A stretch of DNA of 61,292 nt from contig CAIVQO010000064.1 in assembly GCA_903908065.1 (NCBI GenBank), positions 1 to 61,292 of the forward strand, written 5' to 3'. This stretch comes from an uncultured beta proteobacterium (GTDB lineage: Bacteria > Pseudomonadota > Gammaproteobacteria > Burkholderiales > Rhodocyclaceae). This document shows positions 1-61,292 of the stretch, piece by piece. The notes beneath the pieces were generated by a model. That model was not told the origin of the DNA. It ran no database searches and saw only the letters and a list, made by a program, of their open reading frames with translations. Positions within the stretch are counted from its first letter, which is position 1, and every line of letters begins with the position of its first letter. The position numbers and the translations under genes are program-made.

Positions 1-30
1 GAAATAGCCGTCGATTATAGCCGAAGCCCC

Positions 31-948
31 TTGCCGGCCGAGGCCGCCAAGGTGCCGGAGGAATGCGCCGGCTGGCGGCTGGATGCGGCATTGGCCAGGC
101 TGTTTCCCGAGCATTCGCGCAGTCGCCTGCAGGGCTGGCTCAAGGAAGGATTGATTCGGGTCGATGGTGCCATCCTCGCGCCGAAGGCAAAGGTATACGG
201 CGGCGAGCGAATTGAATTTGATGCTGCAGCAGTTCCGGCCGTGGCGGGCGACGATCTTGCCGAAGACATCGATTTCACGATCGTGCATGAGGATGACGAA
301 ATCATCGTCATCGACAAGCCGGCCGGGCTGGTGGTGCATCCGGGCAATGGCCAGCCTTCCGGCACCCTGCTCAACGCGCTGCTGCACCACGCGCCGCAAC
401 TGGCGGAAATACCGCGCGCCGGCATCGTGCATCGACTGGACAAGGACACCAGCGGACTGATGGTGGTGGCCAAGACGCTGACGGCGCAGACCGATCTGGT
501 GCGCCAGCTGCAAGCGCGCAGCGTCAAGCGCCACTACCTGGCCCTGGCCTTGGGTGTGGTCGAGCGCGACGGCACGGTCGATGCGCCGATGGGGCGCCAT
601 GCGGTGCAACGGACCAAGATGGCGGTGGTCAAATCCGGCGGCAAGGAGGCACGCACGCATTACCTGGTGCGCGAACGTTTCGACAAATGCACGCTGCTGG
701 AGTGCCACCTCGACACCGGGCGCACGCATCAGATCCGGGTGCATCTGGCCTCGATCAAACATCCCCTGGCCGGCGATCCGGTCTATGGCCGCGCCAGGAG
801 CGGCGATCCGCGGCTCGATGCCTTCCCGCGCCAGGCCCTGCATGCGTGGCGCCTGGCGCTGCGCAATCCGGCCAGCGGTGCGGAAATGGCTTGGGAATCG
901 CCCCTGCCGGACGATTTTGCGCGGCTGCTGGAGTCGCTGCGTGCTTGA
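31..948 (+). CDS. rluD: 23S rRNA pseudouridine synthase RluD
   Basis: Isomerises uridines of 23S rRNA helix 69 to pseudouridine in the cytoplasm. An N-terminal S4-like RNA-binding segment is followed by the catalytic motif GIVHRLDKDTSG, whose Asp falls at about residue 137. The C-terminal GRTHQIRVHL block is also typical of RluA/RluD enzymes. I chose the TTG at 31 because it puts the RLD of the S4 domain at residue 16, as I recall for E. coli RluD. The frame is open to the window edge and the Shine-Dalgarno is weak, so an upstream start is possible. The next gene overlaps its stop codon, indicating translational coupling. Confidence 0.9.
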   Translation: MPAEAAKVPEECAGWRLDAALARLFPEHSRSRLQGWLKEGLIRVDGAILAPKAKVYGGERIEFDAAAVPAVAGDDLAEDIDFTIVHEDDEIIVIDKPAGLVVHPGNGQPSGTLLNALLHHAPQLAEIPRAGIVHRLDKDTSGLMVVAKTLTAQTDLVRQLQARSVKRHYLALALGVVERDGTVDAPMGRHAVQRTKMAVVKSGGKEARTHYLVRERFDKCTLLECHLDTGRTHQIRVHLASIKHPLAGDPVYGRARSGDPRLDAFPRQALHAWRLALRNPASGAEMAWESPLPDDFARLLESLRA

Positions 949-1666
949 GCCTATCCAGCCTGATTGGCCTGCGCCCCGCGGTGTACGCGCGCTGTCGACC
1001 ACGCGCCATGGCGGTGTCAGCCTGGGGCCCTGGGCCAGCCTCAATCTTGGTGACCATGTCGGCGATGATCCGGTGGCCGTGCAGGCCAACCGCCAGCGTC
1101 TGCGCCAGTTGCTGCCGGACGAGCCGCGCTGGCTGCGGCAGGTGCATGGAGTTGGTTGCATCGATGCGGCATCGCCTGATGCGGACCGCACCGCCGATGC
1201 TGCGTTCACCCGCCAGCGCGGCGTGGTGTGCGTGGTGATGACGGCGGACTGCCTGCCCATCCTGTTCTGCGACGATCAGGCGACCGTGGTCGGTGTCGCC
1301 CATGCCGGCTGGCGCGGGCTGGCCGCCGGCGTGATTGAGTCCACTGTCAGCGCGATGGAGATCCCGGGTGCGAACCTGATGGCCTGGCTGGGGCCGGCGA
1401 TCGGACCGCGCGCCTTTGAAGTGGGCGACGAAGTCCGCGCCGCCTTTGTTGCCTTCGATGGCGCGGCGAGCGAAGCTTTCGTCCCGGCTGCGGGCGGCAA
1501 ATGGCTGTGCGACATTTACCTGTTGGCGCGACAGCGGCTGGCGCGACTTGGAATTCGCCGTGTTACCGGCGCCGACTTTTGCACGGCCGGCGAACCGCAG
1601 CGCTTTTTTTCCTACCGGCGCGATGGCGTCACCGGGCGCATGGCCAGCCTGATCTGGCTGGAGTAA
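941..1666 (+). CDS. pgeF: Purine nucleoside phosphorylase / laccase-domain protein (YfiH family)
   Basis: 241 residues of the multicopper-oxidase-fold family formerly called polyphenol oxidase. Members act on purine nucleosides or edit peptidoglycan precursors. Visible family marks are RQVHG, TADCLPILF, HAGWRGL, GPAIGP and the C-terminal FFSYRRDGVTGRMAS. The GTG at 941 overlaps the end of rluD by 8 bases, the usual rluD-pgeF arrangement. The RRVTGADFCT stretch near residue 210 is encoded by a copy of the window's 24-bp repeat (1556-1580). Family assignment is firm; the physiological substrate is inferred. Confidence 0.9.
   Translation: MLEPIQPDWPAPRGVRALSTTRHGGVSLGPWASLNLGDHVGDDPVAVQANRQRLRQLLPDEPRWLRQVHGVGCIDAASPDADRTADAAFTRQRGVVCVVMTADCLPILFCDDQATVVGVAHAGWRGLAAGVIESTVSAMEIPGANLMAWLGPAIGPRAFEVGDEVRAAFVAFDGAASEAFVPAAGGKWLCDIYLLARQRLARLGIRRVTGADFCTAGEPQRFFSYRRDGVTGRMASLIWLE
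1556..1580 (+). repeat. 24-bp dispersed repeat, copy 1 (inside pgeF)
   Basis: Matches the element CGCCGT, six variable bases, then RGCGCCGACTTT found about nine times in the window. Here the variable bases are GTTACC. It lies within coding sequence and adds no stop, so it could be selected coding sequence rather than an insertion. Confidence 0.5.
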
Positions 1667-1670
1667 GCGC

Positions 1671-1886
1671 TCAGGATTTCGGTGGGGCGGATTCTTCGTT
1701 TCGTGCGGCGGCAGCTTCCCTGGCCCGGCGCCGGCGGCCACGCTCCGGGGTGCCCAGCAGCCAGAGCAGCAGGGCAATTGGAAACAGGCCGTATAAGCTG
1801 AATGTAAGGATCCCGGCCGTAAGATTCGGCTCAGTTGCTGCCATCAGCACGGTTACGTAAAGCCAGGCAATTGCGATCACGTACAT
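1671..1886 (-). CDS. Small conserved membrane protein
   Basis: A 71-residue protein with two predicted membrane helices (about residues 3-18 and 24-44). An Arg-rich turn (PERGRRRRAR) and a charged C-terminus should lie in the cytoplasm. It is convergent with pgeF, with a 4-base gap, and is transcribed away from phaC. The pattern resembles a short hypothetical seen next to pgeF in betaproteobacteria, from memory. No function can be assigned. Confidence 0.7.
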   Translation of the reverse strand: MYVIAIAWLYVTVLMAATEPNLTAGILTFSLYGLFPIALLLWLLGTPERGRRRRAREAAAARNEESAPPKS

Positions 1887-1913
1887 GGGCCGATTTTACG
1901 GCGACCCCTTTGC

Positions 1914-1942
1914 TTGACACGGCTTATTGTGCAGTGCAAAAT
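1914..1942 (+). promoter_or_regulatory. phaC promoter with TGC palindrome
   Basis: TTGACA (1914-1919), a 17-bp spacer and CAAAAT (1937-1942) make a plausible sigma-70 promoter 25 bp before the phaC ATG. The spacer and -10 box contain an imperfect palindrome, TTGTGCA-G-TGCAAAA (1927-1941, 6 of 7 arm bases paired). PhaR repressors are known to prefer TGC-rich sites, and phaR lies at the end of this operon, so autoregulation is a reasonable inference. Confidence 0.6.
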
Positions 1943-1966
1943 CCCACGTCCCCCCAGGAGCCACGG

Positions 1967-3694
1967 ATGTCGTCTTTCCCAGATCAGAATGCAGCGATGC
2001 AGGCCATGATGCAGGCCGGCAATGCCATGGCGCAGGGCTTCAGCCAGTTCCTCGCCGACCAGCAAAAGCAGGCCGTTCCCGGTACCGCCGCACCGGCATG
2101 GATTGCCGAATCCGAGGCGCTGAAAGCGCTGCAGCAGGAATGGATGGCGCAGCACGCCAAGCTCTGGCAGGGAATGCTTGGCAAGGCGCCCAGCCAGCCG
2201 GCGCCGCAGGTGGCGAGCCCGGCCCCGGGCGACAAGCGTTTCGATGATCCGTCCTGGGCCGAAAGCCCGGTCTATGACTACCTGCGCCAGGCCTACCTGA
2301 TCAACGCCGACTATGTAAAACGCATGGTCGAGGCGGCGCCGATGGCCGACGGACAGGCCAAGGACCGCATGCGCTTCCTGACGCGGCAGATGGTCGATGC
2401 GATGGCGCCGTCCAACTTCCTCGCCACCAATCCCGAATTCGTCAAGACCGCGCTGGAAACCAAGGGCCTCAGCATCCAGAAGGGCATCCAGAACCTGATC
2501 GCCGACCTGGAAAAGGGGCGCATCTCGATGACCGACGACTCCGCCTTCGAGGTCGGCCGCAATCTCGCGGTGACGCCCGGTGCGGTGGTCTATGAAAACG
2601 AACTGATGCAGCTGCTGCAGTATTCGCCGCAGACCGAGACCGTCGCGGCGCGGCCCTTCCTGATGGTGCCGCCCTGCATCAACAAGTACTACATCCTCGA
2701 CCTGCAGCCGGAAAATTCGGTGGTGCGCTACGCGGTGGAGCAGGGCAACACCGTGTTCCTCATCTCCTGGAAGAACGTGCAGGCAGACCAGGGACACCTG
2801 ACCTGGGACGACTACATCGAGAACGGTGCGCTGCAGGCGATCAAGGTGGTGCAGGAGATCTGCGACATCGACCAGATCAATGCCCTCGGCTTCTGCGTCG
2901 GCGGCACCATCCTCGGCTCGGCGCTTTCCGTGGCGGCCCTGCGCGGCGAGAACCCCGTGGCCTCGCTGACCCTGCTCACCACGCTGCTCGACTTCGCCGA
3001 CTCCGGCGAGATCGGTTGCCTGGTCGACGAGGCTTCGGTGCAGACCCGCGAGGCGACCATCGGCAAGGGTGGCCTGCTCAAGGGCAGCGAACTGGCCAGC
3101 GTGTTTTCCTCGCTGCGCGCCAACGACCTGATCTGGCAGTACGTGGTCGGCAACTACCTGAAGGGCAAGACGCCGCCGGCCTTCGACCTGCTGTTCTGGA
3201 ACGCCGACGCGACCAACCTGCCCGGTCCCTTCCTCGCGTGGTACCTGCGCAACATGTACCTGGAGAACAACCTGCGCGTGCCGGGCAAGCTGGAAATGTG
3301 CGGCGTCAAGGCCGACCTCGGCCGCGTCGATATGCCGGCCTTCGTCTATGCCAGCCGCGAAGACCACATCGTGCCCTGGAAATCGGCCTACCAGAGCCGC
3401 AGCCTGCTCGGTGGCGACACCACCTTCGTGCTGGGCGCCTCGGGCCATATTGCCGGCGTCATCAACCCGGCGGCAAAGAACAAGCGCAGCCACTGGATCA
3501 ACGACAGCAAGACCGCCAACGCCGACGAATGGCTGGACACGGCGACCGAGGTCAAGGGCAGTTGGTGGCCGGTGTGGGCCAACTGGCTCAAGCAACAGGC
3601 CGGCGGCGAGCTTCCTGCGCGCGCCAAGCTCGGCAGCAAAGCCTACCCGCCGGGCGAGCCGGCGCCGGGTAGCTACGTCAAGGAAAAAGCATGA
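1967..3694 (+). CDS. phaC: Class I polyhydroxyalkanoate synthase PhaC
   Basis: Polymerises (R)-3-hydroxyacyl-CoA into PHA at the granule surface. The 575-residue length fits class I synthases. The lipase-like box GFCVGG places the catalytic Cys at about residue 310, with Asp at about 466 (SREDHIVPW) and His at about 494 (GASGHIAG), spaced as in the Cupriavidus enzyme. The N-terminal 90 residues are rich in Gln, Ala and Met. The ATG at 1967 follows an AGGAG ribosome site; the longer upstream frame is spurious. It leads phaC-phaB-phaB-phaR. No phaA is in the window, so acetoacetyl-CoA must come from a thiolase elsewhere. Confidence 0.97.
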   Translation: MSSFPDQNAAMQAMMQAGNAMAQGFSQFLADQQKQAVPGTAAPAWIAESEALKALQQEWMAQHAKLWQGMLGKAPSQPAPQVASPAPGDKRFDDPSWAESPVYDYLRQAYLINADYVKRMVEAAPMADGQAKDRMRFLTRQMVDAMAPSNFLATNPEFVKTALETKGLSIQKGIQNLIADLEKGRISMTDDSAFEVGRNLAVTPGAVVYENELMQLLQYSPQTETVAARPFLMVPPCINKYYILDLQPENSVVRYAVEQGNTVFLISWKNVQADQGHLTWDDYIENGALQAIKVVQEICDIDQINALGFCVGGTILGSALSVAALRGENPVASLTLLTTLLDFADSGEIGCLVDEASVQTREATIGKGGLLKGSELASVFSSLRANDLIWQYVVGNYLKGKTPPAFDLLFWNADATNLPGPFLAWYLRNMYLENNLRVPGKLEMCGVKADLGRVDMPAFVYASREDHIVPWKSAYQSRSLLGGDTTFVLGASGHIAGVINPAAKNKRSHWINDSKTANADEWLDTATEVKGSWWPVWANWLKQQAGGELPARAKLGSKAYPPGEPAPGSYVKEKA

Positions 3695-3779
3695 AGTACG
3701 CCGAAGTCGGCCACGGGGCGACGATGACGGCGGGAGTGTGCAGGCCCCGACCCAACAATAAGCGAGAGGAGTATCAAAA

Positions 3780-4520
3780 ATGCTGCGAGTAGCTCTGGTA
3801 ACGGGAGGCATGGGTGGTCTGGGCGAAGCAATCTGCATCAAGCTGGCGGCCCTCGGCTACAAGGTTGTGACGACCTATAGCCCCAGCAACACCAAGGCCA
3901 GCGAATGGCTGCGTACCATGAACGACATGGGCTACGGCTTCAAGGCCTATCCCTGTGACGTTGCCGATTACGATTCCTGCAAGGCCTGCGTGGCCCAGGT
4001 GACGTCGGAAGTCGGTCCGGTCGAAGTGCTGGTGAATAACGCCGGCATCACCCGCGACATGACCTTCAAGAAGATGACCAAGGCCGACTGGGACGCCGTC
4101 ATCCATACCAACCTCGACTCCACCTTCAACATGACCAAGCAGGTCATGGACGGCATGATGGAGCGCGGCTGGGGTCGCGTCATCAACATCTCTTCGGTGA
4201 ACGGCCAGAAGGGCGCCTTCGGCCAGACCAACTACTCGGCCGCCAAGGCCGGCATGCACGGCTTCACCAAGGCGCTGGCGCTGGAAGTCGCGAAGAAGGG
4301 CGTCACGGTCAATACCATCTCCCCGGGCTACATCGGCACCAAGATGGTCATGGCGATCCCGCAGGAAGTGCTCGACAGCAAGATCCTGCCGCTGATCGCG
4401 CAGGGTCGCCTGGGCAAGCCGGAAGAGGTGGCGGGCCTGGTGGCCTACCTGGCCTCGGAAGAGGCGGCCTTCGTCACCGGCGCCAACATCTCCATCAACG
4501 GCGGTCAGCACATGTATTGA
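3780..4520 (+). CDS. phaB: Acetoacetyl-CoA reductase PhaB (first copy)
   Basis: NADPH-dependent reduction of acetoacetyl-CoA to (R)-3-hydroxybutyryl-CoA, the PhaC substrate. A short-chain dehydrogenase of 246 residues with nucleotide motif TGGMGGLG (8-15), structural NNAG and catalytic Ser139, Tyr152 and Lys156 (NYSAAKAG). A strong GAGAGGAG ribosome site precedes the ATG. It lies 85 bp after phaC and is followed by an 11-bp hairpin, then a second phaB. The Ser-Tyr-Lys numbering is one less than in the Cupriavidus enzyme. Confidence 0.95.
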   Translation: MLRVALVTGGMGGLGEAICIKLAALGYKVVTTYSPSNTKASEWLRTMNDMGYGFKAYPCDVADYDSCKACVAQVTSEVGPVEVLVNNAGITRDMTFKKMTKADWDAVIHTNLDSTFNMTKQVMDGMMERGWGRVINISSVNGQKGAFGQTNYSAAKAGMHGFTKALALEVAKKGVTVNTISPGYIGTKMVMAIPQEVLDSKILPLIAQGRLGKPEEVAGLVAYLASEEAAFVTGANISINGGQHMY

Positions 4521-4527
4521 TCGCCCC

Positions 4528-4564
4528 GGGCCGAAGGCAGTCGCTTGCAGGGCGCCTTCGGCCC
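4528..4564 (+). terminator. Hairpin between the two phaB genes
   Basis: GGGCCGAAGGC (4528-4538) pairs perfectly with GCCTTCGGCCC (4554-4564) around a 15-base loop. No T-run follows, so it is more likely an mRNA stability or processing element, or a weak attenuator, within the operon than a full terminator. Confidence 0.5.
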
Positions 4565-4599
4565 GAAAGATTTCATTGGTCGTATAGGAAGCAGCAAAA

Positions 4600-5340
4600 A
4601 TGGCAAAGAAAATTGCATTGGTAACGGGGGCGATGGGCGGCCTGGGCACGGCGATCTGCAAGTCGCTTTCCCAGAGCGGGTTCACCGTGGTGGCGAACTG
4701 CCTGCCGAATTTCCCCCCCAAGGACGAGTGGCTGGCGAAGATGAAGTCGGAAGGTTTCGACTTTGCCGTAGCCGAGGCAGACGTGACGGATTTCGACGGC
4801 TGTGCCGCGATGGTGAAGAAGATCGAGGCGGAACTTGGCCCGATCGACGTGCTGGTGAACAACGCCGGCATCACCCGCGACGCGATGTTCAAGAAGATGG
4901 AAAAGAGCCAGTGGGACGCGGTGCTGTCCACCAACCTCGATTCCGTGTTCAACGTCACCCATCAGGTGCTGCCCGGCATGGCCGATCGCGGCTGGGGCCG
5001 CGTCATCAACATCTCGTCGGTTAATGGCGTCAAGGGCCAGTTCGGCCAGGCCAACTATTCGGCGGCCAAGGCCGGCATCCTCGGCTTCACCAAGGCGATC
5101 GCTGCCGAAGTGGCGCGCAAGGGCGTTACGGTCAATGCCATCGCGCCGGGCTACATCGGCACCGACATGGTCATGGCGATCAAGCAGGAAGTGCGCGACT
5201 CGATCGTTGCGACGATTCCGATGGGACGCCTGGGCAAGCCGGAGGAAATCGGCGCCCTGTGTTCCTATCTGGTGTCGGATCTCGCCGGCTACATGACGGG
5301 CGCGACGCTGAACATCAACGGCGGTTTGCATTTCTGCTGA
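4600..5340 (+). CDS. phaB: Acetoacetyl-CoA reductase PhaB (second copy)
   Basis: A tandem paralogue of the preceding gene, also 246 residues, with TGAMGGLG, NNAG and the catalytic set Ser140, Tyr153 and Lys157. The two proteins are clearly related but differ throughout the substrate-side loops (residues 35-65 differ most), so this is an old duplication. It may differ in cofactor preference or acyl length, but nothing in the sequence decides that. A strong 16-bp hairpin follows. Confidence 0.94.
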   Translation: MAKKIALVTGAMGGLGTAICKSLSQSGFTVVANCLPNFPPKDEWLAKMKSEGFDFAVAEADVTDFDGCAAMVKKIEAELGPIDVLVNNAGITRDAMFKKMEKSQWDAVLSTNLDSVFNVTHQVLPGMADRGWGRVINISSVNGVKGQFGQANYSAAKAGILGFTKAIAAEVARKGVTVNAIAPGYIGTDMVMAIKQEVRDSIVATIPMGRLGKPEEIGALCSYLVSDLAGYMTGATLNINGGLHFC

Positions 5341-5351
5341 CGTTTTTGGCA

Positions 5352-5387
5352 CTGCTTCCCTTTCGGCCTCTGCCGAAAGGGAAGCAG
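5352..5387 (+). terminator. Strong hairpin after the phaB pair
   Basis: CTGCTTCCCTTTCGGC (5352-5367), a 4-base loop, and the perfect complement 5372-5387 form a 16-bp stem. No T-tract follows, but the stem is strong enough to stop or stabilise the phaCBB transcript before phaR. Confidence 0.7.
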
Positions 5388-5433
5388 CACCAAAGTAGTA
5401 AGTAGTAATATGCTTGAACTGAGGGAGGGGAAA

Positions 5434-5988
5434 ATGGCCACACAGAGCCGACTCATCAAGAAATATCCGAATCGCCGCCTGTACGACACCCGTACCAGCA
5501 CCTATATCACGCTGGCGGACGTCAAGGAACTGGTACTGGCACACGAGCCGTTTCAAGTGGTCGACGCCAAGAGCGGCGACGACCTGACGCGTTCCATCCT
5601 GCTGCAGATCATTCTCGAGGAGGAAGCCGGCGGCGCGCCGATGTTCTCCTCCGACCTGCTGTCGCAGATGATCCGCTTCTATGGCAATGCCATGCAGGGC
5701 ATGATGGGCAGCTACATCGAGAACAACATCAAGGCTTTCACCGAAGTGCAGGCCAAGCTCAAGGAACAGGCCAAGGTGCTCTACGGCGATTCCGGCGGCG
5801 ACAGCCAGGATCTCTGGGCGCAGTTCCTCAAGTTCCAGGGGCCCGCCATGCAGCACATGATGGGCGCCTACGTGGACCAGAGCCAGAAGATGTTCCAGCA
5901 GATGCAGGACACCATGCAGGAACAGACGCGCAAGATCTTCCCCGGCATTTACCCGAAGCCGGAAGAGAAGACCGAAAAGAAGTCCTAA
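5434..5988 (+). CDS. phaR: PHA synthesis repressor PhaR
   Basis: A 184-residue regulator that represses PHA genes and is released when it binds nascent PHA granules. The N-terminal PHB/PHA accumulation regulator DNA-binding domain ([19 protein letters not shown], about 8-26) is followed by the PHB accumulation region and a Met/Gln-rich tail with MMG repeats. The ATG at 5434 sits behind GAGGGAGGGG; an in-frame ATG at 5410 lacks a ribosome site. The likely target is the palindrome in the phaC promoter. rimO follows after 7 bp. Confidence 0.94.
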
Positions 5989-5995
5989 GGACGGC

Positions 5996-7342
5996 GTGAC
6001 GAAGCGCAAGGCCCGCGCGCCCACCGTCGGATTCGTGTCGCTGGGCTGCCCCAAGGCAGCCTCGGACGCCGAACAGATCCTGACCCGGCTGCGCGCCGAG
6101 GGCTATGCGATTTCCGGCACCTATGACGGTGCCGACCTCGTGGTGGTGAATACCTGCGGCTTCATCGACGCCGCGGTCGAGGAGTCGCTCGACGCCATCG
6201 GCGAGGCGCTGGCCGAGAACGGCAAGGTCATCGTCACCGGCTGCCTCGGCGCCAAGAAGGATGCCGCCGGCAACGATATCGTCAGGAGCGTGCATCCGAA
6301 GGTACTCGCGGTCACCGGTCCGCATGCCATGCCGGAAGTCATGGAGGCCGTGCATGCCCACCTCCCTCCAGCCCACGATCCCTTCGTCGACCTCGTGCCG
6401 CCGCAGGGCATCCGCCTGACGCCGGACCACTATGCTTACCTGAAGATTTCCGAGGGCTGCAACCACCGCTGCACGTTCTGCATCATTCCTTCGCTGCGCG
6501 GCGACCTGGTCTCGCGCCCGATCGGCGAGGTGCTGCATGAAGCCGAGGTGCTGGCTGCTGCCGGGGTCAAGGAACTTCTGGTGATTTCGCAGGACACCAG
6601 CGCCTACGGTGTCGACGTCAAGTATCGCACCGGCTTCCATGGCGGGCGACCGGTAAAGACGCGATTGCTCGAACTGTGCAAGGAACTTGGCAAGCTCGGC
6701 CTCTGGGTGCGCCTGCACTACGTCTATCCCTACCCCAGCGTCGACGACCTGATCCCGCTGATGGCCGAAGGCAAGATCCTGCCCTACCTCGACGTGCCCT
6801 TCCAGCACGCCAGCCCGCGCATCCTCAAGCTGATGAAGCGGCCGGCCTCGGCCGAGAAGGTGCTCGACCGCATCGCCGCGTGGCGCCGGGAAGTGCCGGA
6901 CCTCGCGATCCGTTCCACCTTCATCACCGGCTTTCCCGGCGAGACCGAAGCCGAGTTCAACGAACTGCTCGACTTCCTCGACGAGGCGAAACTCGACCGC
7001 GTCGGCGCCTTCTCCTATTCGCCGGTCGAGGGCGCGGGCGCCAACGCACTGCCCGGAGCCCTGCCCGAAGCCATCCGCGAGGAGCGCAAGGCACGCCTGC
7101 TGCGCCATCAGGAAGACATCTCGACCCAGCGCCTCGAGCGCATGATCGGGCGCCGCATCCAGGTGCTGGTCGATGAGATCGACGAGGAGGGCGCCATCGC
7201 CCGCTCGCAGGGGGATGCGCCGGATGTCGATGGCCTGGTGTATGTTGCCGACGGCCATGATCTAGAGATAGGCGAATTTGCCGAAGTGCATGTCGTCGAT
7301 TGCGATGTGCACGATTTGCACGCAACAGTCGCCGTACCGTGA
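5996..7342 (+). CDS. rimO: Ribosomal protein S12 methylthiotransferase RimO
   Basis: A radical SAM enzyme that methylthiolates an Asp of ribosomal protein S12. N-terminal MTTase cysteines lie in [18 protein letters not shown] and VTGCLGA. The radical SAM triad is Cys155, Cys159 and Cys162 ([10 protein letters not shown]). A TRAM domain fills the C-terminus ([12 protein letters not shown] onward). The GTG start at 5996 has AAGGA 5 bases upstream. The stop codon overlaps the next gene's start (GTGA) inside a copy of the 24-bp repeat. The phaR-rimO neighbourhood is probably operon read-through, not a functional link. Confidence 0.95.
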
Positions 7343-7353
7343 GCGCCGACTTT
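7330..7353 (+). repeat. 24-bp dispersed repeat, copy 2 (rimO stop / next start)
   Basis: CGCCGT, ACCGTG, then AGCGCCGACTTT. This copy supplies both the rimO stop codon and the GTG start and first residues (SADF) of the following oxidase gene, so it sits exactly on a gene junction. Confidence 0.6.
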
Positions 7354-8736
7354 CTGGATCGCCTGCGTGCCATCGTCGGCACCGCGCGCGTGCTGACGGC
7401 GGCGGAGGACGTCGCTCCCTACGTCACCGACTGGCGCGGACGCTATAGCGGCAGCGCGTGCTGCGTCGTGTTGCCGGGCAGCACCGAGGAAGTCGCCGCC
7501 GTGGTGCGCGCCTGTGCCGAAACCGGTATCGCCATCGTCCCGCAGGGCGGCAACACCGGACTGTGCGGCGGCGCCACGCCGACCGGCGGCGAAGTGGTCG
7601 TCGCGCTGACGCGGCTCAAGCGCATCCGCAGCGTCGACGCCGACAACAACTCGATCACCGTTGACGCCGGATGCACCCTGCATGCGGTGCAGGAGGCCGC
7701 GCGCGAAGCCGATCGCCTGTTCCCGCTGTCGCTGGCCGCCGAGGGCAGCGCCACCATCGGCGGCAACCTGTCCACCAATGCTGGCGGCGTGCAGGTCCTG
7801 CGCTACGGCAATGCCCGCGAGCTGGTGCTGGGGCTGGAGGTGGTGCTGGCCGACGGCAGCATCTGGAACGGCCTGCGCGGCCTGCGCAAGGACAATACCG
7901 GCTACGACCTCAAGCACCTCTTCATCGGCGCCGAAGGCACCCTTGGCCTGATCACGGCGGCGACGCTGAAACTGTTTCCGCGTCCGCGCGTATTCGCCAC
8001 GGCCTGGGTCGCGGTGCCCGATCCGGCCGCTGCCGTCGCCCTGCTCGGGCGCCTGCGCGATGCCGCTGGCGACAATGTCACGGCCTTCGAGATCGTCGGC
8101 AGGCCGGCCCTGGAGCTGGTGCTGAAGCACATCCCGAACGCCCGTGATCCCTTGCTCGGCAAACCGGCCTGGCAACTCCTGATCGAGCTTTCCGGAATGC
8201 GGAGCGACCTGCCGGCGACCTTGGAGGCGGCGCTCGAAACCGCTGCCGAAACCGGACTCGTCGCGGACGCCGTGGTGGCGAGCAGCGAGGCGCAGACCGC
8301 CGCGCTGTGGGCCCTGCGCGAGAACGTCTCGGAAGCGCAGAAGATCGAGGGCGTCTCGATCAAGCACGACATCGCGGTGCCCGTCTCGCGCATCGCCGAA
8401 TTCATCGCCCGCGCCGATGCGGCCCTCACGGCCCGGTTCCCGGGCGTGCGCATCGTCTGCTTCGGCCACATCGGCGACGGCAACCTGCATTACAACCAGT
8501 CGAAGGCCGATGCCGAGTCCAATGCCGAGTTCATCGCCCGCACCGAGGCGGTGAATCGCGTGGTGCACGACCTGGTGCATGAACTCGGCGGGTCGATTTC
8601 CGCCGAGCATGGTCTCGGCCAGCTCAAGCGCGAGGAAGTGCTGCGCTACAAGAGCGCGACGGAAATGGAAATGATGCGCGCGGTCAAGCGCGCGCTCGAT
8701 CCGCGCGGCCTGATGAACCCCGGAAAACTGCTTTGA
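7339..8736 (+). CDS. FAD-binding oxidoreductase (D-2-hydroxyacid / glycolate oxidase type)
   Basis: A 465-residue flavoprotein of the VAO/GlcD family. The FAD-binding half contains [14 protein letters not shown] (about 70-83) and [10 protein letters not shown]. The FAD-oxidase C-terminal half carries [13 protein letters not shown] and the ending [25 protein letters not shown]. It probably oxidises a D-2-hydroxy acid (D-lactate, glycolate or D-2-hydroxyglutarate) and passes electrons to a membrane carrier. The exact substrate cannot be read from sequence. The GTG at 7339 overlaps rimO by 4 bases, so the pair is translationally coupled. Confidence 0.88.
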
Positions 8737-8765
8737 GCGGGCTGCCGAAAAACGCCGAAAAGGGC

Positions 8766-8794
8766 TTTACAGCCGGGGTCTGCCTCCCTATAAT
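8766..8794 (+). promoter_or_regulatory. tRNA operon promoter
   Basis: TTTACA (8766-8771), a 17-bp spacer and a perfect TATAAT (8789-8794), followed by a GC-rich discriminator (GCGCGC) typical of stringently controlled stable-RNA promoters. The tRNA-Ala gene begins 14 bp later. Confidence 0.85.
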
Positions 8795-8808
8795 GCGCGC
8801 TCTCTTGT

Positions 8809-8884
<76 letters not shown>

Positions 8885-8892
8885 AACGATAA

Positions 8893-8968
8893 GTCCCTAT
8901 CGTCTAGAGGCCTAGGACAATACCCTTTCACGGTATGAACCGGGGTTCGAATCCCCGTGGGGACGCCA
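8893..8968 (+). tRNA. tRNA-Glu (TTC)
   Basis: A 76-nt cloverleaf starting GTCCCTATCGTCTAGAGG. Anticodon stem ATACC/GGTAT holds loop CTTTCAC with anticodon TTC; T-loop is GTTCGAATC and CCA is encoded. It lies 8 bp after tRNA-Ala and is co-transcribed with it. Confidence 0.97.
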
Positions 8969-8969
8969 G

Positions 8970-10100
8970 ATGGCAAAAGCCACCGATCCAACCGGATCGG
9001 TGGCTTTTTTCTTCGCTGCGCCGGGCGCATTGCCCGCTTGGAGCCTGTTCGCCTTGCCTGCCAACCGCTGGGGCCGATGGTTTGCCCTGATTGTTTTGTC
9101 ATTGCTGCTGACCGGGCTGCTGCAACTCCTGCGTGCGCCGGCGGCGCTGTTGCTGGGGCCGATGATTGCGGCGATTTTTTTCGGCCTGCGCGGCGAAACC
9201 CTGCCCATGCCAAAGCAGACCCTGACCCTGACCCAGGCCGTGGTCGGGTGCCTGGTGGCGCAGGCATTCACGCCCGGACTCATGCAATCGCTGGCGCGCG
9301 ACGGCTTGCCGATGCTGGCGACGGTGCTTACCACCGTGATCGCCGCCGGCATCGTCGGCCTGATCATGGTCAAGGCGCGTACCCTGCCGGGAACCACTGC
9401 GGCCTGGGGCTCGGCGCCCGGTGGCGCCGCGGTGATGGTGACCCTGGCCGAGGAGTACGGCGCGGATGTCCAACTGGTCGCCTTCATGCAATACCTGCGC
9501 GTGGTGGTGGTGGTGCTGGCGGCGTCGCTGGTGTCGTGGTGGCTGATCGGCACCGTGCCGGCGCGTGCCGCTATCCCGGCGCCGGCGCTGCCGCTTGGGG
9601 ACGCTGCCGTTTCGCTGCTGGCGACGCTGTGTGTCGCCGTTATCGGCGCCTGGCTGGGCAGCGTTTCACGAGTTCCCGGTGGCGCGCTGCTGGTGCCGAT
9701 GTTCCTCGCGATTGCCGTGCAGTTCTCCGGCTGGGTCCGCATCCACCTGCCATCGCCCCTGCTGGCCCTTTCCTTCGCTGCGCTCGGCTGGTATGTCGGG
9801 CTGCGTTTCAATCGCACCGCCTTGCTCCATGCTCTGGCGGCACTGCCGCAGTTGCTGCTCGGGATCGCCCTGCTGATTGCGCTCTGCGCGCTGTCGGCCT
9901 GGTTGCTGGCAGCGCTGCTGCACACCGATTTCCTGACTGCCTACCTCGCCACCACACCGGGTGGTCTGGAGTCCGTGGCGATCATCGCGGTCGATAGCGG
10001 GGCCGACGTTTCCCTGGTCATGGCGATGCAGGCGCTGCGCTTGTTCGTGGTCGTCGCCACCGGTCCGTTGATCGCCCGCTGGATCAGTCGCCACGCCTGA
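8970..10100 (+). CDS. AbrB family membrane protein (putative regulator/permease)
   Basis: A hydrophobic protein with about ten membrane helices in two similar halves, matching the AbrB / ammonia monooxygenase-like family. Family motifs are LLGPMIAAI, PGTTAAWGSAPGGAAVM and, in the second half, TTPGGLESVAIIA. Function in the family is poorly defined. The ATG at 8970 lies inside the tRNA terminator, so the first residues (MAKATDPTGS) are probably not translated. TTG at 9030 or 9054 in the same frame are better candidates, giving about 356 or 348 residues. Confidence 0.8.
   Translation: MAKATDPTGSVAFFFAAPGALPAWSLFALPANRWGRWFALIVLSLLLTGLLQLLRAPAALLLGPMIAAIFFGLRGETLPMPKQTLTLTQAVVGCLVAQAFTPGLMQSLARDGLPMLATVLTTVIAAGIVGLIMVKARTLPGTTAAWGSAPGGAAVMVTLAEEYGADVQLVAFMQYLRVVVVVLAASLVSWWLIGTVPARAAIPAPALPLGDAAVSLLATLCVAVIGAWLGSVSRVPGGALLVPMFLAIAVQFSGWVRIHLPSPLLALSFAALGWYVGLRFNRTALLHALAALPQLLLGIALLIALCALSAWLLAALLHTDFLTAYLATTPGGLESVAIIAVDSGADVSLVMAMQALRLFVVVATGPLIARWISRHA
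8979..9010 (+). terminator. Rho-independent terminator of the tRNA operon
   Basis: GCCACCGATCC (8979-8989), loop AACC, GGATCGGTGGC (8994-9004), then six T. An A-run on the 5' side makes the stem even longer. Textbook intrinsic terminator. Confidence 0.95.
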
Positions 10101-10199
10101 GCGCCGGTGCCCGGCGATGGGGGCCGAAAATCATTGCGGCTAGAATCGGTGCCATCAAGGCAAACGCGCCGCGGCGGCCCCGTCGGCGCACACAGGCAC

Positions 10200-10640
10200 A
10201 TGGCGCGCATCACGCTTCATTTCCCCGACGACCGGTTCTGCTACTCGACGCAGCTTACGGTGCGCGTCACCGACATCAATGCCGCCCAGCACCTGGGCAA
10301 CGATTCCATGATCTCGATGATCTCCGAGGCGCGCGCGCGTTTCCTGTTCGACCACAGCATCGAGGAAGATCGTGACGACCACGTCGGCATCATCGTTACC
10401 GACCTGGCGACGACCTATCGCGCCGAGGCCTACGCGCGTGACGAACTGCTGTTCGAAGTCGGGGTCATGGATTTCAATAAGTATGGCGGTGACATCATTT
10501 TCCGCATTACGCGGCCGGCCGACACAACGCTGATCGCCATGGCGAAGTCCGGCTTCGTGTTCTTCGATTACGTCGAGAAGAAAGTGGTACCGATGCCGGC
10601 CCCCTTTGCAGCGCGCTTTCCCAAGGCCAATCGCGTCTAG
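10200..10640 (+). CDS. Hotdog-fold acyl-CoA thioesterase-like protein
   Basis: 146 residues with the 4-hydroxybenzoyl-CoA thioesterase pattern: DINAAQHLGNDSMISMISEA (about 24-43) carries the Asn/His/Asn and helix acidic residue of this fold. It probably hydrolyses an acyl-CoA in the cytosol; chain length is unknown. The ATG at 10200 is the first plausible start; an upstream open stretch of 93 bp looks non-coding. It lies 2 bp before the LysR gene and may share its transcript. Confidence 0.8.
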   Translation: MARITLHFPDDRFCYSTQLTVRVTDINAAQHLGNDSMISMISEARARFLFDHSIEEDRDDHVGIIVTDLATTYRAEAYARDELLFEVGVMDFNKYGGDIIFRITRPADTTLIAMAKSGFVFFDYVEKKVVPMPAPFAARFPKANRV

Positions 10641-10642
10641 GC

Positions 10643-11524
10643 ATGCTGCCTGACCTGGTCTCGTTGCAGCTTTTCCTGCGTGCGGTCGATGCGCGCAGCC
10701 TGTCGAAGGCGGCAGCGCAGTCCCACCTCGCGCTGGCGGCGGCGAGCCGACGCATCGCCCTGCTCGAACACTGCTACGGCGTGCAGCTGCTCTACCGCTC
10801 GGCGCAGGGGGTCGAGCCGACGCCCGCCGGCGACTCGCTGGCCTTCCATGCGCGACAACTGCTGCAGCAGGAAGAGCGCTTGCGCGCCGAGCTTTCGGAT
10901 TTCGCGAAGGGAATCCGTGGCCACATCCGCATCCAGGCCAACACGTCAGCGATCACCCAGTTCCTGCCCGACGACCTGGCCGCCTTCGTTGCCGAGTATC
11001 CGGACGTCAAGGTCGAACTCGAGGAAAGCCGCAGCGGCGCGATTGCCCAGGCGCTGCGCGAGGGACGCACAGATGTCGGCGTCGTGCTTGACGGCACCGA
11101 CCTGCAGGGATTGGAGAGCTTCGACTACCGGAGCGATCGCTTGGTCGCCGTGGTGCCGCGCGGGCACCCGCTGCGCGGACGAAAGCTGGCCTTTGCCGAG
11201 CTTCTAAGTTACGACTTCGTCGGCCTCGACAGCCAGGCGGCCATGATGCGGCTGCTGGCCGATGCGGCGGCCGGGCTCGGCGAACCCCTGCGCCTGCGCG
11301 TCCAGGTCAGCAGCTTCGAGGCCGTCTGCAAATTGGTTCAGGCGGGCATGGGCATCGGCATCCTGCCGGAAGGTCCGGCCAGGGAGTTCGGTCGCGTGAT
11401 CGGACTGCGCACGATAACGATTACCGACGCCTGGGCCTGCCGCCGCATGCGGGTCGCCGTGCGGTCGCTTGCCGGCCTCTCCGTGGTTGGGCGCACTCTT
11501 GTCGAACGCCTGACCCAGGCGTAG
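10643..11524 (+). CDS. LysR family transcriptional regulator
   Basis: 293 residues with an N-terminal winged helix-turn-helix (LVSLQLFLRAVDARSLSKAA onward, about 5-62) and a substrate-binding effector domain starting near GHIRIQANTS (about 92). It lies 126 bp upstream of the dctP-led catabolic cluster, in the same orientation. A LysR regulator also heads the Pseudomonas itaconate locus. The inferred role is activation of the downstream genes by itaconate or a CoA ester. Confidence 0.9.
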   Translation: MLPDLVSLQLFLRAVDARSLSKAAAQSHLALAAASRRIALLEHCYGVQLLYRSAQGVEPTPAGDSLAFHARQLLQQEERLRAELSDFAKGIRGHIRIQANTSAITQFLPDDLAAFVAEYPDVKVELEESRSGAIAQALREGRTDVGVVLDGTDLQGLESFDYRSDRLVAVVPRGHPLRGRKLAFAELLSYDFVGLDSQAAMMRLLADAAAGLGEPLRLRVQVSSFEAVCKLVQAGMGIGILPEGPAREFGRVIGLRTITITDAWACRRMRVAVRSLAGLSVVGRTLVERLTQA

Positions 11525-11650
11525 CCTTCGCATTCCGCGAAGGCCGGCTTGGGCAATCGGCAATACCCCTGGCCGGCGCAACTGCCTACACTGCGGTGTC
11601 CTGCCGTCAGCGGCGGCAGATACAACAACGACCACCGAGGAGAAAACACC

Positions 11651-12655
11651 ATGAATCGGATTCACGCCGCCATCGTCGGCATTGCTGCGAGCCTGTTTGC
11701 GCTGCCTGCGTTGGCCCAGGCGCCCATCGTGATCAAGTTCAGCCACGTCACCACGGCCGATACGCCCAAGGGCAAGGGCGCCGACACCTTCAAGAGGCTG
11801 GCCGAGGAACGCAGCAAGGGGCGCGTCAAGGTCGAGGTCTATCCCAACAGCACGCTGTACAAGGACAAGGAGGAACTCGAGGCCCTGCAGCTCGGCGCAG
11901 TGCAGATGCTGGCGCCTTCGCTGGCCAAGTTCGGCCCGCTGGGCGTGCGCGAGTTCGAGGTCTTCGACCTGCCCTTCATCTTCGACAGCATTGAGGAAAT
12001 GCACCGCATCACCCAGGGCCCGCTCGGCCAGGGCCTGCTAAAGAAGCTCGAATCGCGCGGCATCCTCGGCCTGGCCTACTGGGACAACGGCTTCAAGCAG
12101 ACCTCGGCCAACAAGGCGATCAGGAAGCCCGAGGACTTCAAGGGCCAGAAGTTGCGCATCCAGTCATCCAAGGTGCTCGAAGCGCAGTTCCGCTCGGTGA
12201 ATGCCCTGCCGCAGGTGATGGCCTTCTCCGAGGTGTACCAGGCGATGCAGACCGGCGTGGTCGATGGCTCGGAGAACACGCTGTCGAACATGTACACGCA
12301 GAAGCACCACGAGGTGCAGAAGTTCATCACGCTCTCCGACCATGGCTACATCGGCTACGCGGTGATCACCAACAAGAAGTTCTGGGACGGACTGCCGGCT
12401 GACATCCGCAGCATCCTCGAAGGCGCGATGAAGGATGCCACCAAGCTGGCCAACGACATCGCCAAGAAGGAGAACGACGACGCCCTGGAAGCCATCCGCA
12501 AATCCGGCAAGAGCCAGGTCCTGACCCTCACGCCGGCGGAACGCGCCGAGTGGAAGAAGGCCATGGTCAAGACCCATCGCGAGATGGAGTCCAAGATCGG
12601 GCCCGAGCTGGTGCAGGCCTTCTACAAGGAAACCGGCTTCGATCCGGCGAAGTGA
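11651..12655 (+). CDS. dctP: TRAP transporter substrate-binding protein DctP
   Basis: A periplasmic solute receptor of 334 residues. A signal peptide of about 23 residues ends in LPALAQA. Family features are FSHVTTADTPKGKGAD at the mature N-terminus, PNSTLYKDKEEL and the Arg region GQKLRIQSSK that binds a substrate carboxylate. A GAGGAG ribosome site lies before the ATG. No dctQ or dctM partner occurs in the window, so the membrane half must be elsewhere or lost. Context suggests a dicarboxylate such as itaconate or mesaconate. Confidence 0.93.
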   Translation: MNRIHAAIVGIAASLFALPALAQAPIVIKFSHVTTADTPKGKGADTFKRLAEERSKGRVKVEVYPNSTLYKDKEELEALQLGAVQMLAPSLAKFGPLGVREFEVFDLPFIFDSIEEMHRITQGPLGQGLLKKLESRGILGLAYWDNGFKQTSANKAIRKPEDFKGQKLRIQSSKVLEAQFRSVNALPQVMAFSEVYQAMQTGVVDGSENTLSNMYTQKHHEVQKFITLSDHGYIGYAVITNKKFWDGLPADIRSILEGAMKDATKLANDIAKKENDDALEAIRKSGKSQVLTLTPAERAEWKKAMVKTHREMESKIGPELVQAFYKETGFDPAK

Positions 12656-12656
12656 G

Positions 12657-13526
12657 ATGAGCGTGATCGACATCGACCACTTGCGTTCCTGGGTCGGCAA
12701 GACCGAACAGGTCGACGACCTGATCGCGCCAACCAAGGTGGCGGCGCTGGCCGCGACGCTGGACCGCGACGACCCCGCGCCGCGGGCCGGTGACGCCTTG
12801 CCGCCGCCGTGGCACTGGACGCTGTGCTTGCCGGCGGCGCGCCAGTCGGCGATTGGCCCTGACGGCCACCCGGCGCGCGGCGGCTTCCTGCCGCCGGTGC
12901 CGCTGCCGCGCCGCATGTGGGCCGGCGGCCGGCTCACCTTCCCGCAGCCCCTCAGGGTGGGCGAAGCCGTGCAGCGCCGTTCGCAGGTGATGGCGGTCGA
13001 GCACAAGAGCGGGCGCAGCGGCGAGCTGGTCTTCGTCCTGGTGCGCCACGAGTTCCACGGCACGGCGGGCCTGTGCATCACCGAGGAACACGACATCGTG
13101 TACCGCGATATGCCCGGTGCCGCGAGTGGCGCCGTACCACCAGCGCCGACTTATCAGGTGGCGCCGGGCGACGCAGCCTGGGAACGGATCATCGTCCCCG
13201 ACGACGTGCTGCTGTTCCGCTACTCGGCGCTGACCTTCAACGGCCACCGCATCCATTACGACCGCCGCTATGTTACCGAGGTCGAGGGCTATCCCGGCCT
13301 CATCGTGCATGGCCCGTTGATCGCCACGCTGCTGGTCGACCTGCTGCGGCGGAACATGCCCGGCGCAAACGTCGCCGCGATCGAGTTCCGTGCCGTCAAG
13401 CCGGTGTTCGACATCGCGCCCTTTACGGTCTGCGGCCGTCCCGAGGCCGACGGCAAGACCGTCAAGCTGTGGACCCGCGACAGCGAGGGGCACCTGACCA
13501 TGGACATGACTGCAACGCTTTCCTGA
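12657..13526 (+). CDS. MaoC-like hydratase, probable itaconyl-CoA / mesaconyl-C4-CoA hydratase
   Basis: 289 residues with two hotdog halves. The first resembles the FAS1-like dehydratase domain (VDDLIAPTKVAALAATLDRD, then PLPRRMWAGGRL). The second has the hydratase signature FRYSALTFNGHRIHYD (about 184-199) with the catalytic Asp/His region. Enzymes of this kind hydrate itaconyl-CoA to citramalyl-CoA or mesaconyl-C4-CoA. The start lies one base after the dctP stop. A copy of the 24-bp repeat is embedded at 13130-13152 in the linker between the halves, encoding AVPPAPTYQ. Confidence 0.85.
   Translation: MSVIDIDHLRSWVGKTEQVDDLIAPTKVAALAATLDRDDPAPRAGDALPPPWHWTLCLPAARQSAIGPDGHPARGGFLPPVPLPRRMWAGGRLTFPQPLRVGEAVQRRSQVMAVEHKSGRSGELVFVLVRHEFHGTAGLCITEEHDIVYRDMPGAASGAVPPAPTYQVAPGDAAWERIIVPDDVLLFRYSALTFNGHRIHYDRRYVTEVEGYPGLIVHGPLIATLLVDLLRRNMPGANVAAIEFRAVKPVFDIAPFTVCGRPEADGKTVKLWTRDSEGHLTMDMTATLS
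13130..13152 (+). repeat. 24-bp dispersed repeat, copy 3 (in MaoC-like gene)
   Basis: CGCCGT, ACCACC, AGCGCCGACTT. In frame within the interdomain linker of the hydratase, a place where an insertion would be tolerated. Confidence 0.6.
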
Positions 13527-13542
13527 AACGACCTGCCACGAC

Positions 13543-14703
13543 ATGAACACGACCCACGACGCCTACCAGGACATCCGCGATGCGGTGCGCGACCTCTGCG
13601 CCCAATACCCGGCCGAATATTTCCGCAAGATCGACGAGGCACGCGGCTATCCCGAGGCCTTCGTCGACGCCCTGACCAAGGCCGGCTGGATGGCGGCGCT
13701 GATCCCGCAGGAATACGGCGGCTCGGGCCTCGGCCTGACCGAGGCCTCGGTGATCATGGAAGAGATCAATCGTTGCGGCGGCAACTCCGGGGCCTGCCAC
13801 GGCCAGATGTACAACATGGGTACGCTGCTGCGCCATGGCTCGGCGGCGCAGAAGCAGCTTTACCTGCCGAAGATCGCCACCGGCGAGCTGCGCCTGCAGT
13901 CCATGGGCGTGACCGAGCCGACCACCGGCACCGACACCACCAAGATCAAGACCACGGCGGTCAGGAAGGGCGACCGCTACGTGGTGAATGGCCAGAAGGT
14001 GTGGATCTCGCGCATCCAGCATTCCGACCTGATGATCCTGCTGGCGCGCACCACGCCGCTCGCGGACGTGAAGAAGAAGTCCGAGGGCATGTCGATCTTC
14101 ATCGTCGACCTGCGCGAGGCGATCGGCAAGGGGCTGACCGTGCGGCCCATCCTCAACATGGTGAACCACGAGACCAACGAGCTCTTCTTCGACAACCTGG
14201 AAATCCCGGCCGAGAACCTGATCGGCGAGGAAGGCAAGGGCTTCAAGTACATCCTCGACGGGCTGAACGCCGAGCGCACCCTGATCGCCGCCGAATGCAT
14301 CGGCGACGGCTACTGGTTCATCGACAAGGTCAGCGCCTACGTCAAGGAGCGCGTGGTCTTCGGCCGCCCGATCGGGCAGAACCAGGGCGTGCAGTTCCCC
14401 ATCGCCGAGGCCTACATCGAGGTCGAGGCCGCCAACCTGATGCGCTGGGAAGCCTGCCGCCTGTTCGACGCGCACCAGCCCTGCGGCGCCCAGGCCAACA
14501 TGGCCAAGTACCTCGCCGCCAAGGCTTCGTGGGAGGCGGCCAATGCCTGCATCCAGTTCCACGGCGGCTTCGGCTTTGCCTGCGAGTACGACGTCGAACG
14601 CAAGTTTCGCGAGACGCGCCTCTACCAGGTGGCGCCGATCTCGACCAACCTGATCCTTTCCCACATCGCCGAGCACGTGCTCGGCCTTCCACGCTCCTTC
14701 TGA
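13543..14703 (+). CDS. Acyl-CoA dehydrogenase
   Basis: A 386-residue FAD enzyme. The N-terminal helical domain contains IPQEYGGSGLGL, the middle domain MGVTEPTTGTDTTKIKT, and the C-terminal domain QFHGGFGFACEYDVERKFRE. It dehydrogenates an acyl-CoA, passing electrons to ETF. The equivalent gene in the Pseudomonas itaconate locus sits next to the hydratase as here. A methylsuccinyl-CoA-like substrate would fit the pathway, but this is inference. 16 bp separate it from the hydratase gene. Confidence 0.92.
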   Translation: MNTTHDAYQDIRDAVRDLCAQYPAEYFRKIDEARGYPEAFVDALTKAGWMAALIPQEYGGSGLGLTEASVIMEEINRCGGNSGACHGQMYNMGTLLRHGSAAQKQLYLPKIATGELRLQSMGVTEPTTGTDTTKIKTTAVRKGDRYVVNGQKVWISRIQHSDLMILLARTTPLADVKKKSEGMSIFIVDLREAIGKGLTVRPILNMVNHETNELFFDNLEIPAENLIGEEGKGFKYILDGLNAERTLIAAECIGDGYWFIDKVSAYVKERVVFGRPIGQNQGVQFPIAEAYIEVEAANLMRWEACRLFDAHQPCGAQANMAKYLAAKASWEAANACIQFHGGFGFACEYDVERKFRETRLYQVAPISTNLILSHIAEHVLGLPRSF

Positions 14704-14711
14704 GGTTTGCG

Positions 14712-15902
14712 ATGGCCCATGCAAAACGCCCCCTCGATGGCATCACCGTGGTATCGCTGGAACACGCGATCGCCGCGCCCTTCTGCACCCGCCAGCTGGC
14801 CGACCTCGGCGCCCGCGTGATCAAGGTCGAACGCCCCGGCGTCGGCGATTTCGCCCGCGGCTACGACACCCGCGTGCATGGCCTGGCCTCGCACTTCGTG
14901 TGGACCAACCGCTCCAAGGAAAGCCTGACCCTGGACGTCAAGCACGCCGAAGCCGAGCGGGTGTTCGACGCCCTGCTGACCGAGGCCGACGTGCTGGTGC
15001 AGAACCTCGCCCCCGGCGCCGCGGCGCGGCTCGGCCTGTCCTTCGAGGCGCTGCACGAGAAGTACCCGCGCCTCATCGTCTGCGACATCTCGGGCTATGG
15101 CGATTCCGGCCCCTACCGCGACAAGAAGGCCTACGACCTGCTGATCCAGAGCGAGTCGGGCTTCCTCTCCATCACCGGCAGCGAGGATGAACCGGCCAAG
15201 GCAGGTTGCTCGATCGCCGACATCGCCGCCGGCATGTATGCCTACACCAACATCCTGGCGGCGCTGATCCAGCGCGCCAAAACCGGCAAGGGTTCGCGCG
15301 TCGAGGTCTCGATGCTGGAAGCCATGGCCGAGTGGATGAGCTACCCGCTCTACTACGCGATCGACGGCGCGTCGCCGCCGCCGCGTTCGGGCGCAGCGCA
15401 TGCCACGATCTACCCCTATGGTCCCTTCACCGCCGGCGACGGCAAGGTGGTGATGCTGGGCCTGCAAAACGAACGCGAGTGGGCCATCTTCTGCGACAAG
15501 GTGCTGCTGCAGCCGGAATTGGCCAGCGATGCGCGCTATGCCTCGAACGTGAAGCGCACGGCGGCCCGCGACGAGGTCAAGGCGCTGGTCGAGCAGGCCT
15601 TCGCCAAACTCGACGCGGCGCAGGTCGAAGCGCGCCTCGAAGGCGCCGGCATTGCCAACGCCCGGGTCAATGGCATGCACGACCTGTGGCAGCACGAGCA
15701 GCTGAAGGCGCGCGGACGCTGGGTCGAGGTCGACAGCCCGGCCGGCCCCATCCCGGCGCTGCTGCCGCCCGGCCTGCCGAGCGACGTCGAGCCGCGCATG
15801 GATGCCGTGCCGGCGCTGGGCCAGCACACCGCCGCCATCCTCGCCGGCCTCGGCTTCGCGCCGGCCGAAATCGAACGCCTGCACGCCGAGCGGGCGGTTT
15901 AG
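14712..15902 (+). CDS. CaiB/BaiF (class III) CoA-transferase, probable itaconate/mesaconate CoA-transferase
   Basis: 396 residues starting MAHAKRPLDGITVVSLEHAI. LADLGARVIKVERPGVGD and the active-site block SIADIAAGMYA put the acyl-carrying Asp at about residue 170, matching Asp169 of formyl-CoA transferase. It transfers CoA, probably from succinyl-CoA, to a dicarboxylate. Position beside the hydratase and the lyase supports itaconate or mesaconate as acceptor. The start ATG is 8 bases after the dehydrogenase stop. Confidence 0.9.
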   Translation: MAHAKRPLDGITVVSLEHAIAAPFCTRQLADLGARVIKVERPGVGDFARGYDTRVHGLASHFVWTNRSKESLTLDVKHAEAERVFDALLTEADVLVQNLAPGAAARLGLSFEALHEKYPRLIVCDISGYGDSGPYRDKKAYDLLIQSESGFLSITGSEDEPAKAGCSIADIAAGMYAYTNILAALIQRAKTGKGSRVEVSMLEAMAEWMSYPLYYAIDGASPPPRSGAAHATIYPYGPFTAGDGKVVMLGLQNEREWAIFCDKVLLQPELASDARYASNVKRTAARDEVKALVEQAFAKLDAAQVEARLEGAGIANARVNGMHDLWQHEQLKARGRWVEVDSPAGPIPALLPPGLPSDVEPRMDAVPALGQHTAAILAGLGFAPAEIERLHAERAV

Positions 15903-15909
15903 GACAGTC

Positions 15910-17298
15910 ATGGACTACACGCAAAAACTCGCCCGCTTCGCCGCCGAGCTCAAGGCGGATGACATTCCCGCATCGGTCCTGCGTCGCACCGAAGACCTGT
16001 TCCTCGACTGGGCCGCCTCGGCCCTGGCCGGCAAGGGGTCGGAGCCCGTCGAAATCATCGAGCGCTTCGCCCGCGCCATGGGCCCGGCTATGGACGCAAG
16101 TGAGGGCGCGGCCGAAGTGCTGATCTCGCGCCGCCATACCTCGCCGCTGTTCGCCGCGATGGTGAACGCTGCGGCCTCGCACGTGGTGGAGCAGGACGAC
16201 GTGCACAACGGCTCGGTGTTCCATCCGGCCACAGTGGTCTTCCCGCCCGCGCTCGCCGCCGCGCAGGCGCTGGGGCGCACCGGGCGCGAGCTGCTGGTGG
16301 CCTGCGTCGCCGGCTACGAGGTTGGCATCCGCGTCGGCGAATTCCTTGGTCGCTCGCACTACCGCGTGTTCCACACCACCGGCACGGCGGGCACCCTGGC
16401 CGCCGCCGCCGCGGTCGGCCATTTGTTGCGCCTGACGCCGGAGCAGATGCTGCACGCCTTCGGCTCGGCCGGCACGCAATCGGCCGGCCTCTGGGAATTC
16501 CTGCGCGATGCCGCGCACTCCAAGCAGCTGCACACGGCGCACGCCTCGGCCGCCGGCCTGAGCGCCGCCTACCTCGCGGCGGAAGGCTTCACCGGCGCAC
16601 GTCACATCCTCGAAGGGCCGCAGGGACTCGCCGCCGGCACGTCCAGCGACGCCGATCCGGCGCGCCTGGTCGACGGCCTCGGCACGCGCTGGACCGTGGC
16701 CGAAACCTCGTTCAAGTTCCACGCCTCCTGCCGCCACAACCACCCGGCGGCCGACGCGCTGCTCAAATGCATGCAGGATCACCGTCTCGCCAGCGCCGAC
16801 TTTTCAGAGGTCGTCGCCCACGTGCACCAGGCGGCGATCGACGTGCTCGGGCCAGTCACCGATCCGCAAACCGTGCACCAGGCCAAGTTCTCCATGGGCA
16901 CGGTGCTCGGCTTGATTGCCACCAAGGGCAGGGCGGGGCTGGCCGAGTTCGACGCCTGCCTGGGCGATGCGGCCGTGCGCGAAGTGGCGCAACGTGTGCG
17001 CATGGAACTCGACGCCGAGGTCGATGGCGCCTACCCAGCACGCTGGATCGGCAAGGTCACGGTCACCACCCGCGACGGACGCTGCTTGTCGGCGCGGGTG
17101 GACGAACCCAAGGGCGACCCCGGCAACACGCTGTCGCGCGCCGAGTTGGAAGACAAGGCGCTGCGCCTCGGCGCCTATCGCGGCGGCGCGACAGAGGCCG
17201 AGATGAAGGCCATCATCGGGCTGGTCTGGGCACTCGAAACGCTTTCCGTCGTCGGCGATCTGTTACCCTCGCGCGCTTCCATCCGCGAGGCCGCATGA
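15910..17298 (+). CDS. MmgE/PrpD family protein (cis-aconitate decarboxylase / 2-methylcitrate dehydratase fold)
   Basis: 462 residues of the MmgE/PrpD superfamily: FLDWAASALAGKG at the N-terminus, AASHVVEQDDVHNGSVFHP (about 95-113), GYEVGIRVGEF and TSFKFHASCRHNHPAADALL. The family includes cis-aconitate decarboxylase (itaconate-forming) and 2-methylcitrate dehydratase. In this setting an isomerase or decarboxylase acting on an itaconate-related acid is likely, but the exact reaction is open. It overlaps the next gene by 4 bases (ATGA). A repeat-like stretch encodes LASADF at 16780-16804. Confidence 0.87.
   Translation: MDYTQKLARFAAELKADDIPASVLRRTEDLFLDWAASALAGKGSEPVEIIERFARAMGPAMDASEGAAEVLISRRHTSPLFAAMVNAAASHVVEQDDVHNGSVFHPATVVFPPALAAAQALGRTGRELLVACVAGYEVGIRVGEFLGRSHYRVFHTTGTAGTLAAAAAVGHLLRLTPEQMLHAFGSAGTQSAGLWEFLRDAAHSKQLHTAHASAAGLSAAYLAAEGFTGARHILEGPQGLAAGTSSDADPARLVDGLGTRWTVAETSFKFHASCRHNHPAADALLKCMQDHRLASADFSEVVAHVHQAAIDVLGPVTDPQTVHQAKFSMGTVLGLIATKGRAGLAEFDACLGDAAVREVAQRVRMELDAEVDGAYPARWIGKVTVTTRDGRCLSARVDEPKGDPGNTLSRAELEDKALRLGAYRGGATEAEMKAIIGLVWALETLSVVGDLLPSRASIREAA
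16780..16804 (+). repeat. 24-bp dispersed repeat, copy 4 (in MmgE/PrpD gene)
   Basis: CACCGT, CTCGCC, AGCGCCGACTTTT. One mismatch in the left arm. In frame in a surface-type segment of the protein. Confidence 0.45.
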
Positions 17299-18104
17299 AA
17301 CCCCTGAACTCCCTTCTCTTCGTTCCCGCCAGCCGTCCCGAGCGCATCGCCAAGGCGCTGGCTGCCGGCGCCGATGCGGTGATCGTCGATCTTGAAGATG
17401 CCGTCGCGCCGGCGGACAAGGACGCGGCACGCGCGGCGCTGGCGGCGGCACTGGATCCGGCGCGGCCGGTGATGGTGCGCATCAATGGCGCCGATTCGAC
17501 GTGGTTCGCGGAAGACCTGGAATTGCTGGGACACCCGGGCGTCGCCGCCGTGGTGTTGCCCAAGGCCGAGGACGCGGACGACGTCGCCGTCGTCGCCCAG
17601 GCGGTGGCCGGACGGCCGGTGCTGCCGCTGGTCGAGTCGGCGCTGGGCTTCGAGCAGCGCCTGGCGCTGGCGCATGCACCGGGCGTGCAGCGCCTGGTTT
17701 TCGGCCACATCGATTTCCAGGCCGACATGGGCATGCGCTGCGATGAAGAGGAACTGCTGCCTTTCCGTGCCGCGCTGGTGCTGGCTTCGCGCCTGGCCGA
17801 CATCGCAGCGCCGATCGACGGCGTGACCACGGCCATCGACGACGAAGCACTGCTGCGCGCTGATGCCCGGCGCGCGCGCCGCCTCGGCTTCGGCGGCAAG
17901 CTGTGCATCCACCCGCGCCAGGTGGCCGTGGTGAACGCATGCTTCACGCCGTCCGCCGACGAGGTGGCCTGGGCGCGCCGTGTGATCGAAGCCGATGCCA
18001 ATGCCGGCGGTGCCGCCGTGGCGGTCGACGGCAAGATGGTGGATAGGCCGGTGGTGCTGCGCGCGCAGGCCATCCTCTCCGAGGTGTCGGCGCGCGCGGC
18101 ATGA
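17295..18104 (+). CDS. HpcH/HpaI aldolase / CoA ester lyase, probable (S)-citramalyl-CoA lyase
   Basis: 269 residues of the citrate-lyase-beta-like family: SLLFVPASRPERIAKAL, VIVDLEDAV, the Arg/Glu metal-site motifs PLVESALGFE and VFGHIDFQADMG, and the C-terminal GFGGKLCIHPRQV. These enzymes cleave citramalyl-CoA to acetyl-CoA and pyruvate, or malyl-CoA analogues. It would complete the CoA-transferase, hydratase, lyase sequence of itaconate breakdown. The ATG overlaps the preceding stop codon. Confidence 0.9.
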   Translation: MKPLNSLLFVPASRPERIAKALAAGADAVIVDLEDAVAPADKDAARAALAAALDPARPVMVRINGADSTWFAEDLELLGHPGVAAVVLPKAEDADDVAVVAQAVAGRPVLPLVESALGFEQRLALAHAPGVQRLVFGHIDFQADMGMRCDEEELLPFRAALVLASRLADIAAPIDGVTTAIDDEALLRADARRARRLGFGGKLCIHPRQVAVVNACFTPSADEVAWARRVIEADANAGGAAVAVDGKMVDRPVVLRAQAILSEVSARAA

Positions 18105-18121
18105 AGCGGCCTATCCCCCAG

Positions 18122-18142
18122 CCCCTTTCCCGAGGAAAGGGG
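18122..18142 (+). promoter_or_regulatory. Hairpin sequestering a Shine-Dalgarno
   Basis: CCCCTTTCC (18122-18130), loop CGA, GGAAAGGGG (18134-18142) form a perfect 9-bp stem 17 bp after the lyase gene. The right arm is also the ribosome site for the small frame at 18148. It could act as a translational switch or partial terminator. Confidence 0.55.
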
Positions 18143-18147
18143 TGACC

Positions 18148-18219
18148 ATGGTTCAGCCGCTACTCGGCTTCCGTCTCGCTGGCTTCATGGCGCCTTGGGG
18201 CGGCCCGGCGGCGCCATGA
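18148..18219 (+). CDS. Possible 23-residue leader peptide coupled to the methyltransferase gene
   Basis: An ATG with a strong GGAAAGGGG ribosome site 5 bases upstream opens a 24-codon frame (start MVQPLLGFRLAGF, end GGPAAP). Its TGA overlaps the methyltransferase ATG (ATGA). The methyltransferase itself lacks a good ribosome site, so ribosomes finishing this frame would be needed to start it. Real expression is unproven; peptide function is unknown. Confidence 0.4.
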   Translation: MVQPLLGFRLAGFMAPWGGPAAP

Positions 18220-18836
18220 TGAACACGGCCAACAAGCTCGCCGAATTCTGGAACCAGCGCTACGGCAAGGACGAGTTCGCCTACGGCACGGCGCCCAACG
18301 ATTTCCTGGTCGAATTCGCCCACCTCGTTCTGCCGCGCGGCCAGGTGCTGTGCCTCGCCGACGGCGAAGGCCGCAACGGCGTCTGGCTGGCGCAGCAGGG
18401 CCATGCGGTGACCTCGGTCGATATCGCCAGCGAAGGCATGGCCAAGGCGGCCCGGCTGGCGAAGGACAAGGGCGTTACGCTCGAGACGCGCGTCGCCGAC
18501 CTGGCCGAATTCGATCCGGGCGTCGCGGCTTGGGACGGCATCGTCTCCATCTTCATGCACCTGCCGCCGAAACTGCGGCGCGAGGTGTTCTCACGAGGCG
18601 TCGCGGCGCTGCGACCGGGCGGCGTGGTGCTGTTCGAAGCCTACGCCAAGGGCCAGCTCGGGCGCGGCACCGGCGGCCCGCCGGAAATCGACCTGCTGGT
18701 CGACCCCGACGAAATTCGCCTGGAGTTCCCCGGCTGTCGTATCCTGCACGCCTTTTGCGGCCTGCGCGAGGTGCGCGAGGGCCGCCATCATTCCGGAACC
18801 GGCGAGGTGGTGCAACTCGTCGTGCAGAAGACGTGA
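18216..18836 (+). CDS. SAM-dependent methyltransferase (TehB-like class I)
   Basis: 206 residues. The N-terminus FWNQRYGKDEFAYGTAPNDF is typical of small TehB/UbiE-like enzymes. SAM motif I appears as VLCLADGEGRNGVWLA (about 42-57), with acidic residue VDIAS at strand 2. It methylates a small molecule or detoxifies an oxyanion or thiol; substrate unknown. Two ATGs (18216, 18219) are possible; the first overlaps the small upstream frame. It overlaps the next gene by 4 bases, so it belongs to the operon. Confidence 0.85.
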   Translation: MMNTANKLAEFWNQRYGKDEFAYGTAPNDFLVEFAHLVLPRGQVLCLADGEGRNGVWLAQQGHAVTSVDIASEGMAKAARLAKDKGVTLETRVADLAEFDPGVAAWDGIVSIFMHLPPKLRREVFSRGVAALRPGGVVLFEAYAKGQLGRGTGGPPEIDLLVDPDEIRLEFPGCRILHAFCGLREVREGRHHSGTGEVVQLVVQKT

Positions 18837-19213
18837 AGATCGACCGACTCGACCACCTGGTACTGACCGTAGCCGACATCGACGCCAGCATCGGCTTCTA
18901 TGTCGATGTGCTGGGCATGGAGGCGCAGACCTTCGGCGCCGGCCGCCGCGCGCTGGCCTTCGGCCGGCAGAAGATCAACCTGCATCCGGCCGCCGCTCCG
19001 CTCAAGCCGCACGCGGCGCAGCCCGGTCCCGGCACCGCCGACCTCTGCCTGATTGCGGCGACGCCGCTGGCCGAGGTCATTGCCGAACTGCAGGCGAAGG
19101 GCGTGGCGATCGAGGAGGGCCCGGTGCCGCGGACGGGAGCCACGGGTCCGATACAGTCGGTGTACTTCCGCGACCCCGACGGCAACCTGATCGAGGTCGC
19201 CAACTACGTTTGA
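18833..19213 (+). CDS. VOC (glyoxalase/dioxygenase) family protein
   Basis: 126 residues with one vicinal-oxygen-chelate domain: IDRLDHLVLTVADIDASIGF (metal His at about 7), INLHP, and the C-terminal VYFRDPDGNLIEVANY with the metal Glu. GTG start overlaps the methyltransferase stop. A VOC protein also sits inside the Pseudomonas itaconate locus. It could isomerise, epimerise or detoxify a CoA ester or aldehyde; the reaction is not known. Confidence 0.88.
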   Translation: MKIDRLDHLVLTVADIDASIGFYVDVLGMEAQTFGAGRRALAFGRQKINLHPAAAPLKPHAAQPGPGTADLCLIAATPLAEVIAELQAKGVAIEEGPVPRTGATGPIQSVYFRDPDGNLIEVANYV

Positions 19214-19224
19214 CTGCCTGGCGT

Positions 19225-19249
19225 CGCCGTGCTGCCGGCGCCGACTTTT
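19225..19249 (+). repeat. 24-bp dispersed repeat, copy 5 (intergenic)
   Basis: CGCCGT, GCTGCC, GGCGCCGACTTTT. Fills most of the 47-bp space between the VOC gene and the MFS gene and lies 12 bp before the MFS start. Confidence 0.65.
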
Positions 19250-19260
19250 GAAAGCCATCG

Positions 19261-20460
19261 ATGAGCGAATCCGTCAGTCCCCAGATCAAGCGCAACGTCG
19301 GCCTGCTGGCCGGTTGCCAGGCCCTGCTGCTGTGCAATGCCGTGACCCTGATCGCGGTGAATGGCCTGGCCGGGGCCAAGCTGGCGCCAACCCCGACGCT
19401 GGCGACGCTGACCGTCACCGGCTATGTCATCGGCACGGCGCTGATGACCCTGCCGGCGTCCTGGTTCATGAAGCATTACGGCCGCCGCGCCGGCTTCATC
19501 GCCGGCGCGCTGCTCGGCATACTCGGCGGCATCACCTGCGCCACGGCGGTCAGTATCGGCAGCTTCTGGCTGCTCTGCCTGGGCACCCTGTGCGCCGGCA
19601 CCTACAATGCCTTCGGCCTGCAGTACCGCTTTGCCGCGGCCGACATGGCGCCCACCGACTGGAAGCCGAAAGCCATCTCGTGGACCCTGGCGGGCGGCAT
19701 TCTTGGCGGCTTCATCGGCCCCTGGGCAGGCAAGATCACGCGCGACATCTGGCACGTCGAGTTCGCTGCCACCTATGCCTCGCTGTCGGTGTTCGCCGTC
19801 GTCGCACTGCTGATCGCCAGCCGCCTGCGTGTGCCGGAAATGACCGATGCCGGACAGCAGGGTTCGGGCCGCCCGCTGGGCGAGATCGCGCGCCAGCCGG
19901 CCTTCGTCGTTGCCGTGCTGGCCGCCGCGCTGGGTTACGGCACCATGAACCTGCTGATGGCCGCCACGCCGCTGGCGATGGACATCTGCGGCCTGCCGTT
20001 TTCCGATGCCGCCTTCGTCCTGCAATGGCACGTGCTGGGCATGTACGGGCCGTCCTTCTTCACCGGCAGCCTGATCAAACGCTTCGGCGTGCTCAGCATC
20101 CTCTCCGCCGGTGTGGTGCTGATGCTGGTCTGCATCGGGCTGGCGCTGTCGGGCGTGACCCTGATGCACTTCTGGTGGGCGCTGTTCCTGCTCGGCGTCG
20201 GCTGGAACTTCCTCTATATCGGCGGCACCACGCTGCTGACCGAGACCTACAAGCCCGCCGAGCGCGCCAAGGTGCAGGGCAGCAACGACTTCATGGTGTT
20301 CGGCGTGCAGGCCGTGTCCTCGCTGTCCGCTGGCGCCCTGGTGCTGGGCGGCGGCTGGCATACCCTGAACCTGTATGCGATACCGGCGGTGATCGTGATC
20401 GCCGTTGCCGTCACCGCGCTGATGCTTCACCGCCGGCGGCTTGCCGCCGCGCAAACCTGA
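19261..20460 (+). CDS. MFS transporter
   Basis: 399 residues with about twelve membrane helices. The helix 2-3 loop MKHYGRRAGFIAG carries the family's basic motif. The second half contains KRFGVLSILSAGVVL. Its place at the end of the catabolic cluster, with an incomplete TRAP system upstream, suggests it takes up the cluster's dicarboxylate. A drug-efflux role is an alternative. The ATG has no strong ribosome site. Confidence 0.88.
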   Translation: MSESVSPQIKRNVGLLAGCQALLLCNAVTLIAVNGLAGAKLAPTPTLATLTVTGYVIGTALMTLPASWFMKHYGRRAGFIAGALLGILGGITCATAVSIGSFWLLCLGTLCAGTYNAFGLQYRFAAADMAPTDWKPKAISWTLAGGILGGFIGPWAGKITRDIWHVEFAATYASLSVFAVVALLIASRLRVPEMTDAGQQGSGRPLGEIARQPAFVVAVLAAALGYGTMNLLMAATPLAMDICGLPFSDAAFVLQWHVLGMYGPSFFTGSLIKRFGVLSILSAGVVLMLVCIGLALSGVTLMHFWWALFLLGVGWNFLYIGGTTLLTETYKPAERAKVQGSNDFMVFGVQAVSSLSAGALVLGGGWHTLNLYAIPAVIVIAVAVTALMLHRRRLAAAQT

Positions 20461-20473
20461 TCCGGAGCCCGCC

Positions 20474-21586
20474 ATGTCGCAGCTGTTTTCCCCGTTCAAG
20501 ATCGGTCGCGTCGAACTGCCCAATCGCATCGTCATTGCGCCGATGTGCCAATACTCGGCGGAGGAGGGCAGCGCCACCGACTGGCACCTGATGCACTACG
20601 GCAAGCTGGCGCTTTCCGGCGCCGGCCTGCTGATCGTCGAGGCCACCGGCGTCGAGCCCGAGGGGCGCATCACGCCGGGCTGCCTCGGCCTGTGGAACGA
20701 TGCCAACGAAGCCGCGCTGAAGCGCGTGGTCGAGGCCTTGCGCGCCACCAGCCGCATGCCGCTCGCGATCCAGCTGGCGCATGCCGGACGCAAGGCCTCC
20801 AGCCACAAACCCTGGGATGGCGGCCAACTGATTCCGGCGGACGCCGGCGGCTGGCTGCCGGTGGCACCGTCGGCGATCCCGCATGCGCCGCACGAAGCGC
20901 CGCCGCAGGCGCTGGATTCGGCAGGGCTGGAACGGATCAAGCGGGCCTTCGTCGCTTCCGCCGAGCGTGCCCTGCGCCTGGGCTTCGAAGCCATCGAACT
21001 GCACGCGGCGCACGGCTACCTGCTGCACCAGTTCCTTTCGCCGCTCGCCAACCGGCGCGCGGACGCCTATGGCGGTTCGCTGGAAAACCGCATGCGCTAT
21101 CCGCTGGAAGTGATCGACGCGGTGCGCGCCGCGGTGGCGGGACGTTGCGCGCTCGGCGTTCGCCTTTCGGCGACCGACTGGGTCGAGGGCGGCTGGAATC
21201 CGGACGAGTGCGCCTTGCTCGCCGAAGCCTTGCGCGCTCGCGGGCTGGATTTCATCCATGTTTCCAGCGGCGGCGTCTCGCCCTTGCAGAAGATCGCGCT
21301 GGGGCCGGGCTACCAGGTGCACCTGGCCGAACGCATCAAAAAGGACACCGGCCTGCCGACCATCGCCGTTGGCCTCATCACTGACGCGAAGCAGGCGGAA
21401 GAGATTGTCGCCTCGGGCCGGGCCGACCTGGTCGCCCTGGCGCGCGGCATCCTCTACGATCCCCACTGGCCCTGGCATGCCGCGGCGGAACTCGGCGCCA
21501 CGGTAAGCGCCCCGCCGCAGTACTGGCGCTGCCCGCCGCGCGGGCAGGAGCGCTTGTTCGGCGAGATACGCACCGCGCAGCGCTGA
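20474..21586 (+). CDS. NADH:flavin oxidoreductase / old yellow enzyme (YqjM-like)
   Basis: A 370-residue FMN TIM-barrel enzyme: LFSPFKIGRVELPNRIVIAP at the start, CQYSAEEG with the YqjM-type Cys, QLAHAGRKAS, ELHAAHGYLLHQFLSP with the substrate His pair, and ARGILYDPHW near the end. It reduces activated C=C bonds of enals, enones or acrylate-type acids with NAD(P)H. It follows the MFS gene by 13 bp and may serve the same pathway; an itaconate-like alkene is a possible substrate, by inference only. Confidence 0.93.
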   Translation: MSQLFSPFKIGRVELPNRIVIAPMCQYSAEEGSATDWHLMHYGKLALSGAGLLIVEATGVEPEGRITPGCLGLWNDANEAALKRVVEALRATSRMPLAIQLAHAGRKASSHKPWDGGQLIPADAGGWLPVAPSAIPHAPHEAPPQALDSAGLERIKRAFVASAERALRLGFEAIELHAAHGYLLHQFLSPLANRRADAYGGSLENRMRYPLEVIDAVRAAVAGRCALGVRLSATDWVEGGWNPDECALLAEALRARGLDFIHVSSGGVSPLQKIALGPGYQVHLAERIKKDTGLPTIAVGLITDAKQAEEIVASGRADLVALARGILYDPHWPWHAAAELGATVSAPPQYWRCPPRGQERLFGEIRTAQR

Positions 21587-21601
21587 ATCCTTACGCTCCG
21601 C

Positions 21602-22663
21602 TCAGTAGGGCGGGAAAAGGCGGCGAAGGCCGTGCGCCAAGACTATCACCATGAACCCCGCATTGCGCAGGCAAAGGCCGGCGATCGACAAAGGCCGCGC
21701 CGCCTGCGGTCGTCGCGCGCGTGCCGCGATCGATGCGCTGCGCGCCAGCTGCTCCATCCAAGGCACGGTGCGCGGCCATTCGACGAGACCGTCAAGCCAT
21801 CTGGGCGGAATGCCATCCCTGCCGACCCCGGCACCTACGATGGCACCCACCATTGCTGCGGTGGTATCGCTGTCGCCGCCGCAACGGATGATCGCCTTCA
21901 CTGCCGCGTCATAGTCGCGGGGATGGGAAAGCCAGGCGTGCAGCACGGCCGGAACCGAGTGATACATGTAGCCGGTGACGCCCGTGGTGCAACCAATGCC
22001 CGCGGCGAACGCGGACGTGGCCTGGCCGGCATGGACGCTTTCCCTGACGTGCTCGGCTAGCCCCAGCAGTTCGCTGGCCGCCGCCCCTTGACCGGCTGTC
22101 AGGCGCCGCAGGTCGGCAAGGAAGTGCTCGAAGCTTTCACCGCGCATCGAACATCGCGCCGCCAATGACATTGCCATGGCACCGCATTCGGCCTTGGGGT
22201 CGAGGTGGGTTAGTCGAGTGCTGATCCCGACAAGCTTCGCCATGCGTGCTTCGTCGTCGGAAAAACACACGCCCAGGAGCGCACTGCGCATTGCCGGGCC
22301 GTTGCCGGCCGAATGGACACCGCGAAAACGTCGGGGAACAAAAAGCCAGAGCTTGAGGATCGACCTCAGGGTAGCGAATCCGATTCCGGCAGGCAGCCCG
22401 GCAAACCACCAGCGCAGACGCCAGGCGAAATCACGCTCGAAGGCCTCGGCGTTTCCCCCTGAAACCAGGATGGACTGGGCGACCATGCAGGTGTGTTCGG
22501 TATCGTCGGAACACAGGCCCTTGCCGAACAGAAGATGATAGCCATCGAGGTCTGGGTACCACCGCTGCTGCCTGCGGTTGGAGAGTCCTTCGCAGGCGAG
22601 CCCCAGGGCATCCCCAACAGCCGTGCCGAGCAGGCAACCAACCGCGGCATCATCCGGATCCAT
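21602..22663 (-). CDS. ADP-ribosylglycohydrolase family protein (DraG-like)
   Basis: 353 residues. The N-terminal GCLLGTAVGDALG is followed by CSDDTEH (about 51-57) and, near residue 270, CGGDSDTTAAMVGAIVGAG. These hold the Asp/Thr ligands of the binuclear Mg site. It removes ADP-ribose from a protein or small molecule. No nitrogenase or partner ADP-ribosyltransferase is in the window, so the target is unknown. It lies 3 bases downstream of the PH-domain gene and is co-transcribed with it. The long basic C-terminal extension ends in a hydrophobic stretch. Confidence 0.88.
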   Translation of the reverse strand: MDPDDAAVGCLLGTAVGDALGLACEGLSNRRQQRWYPDLDGYHLLFGKGLCSDDTEHTCMVAQSILVSGGNAEAFERDFAWRLRWWFAGLPAGIGFATLRSILKLWLFVPRRFRGVHSAGNGPAMRSALLGVCFSDDEARMAKLVGISTRLTHLDPKAECGAMAMSLAARCSMRGESFEHFLADLRRLTAGQGAAASELLGLAEHVRESVHAGQATSAFAAGIGCTTGVTGYMYHSVPAVLHAWLSHPRDYDAAVKAIIRCGGDSDTTAAMVGAIVGAGVGRDGIPPRWLDGLVEWPRTVPWMEQLARSASIAARARRPQAARPLSIAGLCLRNAGFMVIVLAHGLRRLFPPY

Positions 22664-22666
22664 CGT

Positions 22667-23170
22667 CTAGCGCTTGCAGTCCGGACCCGCGCCGGCACAA
22701 ATTGCCCCGACAAGCCCCTTGGCGTCGGCCACCATCGCCATCTCGTAGCCAATGTAGCCGCCTTCCTGCGGGGTGGCAGGATGCTGGATCAGCACGTCCA
22801 CGTCGCCGTAATGGAAGATTCGCTCGAGCTTCTTCTGGCGCAACAAGACACGCTTCACCTTGACCAGATCGACCGACAGCGGCCTTTGTCCGCGCGCCGC
22901 GGAGACGACCCGGCGATCGGAAACAAAGATCACCGGGCTGATTACGAGGTGTCCGAAGTGCGCTCCCAACAGTGGCAGCCCTGGCAGGACCCCGAGCCCT
23001 ATCATTCCAGGTTGGACGATGGCGGCGAAGACCTCCAGCACCAGGAAAATGCTGCCAAGGGTCAATACCAGCCCCAGGCGCACCGCACGCGGATGCGTGA
23101 CGAATACGACTTGTTCATCCGGTGCCAGCAGTTTCGCGGCGTAGCGGGGGATCCGGGGAGCGTCGTGCAT
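22667..23170 (-). CDS. PH-domain membrane protein
   Basis: 167 residues. A short cytoplasmic start (KLLAPDEQVVFVTHPRAVRL) is followed by two close hydrophobic segments (about 31-70). Then comes a bacterial PH-like domain with ISPVIFVSDRRVVSAARG, LVKVKRVLLRQKKLERIF and YGDVDVLI. Such proteins anchor at the inner membrane; their function is poorly known. Its stop is 3 bases from the ADP-ribosylglycohydrolase start, so the two probably work together. The longer upstream frame is antisense to the stress protein and is not used. Confidence 0.8.
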   Translation of the reverse strand: MHDAPRIPRYAAKLLAPDEQVVFVTHPRAVRLGLVLTLGSIFLVLEVFAAIVQPGMIGLGVLPGLPLLGAHFGHLVISPVIFVSDRRVVSAARGQRPLSVDLVKVKRVLLRQKKLERIFHYGDVDVLIQHPATPQEGGYIGYEMAMVADAKGLVGAICAGAGPDCKR

Positions 23171-23238
23171 TGACTTTCCCGATTCGGGCGGCCGCGCTGT
23201 CCGCGCTGAATGGCGACCGTGGCGTGCTCGCGCGAACT

Positions 23239-24051
23239 TCAGCTCGACATCAGCACCGGCACGGTCATGTGCTGCAGTATGTAGCGCGTGCCGGCGCCGC
23301 GGCTGACGAAGGGGAAGCCGATCTGGCCGTGGGCGCCCATCACCAGCAGGTCGGCGCTGCGATCGCTGACGCGGTTGAGCAGCAGGTCCATGATGCCGAA
23401 GTCCTGCACCACCAGCACTTCGGACTTGGCCTTGACGCCGTGGTCGGCAAGGTGCCGCACGACCCCATTGCAGCAGGCTTCCGCATCCTCCTGGCGGGTG
23501 GCGAAGGACATCACCCAGCATTCCTCGCTGCCGCCCAGCAACGGCAGGGCGTCATTGAGTGCGCGCGCGGCTTCGCGCGCATCGTTCCAGGCGATCATCG
23601 GCCGCTTGCCGATGGCGGCGAAGCTGCCGGCATAGGGCAAGACCAGCACTGGGCGGCCGCTGTCGACAATCACTTCATTGACGAAGTCTTCGGGCAGGAG
23701 CTGACTGCTTGCGGTATCGCGCTGGCCGAGGATCACCAGGTCGAAATGGCGCGCGATGCGGGTGACGCCAGCCAGTACTTCGGCATCGCTGCCGCGATTG
23801 ACGTCGATCCACTCCGCATTGGCCAGCCCTGCGGTGGCTTGCGCGAAGGCCGCCTTGCTGGCATCGCGCGAGGCGGCATACTCGTCGCTTGGCCAGGTGG
23901 CGACCACGCCAACGCGCTGCGCGCTGCCGCGCTGGCCGAAGACCCCGGTCAGGCGCGCGCCATGGGCGCGGGCCAGGCCGGCGGCAAGTTCGAGGCGGGC
24001 CGCCGTGCGTTCGCCGGCATCGAGGTGGACCATCAGGTTTTTGAGCGACAT
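23239..24051 (-). CDS. Universal stress protein, tandem domains
   Basis: 270 residues with two Usp domains. The first starts MSLKNLMVHLDAGE. The second begins near KRPMIAWNDAREAARALNDA (about 150-169) and ends with VMGAHGQIGFPFVSRGAGT, resembling the G-2x-G-9x-G(S/T) ATP site. The C-terminal HMTVPVLMSS is typical. A cytoplasmic stress-survival protein. The ATG at 24051 is the first good start. Its leader carries repeated TGTCCCTTT-like motifs (24065-24105). Confidence 0.92.
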   Translation of the reverse strand: MSLKNLMVHLDAGERTAARLELAAGLARAHGARLTGVFGQRGSAQRVGVVATWPSDEYAASRDASKAAFAQATAGLANAEWIDVNRGSDAEVLAGVTRIARHFDLVILGQRDTASSQLLPEDFVNEVIVDSGRPVLVLPYAGSFAAIGKRPMIAWNDAREAARALNDALPLLGGSEECWVMSFATRQEDAEACCNGVVRHLADHGVKAKSEVLVVQDFGIMDLLLNRVSDRSADLLVMGAHGQIGFPFVSRGAGTRYILQHMTVPVLMSS

Positions 24052-24214
24052 GGGGAACTCCGGTGCAAATGGGACAAAGGGACAATCGGACGAAAGGGAC
24101 ACTGCATTTTGGGCAAAGCGGAAGTATAGGCCCGCCAGCCCGACTCGGCCCGCGCGCCGGCCGCAAACGGGCATCGCCCGGGCCCGCCGACCAGTGTTTC
24201 GGCCGGTTTGAAAC

Positions 24215-26848
24215 CTAAGCGGCCGCCCGCGTGGTTCGCAACCAGAGCAGCAGGCGGCGATGGAAGATTTCCGGCGTGACCGGCTTGCCGATGTGGTCGT
24301 TCATGCCGGCCAGCAGGCAGTCCTCCCTGTCCTCGTCGAAGGCGTTTGCGGTCATGGCGATGATCGGAATGGTTGCCGTGACCGGCGTGGCACGCAACGC
24401 GCGAGCCGCGTCGAGACCATTCATCTGCGGCATCTGCACGTCCATCAGCACCACCGAGCACTCGCCGCGGCTTGCCAGGTCGACTGCCTCGATGCCGTTT
24501 TCCGCCAGCACCGGAACCAGCCCGGCGCTTTCAACCAGGAACGACGCGACTTCACGGCTCAGCGGTTCGTCTTCGGCGATCAGGATGCGATGACCGGAGA
24601 ACTCCTTGCGCAGGGCAAGTATCGGGTCGTCGGGTGCGGCCTGACGGCTGTCCGCTCCCTGCGCTGCTTTGCCAAGACGGACCGTGGCCCAGAAACGGCT
24701 GCCTTCGCCGGGTATGCTGCTGAGCCCGACATCGCCGCCCATCAGGTGCGCGATGCGTTTCGAAATGATCAGGCCGAGCCCGGTGCCGCCGTACTTGCGG
24801 GTGGTCGAGTCGTCCGCCTGGCTGAAGGCCCGGAACAGCCGTTCCTTCTGCTCGGGCGCGATGCCGATGCCCTGGTCCCTGACCTCTATTCGCAGCAGCA
24901 GCGAGTCGGCGTCCTGTTCGACGGCCGAGGCGTGCACCTCGATGCGCCCGCGTTCGGGGAACTTGATGGCGTTGCCGATGAAGTTGAGCAGGATCTGGCG
25001 CAGCCGCACGGCATCGCCGCTGACATGGCGGGTCAATTCCGGATCGACAACGAGGTCCAGGCGCAGGCCCTTGGCCTGGGCCGCGGATTCCTGCAAGGCC
25101 AGCGTGTCCTCGAGCAGTGCCTGCAGGTCGAAATCCCGGCGTTCCAGTTGCAGGCGTTCGGCCTCGATCTTGGACAGGTCGAGGATGTCGTTGATGACAT
25201 CCATCAGGTGCTGCGAGGCACCGAGGCTCTTGCGCAATTGTTCGGCCTGGATCGGGTCGGAGGCGCGCCGCATGGCCAGGGTGGTCATGCCCATGATGCC
25301 GTTCATCGGCGTGCGCAGTTCATGGCTCATGTTGGCGAGGAACACGCTCTTGGCGCGGTTGGCCGCTTCGGCAACGTCGCGGGCCGCGGCCAGTTCCGTC
25401 GTGCGCGAGCGAACCAGGTCTTCGAGGTGGTCGCGATACTGGACCAGTTCCAGCTCCGCCTTCTTGCGCGTGGTGATGTCGGTATGCGTGCCGATCATGC
25501 GGCTGGGATCGCCCGCGGCGTCGCGGCTCACCACCATGCCGCGATCGAGTATCCACTTGTAGCTGCCATCCTTGCAGCGCAGCCGGTGCTCGGTGACGTA
25601 TTCATGGCTGTGCCCCTTGAGGTAGCCGTCGATCCGGGACAGGGTCATGGGCAAATCGTCGGGATGGATGCGCCGGCGCCATTCCTCGATGTCATCGCCG
25701 ATTTCGCTTTCCTCGTGGCCCAGCATCCGCTTCCAGATGCGGCTGAAATGGACCTTGCCCCGGCTGATGTCCCAGTCCCACATTCCTGCGCCTGAGCCTT
25801 CGATGGCAAATTTCCAGCGGAACTCGCTTTCCCGCAGCTGATGTTCGCGCTGCCGCAGTTCCCGCGTGGCCGTGTCTGCCATCTGTGCCGCCTGGTCACG
25901 GGTATTCAGCATCGAAAACATTAGCGCCCAGAGCAGGACGCTCAGCGCCAGGCCGCCGCCGAGCGCGCTCCAGGCGGGCAGGTAATCGATCCCCGCCGCG
26001 CTTTTCTCACGCTCGAACTGGATCAGCCAGCGCCGGCCTTGCACGATGACATCGCGTTGCTGTTGCGTGACCGAGTTTCCGGCATGGTGCGTGATCGTGC
26101 CTTGGGCGTACAGCAACTGGTTCGCATCGTCTTCGGCACCGTCATGGATGTGCAACGCCAGATTTGCGCCGTCAGATCGACCGTGGCTGCCCAGGATCGG
26201 AGCCAACAGGTCGGCGAGTCGGTAAGGGCTGCTGGTCCAGCCTATCAGGGCGGCGCGGCGCTGGGCGATGGTATCCAGGGGCGCGGACTGGCGATAGATC
26301 GGAACGAACATGATCACGCCGGGAGAGGATGTGTTTTCGGTTTCCTGAACCAGCCGCAGCTTGTTGGAAAGCGTTGGACGCCCGGTGTCGCGCGCTTGCT
26401 CCATGGCGGCCCGGCGCACCGGTTCGGACAAGGTGTCGAAACCGAGCGCCCGCAAGTTGCTGCCGGCACGAGGTTCGATGTACTGGACCGGGGCGTAGAT
26501 CAGGCGTTGTCCCGCCGGATGCACCCGGTAGTCGCGTGCGCCGTTGCTTCTGGCGCGGGCCTCGTGGGCACCCAGACCGCTGGCGGTGACCAGTGGATTG
26601 AACGCAATGCCCTGCATCCCCGGCGCGAAGACGTCCGCTTTCATCGTTTCGGCAAAGGAGCGCCACTCGGCGGGCGTCACTCGCTCCGAGGCGGCGATCA
26701 AAGCCGCACCGCCGCGCAGGATCAGGGAATGCGCGGTGAGCTTTTCCTGGATGTGCAGCGTCAGATCGTCGGCAATCTGGGCAAATTCCTCGAGGGCGTG
26801 GCGCTCGAGATCGGCCTTGATGCGCTGGCCGGCGATCACGCTCAGCAT
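24215..26848 (-). CDS. CHASE-domain hybrid sensor histidine kinase, N-terminus interrupted by amber codon
   Basis: 877 residues from the ATG at 26848: extracytoplasmic CHASE domain (about 30-240), membrane helix ([15 protein letters not shown], near 305), a PAS/PAC domain, HisKA with [13 protein letters not shown] (His about 508), HATPase_c, and a receiver with [12 protein letters not shown]. Directly upstream in frame lies TAG (26870-26872), preceded by 11 open codons from a GTG at 26905 (TPHFSRNLPA). The two parts together would form a normal first membrane helix, so a Trp-to-stop change is likely. As it stands the first helix is shortened and the CHASE domain may be misplaced. Confidence 0.85.
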
Positions 26849-27042
26849 CAGGCCAAGTGCAAGTACGACCTAGGCCGGCAGGTTGCGCGAGAAGTGTGGA
26901 GTCACGGCCAGTCGATGCCTGCCGTGGCAGTGGCGACTACCGTGGCGCGTGGGCTGGACTCAGTGCAGAAGGATGTCATCGGCGGAGCCTAATGGAGTCA
27001 TGGTGGCCGCCTGTTGATCCATGTCAATGCCCGACGGCTACG

Positions 27043-27594
27043 CTAGGTTATCCGGTTTGATTCCAGATGACTAGTCGTGACTTCGATGCTGACCACGCTT
27101 TCGTAATCGAAGCTCAGCGTCATCCATTCTCGGGTTGGCAGTTTGCGGGTCATGCCGAGCAATACCTTCATGACGCCGGCGTGGGTTACCAGGCTGGCCT
27201 GCGCAATACCCTGCGCTGCAAGCTCCGCGACGAAGTTGGCTACCCGGGCTTGCAGCGCACCAACGGATTCGCCGCCCGGCGGCGTGTAGCCAAGCGGGTC
27301 GGCGGCCCAGCCGTCGAGGGCGGTGCGCTGGATCTGCTGCCAGGGCTTCATTTCCCATTCCCCGAAATGCATTTCCCGCAGGCGATCGTCATTGACCGGC
27401 GCGGGATGGAGCTGGGCGGCGAGTCGGTGGCAGCGCTGTAAAGGACTGCTGAAGACCGGGATGGCGGGTGGCAATTGCGGCCGGATGCGGCTGGCCGCAG
27501 CGGCGACGTCGCCGGCCAGTGCCAGGTCGCTGGCGCCATAGCAGATGCCGGCATCCACCAGCGGTGCCGGATGGCGAATCAGGAATAGCTGCAC
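27043..27594 (-). CDS. cobC: Alpha-ribazole phosphatase (histidine phosphatase family)
   Basis: 183 residues. [10 protein letters not shown] carries the phosphohistidine motif (RHP instead of the usual RHG). [17 protein letters not shown] and [13 protein letters not shown] complete the phosphoglycerate-mutase-like site. It dephosphorylates alpha-ribazole-5'-phosphate in cobalamin loop assembly. The GTG start lies within the last codons of cobS, a 16-base overlap. Third gene of the riboswitch-led cobT-cobS-cobC operon. Confidence 0.88.
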
Positions 27595-28352
27595 AGCATG
27601 CCCAGGTAAAAGGCCAGCTCGGCGAGCTGCTGCGTGGCGCCGAGGCAGTCGCCGGTGTAGCCGCCGAGGCGGCGCCGAAAGTAACGTGCCGCCAGCAGGG
27701 TTACCAATGCGACCGCAGCGAGGGCCAGCAGAACATCGGCCCAGGGCAGCAGCAGGCAGGGTGCCAGGCCGCAGGCGATGGCGATGCCCAGCTCGCCCGG
27801 CGTCATGGCCTGCGCCAGCGGGCGGGACTTGGCACTGCCGTCGCTCTCGTCGCGGGCGTAGTCCATGAAAAATATCAGCATGGTCGCCGCCAGGCGCGAT
27901 GCGGCATGACCGGCCAGCAGCGCCAGGGCCAGAAAGGGCGGTCCAAACGCGCCGTCTAACTCGACCAGCGTCATCCACTTGGCCGACAGGAGCAGGATCA
28001 GTCCGATTACGGCGTAGCTGCCGACGCGCGAGTCCTTCATGATTGCCAGCACCTGCGCCTTCTCCCAGCCGCCGCCGAAGCCGTCACAGGCATCGGCGAA
28101 GCCGTCTTCATGGAAGCCGCCGGTGACCAGTACGGTTGCCGCCATGCCGAGCAGCACGGCAATGCCGATCGGCAGCGCCAGCACGGCCAGTTCGGTCACC
28201 ACCGCGCCGATGGCGCCGACCACGATGCCGACCAGCGGGAAGTAGCGTGCGGCGTGGTTCAGCTGCTCCGCCGAATGCCCGACCCAGGCCGGCACCGGCA
28301 GCCGGGTGAAGAAGCGCAGCGCGGCGAAGAAGTACTCGAGCTGCCGCTTCAT
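27579..28352 (-). CDS. cobS: Adenosylcobinamide-GDP ribazoletransferase
   Basis: 257 residues with several membrane helices. It joins adenosylcobinamide-GDP and alpha-ribazole into adenosylcobalamin at the inner membrane. Family marks are [38 protein letters not shown] (about 77-95, the Mg site) and [13 protein letters not shown]. The start overlaps the cobT stop by 4 bases (ATGA). Confidence 0.95.
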
Positions 28353-29440
28353 GCCTTGTCGCTGACCCCGGCCGATTCGAAGCTGGCCATTTCGTTGAGG
28401 AAGGCGCAGGCGGCGCGCAGCAGCGGCAGGGCCAATGCGGCGCCGGTGCCTTCGCCCAGGCGCAGGCCGAGGTCGAGCAGCGGCCTGGCGCCCAGCCAGT
28501 CGAGCTGGCGGCGATGGCCGGCTTCATTCGAGCAATGCGCGAAGACGCAGTAGTCGCGGATGTTCGGCGCCATGCTCGCCGCGACCAGCAGCGCGGCAGT
28601 GACGATGAAGCCGTCGATCAGCAGCACCATGCCGGCTTCGGCGGCCGCCAGCATGGCGCCCGCCAGCATGGCGATCTCAAAACCACCGAAGCGGGCGAGG
28701 ATGCGGTACGCATCCTCGCCCGTTGCGCCGCCGGCAGAGGGCCGTTCCTGCCACTTGGCCAGGGCCTGCGCCAGCAGCGCCTGCTTGCGCGCCAGGCCGG
28801 CGTCGTCCAGCCCGGTGCCGCGGCCGACGCAATCGGCCAAGGGCAGTCCGGTGATGCAATGCGTCAGCAGCGAGGCCGAGGCGGTGTTGCCGATGCCCAT
28901 TTCGCCGAAGGCGAGGACATTGCAGCCGCTTGCGCCAATCTCGCGCGCCAGGTCTGCACCGCGGCTCAGCGCCAGGGCGCATTCGGCCTCGCTCATGGCG
29001 GCGCCGTCGAGGTAATTCGCCGTACCGCCAGCGCCGACTTTCAGGTTGCGCAGGCCATCGCGCGCGCCGAATTCATGGGCCACGCCGGCATCGGCCACCA
29101 CCAGCTGCATGCCGGCCAGGCCGGCCAGCGCATTGATCGCGGCACCGCCGGCGAGGAAGTTCTCCACCATCTGCCAGGTCACGTCCTGCGGATAGGCCGA
29201 GACGCCGGCCTTCGCCGCGCCGTGGTCGCCGGCGCAGACCAGCACATGGGGATGCCGGATCGCGGGGTCGAGGCGGCGCTGGATCAGGCCCAGTTGCAGG
29301 GCGAGATCCTCCAGCCGGCCCAGCGCACCGGTGGGTTTGGTCTTGCGGTCGATTTTCTGTTGCAGCTCGGTGCTCAGCGAGCGATCCAGAGCGGCCACGG
29401 CAAAGCGCGGCCAAGCGGCGGGGGAATGCATCCGATTCAT
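28349..29440 (-). CDS. cobT: Nicotinate-nucleotide--dimethylbenzimidazole phosphoribosyltransferase
   Basis: 363 residues. It makes alpha-ribazole-5'-phosphate from DMB and nicotinate mononucleotide. Marks are [47 protein letters not shown] and the C-terminal [14 protein letters not shown], whose Glu is the catalytic base. ATG at 29440 has AAGGA upstream. The gene lies directly under a cobalamin riboswitch. A 24-bp repeat copy (29018-29041) encodes KVGAGGTA at about residues 134-141, next to the substrate-loop Gly-Thr. Confidence 0.95.
29018..29041 (+). repeat. 24-bp dispersed repeat, copy 6 (antisense within cobT)
   Basis: CGCCGT, ACCGCC, AGCGCCGACTTT. Reads AAAGTCGGCG on the cobT coding strand, in frame as KVGAGGTA. 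Confidence 0.5.
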
Positions 29441-29509
29441 CCTTTTGACAAGCGGTGCGAACCGGCGCGGCGCGTCCAAACGCCACGCCAGCCCGCGCCA
29501 CGGGCTTGA

Positions 29510-29680
29510 CGAAAATGACCGGTCGGTCTTCTGGCTCCCGGATCGTCCTTTGCCTGCGCCTTCCCGGGCCTAGCCCAGTGGCATCTGCAAGCATCGTCCC
29601 CGGTTACAGCGGCGGGCCCGCCACGGAATCGCACCGTGTTCCCAGGAAGCGCCCGCTGCGCGGAGGCTTCCACCGAATCA
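29510..29680 (-). ncRNA. Cobalamin (B12) riboswitch
   Basis: Upstream of cobT on the minus strand. In transcript order: GGGAACACGGTGCGATTCC, GCGGGCCCGCCGCTGTAA, GCCACTGG, GGGAAGGC, and the B12 box AGCCAGAAGACCGACC (about 29521-29536). These match the conserved core of the AdoCbl riboswitch. A GC-rich hairpin (29490-29506) lies between it and the cobT ribosome site and may be the expression platform. It should switch off cobTSC when B12 is plentiful. Edges are approximate. It fills the gap between cobT and the next minus-strand gene. Confidence 0.93.
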
Positions 29681-29757
29681 GGGCGGATTATGGCGCCGCG
29701 CCGCGGCTTCTGCAATTGGCAAACCTGCGTGCCGGGCGCCGCCGCGGCCGGCCCGGT

Positions 29758-30453
29758 TCAGGCGAACCACTCCCGCATCAAGGCCGTTTCACGTGCGGTG
29801 ACGGTGGCGAGGAACTCGTCGGCGCCGTCCATCGCGCTGAAGGCATCGAAACCGCGCTGGAGGAAGGAATGCAGCGCCGCAAGGCCGGCGAGTCGGGCCG
29901 GGCCTTCCATGAGGCGCAGCGACATCCGGATCAGCGGCATGCGCGTCAGGCGGTCCAGGGTCTTGCCGAGGTGGTCGATCAGGGCGATCTGGGTCTCCCG
30001 GTCGGCCCGGCGGCCGCAGGTGCGGTAGGCGGCAACATATGCGGCCATGTCGATGTCGCGGCTGCGTCCGGCCGCGCGCAAGGCCAGCACCATGTCGGTG
30101 TCGAGCGATTCGGAGAGCGTATCCATCCTCACCGCGTCGAGCAGCGCCTGCAGGGCCCGCGCCGGCAACACCCGCACCATCACCGGCACTACGCGCGCAA
30201 GCTCGTCGTCGCGGCTGCGAAAGTCCTTGGGGCCATACAGGTCGCTGAGGAAAAAGCTCGCCGCCGGGGCATGGCGTTCACTGGCCAGCAGGTCGGCATA
30301 GGTCCGCGCCAGGCGGTCTGCCTGCCATTGCTTGAGCAGCGGGTAGTCCTCGGCGGCAGGGTCGGCGGCGCGCGCGGCGCGCAGTTCGCGCGCCTCGGCG
30401 ATGCTGGCTGCCAGCTCGCGACCGACACTGGCCTTGTCCGGTTCGTCGTCCAT
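29758..30453 (-). CDS. Conserved protein of unknown function (FFLxDLYG family)
   Basis: 231 residues, soluble and mostly helical. The marked segment is ASFFLSDLYGPKDFRSRDDE (about 65-84), which I recognise as a conserved hypothetical family in beta/gammaproteobacteria, without assigned role. The remainder is Arg/Ala/Leu-rich helices, with no catalytic motif seen. It lies upstream of the riboswitch in the same direction and diverges from the aldehyde dehydrogenase gene. Confidence 0.75.
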   Translation of the reverse strand: MDDEPDKASVGRELAASIAEARELRAARAADPAAEDYPLLKQWQADRLARTYADLLASERHAPAASFFLSDLYGPKDFRSRDDELARVVPVMVRVLPARALQALLDAVRMDTLSESLDTDMVLALRAAGRSRDIDMAAYVAAYRTCGRRADRETQIALIDHLGKTLDRLTRMPLIRMSLRLMEGPARLAGLAALHSFLQRGFDAFSAMDGADEFLATVTARETALMREWFA

Positions 30454-30567
30454 TTGGCGAATTATCCCGCCGCGCCCAACCTTGGTTAGAGTAGCCTGCC
30501 TAATCCATCCCGGCGGCGACGAATAAACTGCCGGAATACCCGCTGCCCATCCAGGAGGAGACTTGGA

Positions 30568-32013
30568 ATGAACGCCATCGATACGGCGCTAAGCGACGCA
30601 GCACAACAGGCCGGCACCAGCAGCGCCTTCCGTCGCCAGTTCGACGCCATGCATGCCGCCACCCGGCGCAATGCGGCAGTCGCGCGCGCCGCGCGGCAGG
30701 CGCGCCTCGACGCCCTGTTCGACCTGGTGCACGAGAACGGTGAGCGCTTCGTCGAGGCGATTGCCGCCGATTTCGGCCACCGCTCGGCGCACGAGACGCG
30801 CCTGCTGGAACTCTTTCCCAGCCTGGAGGCGGTGCGCCATACGCGGTCGCATTTAGCCGGCTGGATGAAGCCGCAGGGCAAGTCACCGTCGATCTGGTTC
30901 CGCCCCGGTCGGGCCAAGATCGTGATGCAGCCGCTGGGCGTGGTGGGCATCATCGTGCCCTGGAACTACCCGCTGTTTCTCGCCATCTCGCCCATGGCAG
31001 CGGCGCTCGCCGCTGGCAACCGGGTAATGGTCAAGATGTCGGAATTCACGCCGCGCACCGGCGAACTGCTGGCCAGCCTGGTCACCCGCTATTTCGCCCC
31101 GGAGGATGTCAGCGTGGTGCTGGGCGATGCCACGGTGGGCGCCGATTTCGCCCGCCTGCCCTTCGACCACCTGCTGTTCACCGGCTCGACCAAGGTCGGC
31201 CACGACATCATGCGCATGGCGGCGGAAAACCTGACGCCGGTCACGCTCGAGCTTGGCGGCAAGTCGCCGGCCATCGTGGCGTCCGACTACCCGCTGGAGA
31301 AGGCGGCCGAGCGCATCGTGGTCGGCAAACTGCTGAACGCCGGCCAGACCTGCATCGCTCCCGACTACGTGCTGGTGCCGGCCGGACGCGAACAGGCCTT
31401 CGTCGAGGCCGCGCGTGCGGTAGTGGCGAAATGCTGGCCCGAGCTTGGCGCCACGCCCGATTACACGGCCATCGTCAATGATCGCCACTATCAACGCCTG
31501 CAGGCCTACGTCGAGGATGCGCGCCAGCGCGGCGCCCGCATCGAGCCGCTGTCGTCGGCCCAGCCCGATGCCGCGCGACGCCGCTTGCCGCCGCTGGCCC
31601 TGCTGGACGTCAATGACGACATGCGCGTGATGCAGGACGAAATCTTCGGCCCGCTGCTGCCGGTGCTGCCCTATCGCGACCTCGACGCCGCGATTGCCTG
31701 GGTGAACCAGCATCCGCGTCCCCTGGCCCTGTATTTCTTCGGCAACGATGGCGCCCAGCGCGACCGCGTGCTGGAGGAAACCGTGGCCGGCGGCGTCACG
31801 GTCAATGACACCATCCTGCACATCGCGCAGGAGAACCTGCCCTTCGGCGGCGTCGGCCCCAGCGGCATGGGCCACTACCACGGCAGCGAGGGCTTCAAGA
31901 CCTTCTCCAAGCAGAAGGCCGTGTTCTATCAATCGAGGCTCAATGGCATGTCCTTGTTCAATCCGCCCTACGGCGCCTTGTTCGAGCGCCTCGCCAAATT
32001 CCTCATGCGCTGA
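30568..32013 (+). CDS. Coniferyl-aldehyde-type aldehyde dehydrogenase
   Basis: 481 residues, NAD(P)-dependent. IIVPWNYPLFLAISPMAAAL, FTGSTKVG, catalytic Glu in VTLELGGKSP and catalytic Cys in NAGQTCIAPDYVLV, which fits the coniferyl aldehyde / fatty aldehyde branch. The C-terminus YQSRLNGMSLFNPPYG has the family's hydrophobic end. In this setting a long-chain aldehyde is as likely a substrate as coniferaldehyde. AGGAGG ribosome site. First gene of the lipid cluster; its stop overlaps a degenerate copy of the 24-bp repeat. Confidence 0.9.
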   Translation: MNAIDTALSDAAQQAGTSSAFRRQFDAMHAATRRNAAVARAARQARLDALFDLVHENGERFVEAIAADFGHRSAHETRLLELFPSLEAVRHTRSHLAGWMKPQGKSPSIWFRPGRAKIVMQPLGVVGIIVPWNYPLFLAISPMAAALAAGNRVMVKMSEFTPRTGELLASLVTRYFAPEDVSVVLGDATVGADFARLPFDHLLFTGSTKVGHDIMRMAAENLTPVTLELGGKSPAIVASDYPLEKAAERIVVGKLLNAGQTCIAPDYVLVPAGREQAFVEAARAVVAKCWPELGATPDYTAIVNDRHYQRLQAYVEDARQRGARIEPLSSAQPDAARRRLPPLALLDVNDDMRVMQDEIFGPLLPVLPYRDLDAAIAWVNQHPRPLALYFFGNDGAQRDRVLEETVAGGVTVNDTILHIAQENLPFGGVGPSGMGHYHGSEGFKTFSKQKAVFYQSRLNGMSLFNPPYGALFERLAKFLMR

Positions 32014-32036
32014 AAGTCGGCGATGGCGGCACGCCA
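32013..32036 (-). repeat. 24-bp dispersed repeat, degenerate copy 7 (gene junction)
   Basis: AAAGTCGGCG followed by ATGGCGGCACGCCA on the plus strand. The right half is intact and the left arm has drifted. It begins right after the aldehyde dehydrogenase TGA and contains the lipase start codon. Confidence 0.4.
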
Positions 32037-32931
32037 ATTTCGCTGGGTTTTGCTGGGCGAATTCTTCATCTACGGGCTGCTGGGCGTCTGGCTGACCTCA
32101 CGCGCCGGCTGGTCGCCGGGACACGCCCTCGCGCTTGCCATTGCAGCCTTCCTTGGCCTGCGCCTGATGCTGGTCGGGCTGACTTTTGTCCTGATGCTCA
32201 AGGGTCGCGGCGAGCTTGCGCCCGAGCTGCGCCTCGGGCCACTGGCAGCGTTGCGCATGGTGCTGGAGGAATACGTCGCCATGATCCTGCTGTTTGCCGT
32301 GATCCTGCCCTTCGAGGCATTCTGGATGCGACCGGATCGCCTGGCGCCGCCGGCCGGCGGGCGCCTGCCGCTGTTGCTGATCCATGGCTACCAATGCAAC
32401 CGGGCCTTCTGGTTCTGGCAGCGGCCGCTGCTCGAAGCCGCCGGTTGGGTCGTGGCGACGCACAGCCTGGAGCCGGTGTATTCCGAAATTGATGCCTATG
32501 CCGAAGGAATCGCGCGGCGCATCGATGAGGTGCTTGCCGCGACCGGTGCGCCGCAGCTGATCCTGGTCGGCCACAGCATGGGCGGCCTGGCATCGCGCGC
32601 CTACCTGCGGCGTCATGGCGTGGCCAAGGTGGCGCGCCTGGTGACCCTGGGCTCACCGCATCAGGGCACGCTGCTGGCCGGCCTGGGCCTGGGGCCGAAT
32701 GCGCGCCAGATGCGCATCGGCAGCCCCTGGCTGCGCGCTCTGGCGGCGCCGCTGCCCGTCGGTTCGGTGTCCATCTACAGTTGCCATGACAACTATGTGT
32801 ATCCGCAGCAGGCCTGTTCGAGGCTGGATGGGGCGGCCACGGTCGCCATCGGCGGCGTCAGCCACCTCGGCATGGCGTTCTCGCCGGTGGTGCGGGCCAG
32901 CCTGCTGCAGGCACTGGAGTCGGGGCTATGA
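32023..32931 (+). CDS. Membrane-anchored alpha/beta-hydrolase (lipase/esterase)
   Basis: 302 residues. The N-terminal 105 residues contain about three hydrophobic helices. The hydrolase fold follows: LLLIHGYQCNRAFW (oxyanion region), nucleophile box VGHSMGGLASRAYL (Ser at about 187), and a final His near GGVSHLGM. Resembles triacylglycerol lipases / PGAP1-like esterases. It may mobilise stored neutral lipid. The start ATG is 9 bases after the aldehyde dehydrogenase stop. Confidence 0.87.
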   Translation: MAARQFRWVLLGEFFIYGLLGVWLTSRAGWSPGHALALAIAAFLGLRLMLVGLTFVLMLKGRGELAPELRLGPLAALRMVLEEYVAMILLFAVILPFEAFWMRPDRLAPPAGGRLPLLLIHGYQCNRAFWFWQRPLLEAAGWVVATHSLEPVYSEIDAYAEGIARRIDEVLAATGAPQLILVGHSMGGLASRAYLRRHGVAKVARLVTLGSPHQGTLLAGLGLGPNARQMRIGSPWLRALAAPLPVGSVSIYSCHDNYVYPQQACSRLDGAATVAIGGVSHLGMAFSPVVRASLLQALESGL

Positions 32932-32952
32932 ATCGGAAGAATCGAGGATGTC

Positions 32953-34551
32953 ATGAGTGAATTCGACTACATCGTGGTGGGTGGCGGGGCCGGCGGCTGC
33001 GCCTTGGCAGGGCGGCTCTCGGAAGATCCCGGCGTCAGGGTGTGCCTGCTCGAAGCCGGCAAGGACGACGACCAGCTGCTGATCAAGGTGCCGTTCTGCA
33101 CCGCGCTGATGCTGCCGACTTCAATCAACAACTGGGCTTTCGAAACCGTGCCGCAGCCGGGGCTGAATGGCCGTCGCGGCTACATGCCGCGCGGCAAGGC
33201 GATGGGCGGTTCGACCTCGATCAACGCCATGGTTTATACGCGCGGCCATCCGTGGGATTACGACCGCTGGGCGGGGCTGGGCAACGCAGGGTGGTCCTGG
33301 AACGAGGTCTTGCCCTACTTCAGGAAGTCGGAGCACAACGAGAACTTCGGCGGTGAATATCACGGGCAGGACGGGCCCCTCAACGTTGCGAATCTGCGCT
33401 CGATGAATCCCTTCCAGCAAATCTACCTTGAGGCGGCACGCCAGACCGGCTTCAAGCTGATCGACGACTTCAATGGCGCCGACCAGGAAGGCATCGGCAT
33501 CTACCAGGTGATGCAGAAGAACGGCGAACGCTGGAACGCGGCGCGCGCCTATCTGGCACCGCACCTGGCCAGCCGGCCGAACCTGACGGTGCTTACCCAG
33601 GCGCGGGCGCGCCGCATCCTGTTTTCCGGCAAGCGGGCGAGCGGCGTCGAGTTCCTGCAGGGCGGCGCACTGCGTACCCTCCAGGCCCGGCGTGAAGTGA
33701 TCCTCGCCGCCGGTGCGATCCAGTCACCGCAGCTGCTGATGCTGTCGGGCGTGGGTGCCGGCGCGGAGCTGCAGCAGTTTGGCATTCCGGTGATCCATGA
33801 CCTCCCCGGCGTTGGCAAGAACCTGCAGGACCATCCCGACTACGTCTTCAATTACCGCGCCAAATCGATGGACCTGCTCGGCATTTCGCTTGGCGGCGGG
33901 CTGCACATGATGAAGGAGGTCGGCCGCTATCGGCGCGAACGTACCGGCATGATGAGTTCGAACGGCGCCGAGGGCGGCGGCTTCCTGCGCCGCTTCCCAG
34001 ATTCCCCGGCGCCGGAGTTCCAGCTGCATTTCGTGGTCGGCATGATCGACAACCATGCGCGCAAACTGCACTTGGGCCATGGCTATTCCTGCCATATCTG
34101 CCTGCTGCGGCCGAAGAGCGTCGGCACCCTGGCGCTGGCCAGCGCCGATCCGCTGGCGGCGCCGCGCATCGACCCCAACTTCTTCGGCCACGCAGACGAC
34201 CTCGAGGCCATGGTCGACGGATTCAAGCTGACCCGCAAGCTGATGGATGCGCCCATCCTCAAGGGCATTCGCAGCGGCGAGGTATATACCGCCGGTGTGA
34301 ATACCGACGATGCAATACGCGAGGAACTGAAGAGGCGCTCCGACACCATTTACCACCCGATAGGTACCTGCAAGATGGGCAGTGATGCCGCGTCGGTGGT
34401 CGATTCGCGCCTGCGCGTCCATGGCCTTGAAGGCCTGCGCGTGGTCGATGCCTCCATCATGCCGACGCTAATCGGCGGCAATACCACGGCGCCGACGTTG
34501 ATGATCGCGGAAAAGGCCGCTGACATGATACGCAGCGATGCCGCCGGCTGA
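32953..34551 (+). CDS. GMC family FAD-dependent alcohol dehydrogenase
   Basis: 532 residues of the choline-dehydrogenase / AlkJ type. The N-terminal dinucleotide fold is YIVVGGGAGGCALAGRLSED, with GMC signature 1 in RGKAMGGSTSINAMVY (about 78-93), signature 2 in GAIQSPQLLMLSGVG, and catalytic His/Asn in YHPIGTCKMGSD and GGNTTAPTLM. It oxidises primary alcohols to aldehydes, passing electrons to quinone. With the aldehyde dehydrogenase upstream it forms an alcohol-to-acid route, suited to wax ester or alkane-derived alcohols. Confidence 0.92.
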   Translation: MSEFDYIVVGGGAGGCALAGRLSEDPGVRVCLLEAGKDDDQLLIKVPFCTALMLPTSINNWAFETVPQPGLNGRRGYMPRGKAMGGSTSINAMVYTRGHPWDYDRWAGLGNAGWSWNEVLPYFRKSEHNENFGGEYHGQDGPLNVANLRSMNPFQQIYLEAARQTGFKLIDDFNGADQEGIGIYQVMQKNGERWNAARAYLAPHLASRPNLTVLTQARARRILFSGKRASGVEFLQGGALRTLQARREVILAAGAIQSPQLLMLSGVGAGAELQQFGIPVIHDLPGVGKNLQDHPDYVFNYRAKSMDLLGISLGGGLHMMKEVGRYRRERTGMMSSNGAEGGGFLRRFPDSPAPEFQLHFVVGMIDNHARKLHLGHGYSCHICLLRPKSVGTLALASADPLAAPRIDPNFFGHADDLEAMVDGFKLTRKLMDAPILKGIRSGEVYTAGVNTDDAIREELKRRSDTIYHPIGTCKMGSDAASVVDSRLRVHGLEGLRVVDASIMPTLIGGNTTAPTLMIAEKAADMIRSDAAG

Positions 34552-34645
34552 TGTTGGATGATAGAGTTCCGGATTCGGGACGGATGATGCTCGGCGCAAA
34601 CACGGGGACAAGCCCGGCGGGCGTTTGTTTTGGAGGAGAGTTTCC

Positions 34646-36007
34646 TTGATATCGGATTTCATCAGCGATTCGTTGCGCACCTCGGCACTTGGTGCCGCCA
34701 TGAAGGGCGCCGGCCTCGCCGTGCGCTTCCTGCCCATCCCGCAGCCCACGATCCTGGTCGGACCGGGCGCCAGCGCCAGGCTGGGACAGACCATCGCCGG
34801 CTTCGGCCACGGCAAAATCCTAATCGTTACCGACAGCGTCGTCTCCAAGCTGGGCCTGCTCAAGGACCTGACCGAGGCATTGACGGCGGGTGGCACGCAG
34901 TACGTGGTATTCGATGCCATCACACCGGATGCGCCGATCCCGCTGATCGAGGACGGCATCGAGTTCTTCTGCGCCAACGGCTGCGATGCCATCGTGGCGG
35001 TTGGCGGCGGTTCCTCGATGGATGCGTCGAAGGCGATCGCCGCCGCGGTCTCCAATCCAGGCAAGTCGCTGCGCGAACTGGCCGGCTATTTCAAGGGCCT
35101 CAGCACGCCGGTGAAGATCTACGCCGTGCCCACCACGGCCGGCACCGGTTCCGAAGTGACCGTCGCCGCGGTGATTTCCGACCCCGAACGGCAGGCCAAG
35201 CTGGTGATCGTCGATACGCGCCTGGTGCCCAAGATGGCGGCGCTCGATCCCTGCCTGATGACCGGCCTGCCGCCGCCGATTACCGCGGCAACCGGCATCG
35301 ATGCGCTGACCCACGCGATCGAATCCTTCATCGGCAAATGGGCCAACCCCTATACTGATGACTTGGCCCTGTCGGCCGTCGGCCTGATTTTCGACAACCT
35401 GCGCACCGCCTATGCCGACGGGACCAATCTCGCGGCGCGCGAAAAAATGGCGCTCGCCGCCACCTATGCCGGCCTGGCCTTCACCCGTGCCAACGTCGGT
35501 TACGTGCATGCCATTGCGCACCAGTTCGGCGGCAGGTACCACACGCCCCACGGCCTGGCCAATGCCATCATGCTGCCCTTGGTCCTCAAGTATTCGTTGC
35601 CGGCCGTAACCGAACGGCTTGCCATCCTGGCGGTGCGCGCCAAACTGGGCAAGGAAAACGAAGGCGACGACGCGCTGGCGCAGAAATTCCTCGACGGGGT
35701 CGTGCAGCTCAATCGCGACCTCGGCATCCCGACCTTCCTGGCTGCGCTGAAGAAGTCCGACATCCCGCAGCTGGCCGAGGCGGCCTGCCGCGAGGCGCAC
35801 ACGGGCTACCCGGTGCCGCGCTACATGACGCAGGCGCAGTGCGAGGACCTGATCCGCCAGGTGCTGCCGCCGGAGGCAACGGCAAAGGCGCCGGAGGCCG
35901 CACCCAAAAAGGCAGCCGCGGCGCCGAAGAAGAAGCCTGCGGCCGAACCCAAGAAGCCCGCTGCAAGTCCCAAGAAGCCGCCTCCGCGCGCGAAGAAGCC
36001 GGACTGA
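34646..36007 (+). CDS. Iron-containing alcohol dehydrogenase with Lys/Pro/Ala tail
   Basis: 453 residues from TTG at 34646, the start that fits the GGAGGAG ribosome site. GGGSSMDASKAIA binds NAD(P), and VHAIAHQFGGRYHTPHG carries metal-binding His residues. The catalytic part ends near residue 412. About 40 residues of Ala/Lys/Pro repeats follow (PEAAPKKAAAAPKKK and similar), like histone H1 or PhaF tails and absent from ordinary family members. It could reduce the fatty aldehyde made by the next gene's product, or oxidise alcohols. Confidence 0.9.
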   Translation: MISDFISDSLRTSALGAAMKGAGLAVRFLPIPQPTILVGPGASARLGQTIAGFGHGKILIVTDSVVSKLGLLKDLTEALTAGGTQYVVFDAITPDAPIPLIEDGIEFFCANGCDAIVAVGGGSSMDASKAIAAAVSNPGKSLRELAGYFKGLSTPVKIYAVPTTAGTGSEVTVAAVISDPERQAKLVIVDTRLVPKMAALDPCLMTGLPPPITAATGIDALTHAIESFIGKWANPYTDDLALSAVGLIFDNLRTAYADGTNLAAREKMALAATYAGLAFTRANVGYVHAIAHQFGGRYHTPHGLANAIMLPLVLKYSLPAVTERLAILAVRAKLGKENEGDDALAQKFLDGVVQLNRDLGIPTFLAALKKSDIPQLAEAACREAHTGYPVPRYMTQAQCEDLIRQVLPPEATAKAPEAAPKKAAAAPKKKPAAEPKKPAASPKKPPPRAKKPD

Positions 36008-36065
36008 TGTCCGGTCTCCCGCGCCGCGCTGAAGGCGGTCAATCCAACAGACGAGGATCGATGTG

Positions 36066-38378
36066 ATGAAAAAAGTCGTGACGGTGACCCTGGGGTCGTC
36101 CAAGAAGGATTTCGAGTTCAAGACCAAATTCCTTGGGCAGGAATTTTCGGTGCGGCGTTTCGGCGCCGACAAGGACAGCACCAAGGCCTGGGAAATGCTG
36201 CGTCGCCAGCAGGCCAATGCCGATGTCATCGCGCTCTCCGACATGCCCGACCACTACCATGTCGGGCTGCGCACCATCATCAACAAGAAGTCACAGCACC
36301 TGTTGCAGGTGGTGACGCGGGTGCCGGTCACCACCGGCGCCAGCCTGCGCAGGTTGTTGCAGGTGCGCGCGGTGCGCCACGTGCAGAAGGAGCTGGGCAA
36401 CTACTTCAACAACAACCTGGTCCTGTTCCTCTCCGGCATGCGCAACTACGACATGGCGGTGGCCCTGTCCGATTACACCCGCAACCTGAGCTTTGCCGAC
36501 CCGGTGTTCCATGCCGCCTCCCCAGTGCTGTTGGGTTCGCTGGACCAGCTCGAACTCTTTGCCAAGGGCAAGGAACTGCTGCCCGAAGGGCTGCCGGGCG
36601 ACTTCCTCAAGGGCGTCCTTGGCACGCTGAAAAACAAGATCGTGGCCAATGCGGTGGACAAGTCGCAGGTCATCGTCGGCACCTTCCGCGAGATCCAGGC
36701 CGTGGCCTCGGGCCGCAACCTGGAGGGCAAGACGCTTATCACATCTGCCGTGGATGACGAGGCCTTCGCCTTCTTCGCCAAGCACAAGGTGAATCTGGCG
36801 GTGGACGTGACGCCGAAACTCTTCGACCAGGTGGTGGGCATCAGCACCATTACCGCCATGATCCTGGCTGCAACGGGCAAGGCCGAGTCGGAACTTACCG
36901 ATCACGATTTCGAGGAGATCCTGCACGAGCTGGACATCAAGCCGCGCCTGATCCACCCCACGGGGCATTTCCGCAACATCCGCCGCTTCGCCTTCGTCGT
37001 CCATCCGCTGAGCCAGGAATACATCAAGAAGGGTTTTCCGCTGCCCAAGGGCACGCCCAAGTTCATCATGGACAAGGTGGAGACGCTGGCTGCCTACATG
37101 CCGCCCATGGTGTACTGCAAGATGAGCAACATCGTCTCGCCGACGGGGGCCGAGGCAGAAGGCTGGCTGATTTCGGTCGGCGGCACGCCCAAGGAAATGC
37201 TCTCGCACAGCCCCGAGTTCACCTATCGGCGCCTGCTCCACGCAGCAAAGATCGCCGAAGGCCTGGGCGCGCAGATCATGGGCCTGGGCGCCTTCACCAA
37301 GGTGGTCGGCGATGCGGGCGTGACCGTGGCGCGCCGCGCCGATATCCCGATCACCACCGGCAACAGCTATTCGGCATCGGGGGCGCTGTGGGCCGCGGCC
37401 GACGCCATGCGCCGCATGGGGATGATCAAGGTGACCAAGGAGTCGAAGCGGGTGCCGGCCAAGACCATGGTGATCGGCGCCACGGGTTCCATCGGCTCGG
37501 TCAGCGCGCGCCTGTTGGCAATGGCCTTCGATGAGGTGGTGATCGCCGGTCGCGACATGAAGAAGCTCAACGAGCTGCGCGATTCGATCCTGCAGGACAC
37601 GCCGGATGCCAAAGTCATTTGTTCGACGGATTACGACAGCCTGCTGGCCGACATGGACATGATCGTCACCTCGACCTCGGGCGCCGGCAAGAAGATCCTT
37701 GACATCACCAAGGTCAAGCCGGGCTGCGTCATCACCGACGTCGCGCGACCGCTCGACCTGCCGCCCTCGGAGGTCGCCAAGCGCCCGGACGTACTGGTGA
37801 TCGAGTCGGGTGAGATCGAACTGCCGACGCCGGTCAAGGGCATGAAGTCGATCGGCCTGCCGAAGAACGTGATTTACGCCTGCCTGGCGGAAACCATCGT
37901 GCTGGCGCTGGAAGGCCGCTTCGAGGTCTTCACCATTGGCCGCGATACCGAGTGGGAGAAGGTCAAGGAAATCTACAAACTCGGCCTCAAGCACGGCATG
38001 AAACTGTCGGCGATCTCAGGCGTCAAGGGTGTGTACAGCGACGAGGACATCGCCAAGGTGGTGGCCCTGGCGAAGAAGGCGAGGCGTACCTGGAAGGGCG
38101 GCAGCGCTGCCGCTCCGGCGAAGGCGGCACCCTCCAAGGCGGCGCCAAAGAAAGCGGCCCCCAAGCCGCCCGCCGTCGATAAGCCAGCGGGCGCGAAACC
38201 TGCCGCCAAAAAGGCCGTAGCGAAGAGGCCTGCGGCCAACAAGCCAGCAGTCAAGAAGCCAGCAGTCAAGAAGGCGACTGCCGAGGCCGCCGCCGCCGCG
38301 GCGAAGCCGGCCGCGACCAAGGCTTCGGCTCCGAAGGGCGCCGCCAAGGCCGCCACGCGCAAGAAGACGACGGCATAA
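36066..38378 (+). CDS. Acyl-ACP-reductase-like protein with N-terminal extension and H1-like tail
   Basis: 770 residues in three parts. Residues 1-300: an unrecognised domain (starts MKKVVTVTLGSSKK). Residues about 310-670 align by eye with cyanobacterial long-chain acyl-ACP reductase: MGLGAFTKVVGDAG (about 405), ITTGNSYSASG (about 430), Rossmann VIGATGSIGS (about 470), and IYACLAETIVLALEG, whose Cys near 606 matches the acyl-enzyme Cys of that enzyme. Residues 676-770: Ala/Lys/Pro repeats. It probably makes fatty aldehyde from acyl-ACP or acyl-CoA. ATG at 36066 chosen over GTG 36063. Confidence 0.8.
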   Translation: MKKVVTVTLGSSKKDFEFKTKFLGQEFSVRRFGADKDSTKAWEMLRRQQANADVIALSDMPDHYHVGLRTIINKKSQHLLQVVTRVPVTTGASLRRLLQVRAVRHVQKELGNYFNNNLVLFLSGMRNYDMAVALSDYTRNLSFADPVFHAASPVLLGSLDQLELFAKGKELLPEGLPGDFLKGVLGTLKNKIVANAVDKSQVIVGTFREIQAVASGRNLEGKTLITSAVDDEAFAFFAKHKVNLAVDVTPKLFDQVVGISTITAMILAATGKAESELTDHDFEEILHELDIKPRLIHPTGHFRNIRRFAFVVHPLSQEYIKKGFPLPKGTPKFIMDKVETLAAYMPPMVYCKMSNIVSPTGAEAEGWLISVGGTPKEMLSHSPEFTYRRLLHAAKIAEGLGAQIMGLGAFTKVVGDAGVTVARRADIPITTGNSYSASGALWAAADAMRRMGMIKVTKESKRVPAKTMVIGATGSIGSVSARLLAMAFDEVVIAGRDMKKLNELRDSILQDTPDAKVICSTDYDSLLADMDMIVTSTSGAGKKILDITKVKPGCVITDVARPLDLPPSEVAKRPDVLVIESGEIELPTPVKGMKSIGLPKNVIYACLAETIVLALEGRFEVFTIGRDTEWEKVKEIYKLGLKHGMKLSAISGVKGVYSDEDIAKVVALAKKARRTWKGGSAAAPAKAAPSKAAPKKAAPKPPAVDKPAGAKPAAKKAVAKRPAANKPAVKKPAVKKATAEAAAAAAKPAATKASAPKGAAKAATRKKTTA

Positions 38379-38394
38379 GTCCGGCTTTGCTTCT

Positions 38395-38415
38395 CCCCGC
38401 TGCCACGCAGCGGGG
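38395..38415 (+). terminator. Hairpin after the reductase gene
   Basis: CCCCGCTG (38395-38402), loop CCACG, CAGCGGGG (38408-38415). An 8-bp GC stem 17 bp after the stop, without T-run. It separates the reductase gene from the phasin gene, which probably has its own promoter in 38430-38480. Confidence 0.55.
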
Positions 38416-38553
38416 CCGTGGCGGTGAGGCCGCGGTCATTAGTGTGCTTTCTCTAATCCCGGTCGCTAGACTGCTCTCTGTAGGCAGGCGTTGCCACCGG
38501 CTTCATGCGGTGCGACGACAGAGACAGGTCACAGCACAACTTTGGAGAATGCA

Positions 38554-39054
38554 ATGGTCAAGAAACTCGTAGTGAAAAAACTCAAGTCTGTCGCCATGGA
38601 CAGCCAGCTTTCCGCAACGATCCGCGATTCGGCAGAGCAGATCTGGCTTGCCGGACTCGGCGCCTTTGCCAAGGCTCAGGAAGAAGGCACCAAGGTGTTC
38701 GATGCCCTGATCCGCGAAGGCGAAGCCATCCAGAAGAAGACCCGCAAGGTGACCGAGGACAAGGTGACCGAAATGGCTGCCAAGGCCACGGGTACCTGGG
38801 ACAAGCTGGAGCAGGTGTTCGAAGGCCGCGTTGCGCGTGCCCTCAACAGCTTGGGCGTGCCGACCAAGGCTGATGTCGCCGCACTCTCGAAGCGCGTCGC
38901 CGAACTCAAGGCCGAGGTAGAGAAGCTCAATGGCGCCGCAACCCGTGCCGCGAAACCCAAGGCCGCACCGGCGCGCAAGCCCGCGGTCAAGGTGGTCAAG
39001 GCCGCCAAACCGGCCAAGCCAGCCGCCAAGCCGGAGCAGAAGGCCGCCGCCTAA
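38554..39054 (+). CDS. PhaF/PhaI-type phasin with Lys/Pro/Ala tail
   Basis: 166 residues. The N-terminal phasin domain (IWLAGLGAFAKAQEEGTKVF, about 29-48) is amphipathic and coats storage granules. A coiled-coil segment (VAALSKRVAELKAEVEKLN, about 108-126) gives oligomers. A roughly 38-residue Ala/Lys/Pro tail follows, as in Pseudomonas PhaF, where such a tail binds DNA and helps granule segregation. A TTGGAGA ribosome site precedes the ATG at 38554. It may coat PHA, neutral-lipid inclusions, or both. Confidence 0.92.
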   Translation: MVKKLVVKKLKSVAMDSQLSATIRDSAEQIWLAGLGAFAKAQEEGTKVFDALIREGEAIQKKTRKVTEDKVTEMAAKATGTWDKLEQVFEGRVARALNSLGVPTKADVAALSKRVAELKAEVEKLNGAATRAAKPKAAPARKPAVKVVKAAKPAKPAAKPEQKAAA

Positions 39055-39101
39055 GTGGTGACCGCGCTTGACGCGCCAGGCGTGACCGACGGGGGATGGC
39101 G

Positions 39102-40349
39102 ATGACACGCGGCCGCCAGCATGGACGGGCGGTGGCGCTGGCAGGAGGTGGTCCGCTCGGCGCGATCTATGAGGTCGGGGCCCTGATGGCGCTCTCAGAA
39201 GCGCTGGACGGGTTCGACTTCAACGATCTCGATGCCTACGTCGGCGTCAGCGCCGGCGGCTTCATCGCCGCCGGCTTGGCCAGCGGCCTCAGTCCGGCCT
39301 ACCTCTACCGCATGTTCATCGACAGCGAGGAGGCCGAGGTTCCCTTCGAGCCCGAGTTGCTGCTGCGTCCTGCCTTGCGTGAGTACGCCTCGCGTGCAGG
39401 CAGGTTGCCGGGCCTGCTGGCCGACGCCCTGCGCGAACTGCTGCGTAATCCGCTGCGCCCCGACCCGGTGGCCTCCTTTGCCCGCCTGGCGCGGGCGATC
39501 CCGGCCGGGGTGTTCGACAGCGACGGCATCGACGAATTCCTCTCGCGCCTCTTTGCGCGCCTGGGCATCGCCAATGACTTCCGGCAGTTGCCGCGGCGGC
39601 TTTACCTGGTCGCGACTGAACTCGACTCGGGCCGCGCGGTGGCCTTCGGCACGCCGGGCATGGAACATGTGCCGGTATCGCGTGCGGTGCAGGCCAGCGC
39701 CTCGCTGCCCGGGCTGTTCCCGCCGGTCAACATCGGCGGGCGCTGGTACGTCGACGGCGCGCTGAAGAAGACGTTGCACGCCTCGGTGGCGCTGAAGGAG
39801 GGCGCACGCCTGGTGTTCTGCATCAACCCGCTGGTGCCCTTCGATGCCCAACTCGCGGTGCGCGAACGCCACCTGCCGCATCGGCAACTGGTCGATGGCG
39901 GACTGCCAGCGGTGCTGGCGCAGACCTTCCGCGCCATCATCCATTCGCGCATGAAAACCGGCCTGGCGAAGTACGAGATCGAGTACCGCGATGCCGACGT
40001 GATCCTGTTCGAGCCCCGTCCCGACGACGCCGACATGTTCTTCAGCAACATGTTCAGCTATGCCGACCGCAAACGGCTGGCGCTCTTGGCCTATCGCCGC
40101 ACGCGCGAGGAACTGCTGCGCCGCTACGACGAATTGGCGCCCAGGCTCGCCCGGCACGGGGTGAGCATCAATCGCGCGGTGCTTGAGATGCCGCACGGCG
40201 CACCGGCGCGCCGCGTGGTGAGCCTGGCCCATCGGCGGGCCGGCGTTATGGGGCGCGCCGCGCTGGATCTTTCCGATACGCTGGACGACCTCGCCCGTGC
40301 CCTGCGGCGCCGGCGGCCGCCTCCCGCGTCGGGTCGCGCCGCGGCCTGA
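39102..40349 (+). CDS. Patatin-like phospholipase / acylhydrolase
   Basis: 415 residues. The oxyanion motif ALAGGGPLGAIYEVGAL, nucleophile elbow GVSAGG (Ser at about 50) and the dyad Asp in VDGALKK define a patatin domain. The second half (CINPLVPFDAQ onward) is the extension seen in DUF3336/patatin-like bacterial proteins. It hydrolyses phospholipid, triacylglycerol or possibly granule lipid. ATG at 39102 is better spaced from GGGGG than ATG 39096. The C-terminus is Arg/Pro/Ala-rich. Confidence 0.88.
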   Translation: MTRGRQHGRAVALAGGGPLGAIYEVGALMALSEALDGFDFNDLDAYVGVSAGGFIAAGLASGLSPAYLYRMFIDSEEAEVPFEPELLLRPALREYASRAGRLPGLLADALRELLRNPLRPDPVASFARLARAIPAGVFDSDGIDEFLSRLFARLGIANDFRQLPRRLYLVATELDSGRAVAFGTPGMEHVPVSRAVQASASLPGLFPPVNIGGRWYVDGALKKTLHASVALKEGARLVFCINPLVPFDAQLAVRERHLPHRQLVDGGLPAVLAQTFRAIIHSRMKTGLAKYEIEYRDADVILFEPRPDDADMFFSNMFSYADRKRLALLAYRRTREELLRRYDELAPRLARHGVSINRAVLEMPHGAPARRVVSLAHRRAGVMGRAALDLSDTLDDLARALRRRRPPPASGRAAA

Positions 40350-40411
40350 GGGCAGGGCTCGGCAGGGGGCGCATCTGCTATGCTCGACCAACACAGACCC
40401 GGTCCGACGTG

Positions 40412-41059
40412 ATGGAACGAAAGCCCAAGCGCCGCACGCGCGAGCGCATCCTCGAAACCTCGCTGCAGCTGTTCAACGACTTCGGCGAGCCGAACGTCAC
40501 CACGCAGTTGATTTCGGACGAGATGGGCATCAGCCCGGGCAATCTTTACTACCACTTCCACAACAAGGACGAGATCATCGAGTCGCTGTTCGCCGATTTC
40601 GAGCGCGACATCGACGACATCCTGTCCGCACCGACGCGGCGGGCGACGAACGTCGAAGACATCTGGCTATTCCTGCACCTGATCTTCGAGGTCATCTGGA
40701 AGTACCGCTTCCTCTACCGCGACATCAACGAACTGCTGTCGCGCAACCGCCTGCTGGAAACCCACTTCAAGCGCATCGTGGCGCGCAAGGTCAGTACCGC
40801 GACTGCTATCTGCAAGGGACTGGTCGCCACCGGCGACATGCGCGCAAACCCGGCCGAGATCCAGGCCCTGGCGGTCAACATGACCGTGGTCGCCACCTAC
40901 TGGCTGTCCTTCGAGTTCGTCAGCGACCCGCGCAAGAAGATCGATGGCAACAGCCTTTCCCGCGGTGCCTTCCAGGTCATGGCCTTGTCGGCTCCCTATC
41001 TCACCGGACGCTCGCGCAAGCTGTTCGAGGAAGTGTCGAAGAATTACCTGACGGACTGA
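40412..41059 (+). CDS. TetR family transcriptional regulator
   Basis: 215 residues. The N-terminal helix-turn-helix is RERILETSLQLFNDFGEPNV with ISPGNLYYHFHNKDEIIESL (about 12-57). The C-terminal ligand domain resembles the TetR_C_33-type domain (LLSRNRLLETHF). Probably senses an acyl-CoA or fatty acid and controls the surrounding lipid genes, by analogy to FadR/PsrA-type TetR proteins. ATG 40412 chosen; a GTG lies immediately upstream. Confidence 0.9.
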   Translation: MERKPKRRTRERILETSLQLFNDFGEPNVTTQLISDEMGISPGNLYYHFHNKDEIIESLFADFERDIDDILSAPTRRATNVEDIWLFLHLIFEVIWKYRFLYRDINELLSRNRLLETHFKRIVARKVSTATAICKGLVATGDMRANPAEIQALAVNMTVVATYWLSFEFVSDPRKKIDGNSLSRGAFQVMALSAPYLTGRSRKLFEEVSKNYLTD

Positions 41060-41068
41060 GGGCGCGAT

Positions 41069-41866
41069 ATGAGCCGCAGCAAAGCACAACAGCCATGGCA
41101 GGCCTTTCCGCACGCGGATCCGGCGTTCAATTACGCCGGTCCGGCGCTGAAGAAGAACTGGGAACGCCTGCACGGTGGCGATCGCGAGCCCTTCCCGGGC
41201 GATCCTGCCGTCGAGGAGGCCTGGCGCCTCTATCACCGGGGAGAGTTCCAGGCTGCTTGCGATGCCGGCCTCACGGCCGGTTTGGATGGTTACAACGCGG
41301 CCAACAAGGCGGCCATGATCCACGCCACCTACCTCGAAGATGACGAGCGTCGCAAGCTGGCGGCGTTCCAGAGCATCGCCACGCGCTGCGACGAACTGCA
41401 GCGGGCCCAACCGAAGAACGTCAATGGGCATTACTTCCAGGCTTACGCGCTGGGCCGCTACAGTCAGGGCATTTCGGTACTGAAGGCATTGACCGACGGC
41501 CTGGGCGGGCGCATCAAGTCCGCGCTCGAGGCGAGCCTGCGCCTGGACCCGAAGCACGCCGAAGCGCACATTGCGCTGGGCGCCTACCATGCTGAGGTGG
41601 TGGACAAGATGGGTGCGATGGTCGCCAAGCTGACCTACGGCGCGAGCAAGGAAGTCGCCCTCAAGCACTTCGATGCGGCCTTGAAGCTGATTCCGGGGTC
41701 GGCGATTGCCCGCATCGAGTATGCCAATGCCCTGGTTCTGCTGTTCGGCGACAAGCGCATGAACGATGCGGTCGATTTCTACGAGCAGGCCGCCGCGGCT
41801 ACGCCGGCGGACGCCATGGAAAAGCTCGACGTCGAACTGGCGAAGTCGGAACTGGAAGAAGAGTAG
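41069..41866 (+). CDS. TPR-like repeat protein
   Basis: 265 residues, no signal peptide. Helical repeats of TPR type are visible at AEAHIALGAYHAEVVDKMGA (about 171-190), ALKHFDAALKLIPGSAIARI and AVDFYEQAAAATPADAMEK. The N-terminal 45 residues (FPHADPAFNYAGPALKKNW) are unusual. A probable protein-interaction scaffold. It follows the TetR gene by 9 bp and ends 3 bp from the convergent wax synthase gene. Confidence 0.8.
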   Translation: MSRSKAQQPWQAFPHADPAFNYAGPALKKNWERLHGGDREPFPGDPAVEEAWRLYHRGEFQAACDAGLTAGLDGYNAANKAAMIHATYLEDDERRKLAAFQSIATRCDELQRAQPKNVNGHYFQAYALGRYSQGISVLKALTDGLGGRIKSALEASLRLDPKHAEAHIALGAYHAEVVDKMGAMVAKLTYGASKEVALKHFDAALKLIPGSAIARIEYANALVLLFGDKRMNDAVDFYEQAAAATPADAMEKLDVELAKSELEEE

Positions 41867-41869
41867 CGG

Positions 41870-43510
41870 CTAGGCGGTCCGGCGGAAGCGCTTCGGTATC
41901 CGGCGCGGGGCCGCCGGCTTCGGCGTCATGTCGCCGGCTTCGCCGGAGTCGGCATCCACCGCTGACGGAGCGGGTGATCGGGCGGTACGCACTGCAGATT
42001 TTGCCTTGGGCCTTGGTTTCGGCGGCATCGGCTTCGTTGCCTTCTTCGCGCCGGTGACGCGGCGGCCGAACAGCTTTTCTTCTGCCAGCAGCGGGTCGAG
42101 CGGCTGGTCCCATTCCAGCATCAGCAGCGCTAGCAGCATCTTCTCGAACTCGGCGGCGAACAGCGGCGTCACAGCCTCCGGGTCGGGAATGAAATGCCGG
42201 TCGCTGATCAGGCTGAACTGGACCGTGTCGTTGTAGCTGAGGATGGAGACCCCGACCCCGATGTCGCCCGATTGCGGCACCCAGAACATGCACTGATCGA
42301 GCCGGTTGCCGGCGAGGTAAAGGGGCTGCTTCGGTCCCGGGACATTGGTCATCACAGTGCTGGCCTTGGCCGCCAACATGTCGAGGAAGGCCTGCTGTGC
42401 CAGTTTTGGCGCCAGGCCGACCGCGGCGAGGACACCCAGGGTCAGTGGTGGCTGGAAGGAGTGCTTCAGTTCGTCCATGCGCTCGCGTACCAGGAACAGG
42501 CGCGCGAAGGGATTCGCTTCCCAGATCGGCAGCGAGAGCGTGACCAGGCCGAAGCGGTTGCCGAGGGTGCCCTCGTCGCGCGCGGAACGCAGGTTGACCG
42601 GCACCATGGCCCGTATCTCTACGCCGTCGACGTTCTCGCCCTTCTGTTCGAGATAGGCGCGAAAGGCGCCGGCCACGGCGGACAGCAGCACGTCGTTGAC
42701 CGAACAGCCGAGGGCCTTGCCCAGTGCCTTGACCTCGCCAAGGGGCATCGGCTCGGCCCAGGCCACGCGCTTCACGGTGCTGGTGTGGCCCTTGAGACTA
42801 GTGGGCGAGTCGGGCGGCATTGCCAGCAGCTTGGCGAGTTCGGCAAGCAAGCCGATGCCGTATTGGCCATAGGTCTGCAGGCGGTCAGGGTCCTGCGCCA
42901 GTGTAATCGCCTGGTGACCCAGATCGCTACCGGCATGGACGGCGGTACCCAGGGTTTCGACCAGGGTTTCCAGCAGGCCGCGCGAGGGCTCATCGGCATC
43001 GAACTCGTCCTCGTCGTCCGCTTGCTGCGCTTCCCGCGGCGCGGAATCCGGCGATTCGTCGGTCAGAGAGAGGACCACGCCGACCAGCGCTATGCCATCG
43101 GCAATGCTGTGGTGGATGCGCACCACCATGGCCGAGCCGCCTTCGTAATCCTCGATCAGCTCGAAGCGCCAGAGCGGCTTGCCGGGGTTGAGCGGTTGCA
43201 CAGCGAGTTCGCTGGCCAGCGCCTGCAGGCCGGCCTTGCCGGAGCCCTTGGGCAAGGCGCGGCGGCGCAGGTGGGCGTCAAGGTCGAAATCGGGATCGTC
43301 TTCCCAGAAGGCGCCACCGACTTCCTGCACCGCGCATTGGCGAAAGCGCCGGTAACGACCCAGCAGGCGGTCCGCGATGGTGGCGCGCAAACGCGCAAAA
43401 TCCATGCGTTCGGCGAAAACCATGACGCCAACGATCATCATCAGGTTGGTCGGGCGGTCCATCCGCAACCAGGCCGTATCAACGGCGGACATTCTCTCGC
43501 GTCGGGGCAT
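41870..43510 (-). CDS. Wax ester synthase / diacylglycerol acyltransferase (WS/DGAT) with basic tail
   Basis: 546 residues. The WES acyltransferase domain starts SAVDTAWLRMDRPTNLM. The catalytic HHSIADG lies near residue 140, and the second conserved block is NVPGPKQPLYLAG with the downstream SYN motif (SILSYNDTVQFSL). It esterifies acyl-CoA with fatty alcohol or diacylglycerol at the membrane or lipid body. The last roughly 65 residues are Lys/Arg/Pro-rich (AKKATKPMPPKPRPKAKS), unlike typical members. ATG 43510 has TGGAAG correctly spaced. Divergent from the acyl-CoA-binding protein gene. Confidence 0.93.
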   Translation of the reverse strand: MPRRERMSAVDTAWLRMDRPTNLMMIVGVMVFAERMDFARLRATIADRLLGRYRRFRQCAVQEVGGAFWEDDPDFDLDAHLRRRALPKGSGKAGLQALASELAVQPLNPGKPLWRFELIEDYEGGSAMVVRIHHSIADGIALVGVVLSLTDESPDSAPREAQQADDEDEFDADEPSRGLLETLVETLGTAVHAGSDLGHQAITLAQDPDRLQTYGQYGIGLLAELAKLLAMPPDSPTSLKGHTSTVKRVAWAEPMPLGEVKALGKALGCSVNDVLLSAVAGAFRAYLEQKGENVDGVEIRAMVPVNLRSARDEGTLGNRFGLVTLSLPIWEANPFARLFLVRERMDELKHSFQPPLTLGVLAAVGLAPKLAQQAFLDMLAAKASTVMTNVPGPKQPLYLAGNRLDQCMFWVPQSGDIGVGVSILSYNDTVQFSLISDRHFIPDPEAVTPLFAAEFEKMLLALLMLEWDQPLDPLLAEEKLFGRRVTGAKKATKPMPPKPRPKAKSAVRTARSPAPSAVDADSGEAGDMTPKPAAPRRIPKRFRRTA

Positions 43511-43551
43511 CGTCATCTTCCAAAAAGGTGCGGAGGTATCACTGGGGTACC

Positions 43552-43572
43552 GTCCCGGCAATTAGCCGGGAC
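43552..43572. repeat. Palindromic repeat, copy A
   Basis: GTCCCGGC, AATTA, GCCGGGAC, flanked by TACC on the left and ATAT on the right. A second copy follows 16 bp later with the same flanks. Confidence 0.75.
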
Positions 43573-43588
43573 ATATCGCGAGGATACC

Positions 43589-43609
43589 GTCTCGGCCAAT
43601 GGCCGAGAC
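43589..43609. repeat. Palindromic repeat, copy B
   Basis: GTCTCGGCC, AAT, GGCCGAGAC, again flanked by TACC and ATAT. It ends directly before a TATAAT box (43611-43616) that may serve the acyl-CoA-binding protein gene, so the palindrome covers the -35 region and could be an operator. Confidence 0.75.
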
Positions 43610-43665
43610 ATATAATAGTTCAGCCTATCTTGGGCGACCATTCCTTCCTTTACGGTGACGACGAC

Positions 43666-43923
43666 ATGAGCAATCTCAAGAAGAAGTTCGAAGCGGCGGT
43701 GGCCGATTCCAAGAAGCTCTCCGAGCGCCCTTCCAACGATGTGCTGTTGCAGCTGTATGCGCTTTACAAGCAGGGCAGCGAGGGCGATGTGGAAGGCAAG
43801 CGCCCCGGCTTTACAGACATGGTGGGCCGCGCCAAGTATGACGCCTGGGCGGCGGTCAAGGGCACGGACTCCGAGGATGCCATGCAGCAATACATCGACC
43901 TGGTGAATTCGCTGAAGGGCTGA
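43666..43923 (+). CDS. Acyl-CoA-binding protein (ACBP)
   Basis: 85 residues with the four-helix ACBP fold: LKKKFEAAVADSKKLSERPS, then LLQLYALYKQGSEGDV (acyl-CoA pocket), KRPGFTDMVGRAKYDAWAAV (Lys/Tyr contacts to CoA) and AMQQYIDLVNSL. It buffers long-chain acyl-CoA in the cytosol. ACBP is common in eukaryotes and patchy in bacteria. Divergent from WS/DGAT, to which it could supply acyl-CoA. The promoter has TATAAT at 43611 with a palindrome over the -35 region. Confidence 0.94.
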   Translation: MSNLKKKFEAAVADSKKLSERPSNDVLLQLYALYKQGSEGDVEGKRPGFTDMVGRAKYDAWAAVKGTDSEDAMQQYIDLVNSLKG

Positions 43924-43936
43924 TTTTCAAACGCGT

Positions 43937-43958
43937 CGCCCGGGCGGTGTCCCGGGCG
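43937..43958 (+). terminator. Hairpin after the ACBP gene
   Basis: CGCCCGGG (43937-43944), loop CGGTGT, CCCGGGCG (43951-43958). A perfect 8-bp stem 13 bp after the stop. No T-run, moderate support as a terminator. Confidence 0.55.
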
Positions 43959-43989
43959 GATGCCTCCCCGGCGCAGCGCCCGGCTGGCG

Positions 43990-44112
43990 GCGCTGCGATC
44001 GAGGGCTACCGCCAACCGGAGGCCCGCCGCGATCGAACTGGTTGCCGAGTTGCCGAAGACGGCGGTCGGCAAGATCGACAAGAACCGGCTGCGCGCCCTG
44101 CTCAGGGGCTGA
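43990..44112 (+). pseudogene. C-terminal remnant of an acyl-CoA synthetase
   Basis: The frame ending at TGA 44112 reads AIELVAELPKTAVGKIDKNR followed by LRALLRG. This is the unmistakable end of an AMP-forming acyl-CoA ligase, whose GKI Lys is catalytic. The preceding EGYRQPEA segment (about 44000-44024) also belongs to that domain but lies in another frame. There is no room for the rest of the gene, so this is a decayed 3' scrap. It suggests a ligase once stood beside ACBP. It overlaps the end of the minus-strand kinase gene. Confidence 0.8.
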
Positions 44113-47100
44113 CAGGCTCTCCCAGTCCCTTAGCGACGAGTTCGGCGGCGAGTCCGTAGTCGAAGGCATCGATCGCCTGGGCAACGTCCGGGTAGACCGC
44201 ACCGAGCGCGGTGCGCAGTTCGGCTTCATGGCTGGCAAGATAGTCTGCACTGCCGAAGTCGTCGCTCTTCAGCAGGGCCAGCAGCTGCTCGCAGCGGGAA
44301 CGTGCATTGCCGCCATCGCCCAAGACTGGCGGCTCCGTCCGAGTCCCGGCAGGCAGTGCTGCGCCGATCGCCGCCAACAGGCGTGTCAGCGTTTCCGATG
44401 TCGCCTGTGCGAGTGTGTCGATCTCCGGCCGGACCTGGCTGCCGCGAAGCGCGGCCTCGAGCGCGGCGGCCTGCTCGCGCAACTCCTCGGCGCCGATCTG
44501 GGCCGCGACGCCCTTCAATGTATGCGCGAGGCGCTCGGCGGCCGTTCGGTCGCCCGCTTCGAGCGCATCGTTCAGTCGCGTGATGAAACCGGCCTGGCTT
44601 GCGACGAACTTCTGCAACAGGGAAAGGAAAAGCGAAGGGCGCTCAAGCGCGTTGCGCAAGCCCCGGGTTAGGTCGATGCCCGGTATGGCGGGAAGCCCGG
44701 CCGCCCTGCTTTCCGACTCCGTGGACGATGCGCCAGCGTCGGCAACCGAATGGGGCATCCACTGTTTCAGCGCCGACCAGAGCAGCTCCGGTTCGATGGG
44801 TTTGGGCAAGTGGTCGTTCATCCCGGCGGCAAGACAGGCCTCGCGGTCACCGGCCATGGCGTTGGCCGTCATGGCGACGATCGGCAGTTCGGCGCAGTCG
44901 GGAAGCTCGCGGATCAGCCGGGTGGCGGTGAGTCCGTCCATCACCGGCATCTGCACATCCATCAGCACCAGCGCATAGCGGCGCGGGTCTGCACTGACCA
45001 GCTCCAGCGCTTCGGCGCCGTTGGAAGCCGTTTCCACCTGAAGTCCCAGGGCGCGCAGGAATTCGACCGCGACTTCCTGATTCAGGTCGTTGTCTTCCAC
45101 CAGCAGGATCAGGGTGTTCGAAATGCCGGACAGGTCCTGGGGTGCATCGGCTTTTGGTTGGCGGAGGGCGTGTCGCTGATTTCCAAGCAGGCGCATCGCC
45201 GAATCGAACAGGTGAGAGGACGTAACCGGTTTGACCAGCAGGTCGTCAATTCCCGCACCGTGAGCGGCGGCGAGCGCTTCTTCGCGTCCGTAGGCGGTGA
45301 TCATCGCCATCCGCGGGGCGGAATCGGCGAATTGCGCCCGGATCTCGCCGGCCGTGGATACGCCATCCTGCTCCGGCATTTGCCAATCAAGGAAGGCGAT
45401 CTCGTAGGGCGTGCCGGCGGCGATGGCGCGGCCGATTTCGGCAATGGCCAGACGTCCGGAACTCGCCGAGCCGACCTCAAAGCTCATGCTGCGCAGCATC
45501 CCGCTCATCACCTCCAGCGCATACGGGTTGTCATCCACCACCAGTACCCGACGCTGGCGCAGGTCGGGGTCGGGAACCCAGTGGGCGGGCGATGCCTTGG
45601 CGCGCGGGAAGCGCGCCTGGAACCAGAACGTGGAACCATTGCCGGGCGAGCTATCGACGCCAACCTGGCCATTCATCAACTCGGCCAGCTGGCGCGAAAT
45701 CGCCAGGCCGAGGCCGGTGCCACCATACTTGCGCGTGGTCGAGGTGTCGGCCTGCTCGAAGCTGCGGAACAGGCGTTCGCGCTGCTCTTCGCCGATGCCG
45801 ATGCCGGTGTCCCTGACGGCGAAGCGCAGCTCGACCTGACTGCCGTTCGCCGATACCTGTTCGATCCTGATGGCAATTTCGCCGCGCTCGGTGAACTTCA
45901 CGGCATTGTTGGCGTAGTTGATCAGGATCTGGCCGACGCGCAACGGATCCCCGACCAGCATTCTCGGAATGCCTGCGGCGACGTCGATGATGACTTCCAG
46001 ATGCTTGGCGGCGGCTTTTTCCGCGATCAGGCCGGCAACGTTTTCCAGTACCTGGTCGAGGTCGAACTCGACCGACTCGACCGTCATTTTTCCGGCCTCG
46101 ATCTTGGACAGGTCGAGGATATCGTTGATGATGCCCAGCAGGTGCTGGCCCGATCCCTGAATCTTCTTGAGGTAATCCTTCTGCCTCGGGTTCAGCTCGG
46201 TGCGCAGCGCCAGATGGGCCATGCCGATGATGGCATTCATCGGTGTGCGGATTTCGTGGCTCATGTTGGCCAGGAAGTCCGATTTCATGCGTACGGCTTC
46301 CTCGGCCAGCGCCTTGGCGCGGCTCATGTGTTCGAGCGCCGCGTGTTCCGTGGTGATGTCCTCGATGACCCAGACCGTGCCCTTGCCGTGGTCGGCGATA
46401 TCGACGGCAACCCCGGTCAGGCGCGCCCAGAACAGGCTGCCATCGCGCCGCATCAGCTGCTGTTCGCGGCGACTGACTTCGCCGCGCCAGATCTGCTCAT
46501 AGACTTGGCCGCCGCCGGCGCTATTGGCAGCGGCATCGACATACCAGATCGCGGTTTCCTTGCCGATCAATTCGCCGGCGGGCCAGAGCAGCATTTCGTG
46601 CAGGCGGCGGTTGGCGCGCTGAATGACACGGTCCCGGATCAGTGCGATCCCGGAATCCGCGGTCTCGAAGATCGCCTGCTGCTCTTCGCTGGCGAGGCGC
46701 AGGGCTTCGGAGGAGAGCTTCTCCCTGGTGATGTCCTCGATGATGCCCACCATGCCCTTGTCGAGATCGTCGCGATCCACGGCCCGGCCCGACATGCGCA
46801 CCCAGAAACGCGTGCCGTCCTTGCGCTGGACCTGCTGTTCCCGGCGGTCCAGTTCGCCGCGCGCGATCCTTGAATACACTTCCTTGCCGACGGCAACAAA
46901 AGTCTCCTCGTCGGGAAACCAGATCCGCGTGCTTTTGCCGATCTGTTCGCCCTCGCCATAACCGAACATCTCGTCCATGCGCCGGTTGCAGCGGACGATG
47001 ATGCGGTTCTTCAAGAGCACGATGCCCGTCGTCGCTGAATGGAACAGGGCATCCTGTTCATCGAGCGCTGTCTTGAGCTCGCCGCTGCGCAGTGCAACCA

Positions 47101-49402
47101 GTTCTTCCAGGTGCTCGCGATGGCGCTCCAGTTCGTCGGACATCGCACGCTTTTCGGTGATGTCCTCCTTGATCGCCACATAGTGGCTGATCTGGCCGTC
47201 GGCCTGGCGGATCGGCGCGATGTGGGCGAGTTCGATGTACTCGCTGCCGTCCTTGCGCCGGTTAACGAGTTCCCCCTGCCAGGGTTTGCCCTGGGTCAGC
47301 GTGTTCCACATCTCGTCGTAAGTGCCGGGGATCGTCTTGCCCGATCGCAGGATGCGCGGATTCTGCCCCAGGGCTTCCTCGCGCGTGTAGCCGGTCACGC
47401 GCAGAAAGGCGTCGTTGACATATTCGATGCGCGCCTCGACGTCGGTGATGACGATGCTTTCGGGGCTCTGCTGGACCGCCATCGAGAGCTTGCGCAGCTG
47501 ATCTTCCTGGGCCTTGCGCGCCGTGACGTCCTCCTTGACGGCGACGTAATGGCTGATCTGTCCGCTGGAGTTTCGCAGCGGTGCGATGACCGCGGACTCG
47601 GTTCGCGTCTCTCCGCGCGCAGTCCGGTTGATGAACTCCCCATGCCAGGCCTTGCCGGCCAGCAGCGTTTGCCACATCTCCTGATACGTGGCATCCGGCG
47701 TCAGGCCGGATTTCAGCAGGCGTGGCGTCTGCCCCAGGGCCTGCTCCCGGCTGTAACCGGTCAGGCGGGTAAAGGCATCGTTGACATACTCGATACGGGT
47801 GTCGAGATCGGTGATGATCACCGGGTTGGGGCTTTGCTCGACGACTAGCGACAGCTTGCGCAGTTCGGCCTGCGCCAGGCGTTCGACGGTCACGTCACGC
47901 CAGATCGCCAGTAGATAGTCCCGGTCGTGCAACTGCAGCAGGCGCACGCTGACCATGGCGTCGATCAGGCGCCCATCCTTGCGCCGATGGCGGGTTTCGA
48001 ACTTGGCGAAGCCCCGTTCAACGATATCCGAGGTCATTTTTGCCAGTTGGGCGTGCGACATCTCGGCCTGGATGTCGGTTACGGTCTGGGCTAGCCGTTC
48101 TTCCCGGCTGTAGCCAAGCAATCGGCAACTGGCGTCATTGACCTCAAGGAAGCGCAGCGTGGCGGGGTCGGCAAGTTCGATGGCATCCGGCGCCTGCGCG
48201 ACGATGGCCTTGGCCAGGGCTTCGTTGTAGCGCGAGGTTTCTTCGGCGGCATCGCGCGCGGCGCGCACCCACATCATCGAGATGCCGAAGGCGAGGTCGG
48301 CTGCGAGTTCTTCCAGCAGGGCGACTTCCGTGGTGTCGAAGGCATCGGGTTCTGTGGCGTAAAGAGTGAGGGCCCCATGGCAGCGCCTGCTCTCGGTCAG
48401 GAGCGGCAGGGCGATCGCGGATTCGAAGCCGCGCTGCAGCGCAGCGTCGCGCCAGGGAAGGAACTGCGGGTCGTGGCGGATGTTCTTCGCCACCACGGTG
48501 CGCGCTTCGCGAATCGCGGTGCCCGTCGGCCCCCGTCCGCGCTCGTTGTCGGCCCATGAAATGCGTGCCTGTTCCAGGTATCCGTCATCGTGACCATGGC
48601 TGGCCATCGGACGTACCCGGCGTTCAGCATCGATCTCGCTGTAACCGACCCAGGCCATGCGGTAGCCGCCACTTTCGACTGCCAGGCGGCAGATGCCCTC
48701 CATCAGTTCGTTCTCGCTTACGGCACGCACCAGCAGCTTGTTGCAGCTGCTGGTGGTGGTCAGCGCACGAATGGCGCGCTGCAGACTGGCTTCGGCCAGG
48801 CGGCGTTGCTCGTTTTCCTTGAGCAGCGAGCCGGCGGAAGTGCGCAACCTGTCGAAAATCTGGGCCAGGGGGCCGAGGATCCCCGCGATCGCGATCGCCG
48901 AGGTGGCGACTTCCGCCGCGTGCGGGGTGGGAAACAGCTTGGGAAATACGAGGCCGTATCGTTCGGCCACATGCATGGCGATCGAGGCCAGGATATAGAA
49001 GCTGCCGAGCGCCAGGGCCGGCCAGCGGCCGCAGACGGCCGCGTAGGCGGGCAGGATGGTGATCACCATCAAGGTCGGCGCCGTCAGGTGCACCGAAAAC
49101 AGCATCAGCGGAATCGCCAGTAGCATCGTCAGTGCCGCGAAGCCGTGCATGGCCGGCACATGGCGCCCCCGTTGCGCCAGCCGGCGCCCCACCAGGTTGC
49201 CGATCAGCAACAGGGCGAGCACGACCGAGGTGGGCCCCTTCTGTATCCAAAACGGGTAACCTAAAACGAGCCCGGCGGCGGCAATCGCGCCCAGCGTGGT
49301 GAACAGCGATATTGCGATTTCTTGGGTCGGGTCGCGGATCAGCTCGTCCCGCGATCGTTCCGCCAGTGCGAGCGGCCGTGCGACCTCGGCCGGCGGACTC
49401 AT
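44102..49402 (-). CDS. Giant multi-PAS hybrid sensor histidine kinase
   Basis: 1766 residues. Order: N-terminal membrane region with about five or six helices (30-180), GAF (about 240-375), five PAS/PAC units (about 385-1030; repeated VNDAFTRLTGYSREQALGQ-type sequence), HisKA with ANMSHEIRTPMNA (His about 1049), HATPase_c, two receivers (VLVVDDNPYALEV and LILLVEDNDLNQEV with [12 protein letters not shown]), and Hpt with AHTLKG (His about 1627). A phosphorelay sensor, probably of redox or respiratory state. Its start overlaps the response-regulator stop by 4 bases. Confidence 0.95.
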   Translation of the reverse strand: MSPPAEVARPLALAERSRDELIRDPTQEIAISLFTTLGAIAAAGLVLGYPFWIQKGPTSVVLALLLIGNLVGRRLAQRGRHVPAMHGFAALTMLLAIPLMLFSVHLTAPTLMVITILPAYAAVCGRWPALALGSFYILASIAMHVAERYGLVFPKLFPTPHAAEVATSAIAIAGILGPLAQIFDRLRTSAGSLLKENEQRRLAEASLQRAIRALTTTSSCNKLLVRAVSENELMEGICRLAVESGGYRMAWVGYSEIDAERRVRPMASHGHDDGYLEQARISWADNERGRGPTGTAIREARTVVAKNIRHDPQFLPWRDAALQRGFESAIALPLLTESRRCHGALTLYATEPDAFDTTEVALLEELAADLAFGISMMWVRAARDAAEETSRYNEALAKAIVAQAPDAIELADPATLRFLEVNDASCRLLGYSREERLAQTVTDIQAEMSHAQLAKMTSDIVERGFAKFETRHRRKDGRLIDAMVSVRLLQLHDRDYLLAIWRDVTVERLAQAELRKLSLVVEQSPNPVIITDLDTRIEYVNDAFTRLTGYSREQALGQTPRLLKSGLTPDATYQEMWQTLLAGKAWHGEFINRTARGETRTESAVIAPLRNSSGQISHYVAVKEDVTARKAQEDQLRKLSMAVQQSPESIVITDVEARIEYVNDAFLRVTGYTREEALGQNPRILRSGKTIPGTYDEMWNTLTQGKPWQGELVNRRKDGSEYIELAHIAPIRQADGQISHYVAIKEDITEKRAMSDELERHREHLEELVALRSGELKTALDEQDALFHSATTGIVLLKNRIIVRCNRRMDEMFGYGEGEQIGKSTRIWFPDEETFVAVGKEVYSRIARGELDRREQQVQRKDGTRFWVRMSGRAVDRDDLDKGMVGIIEDITREKLSSEALRLASEEQQAIFETADSGIALIRDRVIQRANRRLHEMLLWPAGELIGKETAIWYVDAAANSAGGGQVYEQIWRGEVSRREQQLMRRDGSLFWARLTGVAVDIADHGKGTVWVIEDITTEHAALEHMSRAKALAEEAVRMKSDFLANMSHEIRTPMNAIIGMAHLALRTELNPRQKDYLKKIQGSGQHLLGIINDILDLSKIEAGKMTVESVEFDLDQVLENVAGLIAEKAAAKHLEVIIDVAAGIPRMLVGDPLRVGQILINYANNAVKFTERGEIAIRIEQVSANGSQVELRFAVRDTGIGIGEEQRERLFRSFEQADTSTTRKYGGTGLGLAISRQLAELMNGQVGVDSSPGNGSTFWFQARFPRAKASPAHWVPDPDLRQRRVLVVDDNPYALEVMSGMLRSMSFEVGSASSGRLAIAEIGRAIAAGTPYEIAFLDWQMPEQDGVSTAGEIRAQFADSAPRMAMITAYGREEALAAAHGAGIDDLLVKPVTSSHLFDSAMRLLGNQRHALRQPKADAPQDLSGISNTLILLVEDNDLNQEVAVEFLRALGLQVETASNGAEALELVSADPRRYALVLMDVQMPVMDGLTATRLIRELPDCAELPIVAMTANAMAGDREACLAAGMNDHLPKPIEPELLWSALKQWMPHSVADAGASSTESESRAAGLPAIPGIDLTRGLRNALERPSLFLSLLQKFVASQAGFITRLNDALEAGDRTAAERLAHTLKGVAAQIGAEELREQAAALEAALRGSQVRPEIDTLAQATSETLTRLLAAIGAALPAGTRTEPPVLGDGGNARSRCEQLLALLKSDDFGSADYLASHEAELRTALGAVYPDVAQAIDAFDYGLAAELVAKGLGEPVSP

Positions 49403-50571
49403 GTGGCCGACCGTTCGGCAAGCGTCTCGGGATCCGCCAGCCGGGTGGCGATGTCGATGAACTCGCCGATGCTGTCGAGGAAGGTATCGACCACCTCGGG
49501 ATCGAAGTGGCGGCCGCGACCTTCGACGATGATCTCGCGCGCCTTGTCGAAGGGCATGGGCGGCTTGTATACCCGCCGGCAGGTCAGGGCGTCGAACACG
49601 TCCGCCAGCGCCATCAGACGCGCCGAGGCAGGAATCGCGTCACCTGCCAATCCTGCGGGGTATCCGCTGCCATCCCATTTCTCGTGGTGGCCAAGCGAGA
49701 TTTCACTGGCGATCTGGAGGAAGGCGAAGGCGCCGACGGCCTGTTCCACGGAAACTTCGTCGCTGCCGGCGAGCGCCTGGTCCATTGCCTTGCCGATCGC
49801 CTCGGCGCCGATCGTCGGGTGCGCCTTCATGATCTGGAATTCCTCGGCAGTCAGCTTGCCCGGCTTGAGCAGTATCGCGTCGGGAATCCCGACCTTGCCG
49901 ATGTCGTGCAGGGGGGCGGCCTTGACCACCATCGCAAAGCGGTCGCCGGCAAGCGCCTCGCGGAATCGCGGATGGTCGGCGAGCTTGCGGGCGAGCACCT
50001 CGACGAAGCTTTGCGTCCGCACGATATGCAGGCCGGTCTCGTTGTCGCGGGCTTCCGCCAGGCAGGAGAGGGCGCGCACGCTGAGTTCCTGCACCAGCAG
50101 ATTTTCGCGCATGCGCCGAGCCACCTCGGCCTCCAGCCAGTCGTTTTCGCGTGCCAGGCGGTCGCGTGCTTCCTTCAGCTCGAGCTGGGTGCGAACCCTG
50201 GCGAGGACCACGTTTGGATTGAAAGGCTTGGTGATGTAGTCGACTGCGCCCAGGTCGAGCCCGAACTGCTCATCCTCGACGCCGGCCATCGCGGTGATGA
50301 AGATGACCGGGATGGTGCGGGTGGCGGGTTCGCTGCGCAGTCGTCGCAGCACTTCGTGTCCGTCCATGTCCGGCATCATTACGTCCAGCAGGATCAGATC
50401 GGGCCGCGGATCGCTTTCGGCCGCCTGCAGGGCCCGCGCCCCCGAATTGGCTGCCCGCACCCGGTAATGGGGCTTGAGCAGTTCGCCGAGGATCATCAGG
50501 TTTTGTGCCGTGTCGTCGACGACGAGTATCGTCGAGAGCGCCTCGGGCTGCTGTTTGCTGGAGGAGAACAT
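49399..50571 (-). CDS. Response regulator with HD-GYP c-di-GMP phosphodiesterase domain
   Basis: 390 residues. The receiver domain begins STILVVDDTAQNL, with phospho-acceptor Asp in LILLDVMMPDMDG (about 64). The HD-GYP domain has HDIGKVGIP and GHHEKWDGSGYPAGL with the metal-site His/Asp and the GYP triad. It probably degrades cyclic di-GMP when phosphorylated. It overlaps the giant kinase gene and forms a two-component pair with it. ATG 50571 chosen over an upstream GTG at 50607. Confidence 0.93.
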   Translation of the reverse strand: MFSSSKQQPEALSTILVVDDTAQNLMILGELLKPHYRVRAANSGARALQAAESDPRPDLILLDVMMPDMDGHEVLRRLRSEPATRTIPVIFITAMAGVEDEQFGLDLGAVDYITKPFNPNVVLARVRTQLELKEARDRLARENDWLEAEVARRMRENLLVQELSVRALSCLAEARDNETGLHIVRTQSFVEVLARKLADHPRFREALAGDRFAMVVKAAPLHDIGKVGIPDAILLKPGKLTAEEFQIMKAHPTIGAEAIGKAMDQALAGSDEVSVEQAVGAFAFLQIASEISLGHHEKWDGSGYPAGLAGDAIPASARLMALADVFDALTCRRVYKPPMPFDKAREIIVEGRGRHFDPEVVDTFLDSIGEFIDIATRLADPETLAERSAT

Positions 50572-50686
50572 GGTGGAATACTCCGCAGGGTGCTCTGGCA
50601 CTGGCACAATCCGCGAGTTTCAAAACTGGTCAGCTTTCAGTCTGGTCGGCTTTCACGCGGGTGACAATCGGTGTTTATACAGGTCT

Positions 50687-50710
50687 CGCCGTGGTATCAG
50701 CGCCGACTTT
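50687..50710 (+). repeat. 24-bp dispersed repeat, copy 8 (intergenic)
   Basis: CGCCGT, GGTATC, AGCGCCGACTTT. It lies in the gap between the HD-GYP gene and the PHA-granule-region gene and abuts the hairpin at 50709. Confidence 0.65.
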
Positions 50711-50735
50711 CGGCCCGGGACTAGGCCGGGCCGAA
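50709..50735 (-). terminator. Hairpin at the 3' end of the PHA-granule-region gene
   Basis: TTCGGCCCGG (50709-50718) pairs perfectly with CCGGGCCGAA (50726-50735) around 7 bases. It overlaps the last codons and stop of the gene at 50721. A 10-bp stem, no T-run. Confidence 0.6.
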
Positions 50736-51002
50736 GTTCTCGTCGCAAAAGCGGTTGATCTCGTGTTCGATGCGCGGCCCCAGCGCGATCAGCAGGAAGC
50801 CAAGCTTGACGTACACCTCGATGTCCTTCTTGCCCACCTCGATGTGGCCGGAAACGCCCATGCGCTGAAAGCGCAAGGTGTTGCCGTCCCATTCGTGGTC
50901 GAGGCTGAATTCCTCGCCCATTTCCTCGGCGATCTTTTCGGCGCCCTTGAGCGCCTTCTTCAGCGTAGTGTGGTGCGGGCGGACGACACGGATCTCGCTC
51001 AT
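50721..51002 (-). CDS. Polyhydroxyalkanoic acid system family protein
   Basis: 93 residues of the PHA_gran_rgn family. IRVVRPHHTTLKKALKGAEK at the start, then EWDGNTLRFQRMGVSGHIEV and GFLLIALGPRIEHEINRF. Members are small proteins encoded near PHA granule genes; their molecular role is unknown, probably granule-associated. It lies 9 bp downstream of fadD in the same direction. Confidence 0.88.
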   Translation of the reverse strand: MSEIRVVRPHHTTLKKALKGAEKIAEEMGEEFSLDHEWDGNTLRFQRMGVSGHIEVGKKDIEVYVKLGFLLIALGPRIEHEINRFCDENFGPA

Positions 51003-51011
51003 TGCGGCTCC

Positions 51012-52676
51012 TCAGGCTTTCTCGTCGCGCAGCTGGCGGCGCAGGATCTTGCCGACGTTGGTCTTCGGCAGCTCGGTGCGGAAGGCAATGTGGCGCGGCA
51101 CCTTGTAGGCCGTCAGGTTGGCACGACAGTGCTCGAGCAGCGAGGCCTCGCTCAGGTTCGGGTCGCGCTTGACGACATAGATCTTCACCGCCTCGCCGGT
51201 CTTCGGATCGGGCACGCCCACTGCCGCCGATTCGAGCACCCCGGGGTGCAGCGCCAGCACGTCCTCGATCTCGTTGGGATAAACGTTGAAGCCGGAGACC
51301 AGGATCATGTCCTTCTTGCGGTCGACGATCTTGACGAAACCGGTCGGCTCCATCACGGCGACGTCGCCGGTACGCAGGTAGCCATCGCTCATGATCACCT
51401 TGGCGGTTTCCTCGGGCCGGTTCCAGTAGCCCTTCATCACCTGCGGACCGCGGATGCACAGCTCGCCCGCTTCACCGACCGGCAGTTCCTTGCCGTCGTC
51501 GTCGCGGATCGAAACCTCGGTGGAGGAAATCGGCAGGCCGATGCAGCCGTTGTATTCCTCCAGGTCGACCGGGTTGATGGTCGCCGCCGGCGAGGTTTCG
51601 GTCAGGCCGTAGGCTTCGAGCAGGGTGACGCCGGTGATCTCCTTCCAGCGCTCGGCCACCGCCCGCTGCACCGCCATGCCGCCACCCAGGGTCAGGCGCA
51701 GGTTCGACAGATCGATCTTGGCGAACTCGGGGTTGTTTACCATGGCGTTGAACAGGGTGTTCACGCCGGTGATGGTGGTGAAGGGATACTTCGAAATTTC
51801 CTTGACGAAGCCGGGGATGTCGCGCGGATTGGTGATCAGCACGTTGGTGGCGCCGATCTTGAAGAAGGTCAGGCAGTTCGCGGTCAGCGCGAAGATGTGG
51901 TACAGCGGCAGCGCGGTGATGATGATTTCATGGTCCTTGAGGAAGGGCCGGATCCAGGCATGCGACTGCTGCAGGTTGGCGATGATGTTGCGGTGGGTCA
52001 GCATCGCGCCCTTCGAGACGCCGGTGGTGCCGCCGGTGTATTGCAGGAAGGCGATGTCCTCGTGGCCGACGTCGGCCGGCTTCAGCGGGTGGCGGCCACC
52101 CTCGATCAGGGCGTCGCGCAGCTCGATGGCATGGGCGATGTTCCAGGCCGGCACCATCTTCTTGACGTGCTTGACCACCAGGTTGACGATCATGCGCTTG
52201 GGGAAGTCGAGCAGGTCGCCCAGCTGGGTCACGATCACATGCTTCACCGGGGTGCGAGCCACCACCTTCTCCAGCACGCTGGCGAAGTTTTCGACAATGA
52301 CGATCGCCTCGGCCCCGGAATCCTTGAGCTGGTGTTCCAGTTCGCGCTCGGTGTACAAGGGGTTGCAATTCACCACCGTGTAGCCGGCGCGCAGCGCGCC
52401 GTAGAGGCAGACCGGGTACTGCAACAGGTTGGGCATCATCAGCGCGATGCGGCTGCCCCTGGGCAGTTTCAGCACCGACTGGCAATAGGCGCCGAAGTTG
52501 GCCGAGAGCTTCTCCAACTCGGCGTAGGTCAGCGCCTTGTCCATGTTGATGTAGGCCTTGCGCGTGGCGTACTGCTTAGCGCTTTTCTCGAACAGGTCGC
52601 CGATCGACTTGAACTCGTCGAGATTCACTTCCGCCGGCACGGTGGCGGGGTAATGCTTGAGCCAGATCTTTTCCAT
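51012..52676 (-). CDS. fadD: Long-chain fatty acid--CoA ligase FadD
   Basis: 554 residues. The ATP site is [17 protein letters not shown] (about 210-226), with [10 protein letters not shown], the adenylate Asp in [10 protein letters not shown] and the FACS-like block [20 protein letters not shown]. The C-terminal Lys is in [13 protein letters not shown]. It activates fatty acids to acyl-CoA at the inner membrane. ATG 52676 follows GAGGAG. Paired with a PHA-system protein, it could feed acyl-CoA to beta-oxidation, PHA or wax/triacylglycerol synthesis. Confidence 0.96.
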
Positions 52677-52765
52677 GATGTGCTCCTCGTCTGTGTTTTG
52701 GCCCATTCTAAACACTTGCGCCGGGGCGGCTACAATCCCGCCAACGCCAACCGCAGGAGCCGCCG

Positions 52766-53182
52766 ATGGGTGCATTCCACTATGCTTTCCCGATCACCGA
52801 CATTGCCCGCGCGCGCGACTTCTACGTCGGCCGGCTGGGCTGCGCCGAGGGGCGCAGCACGGCGCACTGGATCGATTTCGAGCTGTTCGGCCACCAGCTT
52901 TCGGCGCACCTCGGCACGCCGTCCGGGGCTGCCTGCATGGGGCTGGTCGATGGCCACGAAGTGCCGATTCCGCACTTTGGCGCGATCCTGCCGCCCGACG
53001 AGTTCTGGCGCTTTGCCGAACGCCTGAAGCAGCAGGGCATCCGCTTCCTGATGGAGCCTACCCTGCGCTTCGCCGGCAAGCCGGGCGAACAGGCAACGAT
53101 GTTCTTCCTCGATCCGGACGGCAACGCGCTGGAGTTCAAGGCCTTTACCCGCGCCGACGAGGTGTTTGCGCGCCAGGCCTGA
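52766..53182 (+). CDS. VOC family protein (glyoxalase-like)
   Basis: 138 residues with one VOC domain: [20 protein letters not shown] with the metal His near 5, LGCAEG, then [15 protein letters not shown] with the metal Glu. Resembles the glyoxalase-superfamily proteins related to fosfomycin resistance and dioxygenases, but without a substrate-specific mark. It has an AGGAG ribosome site and diverges from fadD with a short shared promoter region. Confidence 0.88.
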
Positions 53183-53189
53183 GCCTTAT

Positions 53190-53210
53190 GTCTCCGGCAA
53201 AGCCGGAGAC
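53190..53210. repeat. Palindromic repeat, copy C
   Basis: GTCTCCGGC, AAA, GCCGGAGAC, 8 bp after the VOC stop. On the minus strand its flanks (GATA before, ATAAG after) resemble those of copies A and B at 43.5 kb, so it is probably the same family. Between convergent genes it may also terminate transcription. Confidence 0.65.
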
Positions 53211-53247
53211 ACTATCCCGTGCGGACGGCGCGGGCAGTACGGCGAAT

Positions 53248-53976
53248 CTAGTCCTTGGCCGCCGTGCGGCGCGGCGCCCCCGGTTTGCGGCCGCGAAAGG
53301 CCATCGCCATTTCGAAGGCGGCGCGGGTGAAGGTCAGCACCTCGGCGAACTCCGCATCGCTAAGCTTGCGCGCTTCGTCGTCGGCGCGGTAGATATTGGC
53401 GAACTCGCGCTCGCGCGCCGACTGGATCAGCAGCTTGCCGACACCGAGGTTTTCCAGCGCGCGCCAGACATCCGGATTCGAGGCGCGGGTGAATTTCATG
53501 ACGAAGCCGATCGGGTCGTTGCGCCCCAGCACGGCTGCCAGGCGCAGCACGATCTCGAAGGGCACGGCGATGCGGCCGTTCTCCCAGGCCTCGATCAGCG
53601 ACGGGTCCTTGAGGTTGATCGCGGTGCCGACTTCGGTGATGGTCAGGCCTGCCGCCTGGCGCAGGCGTTTGAGGGCGGCCCCGGTGCGCGTCCAGACGCC
53701 CGGCTCGGAGAGACTGGGCATCACCGCCTTGAGCACGTCGGCGGCGGCTTCCATGGGCTTGCCCTGGCTTAGGGCGCGGGCCACGCCGGCAGCGGCCTTC
53801 AGGCTCGCCGCAGCGCCCACCGTGGCGGCGCCGGCATCGAGCACCTTGCCGGCCATGGCCCGCATCTGATCGACCAGGCCGTTGTCGACGACGACGACCG
53901 GTTCGACCGTACGTGTGCGTGGTTTCGCCGCCTTGCGCGGGGCGGCCTTGGGTTTGGGCGTGGCGGATGCGGCCAT
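53248..53976 (-). CDS. XRE-type regulator with Lys/Pro/Ala-rich N-terminus
   Basis: 242 residues. The first 24 are Ala/Lys/Pro/Arg (TPKPKAAPRKAAKPRTRT), like the tails of the lipid-cluster proteins. An Ala-rich helical segment follows (AGKVLDAGAATVGAAASLKA). A Cro/C1 helix-turn-helix is at about 103-160 (LKRLRQAAGLTITEVGTAIN, then SLIEAWENGRIAVP), and the C-terminus is Arg/Lys-rich. It may bind DNA by both parts. Target unknown. Divergent from cobU. Confidence 0.82.
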   Translation of the reverse strand: MAASATPKPKAAPRKAAKPRTRTVEPVVVVDNGLVDQMRAMAGKVLDAGAATVGAAASLKAAAGVARALSQGKPMEAAADVLKAVMPSLSEPGVWTRTGAALKRLRQAAGLTITEVGTAINLKDPSLIEAWENGRIAVPFEIVLRLAAVLGRNDPIGFVMKFTRASNPDVWRALENLGVGKLLIQSAREREFANIYRADDEARKLSDAEFAEVLTFTRAAFEMAMAFRGRKPGAPRRTAAKD

Positions 53977-54059
53977 GGTGCTTCCTCGGTCGGCGCGCGG
54001 ACGAATTGCCGCGCCCGCTACTTTAGCGAAGACGGCGTCGGCCGTGCTAGGCTTTCCGC

Positions 54060-54575
54060 ATGGCTATCGAACTCATCATCGGCGGCGCCCGCTCGGGCAA
54101 GAGCGCCCTGGCAGAGCGGCGCGCAAGCGAATCCGGGCTGGCCGTGACCTACCTCGCCACGGCGACGGTCGGCGACCAGGAAATGGCGAGTCGCATCGCA
54201 CACCATCGGCAACGCCGTCCGCCGCACTGGCAAACGGCGGAGGAAGCGGTTCGGCTGGCCGCCGCACTGCGCGTCCATGCCGGCGCCGATCGATTGCTGC
54301 TGGTCGATTGCCTCACGCTGTGGCTGTCCAACCTGATGCTCGGGCCGGGCCTCGAACCCGAGCGCAGCCAGTTGCTGGGCGCTCTCGGTGACCTGCCCGG
54401 ACGCATCATCCTGGTCAGCAACGAAGTCGGCTGGGGCATCGTCCCGATCAACGACCTGGCGCGGCGCTTCGCCGACGAACAGGGACGCCTGAACCAGGAA
54501 GTGGCCGCTCGCAGCGCCCGGGTCACGCTGGTGGCGGCGGGCTTGCCGCTGGAGTTGAAGGGCGGCGCGTCTTGA
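54060..54575 (+). CDS. cobU: Adenosylcobinamide kinase / guanylyltransferase
   Basis: 171 residues. P-loop GGARSGKSALAE (about 8-19), HHRQRRPPHW (guanylylated His region), VDCLTLWLSNLM and SNEVGWGIVP are all CobU/CobP marks. It phosphorylates adenosylcobinamide and then adds GMP from GTP. It supplies the CobS substrate. No riboswitch is visible upstream. In an intact cobalamin cluster cobQ or cbiB would be expected next; here a decayed foreign segment follows. Confidence 0.95.
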   Translation: MAIELIIGGARSGKSALAERRASESGLAVTYLATATVGDQEMASRIAHHRQRRPPHWQTAEEAVRLAAALRVHAGADRLLLVDCLTLWLSNLMLGPGLEPERSQLLGALGDLPGRIILVSNEVGWGIVPINDLARRFADEQGRLNQEVAARSARVTLVAAGLPLELKGGAS

Positions 54576-55054
54576 GTGCGTAACCCGGCGGGCGAGAGGA
54601 AGATACCGCGTCAGGTTAAAAGTCGGCGCCGGTGGTACGGCGATTTCTTGCGTAGGCGTTCGGCCGGAAGTCCGCCGGGTGCCGCCTTATGGGCTTCCCC
54701 CCTGCAGACGAGGGCTCACCAAGGTTTCGCCCGTTCGCGCGGCGCAAGACCAATCAATAGGCCTCGCGAACCCCAGCGCTCACCCATTGCTGTGGGGCCG
54801 TGGCTGGCCGCCGGCGCAACTAGCCGCTGCCGATGAAGCCGGCAGCGTCCGTCGGACGGCGCCGGCAGACTACTTCTGGCACGGCTCCTTGCAGCAGCGT
54901 CCGCCAAATCAGCAGCCCCCGGCGTTCGTCCGGCCTTAGGTGGCGCCAGGGGAGTGGCTGTGATTGGCCAGAAGCGGTGGTTACCTTTGTGGGCATCGAC
55001 GGCAGCAATGAACCGAAAGCGGACAAGTAAAAGTTAGATCCAAGTCGCTCGCAA
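54576..55054. other. Non-coding segment between cobU and the CHAT pseudogene
   Basis: 479 bp with no gene I can support. It holds a copy of the 24-bp repeat (54618-54642, minus orientation). The short open frames are Arg/Ser/Pro-rich and unlike the protein style of the neighbours. The segment near 54990-55020 (GGCAGCAATGAACCGAAAGC) resembles scrap sequence often found near degraded mobile DNA, a weak impression only. Confidence 0.5.
54618..54642 (-). repeat. 24-bp dispersed repeat, copy 9 (intergenic)
   Basis: On the minus strand CGCCGT, ACCACC, GGCGCCGACTTTT. Clean copy 42 bp after the cobU stop, at the edge of the foreign-looking segment. Confidence 0.7.
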
Positions 55055-56640
55055 CTAATCTCCACCACCTGTGAGTTGGAATGCCGCCCAGAAGAACGGG
55101 TGCGGATAGTCTTTACGCGTGGCCATTTGGGCCTGCCGTAGAGCTTCTACCTTATCCATGCGCGTCAGGTTGCGGTAGAAGGCCTGCATCAGTTGAGCCG
55201 TGGCGCGATCTTCCACGCTCCATAGACTTGCAACGATGGAACGAGCACCGGCATAGAGGAATCCGCGATTGAGACCGACTATGTCGTCACCATTGAGTAC
55301 CTTTCCCAAGCCGGTTTCGCAGGCTGAAAGGGTAACCAGATCAGCATTCAATTTCATCCCATACAGTTCCCCCACGGTAAACAAGCCGTCGTTGTCAGCG
55401 TCTTTCGCTAGATGCAGCCCTGAACTCATGGGCGATTTGGCACTGAAACTGCCATGACTTGCGATATGCAGCCGAACAAAGGAGTTGCCTGCCTTGCGCA
55501 GATTGGTTTCGCTGGCGTCCTTGCGCAGGAGCAAACGGGTATTGGGAAAGATGTGGCTGACGGCACGGGCTTCGTCGCCAGCAAACTTCAGGTCCAGGTC
55601 GGGATCGCCCAGATCTGGGTTACCCAAGACCAGCAGCGAGGCGCGGGCATCGACTACTGCCGGGCGCAGGAATTTGAGCACGGATGCACTTGGCAGAAAG
55701 CGCAGGCTGTAGTGCATTGCCAACGGCATTTTGTCGCTTCCCGTGAGGGCAGAGAACGGCAGGTAATGGAGGGTTCCATGGGCCACCACGATTTCTCGCT
55801 GCTTTTTGCCAATCAGTGGCTCAATCGGCCGCCACAGGCGCGCATGCAGTCGGGCAGACAGTTCTTGCCACTGCTGACTATCCACATCCAGCAGAGCTTC
55901 GCGCAGGTGCTGAATATCGGCATCTAGTCCTTGGGCATCCAGCGCTACGCTGCGGATCTGGCCACTGTCGAGCACGAAGGCATGAACATTCTGGTTGACG
56001 TAGTAGTACTCGACCAGTGACTCCCCGGGCGGAAGCAGGGCAAGCAGTTCGCTGGCCGGTACATTACCGACATTGACCAACGTGGCCAGTTCGGGCGACA
56101 CCGCTGACAATTGCTCACGTATAAACGTCAAAGACCGGGTTGGGGGGTAGGCTTGCCAATTGCATCCGCGGCTGATTTTTCCAGGCTTACCCTATCCAAG
56201 ACGTCGATGTCGGCGAGGGTGCGTCGAACCTGCTCGGGATCGACCCCTGGTGTGGCAAATTCGCGTTGGCTGGCCAGCATGTCCACAAGCGCCCGTGATT
56301 TGGCCCGTTCGACGTAGCTAAAGGCTTCTGCCGTCTGGTTCTGACGCAGCAACAGTTCGACAAGGCGTGCATAGATCGTTTGCTTGTCGCCCACGAAACC
56401 GATGCGTCCGGCCTCCGAGGCGATAGAGGAGCGGCGCTGCTCAATGACGCCAACCGCCCTCTTTAGCAGATCGATGGCAAGTGGCAGGTCGTTATCGGCC
56501 TCGGCGATTTTCGCTCGATCGCCCAGAACGATCCAGTAGAGCGTCCCGTACTGGCTGATCTGTGGATGTTTTAGGAGTTCGTCATAGCCTGACCTTGCAA
56601 GGGCAGATTTTCCAAGTTCAAATTGGCTCTTGGTACGAAT
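55055..56640 (-). pseudogene. Truncated, frameshifted TPR-CHAT domain gene
   Basis: The 3' part (55055-56131) encodes a CHAT caspase-like domain with His in LHIASHGSF and Cys in LSACETGLGK, the two catalytic residues. The 5' part (56128 to about 56640) encodes TPR-like helices (GFVGDKQTIYARLVELLLRQ, SYVERAKSRALVDMLASQ) in another frame. The frames meet at a run of six C (56143-56148), and the CHAT frame is open upstream as QAYPPTRS, so one indel split one gene. The 5' end has no start and runs into the cobQ terminus. Base composition is less GC-rich than the neighbours. The CHAT half could still be made from a TTG at 56131. Confidence 0.8.
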
Positions 56641-58090
56641 GAAATGGCGCCCCGATCAACTCCAGCTTCATCGCCCCTTCCACCGCATCCGTTAGCCGCT
56701 CCAGATCCGCTTCGCGTCGCGTCGTGAAATCGACGGCTTGCGGTGCGGCGAGGCCGGCCCAGGCGAGCAGGGCGGTGAGGGCTTGCGGCGTGTCGAAGAG
56801 GCCGTGGCAGTAGCTGCCGAGGATCGCGTTGTCGTCGCTGAGGGCGCCGTCGGGGTGGCCGGTCAGGGTGGCGGATGGGCGTGTTAGTGCGGAGCCGCGG
56901 GTCACGCCCATGTGGATTTCGTAGCCGCTGAGCGCAGGATTGCCAGGCAGTGCCAGATGGCCCGTGACATTGCGCAGCTGCTTTTCGGCTTCGAGTTCGG
57001 TTTCGCAGTCGAGCAGGCCAAGGCCGGACTGGCTGCCCGGCGCACCCTCAAGGCCCAGCGGGTCGTGCAGGGCGCGGCCGAGCATCTGGAAGCCGCCGCA
57101 GATGCCAATTACTTTGCCGCCGTAGCGCAGGTGGCGGCGGATGCCGATTTCGTGTCCCTGTTCGCGCAGCCAGGCGAGGTCGGCCTGCACCGCCTTGGAA
57201 CCGGGCAGCACGACGAGGTCGCATGCGGGTAGCGGGTCGCCGGGTCCGATCCATTTGAAATCGACCTCAGGATGCAGGCGCAGCGGGTCGAGGTCGTTGT
57301 GGTTGGAGCAGCGCGGATAGGCGATGGCCACGGCCTTGAGGCGACTCCCCGGCTTTGCCGCGCTTTCGGTGGCGATGGCATCCTCGGCGTCGAGCATCAG
57401 GCCATGCAGGTAGGGCAGCACGCCGAGCACGGGCTTGCCGGTGCGCGCTTCCAGCCAGTCGAGGCCGGATTGCAGCAGGCCGATGTCGCCGCGAAAGCGA
57501 TTGATGACGAAGCCTTTGACGCGCGCCTGTTCGCTGGCCGAGAGCAGGTCGAGGGTGCCGACCAGGTGGGCGAAGACGCCGCCCCGGTCGATGTCGGCGA
57601 TCAGGATCACCGGCACGTCGGCAGCCTCGGCAAAGCCCATGTTGGCGATGTCGCGGTCACGCAAGTTGATCTCCGCAGGGCTGCCCGCACCTTCGACCAG
57701 CACCCAGTCGAACTCCGCCGTCAGGCGCTGCCAGCTTGCCATCACCGCGCCCATCGCTACGGACTTGTACTCGTGGTAATCCCGCGCATCGAGGGTATCC
57801 AGCGCGCGGCCATGGACGATCACCTGGGCGCGCCTGTCGGTGGTGGGCTTGAGCAGCACCGGGTTGAAATCGACGCGCGGCGCAATCTTGGCAGCCAACG
57901 CCTGCAGCGCCTGAGCGCGGCCGATCTCGCCGCCGTCGGCGGTGACGGCGGAGTTCAAGGCCATGTTCTGCGGCTTGAAGGGCGCTACCTTGACCCCGCG
58001 GCGGGCGAGGATGCGGCACAGCGCGGCAACCAGCACAGTTTTGCCGGCATCCGAAGTCGTACCCTGCACCATCAGGGAACGCGCACTCAC
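56618..58090 (-). CDS. cobQ: Cobyric acid synthase
   Basis: 490 residues. It amidates four side chains of adenosylcobyrinic acid a,c-diamide using glutamine and ATP. The N-terminal part has [20 protein letters not shown] (P-loop-like), [12 protein letters not shown] and [13 protein letters not shown]. The C-terminal amidotransferase has [10 protein letters not shown] (Cys nucleophile) and GSYCHGLFD (His). The last residues ([11 protein letters not shown]) look unlike the family's usual end and coincide with the joint to the CHAT-TPR fragment, so the C-terminus was probably replaced by rearrangement. Confidence 0.95.
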
Positions 58091-58130
58091 CGGTAAAATC
58101 TGCCTTTGCTCATCGGCCGATTATCCCATC

Positions 58131-59078
58131 GTGGCCAGCCAAACCCTCCTGTTTTTGATCCTCCCCCTTGGCCTGCTGCTCGACCACCTGCTTGGCGAGC
58201 CGCGGCGCTGGCATCCGCTGGTCGGCTTCGGCTACCTGGCGAATTTCATGGAGCGATCTTTGCGCCGCGGTGCGCCCGGCGGGACGATCGACAATCGCCT
58301 GCGCGGCAGCCTGGCCTGGCTGCTGCTGGTGCTGCCGCTGCCGCTGTTGTGCGCCTGGTTGCTTGCAGCCTTGCCCTGGCCCGTGGCGCTGGGCGGGCAT
58401 GCCTTGCTGCTGTGGTTCGCTTTGGGCGGGCGTAGCCTGGCGGACCATGTCGAGGCCGTGGCGACACCCTTGGTCGCGGGCGAACTGGATGCGGCCCGGC
58501 GCGCGCTGGGCTGGATGGTCTCGCGTGAAACCGCCATTCTGGATGCCGAAGAGGTCGCCCGCGCCACCGTCGAAACCACCTTGGAAAACGGCAACGATGC
58601 GGTGTTCGGCGCGCTGTTCTGGGCGGCGCTGCTGGGCGGGCCGGGGGCGCTGGCCTTTCGTCTCGCCAATACGCTGGATGCGATGTGGGGTTACAAGGAT
58701 GAGCGGCGAATTTACTTCGGTTGGTGCGCGGCGCGGGCTGACGATGTGCTGGGCCTGATCCCGGCGCGGCTTACGGCGCTGACCTATGCCCTGCTCGGGC
58801 GCGGCGGCGAGGCCCTGGCGTGCTGGCGCGCGCAGGCGCCGGCGTGGTCCAGCCCGAATGCAGGCCCGGTGATGGCAGCCGGCGCCGGGGCGCTGGGGGT
58901 CAGCCTGGGCGGCGCGGCGACTTATCACGGCCGCATCGAACAGCGTCCCGTGCTCGGGCGCGGCCCGGCGCCGAATGCGGGGGACATTGCGCGTGCCCTG
59001 GCGCTGGTGCGGCGCGGTTCCCTGGTGTGGGGCGCGCTGGCGCTTCTCGCCGGTACGTTCGGGGCGCTCCATGCTTGA
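58131..59078 (+). CDS. cbiB: Adenosylcobinamide-phosphate synthase CbiB
   Basis: 315 residues with about five membrane helices. It attaches aminopropanol phosphate to cobyric acid. [20 protein letters not shown] at the start, [40 protein letters not shown] (about 184-203) and [15 protein letters not shown] are diagnostic. GTG 58131 chosen; the upstream frame runs antisense into cobQ. It overlaps cobD by 8 bases. Divergent from cobQ with a 40-bp spacer. Confidence 0.93.
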
Positions 59079-60054
59079 GCATGGCGGGCGCTTGCGCGAG
59101 GCGGCGGAGTACTGGGGCATTCCCCTCGCCGACTGGGTCGACCTGTCCACCGGCATAGCACCCTGGTCGTATCCCGTTGCCATTCCCGGCGCCGCCTGGC
59201 AGCGCCTGCCGGAAGACGGCGATGGCCTCGAAGCCGCCGCCGCCGCCTATTACGGCCATCCCGCCCCGTTGCCCCTGCCCGGCACGCAGGCGGCAATCCA
59301 GTGGCTGCCGCGCCTGCTGCCGCCCTGCCGGGTTGCCGTGCTGACGCCCGGCTATGGCGAGTACGCGCCGGCCTGGCGCTCGGCCGGGCACGAGGTGCGT
59401 GAACTTGGCCTCGATGCGCTGTCCGCCAGCGATGCCAATGTCGTGATGATGGGCCGGCCCAACAACCCGGACGGCGCCACGCTGCCCCGCGTCGCAACCC
59501 TCGCGCTGGCAAGCGAATTGCAGGCGCGCGGCGGCTGGCTGGTGGTGGACGAGGCCTTCGGCGACATGGCGCCGGCCGAGGCACTGGCACCGCTGGCCGG
59601 TACCGAGCTGCCGCGGCTGGTGGTACTGCGTTCGCTGGGCAAGTTCTTCGGCCTGGCGGGGGCACGCGTCGGTTTCCTGTGTGCGGCGCCGGATCTCTGT
59701 ACGCAGCTTGCGGACAAGCTCGGACCCTGGGCCGTGGCCCATCCGGCCCGCGTCGCCGCGCTGCAGGCCCTGGGCGATAGCCCCTGGCAAACCCACCAGC
59801 GCGAGCGCCTGATGGCCGTCACGCTGCGCTTGCGCGCGCTGCTTGGTCGCTACCGGTTGCCGGCGCGGGCGGTGGCCGGACTTTTCTGCCACGTGCCCAT
59901 GGCGCAGGCCGCCGGTCTGCACGAACACATGGCACGGCGCGGAATCCTCGTGCGCCATTTCGATGCGCCCGAGGCCTTGCGTTTCGGCCTGCCGGGCGAC
60001 GGCAGCCAATGGCGTCGGCTGGACGCCGCCCTCGATACCTGGAAACCGACATGA
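59071..60054 (+). CDS. cobD: Threonine-phosphate decarboxylase (PLP aminotransferase fold)
   Basis: 327 residues. It makes (R)-1-amino-2-propanol phosphate for Cbi[18 protein letters not shown] and [13 protein letters not shown] at the start, NNPDGATL (PLP ring contact), VVDEAFGDM and the Schiff-base Lys in [17 protein letters not shown] (about 184-200). Called cobC in the Pseudomonas naming. It overlaps cbiB upstream and btuF downstream (ATGA), so the three are translationally coupled. Confidence 0.93.
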
Positions 60055-60932
60055 AGCGCATCCTCACCTGCCTGGCGATCTGCCTGCTGGCGGCTACCGC
60101 ACGCGGCGAAATCCGCATTACCGACGACAGCGGCAACGTCGTGCGGCTGGCGGTGCCGGCCAAACGCATCGTCAGCCTGGCGCCGCACATCACCGAAACC
60201 CTGTTTGCCGCCGGGGTCGGCGCGGCCGTGGTGGGCAGCGTCGATTACGCCGATTACCCGGAAGCGGCGACGCGCCTGCCCAAGGTCGGCGGCTACACCA
60301 AGCTCGACCTCGAAGCCGTCGCCGCACTCAAGCCCGACCTGGTGATCGGCTGGCAGAGCGGCAACGTCGCCGGCCACATCGAACGCCTGCGCGCGTTGGG
60401 CCTGCCGCTCTACCTGTCGCAGCCGGGGCGCATCGACGACATTGCGCGCAACCTGGAGCACTTCGGCACGCTGGGTGGCAACGAGGCGGCCGGCCGCGAG
60501 GCGGCGGCGCGCTTGCGCGCGCGCCACGCCGACCTGCAGAAGAAGTATTCCGGCCGGGCGCCGGTGCGCGTCTTCTACCAGGCCTGGAAGCAGCCGCTGA
60601 TGACGGTCAGCGGGCGCCAGATTATCAGCGACGTGATCCGCCTCTGCGGTGGTATCAATGTCTTTGCCGACCTGCTTGGCATGGCGCCGAACGTCACGGT
60701 GGAAGCGGTGATTGCCGCCGACCCCGAGGCCATCGTCGCCAGCGGCATGGCCGAGGAGCGGCCCGAGTGGCTGGACGACTGGCGGCGCTGGACGCAGATG
60801 ATGGCGGTAGGCCGGCAGAACCTGTTCTTCATTCCGCCGGCGCTGATCCAGCGCCATACGCCGCGCCTGCTCGACGGCGCGGAGCGCATGTGCGCCTACC
60901 TCGATTCGGCACGCAGCCGGCGACCAAAATAA
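60051..60932 (+). CDS. btuF: Vitamin B12 periplasmic binding protein BtuF-like
   Basis: 293 residues. A signal peptide of about 19 residues (CLAICLLAATARG) is followed by a helical-backbone metal-receptor fold: KRIVSLAPHITETLFAAGVG, VGSVDYADYPEAATRLPKVG, ALKPDLVIGW and ADPEAIVASG. It delivers cobalamin or cobinamide to an ABC importer; none is in the window. Last gene of the coupled cbiB-cobD-btuF set. Confidence 0.9.
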   Translation: MKRILTCLAICLLAATARGEIRITDDSGNVVRLAVPAKRIVSLAPHITETLFAAGVGAAVVGSVDYADYPEAATRLPKVGGYTKLDLEAVAALKPDLVIGWQSGNVAGHIERLRALGLPLYLSQPGRIDDIARNLEHFGTLGGNEAAGREAAARLRARHADLQKKYSGRAPVRVFYQAWKQPLMTVSGRQIISDVIRLCGGINVFADLLGMAPNVTVEAVIAADPEAIVASGMAEERPEWLDDWRRWTQMMAVGRQNLFFIPPALIQRHTPRLLDGAERMCAYLDSARSRRPK

Positions 60933-60945
60933 GGAGGCCGTACGC

Positions 60946-61292
60946 ATGGCCCGTTTGCCGCAGCGCATCGTCTGCCTGACCACCGAGACCGTCGAGGTGC
61001 TCTACGCCCTCGGCGAGCAGGACCGTATCGCTGGCATCAGCGGCTATACCGTGCGGCCGCCGCAGGCGCGCAAGGAAAAGCCGAAGGTGTTCGCCTTCAC
61101 CAGCGGCGACATCGACAAGATCCTCGCTGTGCGGCCCGACCTGGTGCTGAGCTTCTCCGACCTGCAAGGCGACATTGCGCGCGACCTGGTCAAGGCCGGG
61201 GTGCAGGTGCATGCCTTCAACATGCGCAGCGTGGAGGACATCCTGGCCATGATCGAAATGGTCGGGCGACTCGTAGGTGCCGAAGGCAAGGC
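60946..61292 (+). CDS. Second BtuF-like ABC substrate-binding domain protein (partial)
   Basis: The window ends after 115 codons. AAGGAGG ribosome site. MARLPQRIVCLTTETVEVLY leads straight into a periplasmic-binding fold (VRPPQARKEKPKVFAFTSGD, RPDLVLSFSDLQGD) with no signal peptide. It resembles the cobalamin-binding-protein family that lacks an export signal, so it may act in the cytosol or be a lyase/regulator paralogue. Thirteen bases after btuF. Confidence 0.8.
   Translation, partial: MARLPQRIVCLTTETVEVLYALGEQDRIAGISGYTVRPPQARKEKPKVFAFTSGDIDKILAVRPDLVLSFSDLQGDIARDLVKAGVQVHAFNMRSVEDILAMIEMVGRLVGAEGK

Follow-up and report, generated by a model that had tools for sequence, protein, structure and literature searches.

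A candidate wax-ester storage cluster in Sulfuritalea whose putative synthesizing enzymes carry histone H1-like tails

PhaF of Pseudomonas and PhaM of Cupriavidus are described in the available text of PMC13052382 as granule proteins with a C-terminal histone-like DNA-binding domain. In Rhodococcus jostii, the droplet protein MLDS uses a lysine-rich PAKKA region at its C terminus to bind DNA, and replacement of the lysines by glutamate abolishes binding (PMC5504291). AlgP of Pseudomonas aeruginosa carries a KPAA tail, is found on polyphosphate granules and requires its C terminus for granule spacing (PMC9239181). Here, we report the computational analysis of a Sulfuritalea gene cluster that encodes, like these systems, a granule protein (a phasin) with a C-terminal histone-like tail, predicted in this case from the sequence. 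In contrast to PhaF and PhaM, however, in which the tail belongs to a coat or adaptor protein, the cluster has tails on three kinds of metabolic enzyme as well. Judged by its described features, MLDS, which ties a neutral-lipid droplet to DNA by its PAKKA region, is similar in that PAKKA also occurs in the reductase tails found here, but it is presented in the accessible part of PMC5504291 as the major droplet protein and not as an enzyme. The KPAA-rich, histone H1-like tail of AlgP likewise resembles the tails found here, whereas AlgP belongs to polyphosphate granules and is given no catalytic domain in the description available to us. We found no earlier description of tailed lipid enzymes in the open-licence literature searched; what stands out is the presence of tails on the probable wax-making enzymes themselves, beyond the fat-coating protein, which hints at a possible anchoring of fat synthesis to the chromosome.

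The cluster lies within the window, which denotes the whole 61,292-nt stretch of DNA analysed (Table 1). Pfam and profile scans of the window recovered the genes named in a first-pass annotation, at the same coordinates and with the same families; its lipase gene is present, but by Pfam encodes a generic alpha/beta hydrolase. The phasin scores above the cut-offs of PF05597 (134.4 versus 28.8 bits) and TIGR01837 (103.1 versus 94.7 bits) and is the only PF05597 match in the window genome; we take PF05597 to be the Pfam family of PhaF. The iron-containing alcohol dehydrogenase (Fe-ADH), for which we inferred a TTG start after GGAGGAG, is the only PF25137 match in that genome. The WS/DGAT exceeds the cut-offs of PF03007, PF06974 and TIGR02946 (391.2 bits versus 309.95 for the last), and the HHSIADG in its translation fits HHxxxDG, the motif of WS/DGAT (PMC11948995).

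Table 1 Positions of the cluster genes, their domains and tails, and other genes of the window
Feature	Position	Strand	Evidence
Class I PHA synthase, untailed control	1835..3694	+	TIGR01838 721 bits vs cut-off 623; C-terminus read
Aldehyde dehydrogenase, presumed mobilisation enzyme, untailed	30568..32013	+	Pfam PF00171; last 30 aa net +2 to +3 (13 sequences)
Alpha/beta hydrolase (lipase-like), untailed	32023..32931	+	PF00561; last 30 aa net -2 to +2 (16 sequences)
GMC alcohol dehydrogenase/oxidase, presumably oxidizes fatty alcohol, untailed	32953..34551	+	PF00732/PF05199; last 30 aa net -1 to +1 (17 sequences)
Iron-containing alcohol dehydrogenase (Fe-ADH), presumed fatty aldehyde reductase	34646..36007	+	PF00465/PF25137
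Fe-ADH basic tail, 45 aa, net +9	35870..36004	+	
Reductase gene, AAR/PigE-like	36066-38378	+	
Reductase N-terminal domain, residues 1-306, conserved	36066..36983	+	
Acyl-thioester reductase domain (AAR/PigE-like)	36984..38087	+	4ppm_A, 6jzq_A matches and alignment
Reductase H1-like tail, 96 aa, net +22	38088..38375	+	
PF05597 phasin	38554..39054	+	PF05597 and TIGR01837 above cut-off
Phasin basic tail, 36 aa, net +10	38944..39051	+	
Patatin-like phospholipase/lipase, short basic end only	39096..40349	+	PF01734; last 30 aa net +1 to +4 (13 sequences)
TetR-family regulator	40409..41059	+	PF13972, PF00440
TPR-like protein, acidic end	41069..41866	+	Weak TPR matches below cut-off; last 30 aa -8 to -2 (14 sequences)
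WS/DGAT wax ester synthase/diacylglycerol acyltransferase, start inferred	41870..43516	-	PF03007, PF06974, TIGR02946; HHSIADG motif
WS/DGAT tail, 79 aa, net +11, ends RIPKRFRRTA	41873..42109	-	
Acyl-CoA-binding protein (ACBP)	43666..43923	+	PF00887
FadD-type long-chain acyl-CoA ligase, possibly a source of acyl-CoA	51012..52775	-	NF005463 903 bits vs cut-off 869

Across its reductase domain, the reductase matches cyanobacterial AAR and the reductase domain of PigE in sequence and has the active-site cysteine in common with them, but it differs from both in its H1-like tail and in an extra N-terminal domain of 306 residues, for which neither a Pfam match nor a PDB sequence match was found. Its matches to NF053554 and TIGR04058 fall below the cut-offs; for TIGR04058, the cyanobacterial-type acyl-ACP reductase, it reaches 64.8 bits, short of the equivalog cut-off of 449.7. 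The presumed catalytic Cys606 (37881-37883) falls in the alignment at the AAR cysteine for which 6jzz has Ser, and it is invariant across 34 sequences; its counterpart is presumably the acyl-carrying cysteine of the AAR/PigE superfamily. By alignment, the AAR/PigE-like reductase keeps its predicted active-site cysteine and is paired with the Fe-ADH. In the pathway that we propose, the reductase would convert acyl-CoA or acyl-ACP to fatty aldehyde, the Fe-ADH would reduce the aldehyde to fatty alcohol and the WS/DGAT would esterify the alcohol, with the GMC enzyme, aldehyde dehydrogenase, hydrolase and patatin later degrading the ester. The charges of the last 30 residues mark these four presumed breakdown enzymes as untailed.

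Four Lys/Pro/Ala-rich tails had been noticed earlier on the Fe-ADH, reductase, phasin and WS/DGAT; all four are present, with lengths of 36-96 aa and net charges of +9 to +22, and that of the WS/DGAT, which has mixed charge and an acidic patch, is the weakest. With an H1-like tail counted from at least 30 aa in gene-called proteins, 4 of the 48 called genes of the window are tailed, and they are exactly these four. Elsewhere in the same genome, 2 of 229 called genes are tailed, both encoding WS/DGATs, in a 293-kb sample comprising 20 stretches across contigs and one picked for its WS/DGATs. The caller yields roughly 0.8 genes per kb, so some genes are missed, and an any-frame check of this sample added two tailed but uncalled proteins, another WS/DGAT and a DUF3106 protein. 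In a complete Sulfuritalea congener, sampled as 39 evenly spaced stretches (780 kb), 3 of 624 called genes are tailed; they encode ribosomal protein S3, a DEAD-box helicase and a sigma factor, all nucleic-acid binders by family. Such tails are otherwise rare in the sampled stretches of the two Sulfuritalea genomes, and the first-pass concern that they might be common on unrelated enzymes was not borne out there. A tail confined to this locus can be rejected, as the other three WS/DGATs of the genome are also basic-ended, one with a short end; tails on all storage-polymer synthases can be rejected too, as all three PhaC proteins of the window genome are untailed.

The tails persist among orthologues, where the first-pass annotation had allowed that they might be absent throughout. 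In each of the 17 Sulfuritalea genomes that have the reductase, that of the window among them, reductase and Fe-ADH are both tailed; more widely, among complete reductases taken from named records, 70 of 75 are tailed. The five reductases that lack a tail group in a single clade, so the tail state of this enzyme may have changed just once. Fe-ADH tails span 16-45 aa in the 17 sequences of the genus and 13-97 aa in 68 Fe-ADHs of more than 65% identity, and all 40 Fe-ADHs of at least 60% identity are tailed (at least 15 aa). Two tailed gammaproteobacterial reductases come from genomes whose sole Fe-ADH is distant and untailed. The last 30 residues of the phasin have a net charge of +6 to +9 (16 sequences).

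The sequence of the reductase and Fe-ADH tails drifts, and their positive charge stays. Identity between sister sequences (25 pairs) is 58.2% in the reductase tail and 94.6% in the core, with a tail boundary that takes in as many as a dozen or so core residues; a cleaner boundary gives the same picture. K-E and A-T exchanges are both reachable by one first-base transition, yet the former number 7 per 392.5 K sites (0.018) and the latter 79 per 532 A sites (0.148), with some uncertainty from the alignment of repeats. Single-base codon differences in the reductase tails comprise 403 synonymous versus 174 non-synonymous changes, and this excess, together with the few K-E exchanges, indicates that the reductase tail is translated and retains its charge. 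The background counts and this codon-level evolution rule out chance or a gene-calling artefact, and the tails are almost certainly functional and selected for charge. PAKKA is present in 27 of the 70 reductase tails. When scanned alone against HC2 (PF07382; gathering cut-off 40), the reductase tail of the window scores 21.8 and those of orthologues 45.8, 36.3 and 34.5, although scores of such low-complexity sequence are unreliable; with the same reservation, no HC2 match was found in the Fe-ADH, phasin and contig-48 WS/DGAT tails or in the full-length reductase. Used by itself as a query against the PDB, the reductase tail gave no match.

By analogy with PhaF and MLDS, tethering to the nucleoid appears to be the best mechanism for the tails. 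They would bind nucleoid DNA without sequence specificity, as the tails of those two proteins do, and would gather the synthesizing enzymes and the droplet coat on one scaffold, so that droplets stay spread along the chromosome. Our comparison leaves evenly poised whether DNA is the main partner of the tails. Another polyanion, such as polyphosphate, RNA or the anionic lipid head groups of the droplet or inner membrane, could instead gather the enzymes where the droplet grows, with no link to the chromosome, a reading that we consider a serious possibility, if short of probable. The similar tail of AlgP sits on polyphosphate granules (PMC9239181), selection on charge rather than sequence suits any polyanion, and in the WS/DGAT tails of the locus large hydrophobic residues make up 10.7% (10 sequences) and a terminal PKRFR is conserved (R[IV]PKRFR in 18 of 21 complete orthologues). 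By contrast, the reductase and Fe-ADH tails hold only 8 aromatic residues and 93 I/L/M in 7479 aa, an aromatic-poor composition that looks unlike that of typical membrane anchors, and in the complete congener all other proteins found to be tailed belong to nucleic-acid-binding families.

Comparison across the genus bears on what the tailed pair makes. The reductase is present in 17 of 31 Sulfuritalea genomes. Among the 14 without it, 12 have a PF07993 (fatty-acyl-reductase) match at E 3.4e-49 or better, whereas none of the 17 with it does, their best match being 1.6e-15 (Fisher p 6e-7). Two of the 12 were tested (G010 and G028) and reach about 1010 bits against NF005539/PRK07201 (cut-off 549), the AcrB profile; no NF005539 match was found in the window genome (G000) at E 1e-80. 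In all eight genomes where the PF07993 gene shares the contig of the cluster, it adjoins the phasin gene, in six of them between the hydrolase/GMC genes and the phasin; this phasin-adjacent spot is the place of the Fe-ADH/reductase pair elsewhere in Sulfuritalea. AcrB and WS/DGAT probably form the counterpart system, with AcrB serving the same step, from acyl-CoA to fatty alcohol, but AcrB is one untailed SDR-type enzyme in opposite orientation, whereas the AAR/PigE-like reductase and Fe-ADH are two enzymes, both tailed. All seven AcrB-type reductases read are untailed, so a tailed reductase is not essential to the pathway, which rules out tails on every pathway enzyme. Outside Sulfuritalea, AcrB and the reductase occur in the same genome in 12 of 30 cases, so their mutual exclusion is a genus-level pattern. 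An HMGR-type FcrA was rejected as a further alternative, with PF00368 in 0 of the 31 Sulfuritalea genomes. On the strength of the exchange with the AcrB-type reductase, the Fe-ADH/reductase pair most likely yields fatty alcohol for wax ester, and the cluster very probably serves wax-ester synthesis.

Genes for aldehyde dehydrogenases, GMC enzymes and TetR regulators are a usual feature of catabolic clusters, and the PigE profile gives the reductase a higher score than the AAR profile does, as might be expected if the cluster served another use of fatty aldehyde or alcohol (detoxification, alkane or alcohol catabolism, or an envelope lipid) and not storage. We consider this unlikely, given the nearby WS/DGAT, ACBP and phasin, the AcrB-type reductase that takes the place of the reductase beside the phasin, and the presence of WS/DGAT in all 30 reductase genomes examined (hand-chosen), compared with 13 of 228 in a class sample. 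This enrichment and the AcrB-type exchange strengthen the neutral-lipid part of the shared-scaffold storage reading first proposed for the locus, with which the tails in orthologues and their rarity in the sampled stretches are compatible. The shared scaffold itself is a proposal; the expected co-occurrence of tails holds for reductase and Fe-ADH throughout the 17 Sulfuritalea genomes but is imperfect beyond that pair, with the AcrB-type reductase and the presumed breakdown enzymes untailed and no tailed WS/DGAT among the proteins read in 6 of the 30 reductase genomes, all six of which carry AcrB.

Taken as a whole, the explanation of the locus as a cluster for storage of wax ester, and perhaps also triacylglycerol, with nucleoid-tethering tails has in our judgement an even chance of being right. 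More tentatively, and with doubt outweighing confidence, synthesis itself might be nucleoid-anchored: storage lipid would be made on the chromosome surface, and droplets would be born tethered and segregated with the chromosome. In Burkholderiales and certain other gammaproteobacteria, the tail would then act as a reusable address label of neutral-lipid enzymes, gained or lost repeatedly, and the AAR/PigE-like reductase and Fe-ADH would be a new wax-ester reductase route that trades places with AcrB. If true, a generic polycation tail on several enzymes would place a whole metabolic pathway, not merely the finished granule, on the chromosome, providing a simple rule for spatial organization and the inheritance of storage lipid. 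The potential to make wax ester or triacylglycerol has been predicted in Betaproteobacteria, with MAQU_2507-like reductases and with ACBP and phasin nearby (PMC10351704, seen in part); the main text of that paper contains no word beginning with 'lysine'. In the part of PMC11948995 available to us, the fatty aldehyde reductase of the two-step wax-ester route is called unknown, and the reductase and Fe-ADH pair would be a candidate for this missing activity; wax-ester makers would also be predicted among Burkholderiales.

The tails of WS/DGAT have a more changeable history. A FastTree tree requires at least 16 changes of their state, so tails on this enzyme recur, and in two Inhella and one Variovorax the WS/DGAT (45-51% identity) next to a tailed reductase is untailed in every case (0 of 3 tailed). 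Low-complexity, GC-rich repeat expansions without a common role (for example, solubility aids), spread by chance and kept by drift, would fit the repeat-like VAKKA runs, the widely varying length and sequence of the tails, and the untailed state of some WS/DGAT orthologues and of the AcrB-type reductase, but this is a very improbable account, disfavoured by the substitution pattern, in which charge is kept and sequence is not (the uncertain repeat alignment applying here too), by the few functional classes tailed in the sampled stretches, and by tails on paralogous WS/DGATs and on most reductases. The contig-48 WS/DGAT of the window genome is tailed, and its gene lies opposite a long antisense frame.

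The window makes up one entire contig (G000:C64) of a 3.84-Mb Sulfuritalea genome, whose closest named relatives among contig records carry the labels Sulfuritalea, Rhodocyclales or beta proteobacterium. Ten proteins of the candidate lipid cluster were examined with Pfam and NCBIfam, and the acyl-CoA-binding protein (ACBP) by Pfam. Nine genes, from the aldehyde dehydrogenase (ALDH) to the TPR-like protein, are co-directional; the WS/DGAT gene lies on the minus strand and the ACBP gene further on, on the plus strand. The four basic C-terminal tails described in the first-pass annotation are real. Across Sulfuritalea, the 30 C-terminal residues carry a net charge of +6 to +11 in the reductase (n = 17), +6 to +9 in the phasin (n = 16), +4 to +9 in the Fe-alcohol dehydrogenase (Fe-ADH; n = 17) and +2 to +10 in WS/DGAT (n = 12, one truncated row excluded), separating these proteins from GMC (median 0), the hydrolase (−1), TetR (+1), ACBP (0) and the TPR-like protein (−5); ALDH and patatin, both with a median of +2, are mildly basic. 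Tails occur on the synthesis and coat proteins, and on neither ACBP nor the presumed breakdown enzymes.

Such tails (C-terminal stretches of at least 30 aa, rich in K, R, A and P with few acidic and hydrophobic residues) are found on 4 of 48 called genes in the window. The concern that they might be common on unrelated enzymes of this genome is not borne out in the stretches sampled: outside the window, 2 of 229 called genes carry one (293 kb in 21 stretches, one chosen for its two WS/DGATs), both WS/DGATs. The complete congener G002 has 3 among 624 (780 kb): ribosomal protein S3, a DEAD-box helicase and a sigma factor. In an any-frame check a third outside-window WS/DGAT emerges on contig 5; the check also picks up a DUF3106 protein and four other frames that appear spurious. 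The window's genome has single matches to PF25137 (Fe-ADH) and PF05597 (phasin) and four WS/DGATs, all basic-ended (window, contig 48 and two on contig 5, the second with a 34-aa end that meets the composition criterion and fails the charge rule at +3). None of its three PHA synthases is tailed.

The reductase occurs in 17 of 31 genus genomes versus none of 30 others sampled from the family and order; 368 other class genomes yielded one full-length match (G231, 64%, untailed) and, in G378, two strong partial ones. Contig records of named organisms gave 88 reductase loci, 80 of them retained. The expectation that orthologues share the tails holds: 70 of 75 complete reductases are tailed, and the five untailed, four with a gammaproteobacterial label, are set apart from the others by a branch with support 83 and have no Fe-ADH match in their loci. 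In the 66 loci outside Sulfuritalea, tails of at least 15 aa are present on 53 of 58 called reductases and on all 40 Fe-ADHs of at least 60% identity (21 at 30 aa or more), versus 13 of 672 cluster-unrelated genes (5 of which reach 30 aa; some are likely to be spurious frames). The proposed co-occurrence of tails is upheld by these Fe-ADHs and imperfect elsewhere: WS/DGAT neighbours are tailed in 7 of 7 cases below 40% identity and 0 of 3 at 40–60%, and in two loci with a tailed reductase (L127, L134) the sole Fe-ADH lacks a tail and is 52–53% identical. The reductase tail of Dechloromonas sp. SSD3 (L109) is Arg/Pro-rich rather than Lys/Ala-rich, still basic, and resembles an other-frame reading, which would reflect either an assembly error or a real change. 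The reductase of a locus labelled Endozoicomonas (L133) clusters with Salinisphaera, that of one labelled Thermoanaerobaculia (L117) falls among Burkholderiales and that of one labelled Acidobacteria (L145) is 74% identical to the window's; mislabelling or misbinning is possible. Two weak reductase-tail matches (L019, L020) are Lys/Ala-rich and lie within other long frames.

Among 25 sister pairs of reductases, identity is 94.6% in the core and 58.2% in the tail. Tails show 7 K–E exchanges per 392.5 K sites and 79 A–T exchanges per 532 A sites, versus 11 per 1176 and 27 per 1577.5 in the core; single-base codon differences are 403 synonymous and 174 non-synonymous in tails, and 4409 and 505 in cores. 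These counts point to a tail that is translated and free in sequence while its charge is held, with alignment within the repeats uncertain. The motif [PAV]AKK[APTV] recurs in 58 of 70 reductase tails (PAKKA in 27), and the tails contain 7 aromatic residues over 5335 aa (reductase) and a single one over 2144 aa (Fe-ADH).

Beyond the tails, the selection on their charge, their conservation and their genomic company, all of them observations, we infer that the tails may tether these proteins to DNA, because of their composition, the predominance of nucleic-acid binders among the other tailed proteins found, a single HC2 match and precedents described in passages on MLDS (PMC5504291), PhaF with PhaM (PMC13052382) and AlgP (PMC9239181). 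HC2 exceeded its cut-off in one of four reductase tails scanned and gave no match in three others (Fe-ADH, phasin, contig-48 WS/DGAT); binding to polyphosphate, RNA or membrane may be the role instead. Tails are already known on droplet and granule coat proteins; the open-licence papers listed in our searches gave no description of them on the enzymes themselves, and those listed for Sulfuritalea made no mention of the genus.

Thirty reductase genomes outside the genus, hand-picked from the 66 loci with isolates and long contigs preferred, all have WS/DGAT; in the class sample 13 of 228 genomes do, 12 of them above the cut-off, and the 13 include G231, which has the reductase. By the charge rule, 50 of 72 WS/DGATs read there (from 102 matches including fragments) are tailed versus 5 of 25 from class genomes, excluding G000 and G231 rows (Fisher p = 4e-5, related sequences being non-independent). 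In Sulfuritalea, 41 of 44 unique input sequences are tailed and three have short basic ends. Tail state changes 19 times on a FastTree tree, at least 16 on well-supported branches, with long-branch warnings. Some WS/DGATs of the gammaproteobacteria G203, G227 and G172 (L246, L257, L258, L263) have strongly lysine-rich tails; the reductase is not among the class-wide matches listed for these genomes.

Reductase Cys606 aligns with the AAR cysteine, a serine in 6jzz. A strong PF07993 protein occurs in 12 of 14 reductase-less Sulfuritalea genomes versus 0 of 17 with the reductase; G009 (81% complete) and G024 (74%) lack both. NF005539 (PRK07201), the profile that a passage of PMC11948995 applies to AcrB, was searched in two of the 12 and gave about 1010 bits, over a cut-off of 549. 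Eight genomes (loci within L216-L227) carry this PF07993 gene on the same contig as the cluster; in all of them it adjoins the phasin gene, pointing away, and the Fe-ADH/reductase pair is absent; it lies between hydrolase or GMC and phasin in six, and G003 and G015 have no hydrolase or GMC match in the stretch around it. We take this as a non-orthologous exchange in place, so that both would serve the same step. None of seven AcrB-type proteins read to the C-terminus is tailed. AcrB exceeds the cut-off in 12 of the 30 genomes: 6 of 6 in which none of the WS/DGATs read is tailed (all matches read in G438 and G455 only) versus 6 of 24 others (Fisher p = 0.0016), a pattern spotted post hoc and only a lead.

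Locations of features in the window and comparison loci
Feature	Location	Strand
PHA synthase, SDR reductase pair, PhaR	1835-5988	
Ten cluster proteins examined	30568-43561	
Reductase N-terminal domain (306 residues)	36066-36983	
WS/DGAT end	41873-41902	
PHA_gran_rgn protein, FadD-type ligase	50721-52775	
HTH protein	53248-53976	-
Arg/Pro-rich reductase tail	L109 12020-12270	
Weak tail match	L019 (G006:C188:2365-2694)	
Weak tail match	L020 (G021:C180:2359-2553)	
PF07993/AcrB-type gene	G010:C82	
PF07993/AcrB-type gene	G028:C40	
PF07993/AcrB-type gene	G003:C36	
PF07993/AcrB-type gene	G005:C3	
PF07993/AcrB-type gene	G017:C91	
PF07993/AcrB-type gene	G001:C28	
PF07993/AcrB-type gene	G027:C14	
PF07993/AcrB-type gene	G015:C56	

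The reductase has a well-conserved N-terminal domain, for which neither Pfam nor PDB sequences gave a match. WS/DGAT ends in R[IV]PKRFR in 18 of 21 complete orthologues (window, L021-L036, L216-L227); kept in this subfamily while the remaining tail varies, it is a possible short linear motif. An HTH protein without an NCBIfam match is Lys/Pro/Ala-rich at its N-terminus instead of its C-terminus. The window also holds PHA genes, including a PHA_gran_rgn gene that adjoins the FadD-type ligase gene, and with the lipid cluster it places two storage systems near each other.
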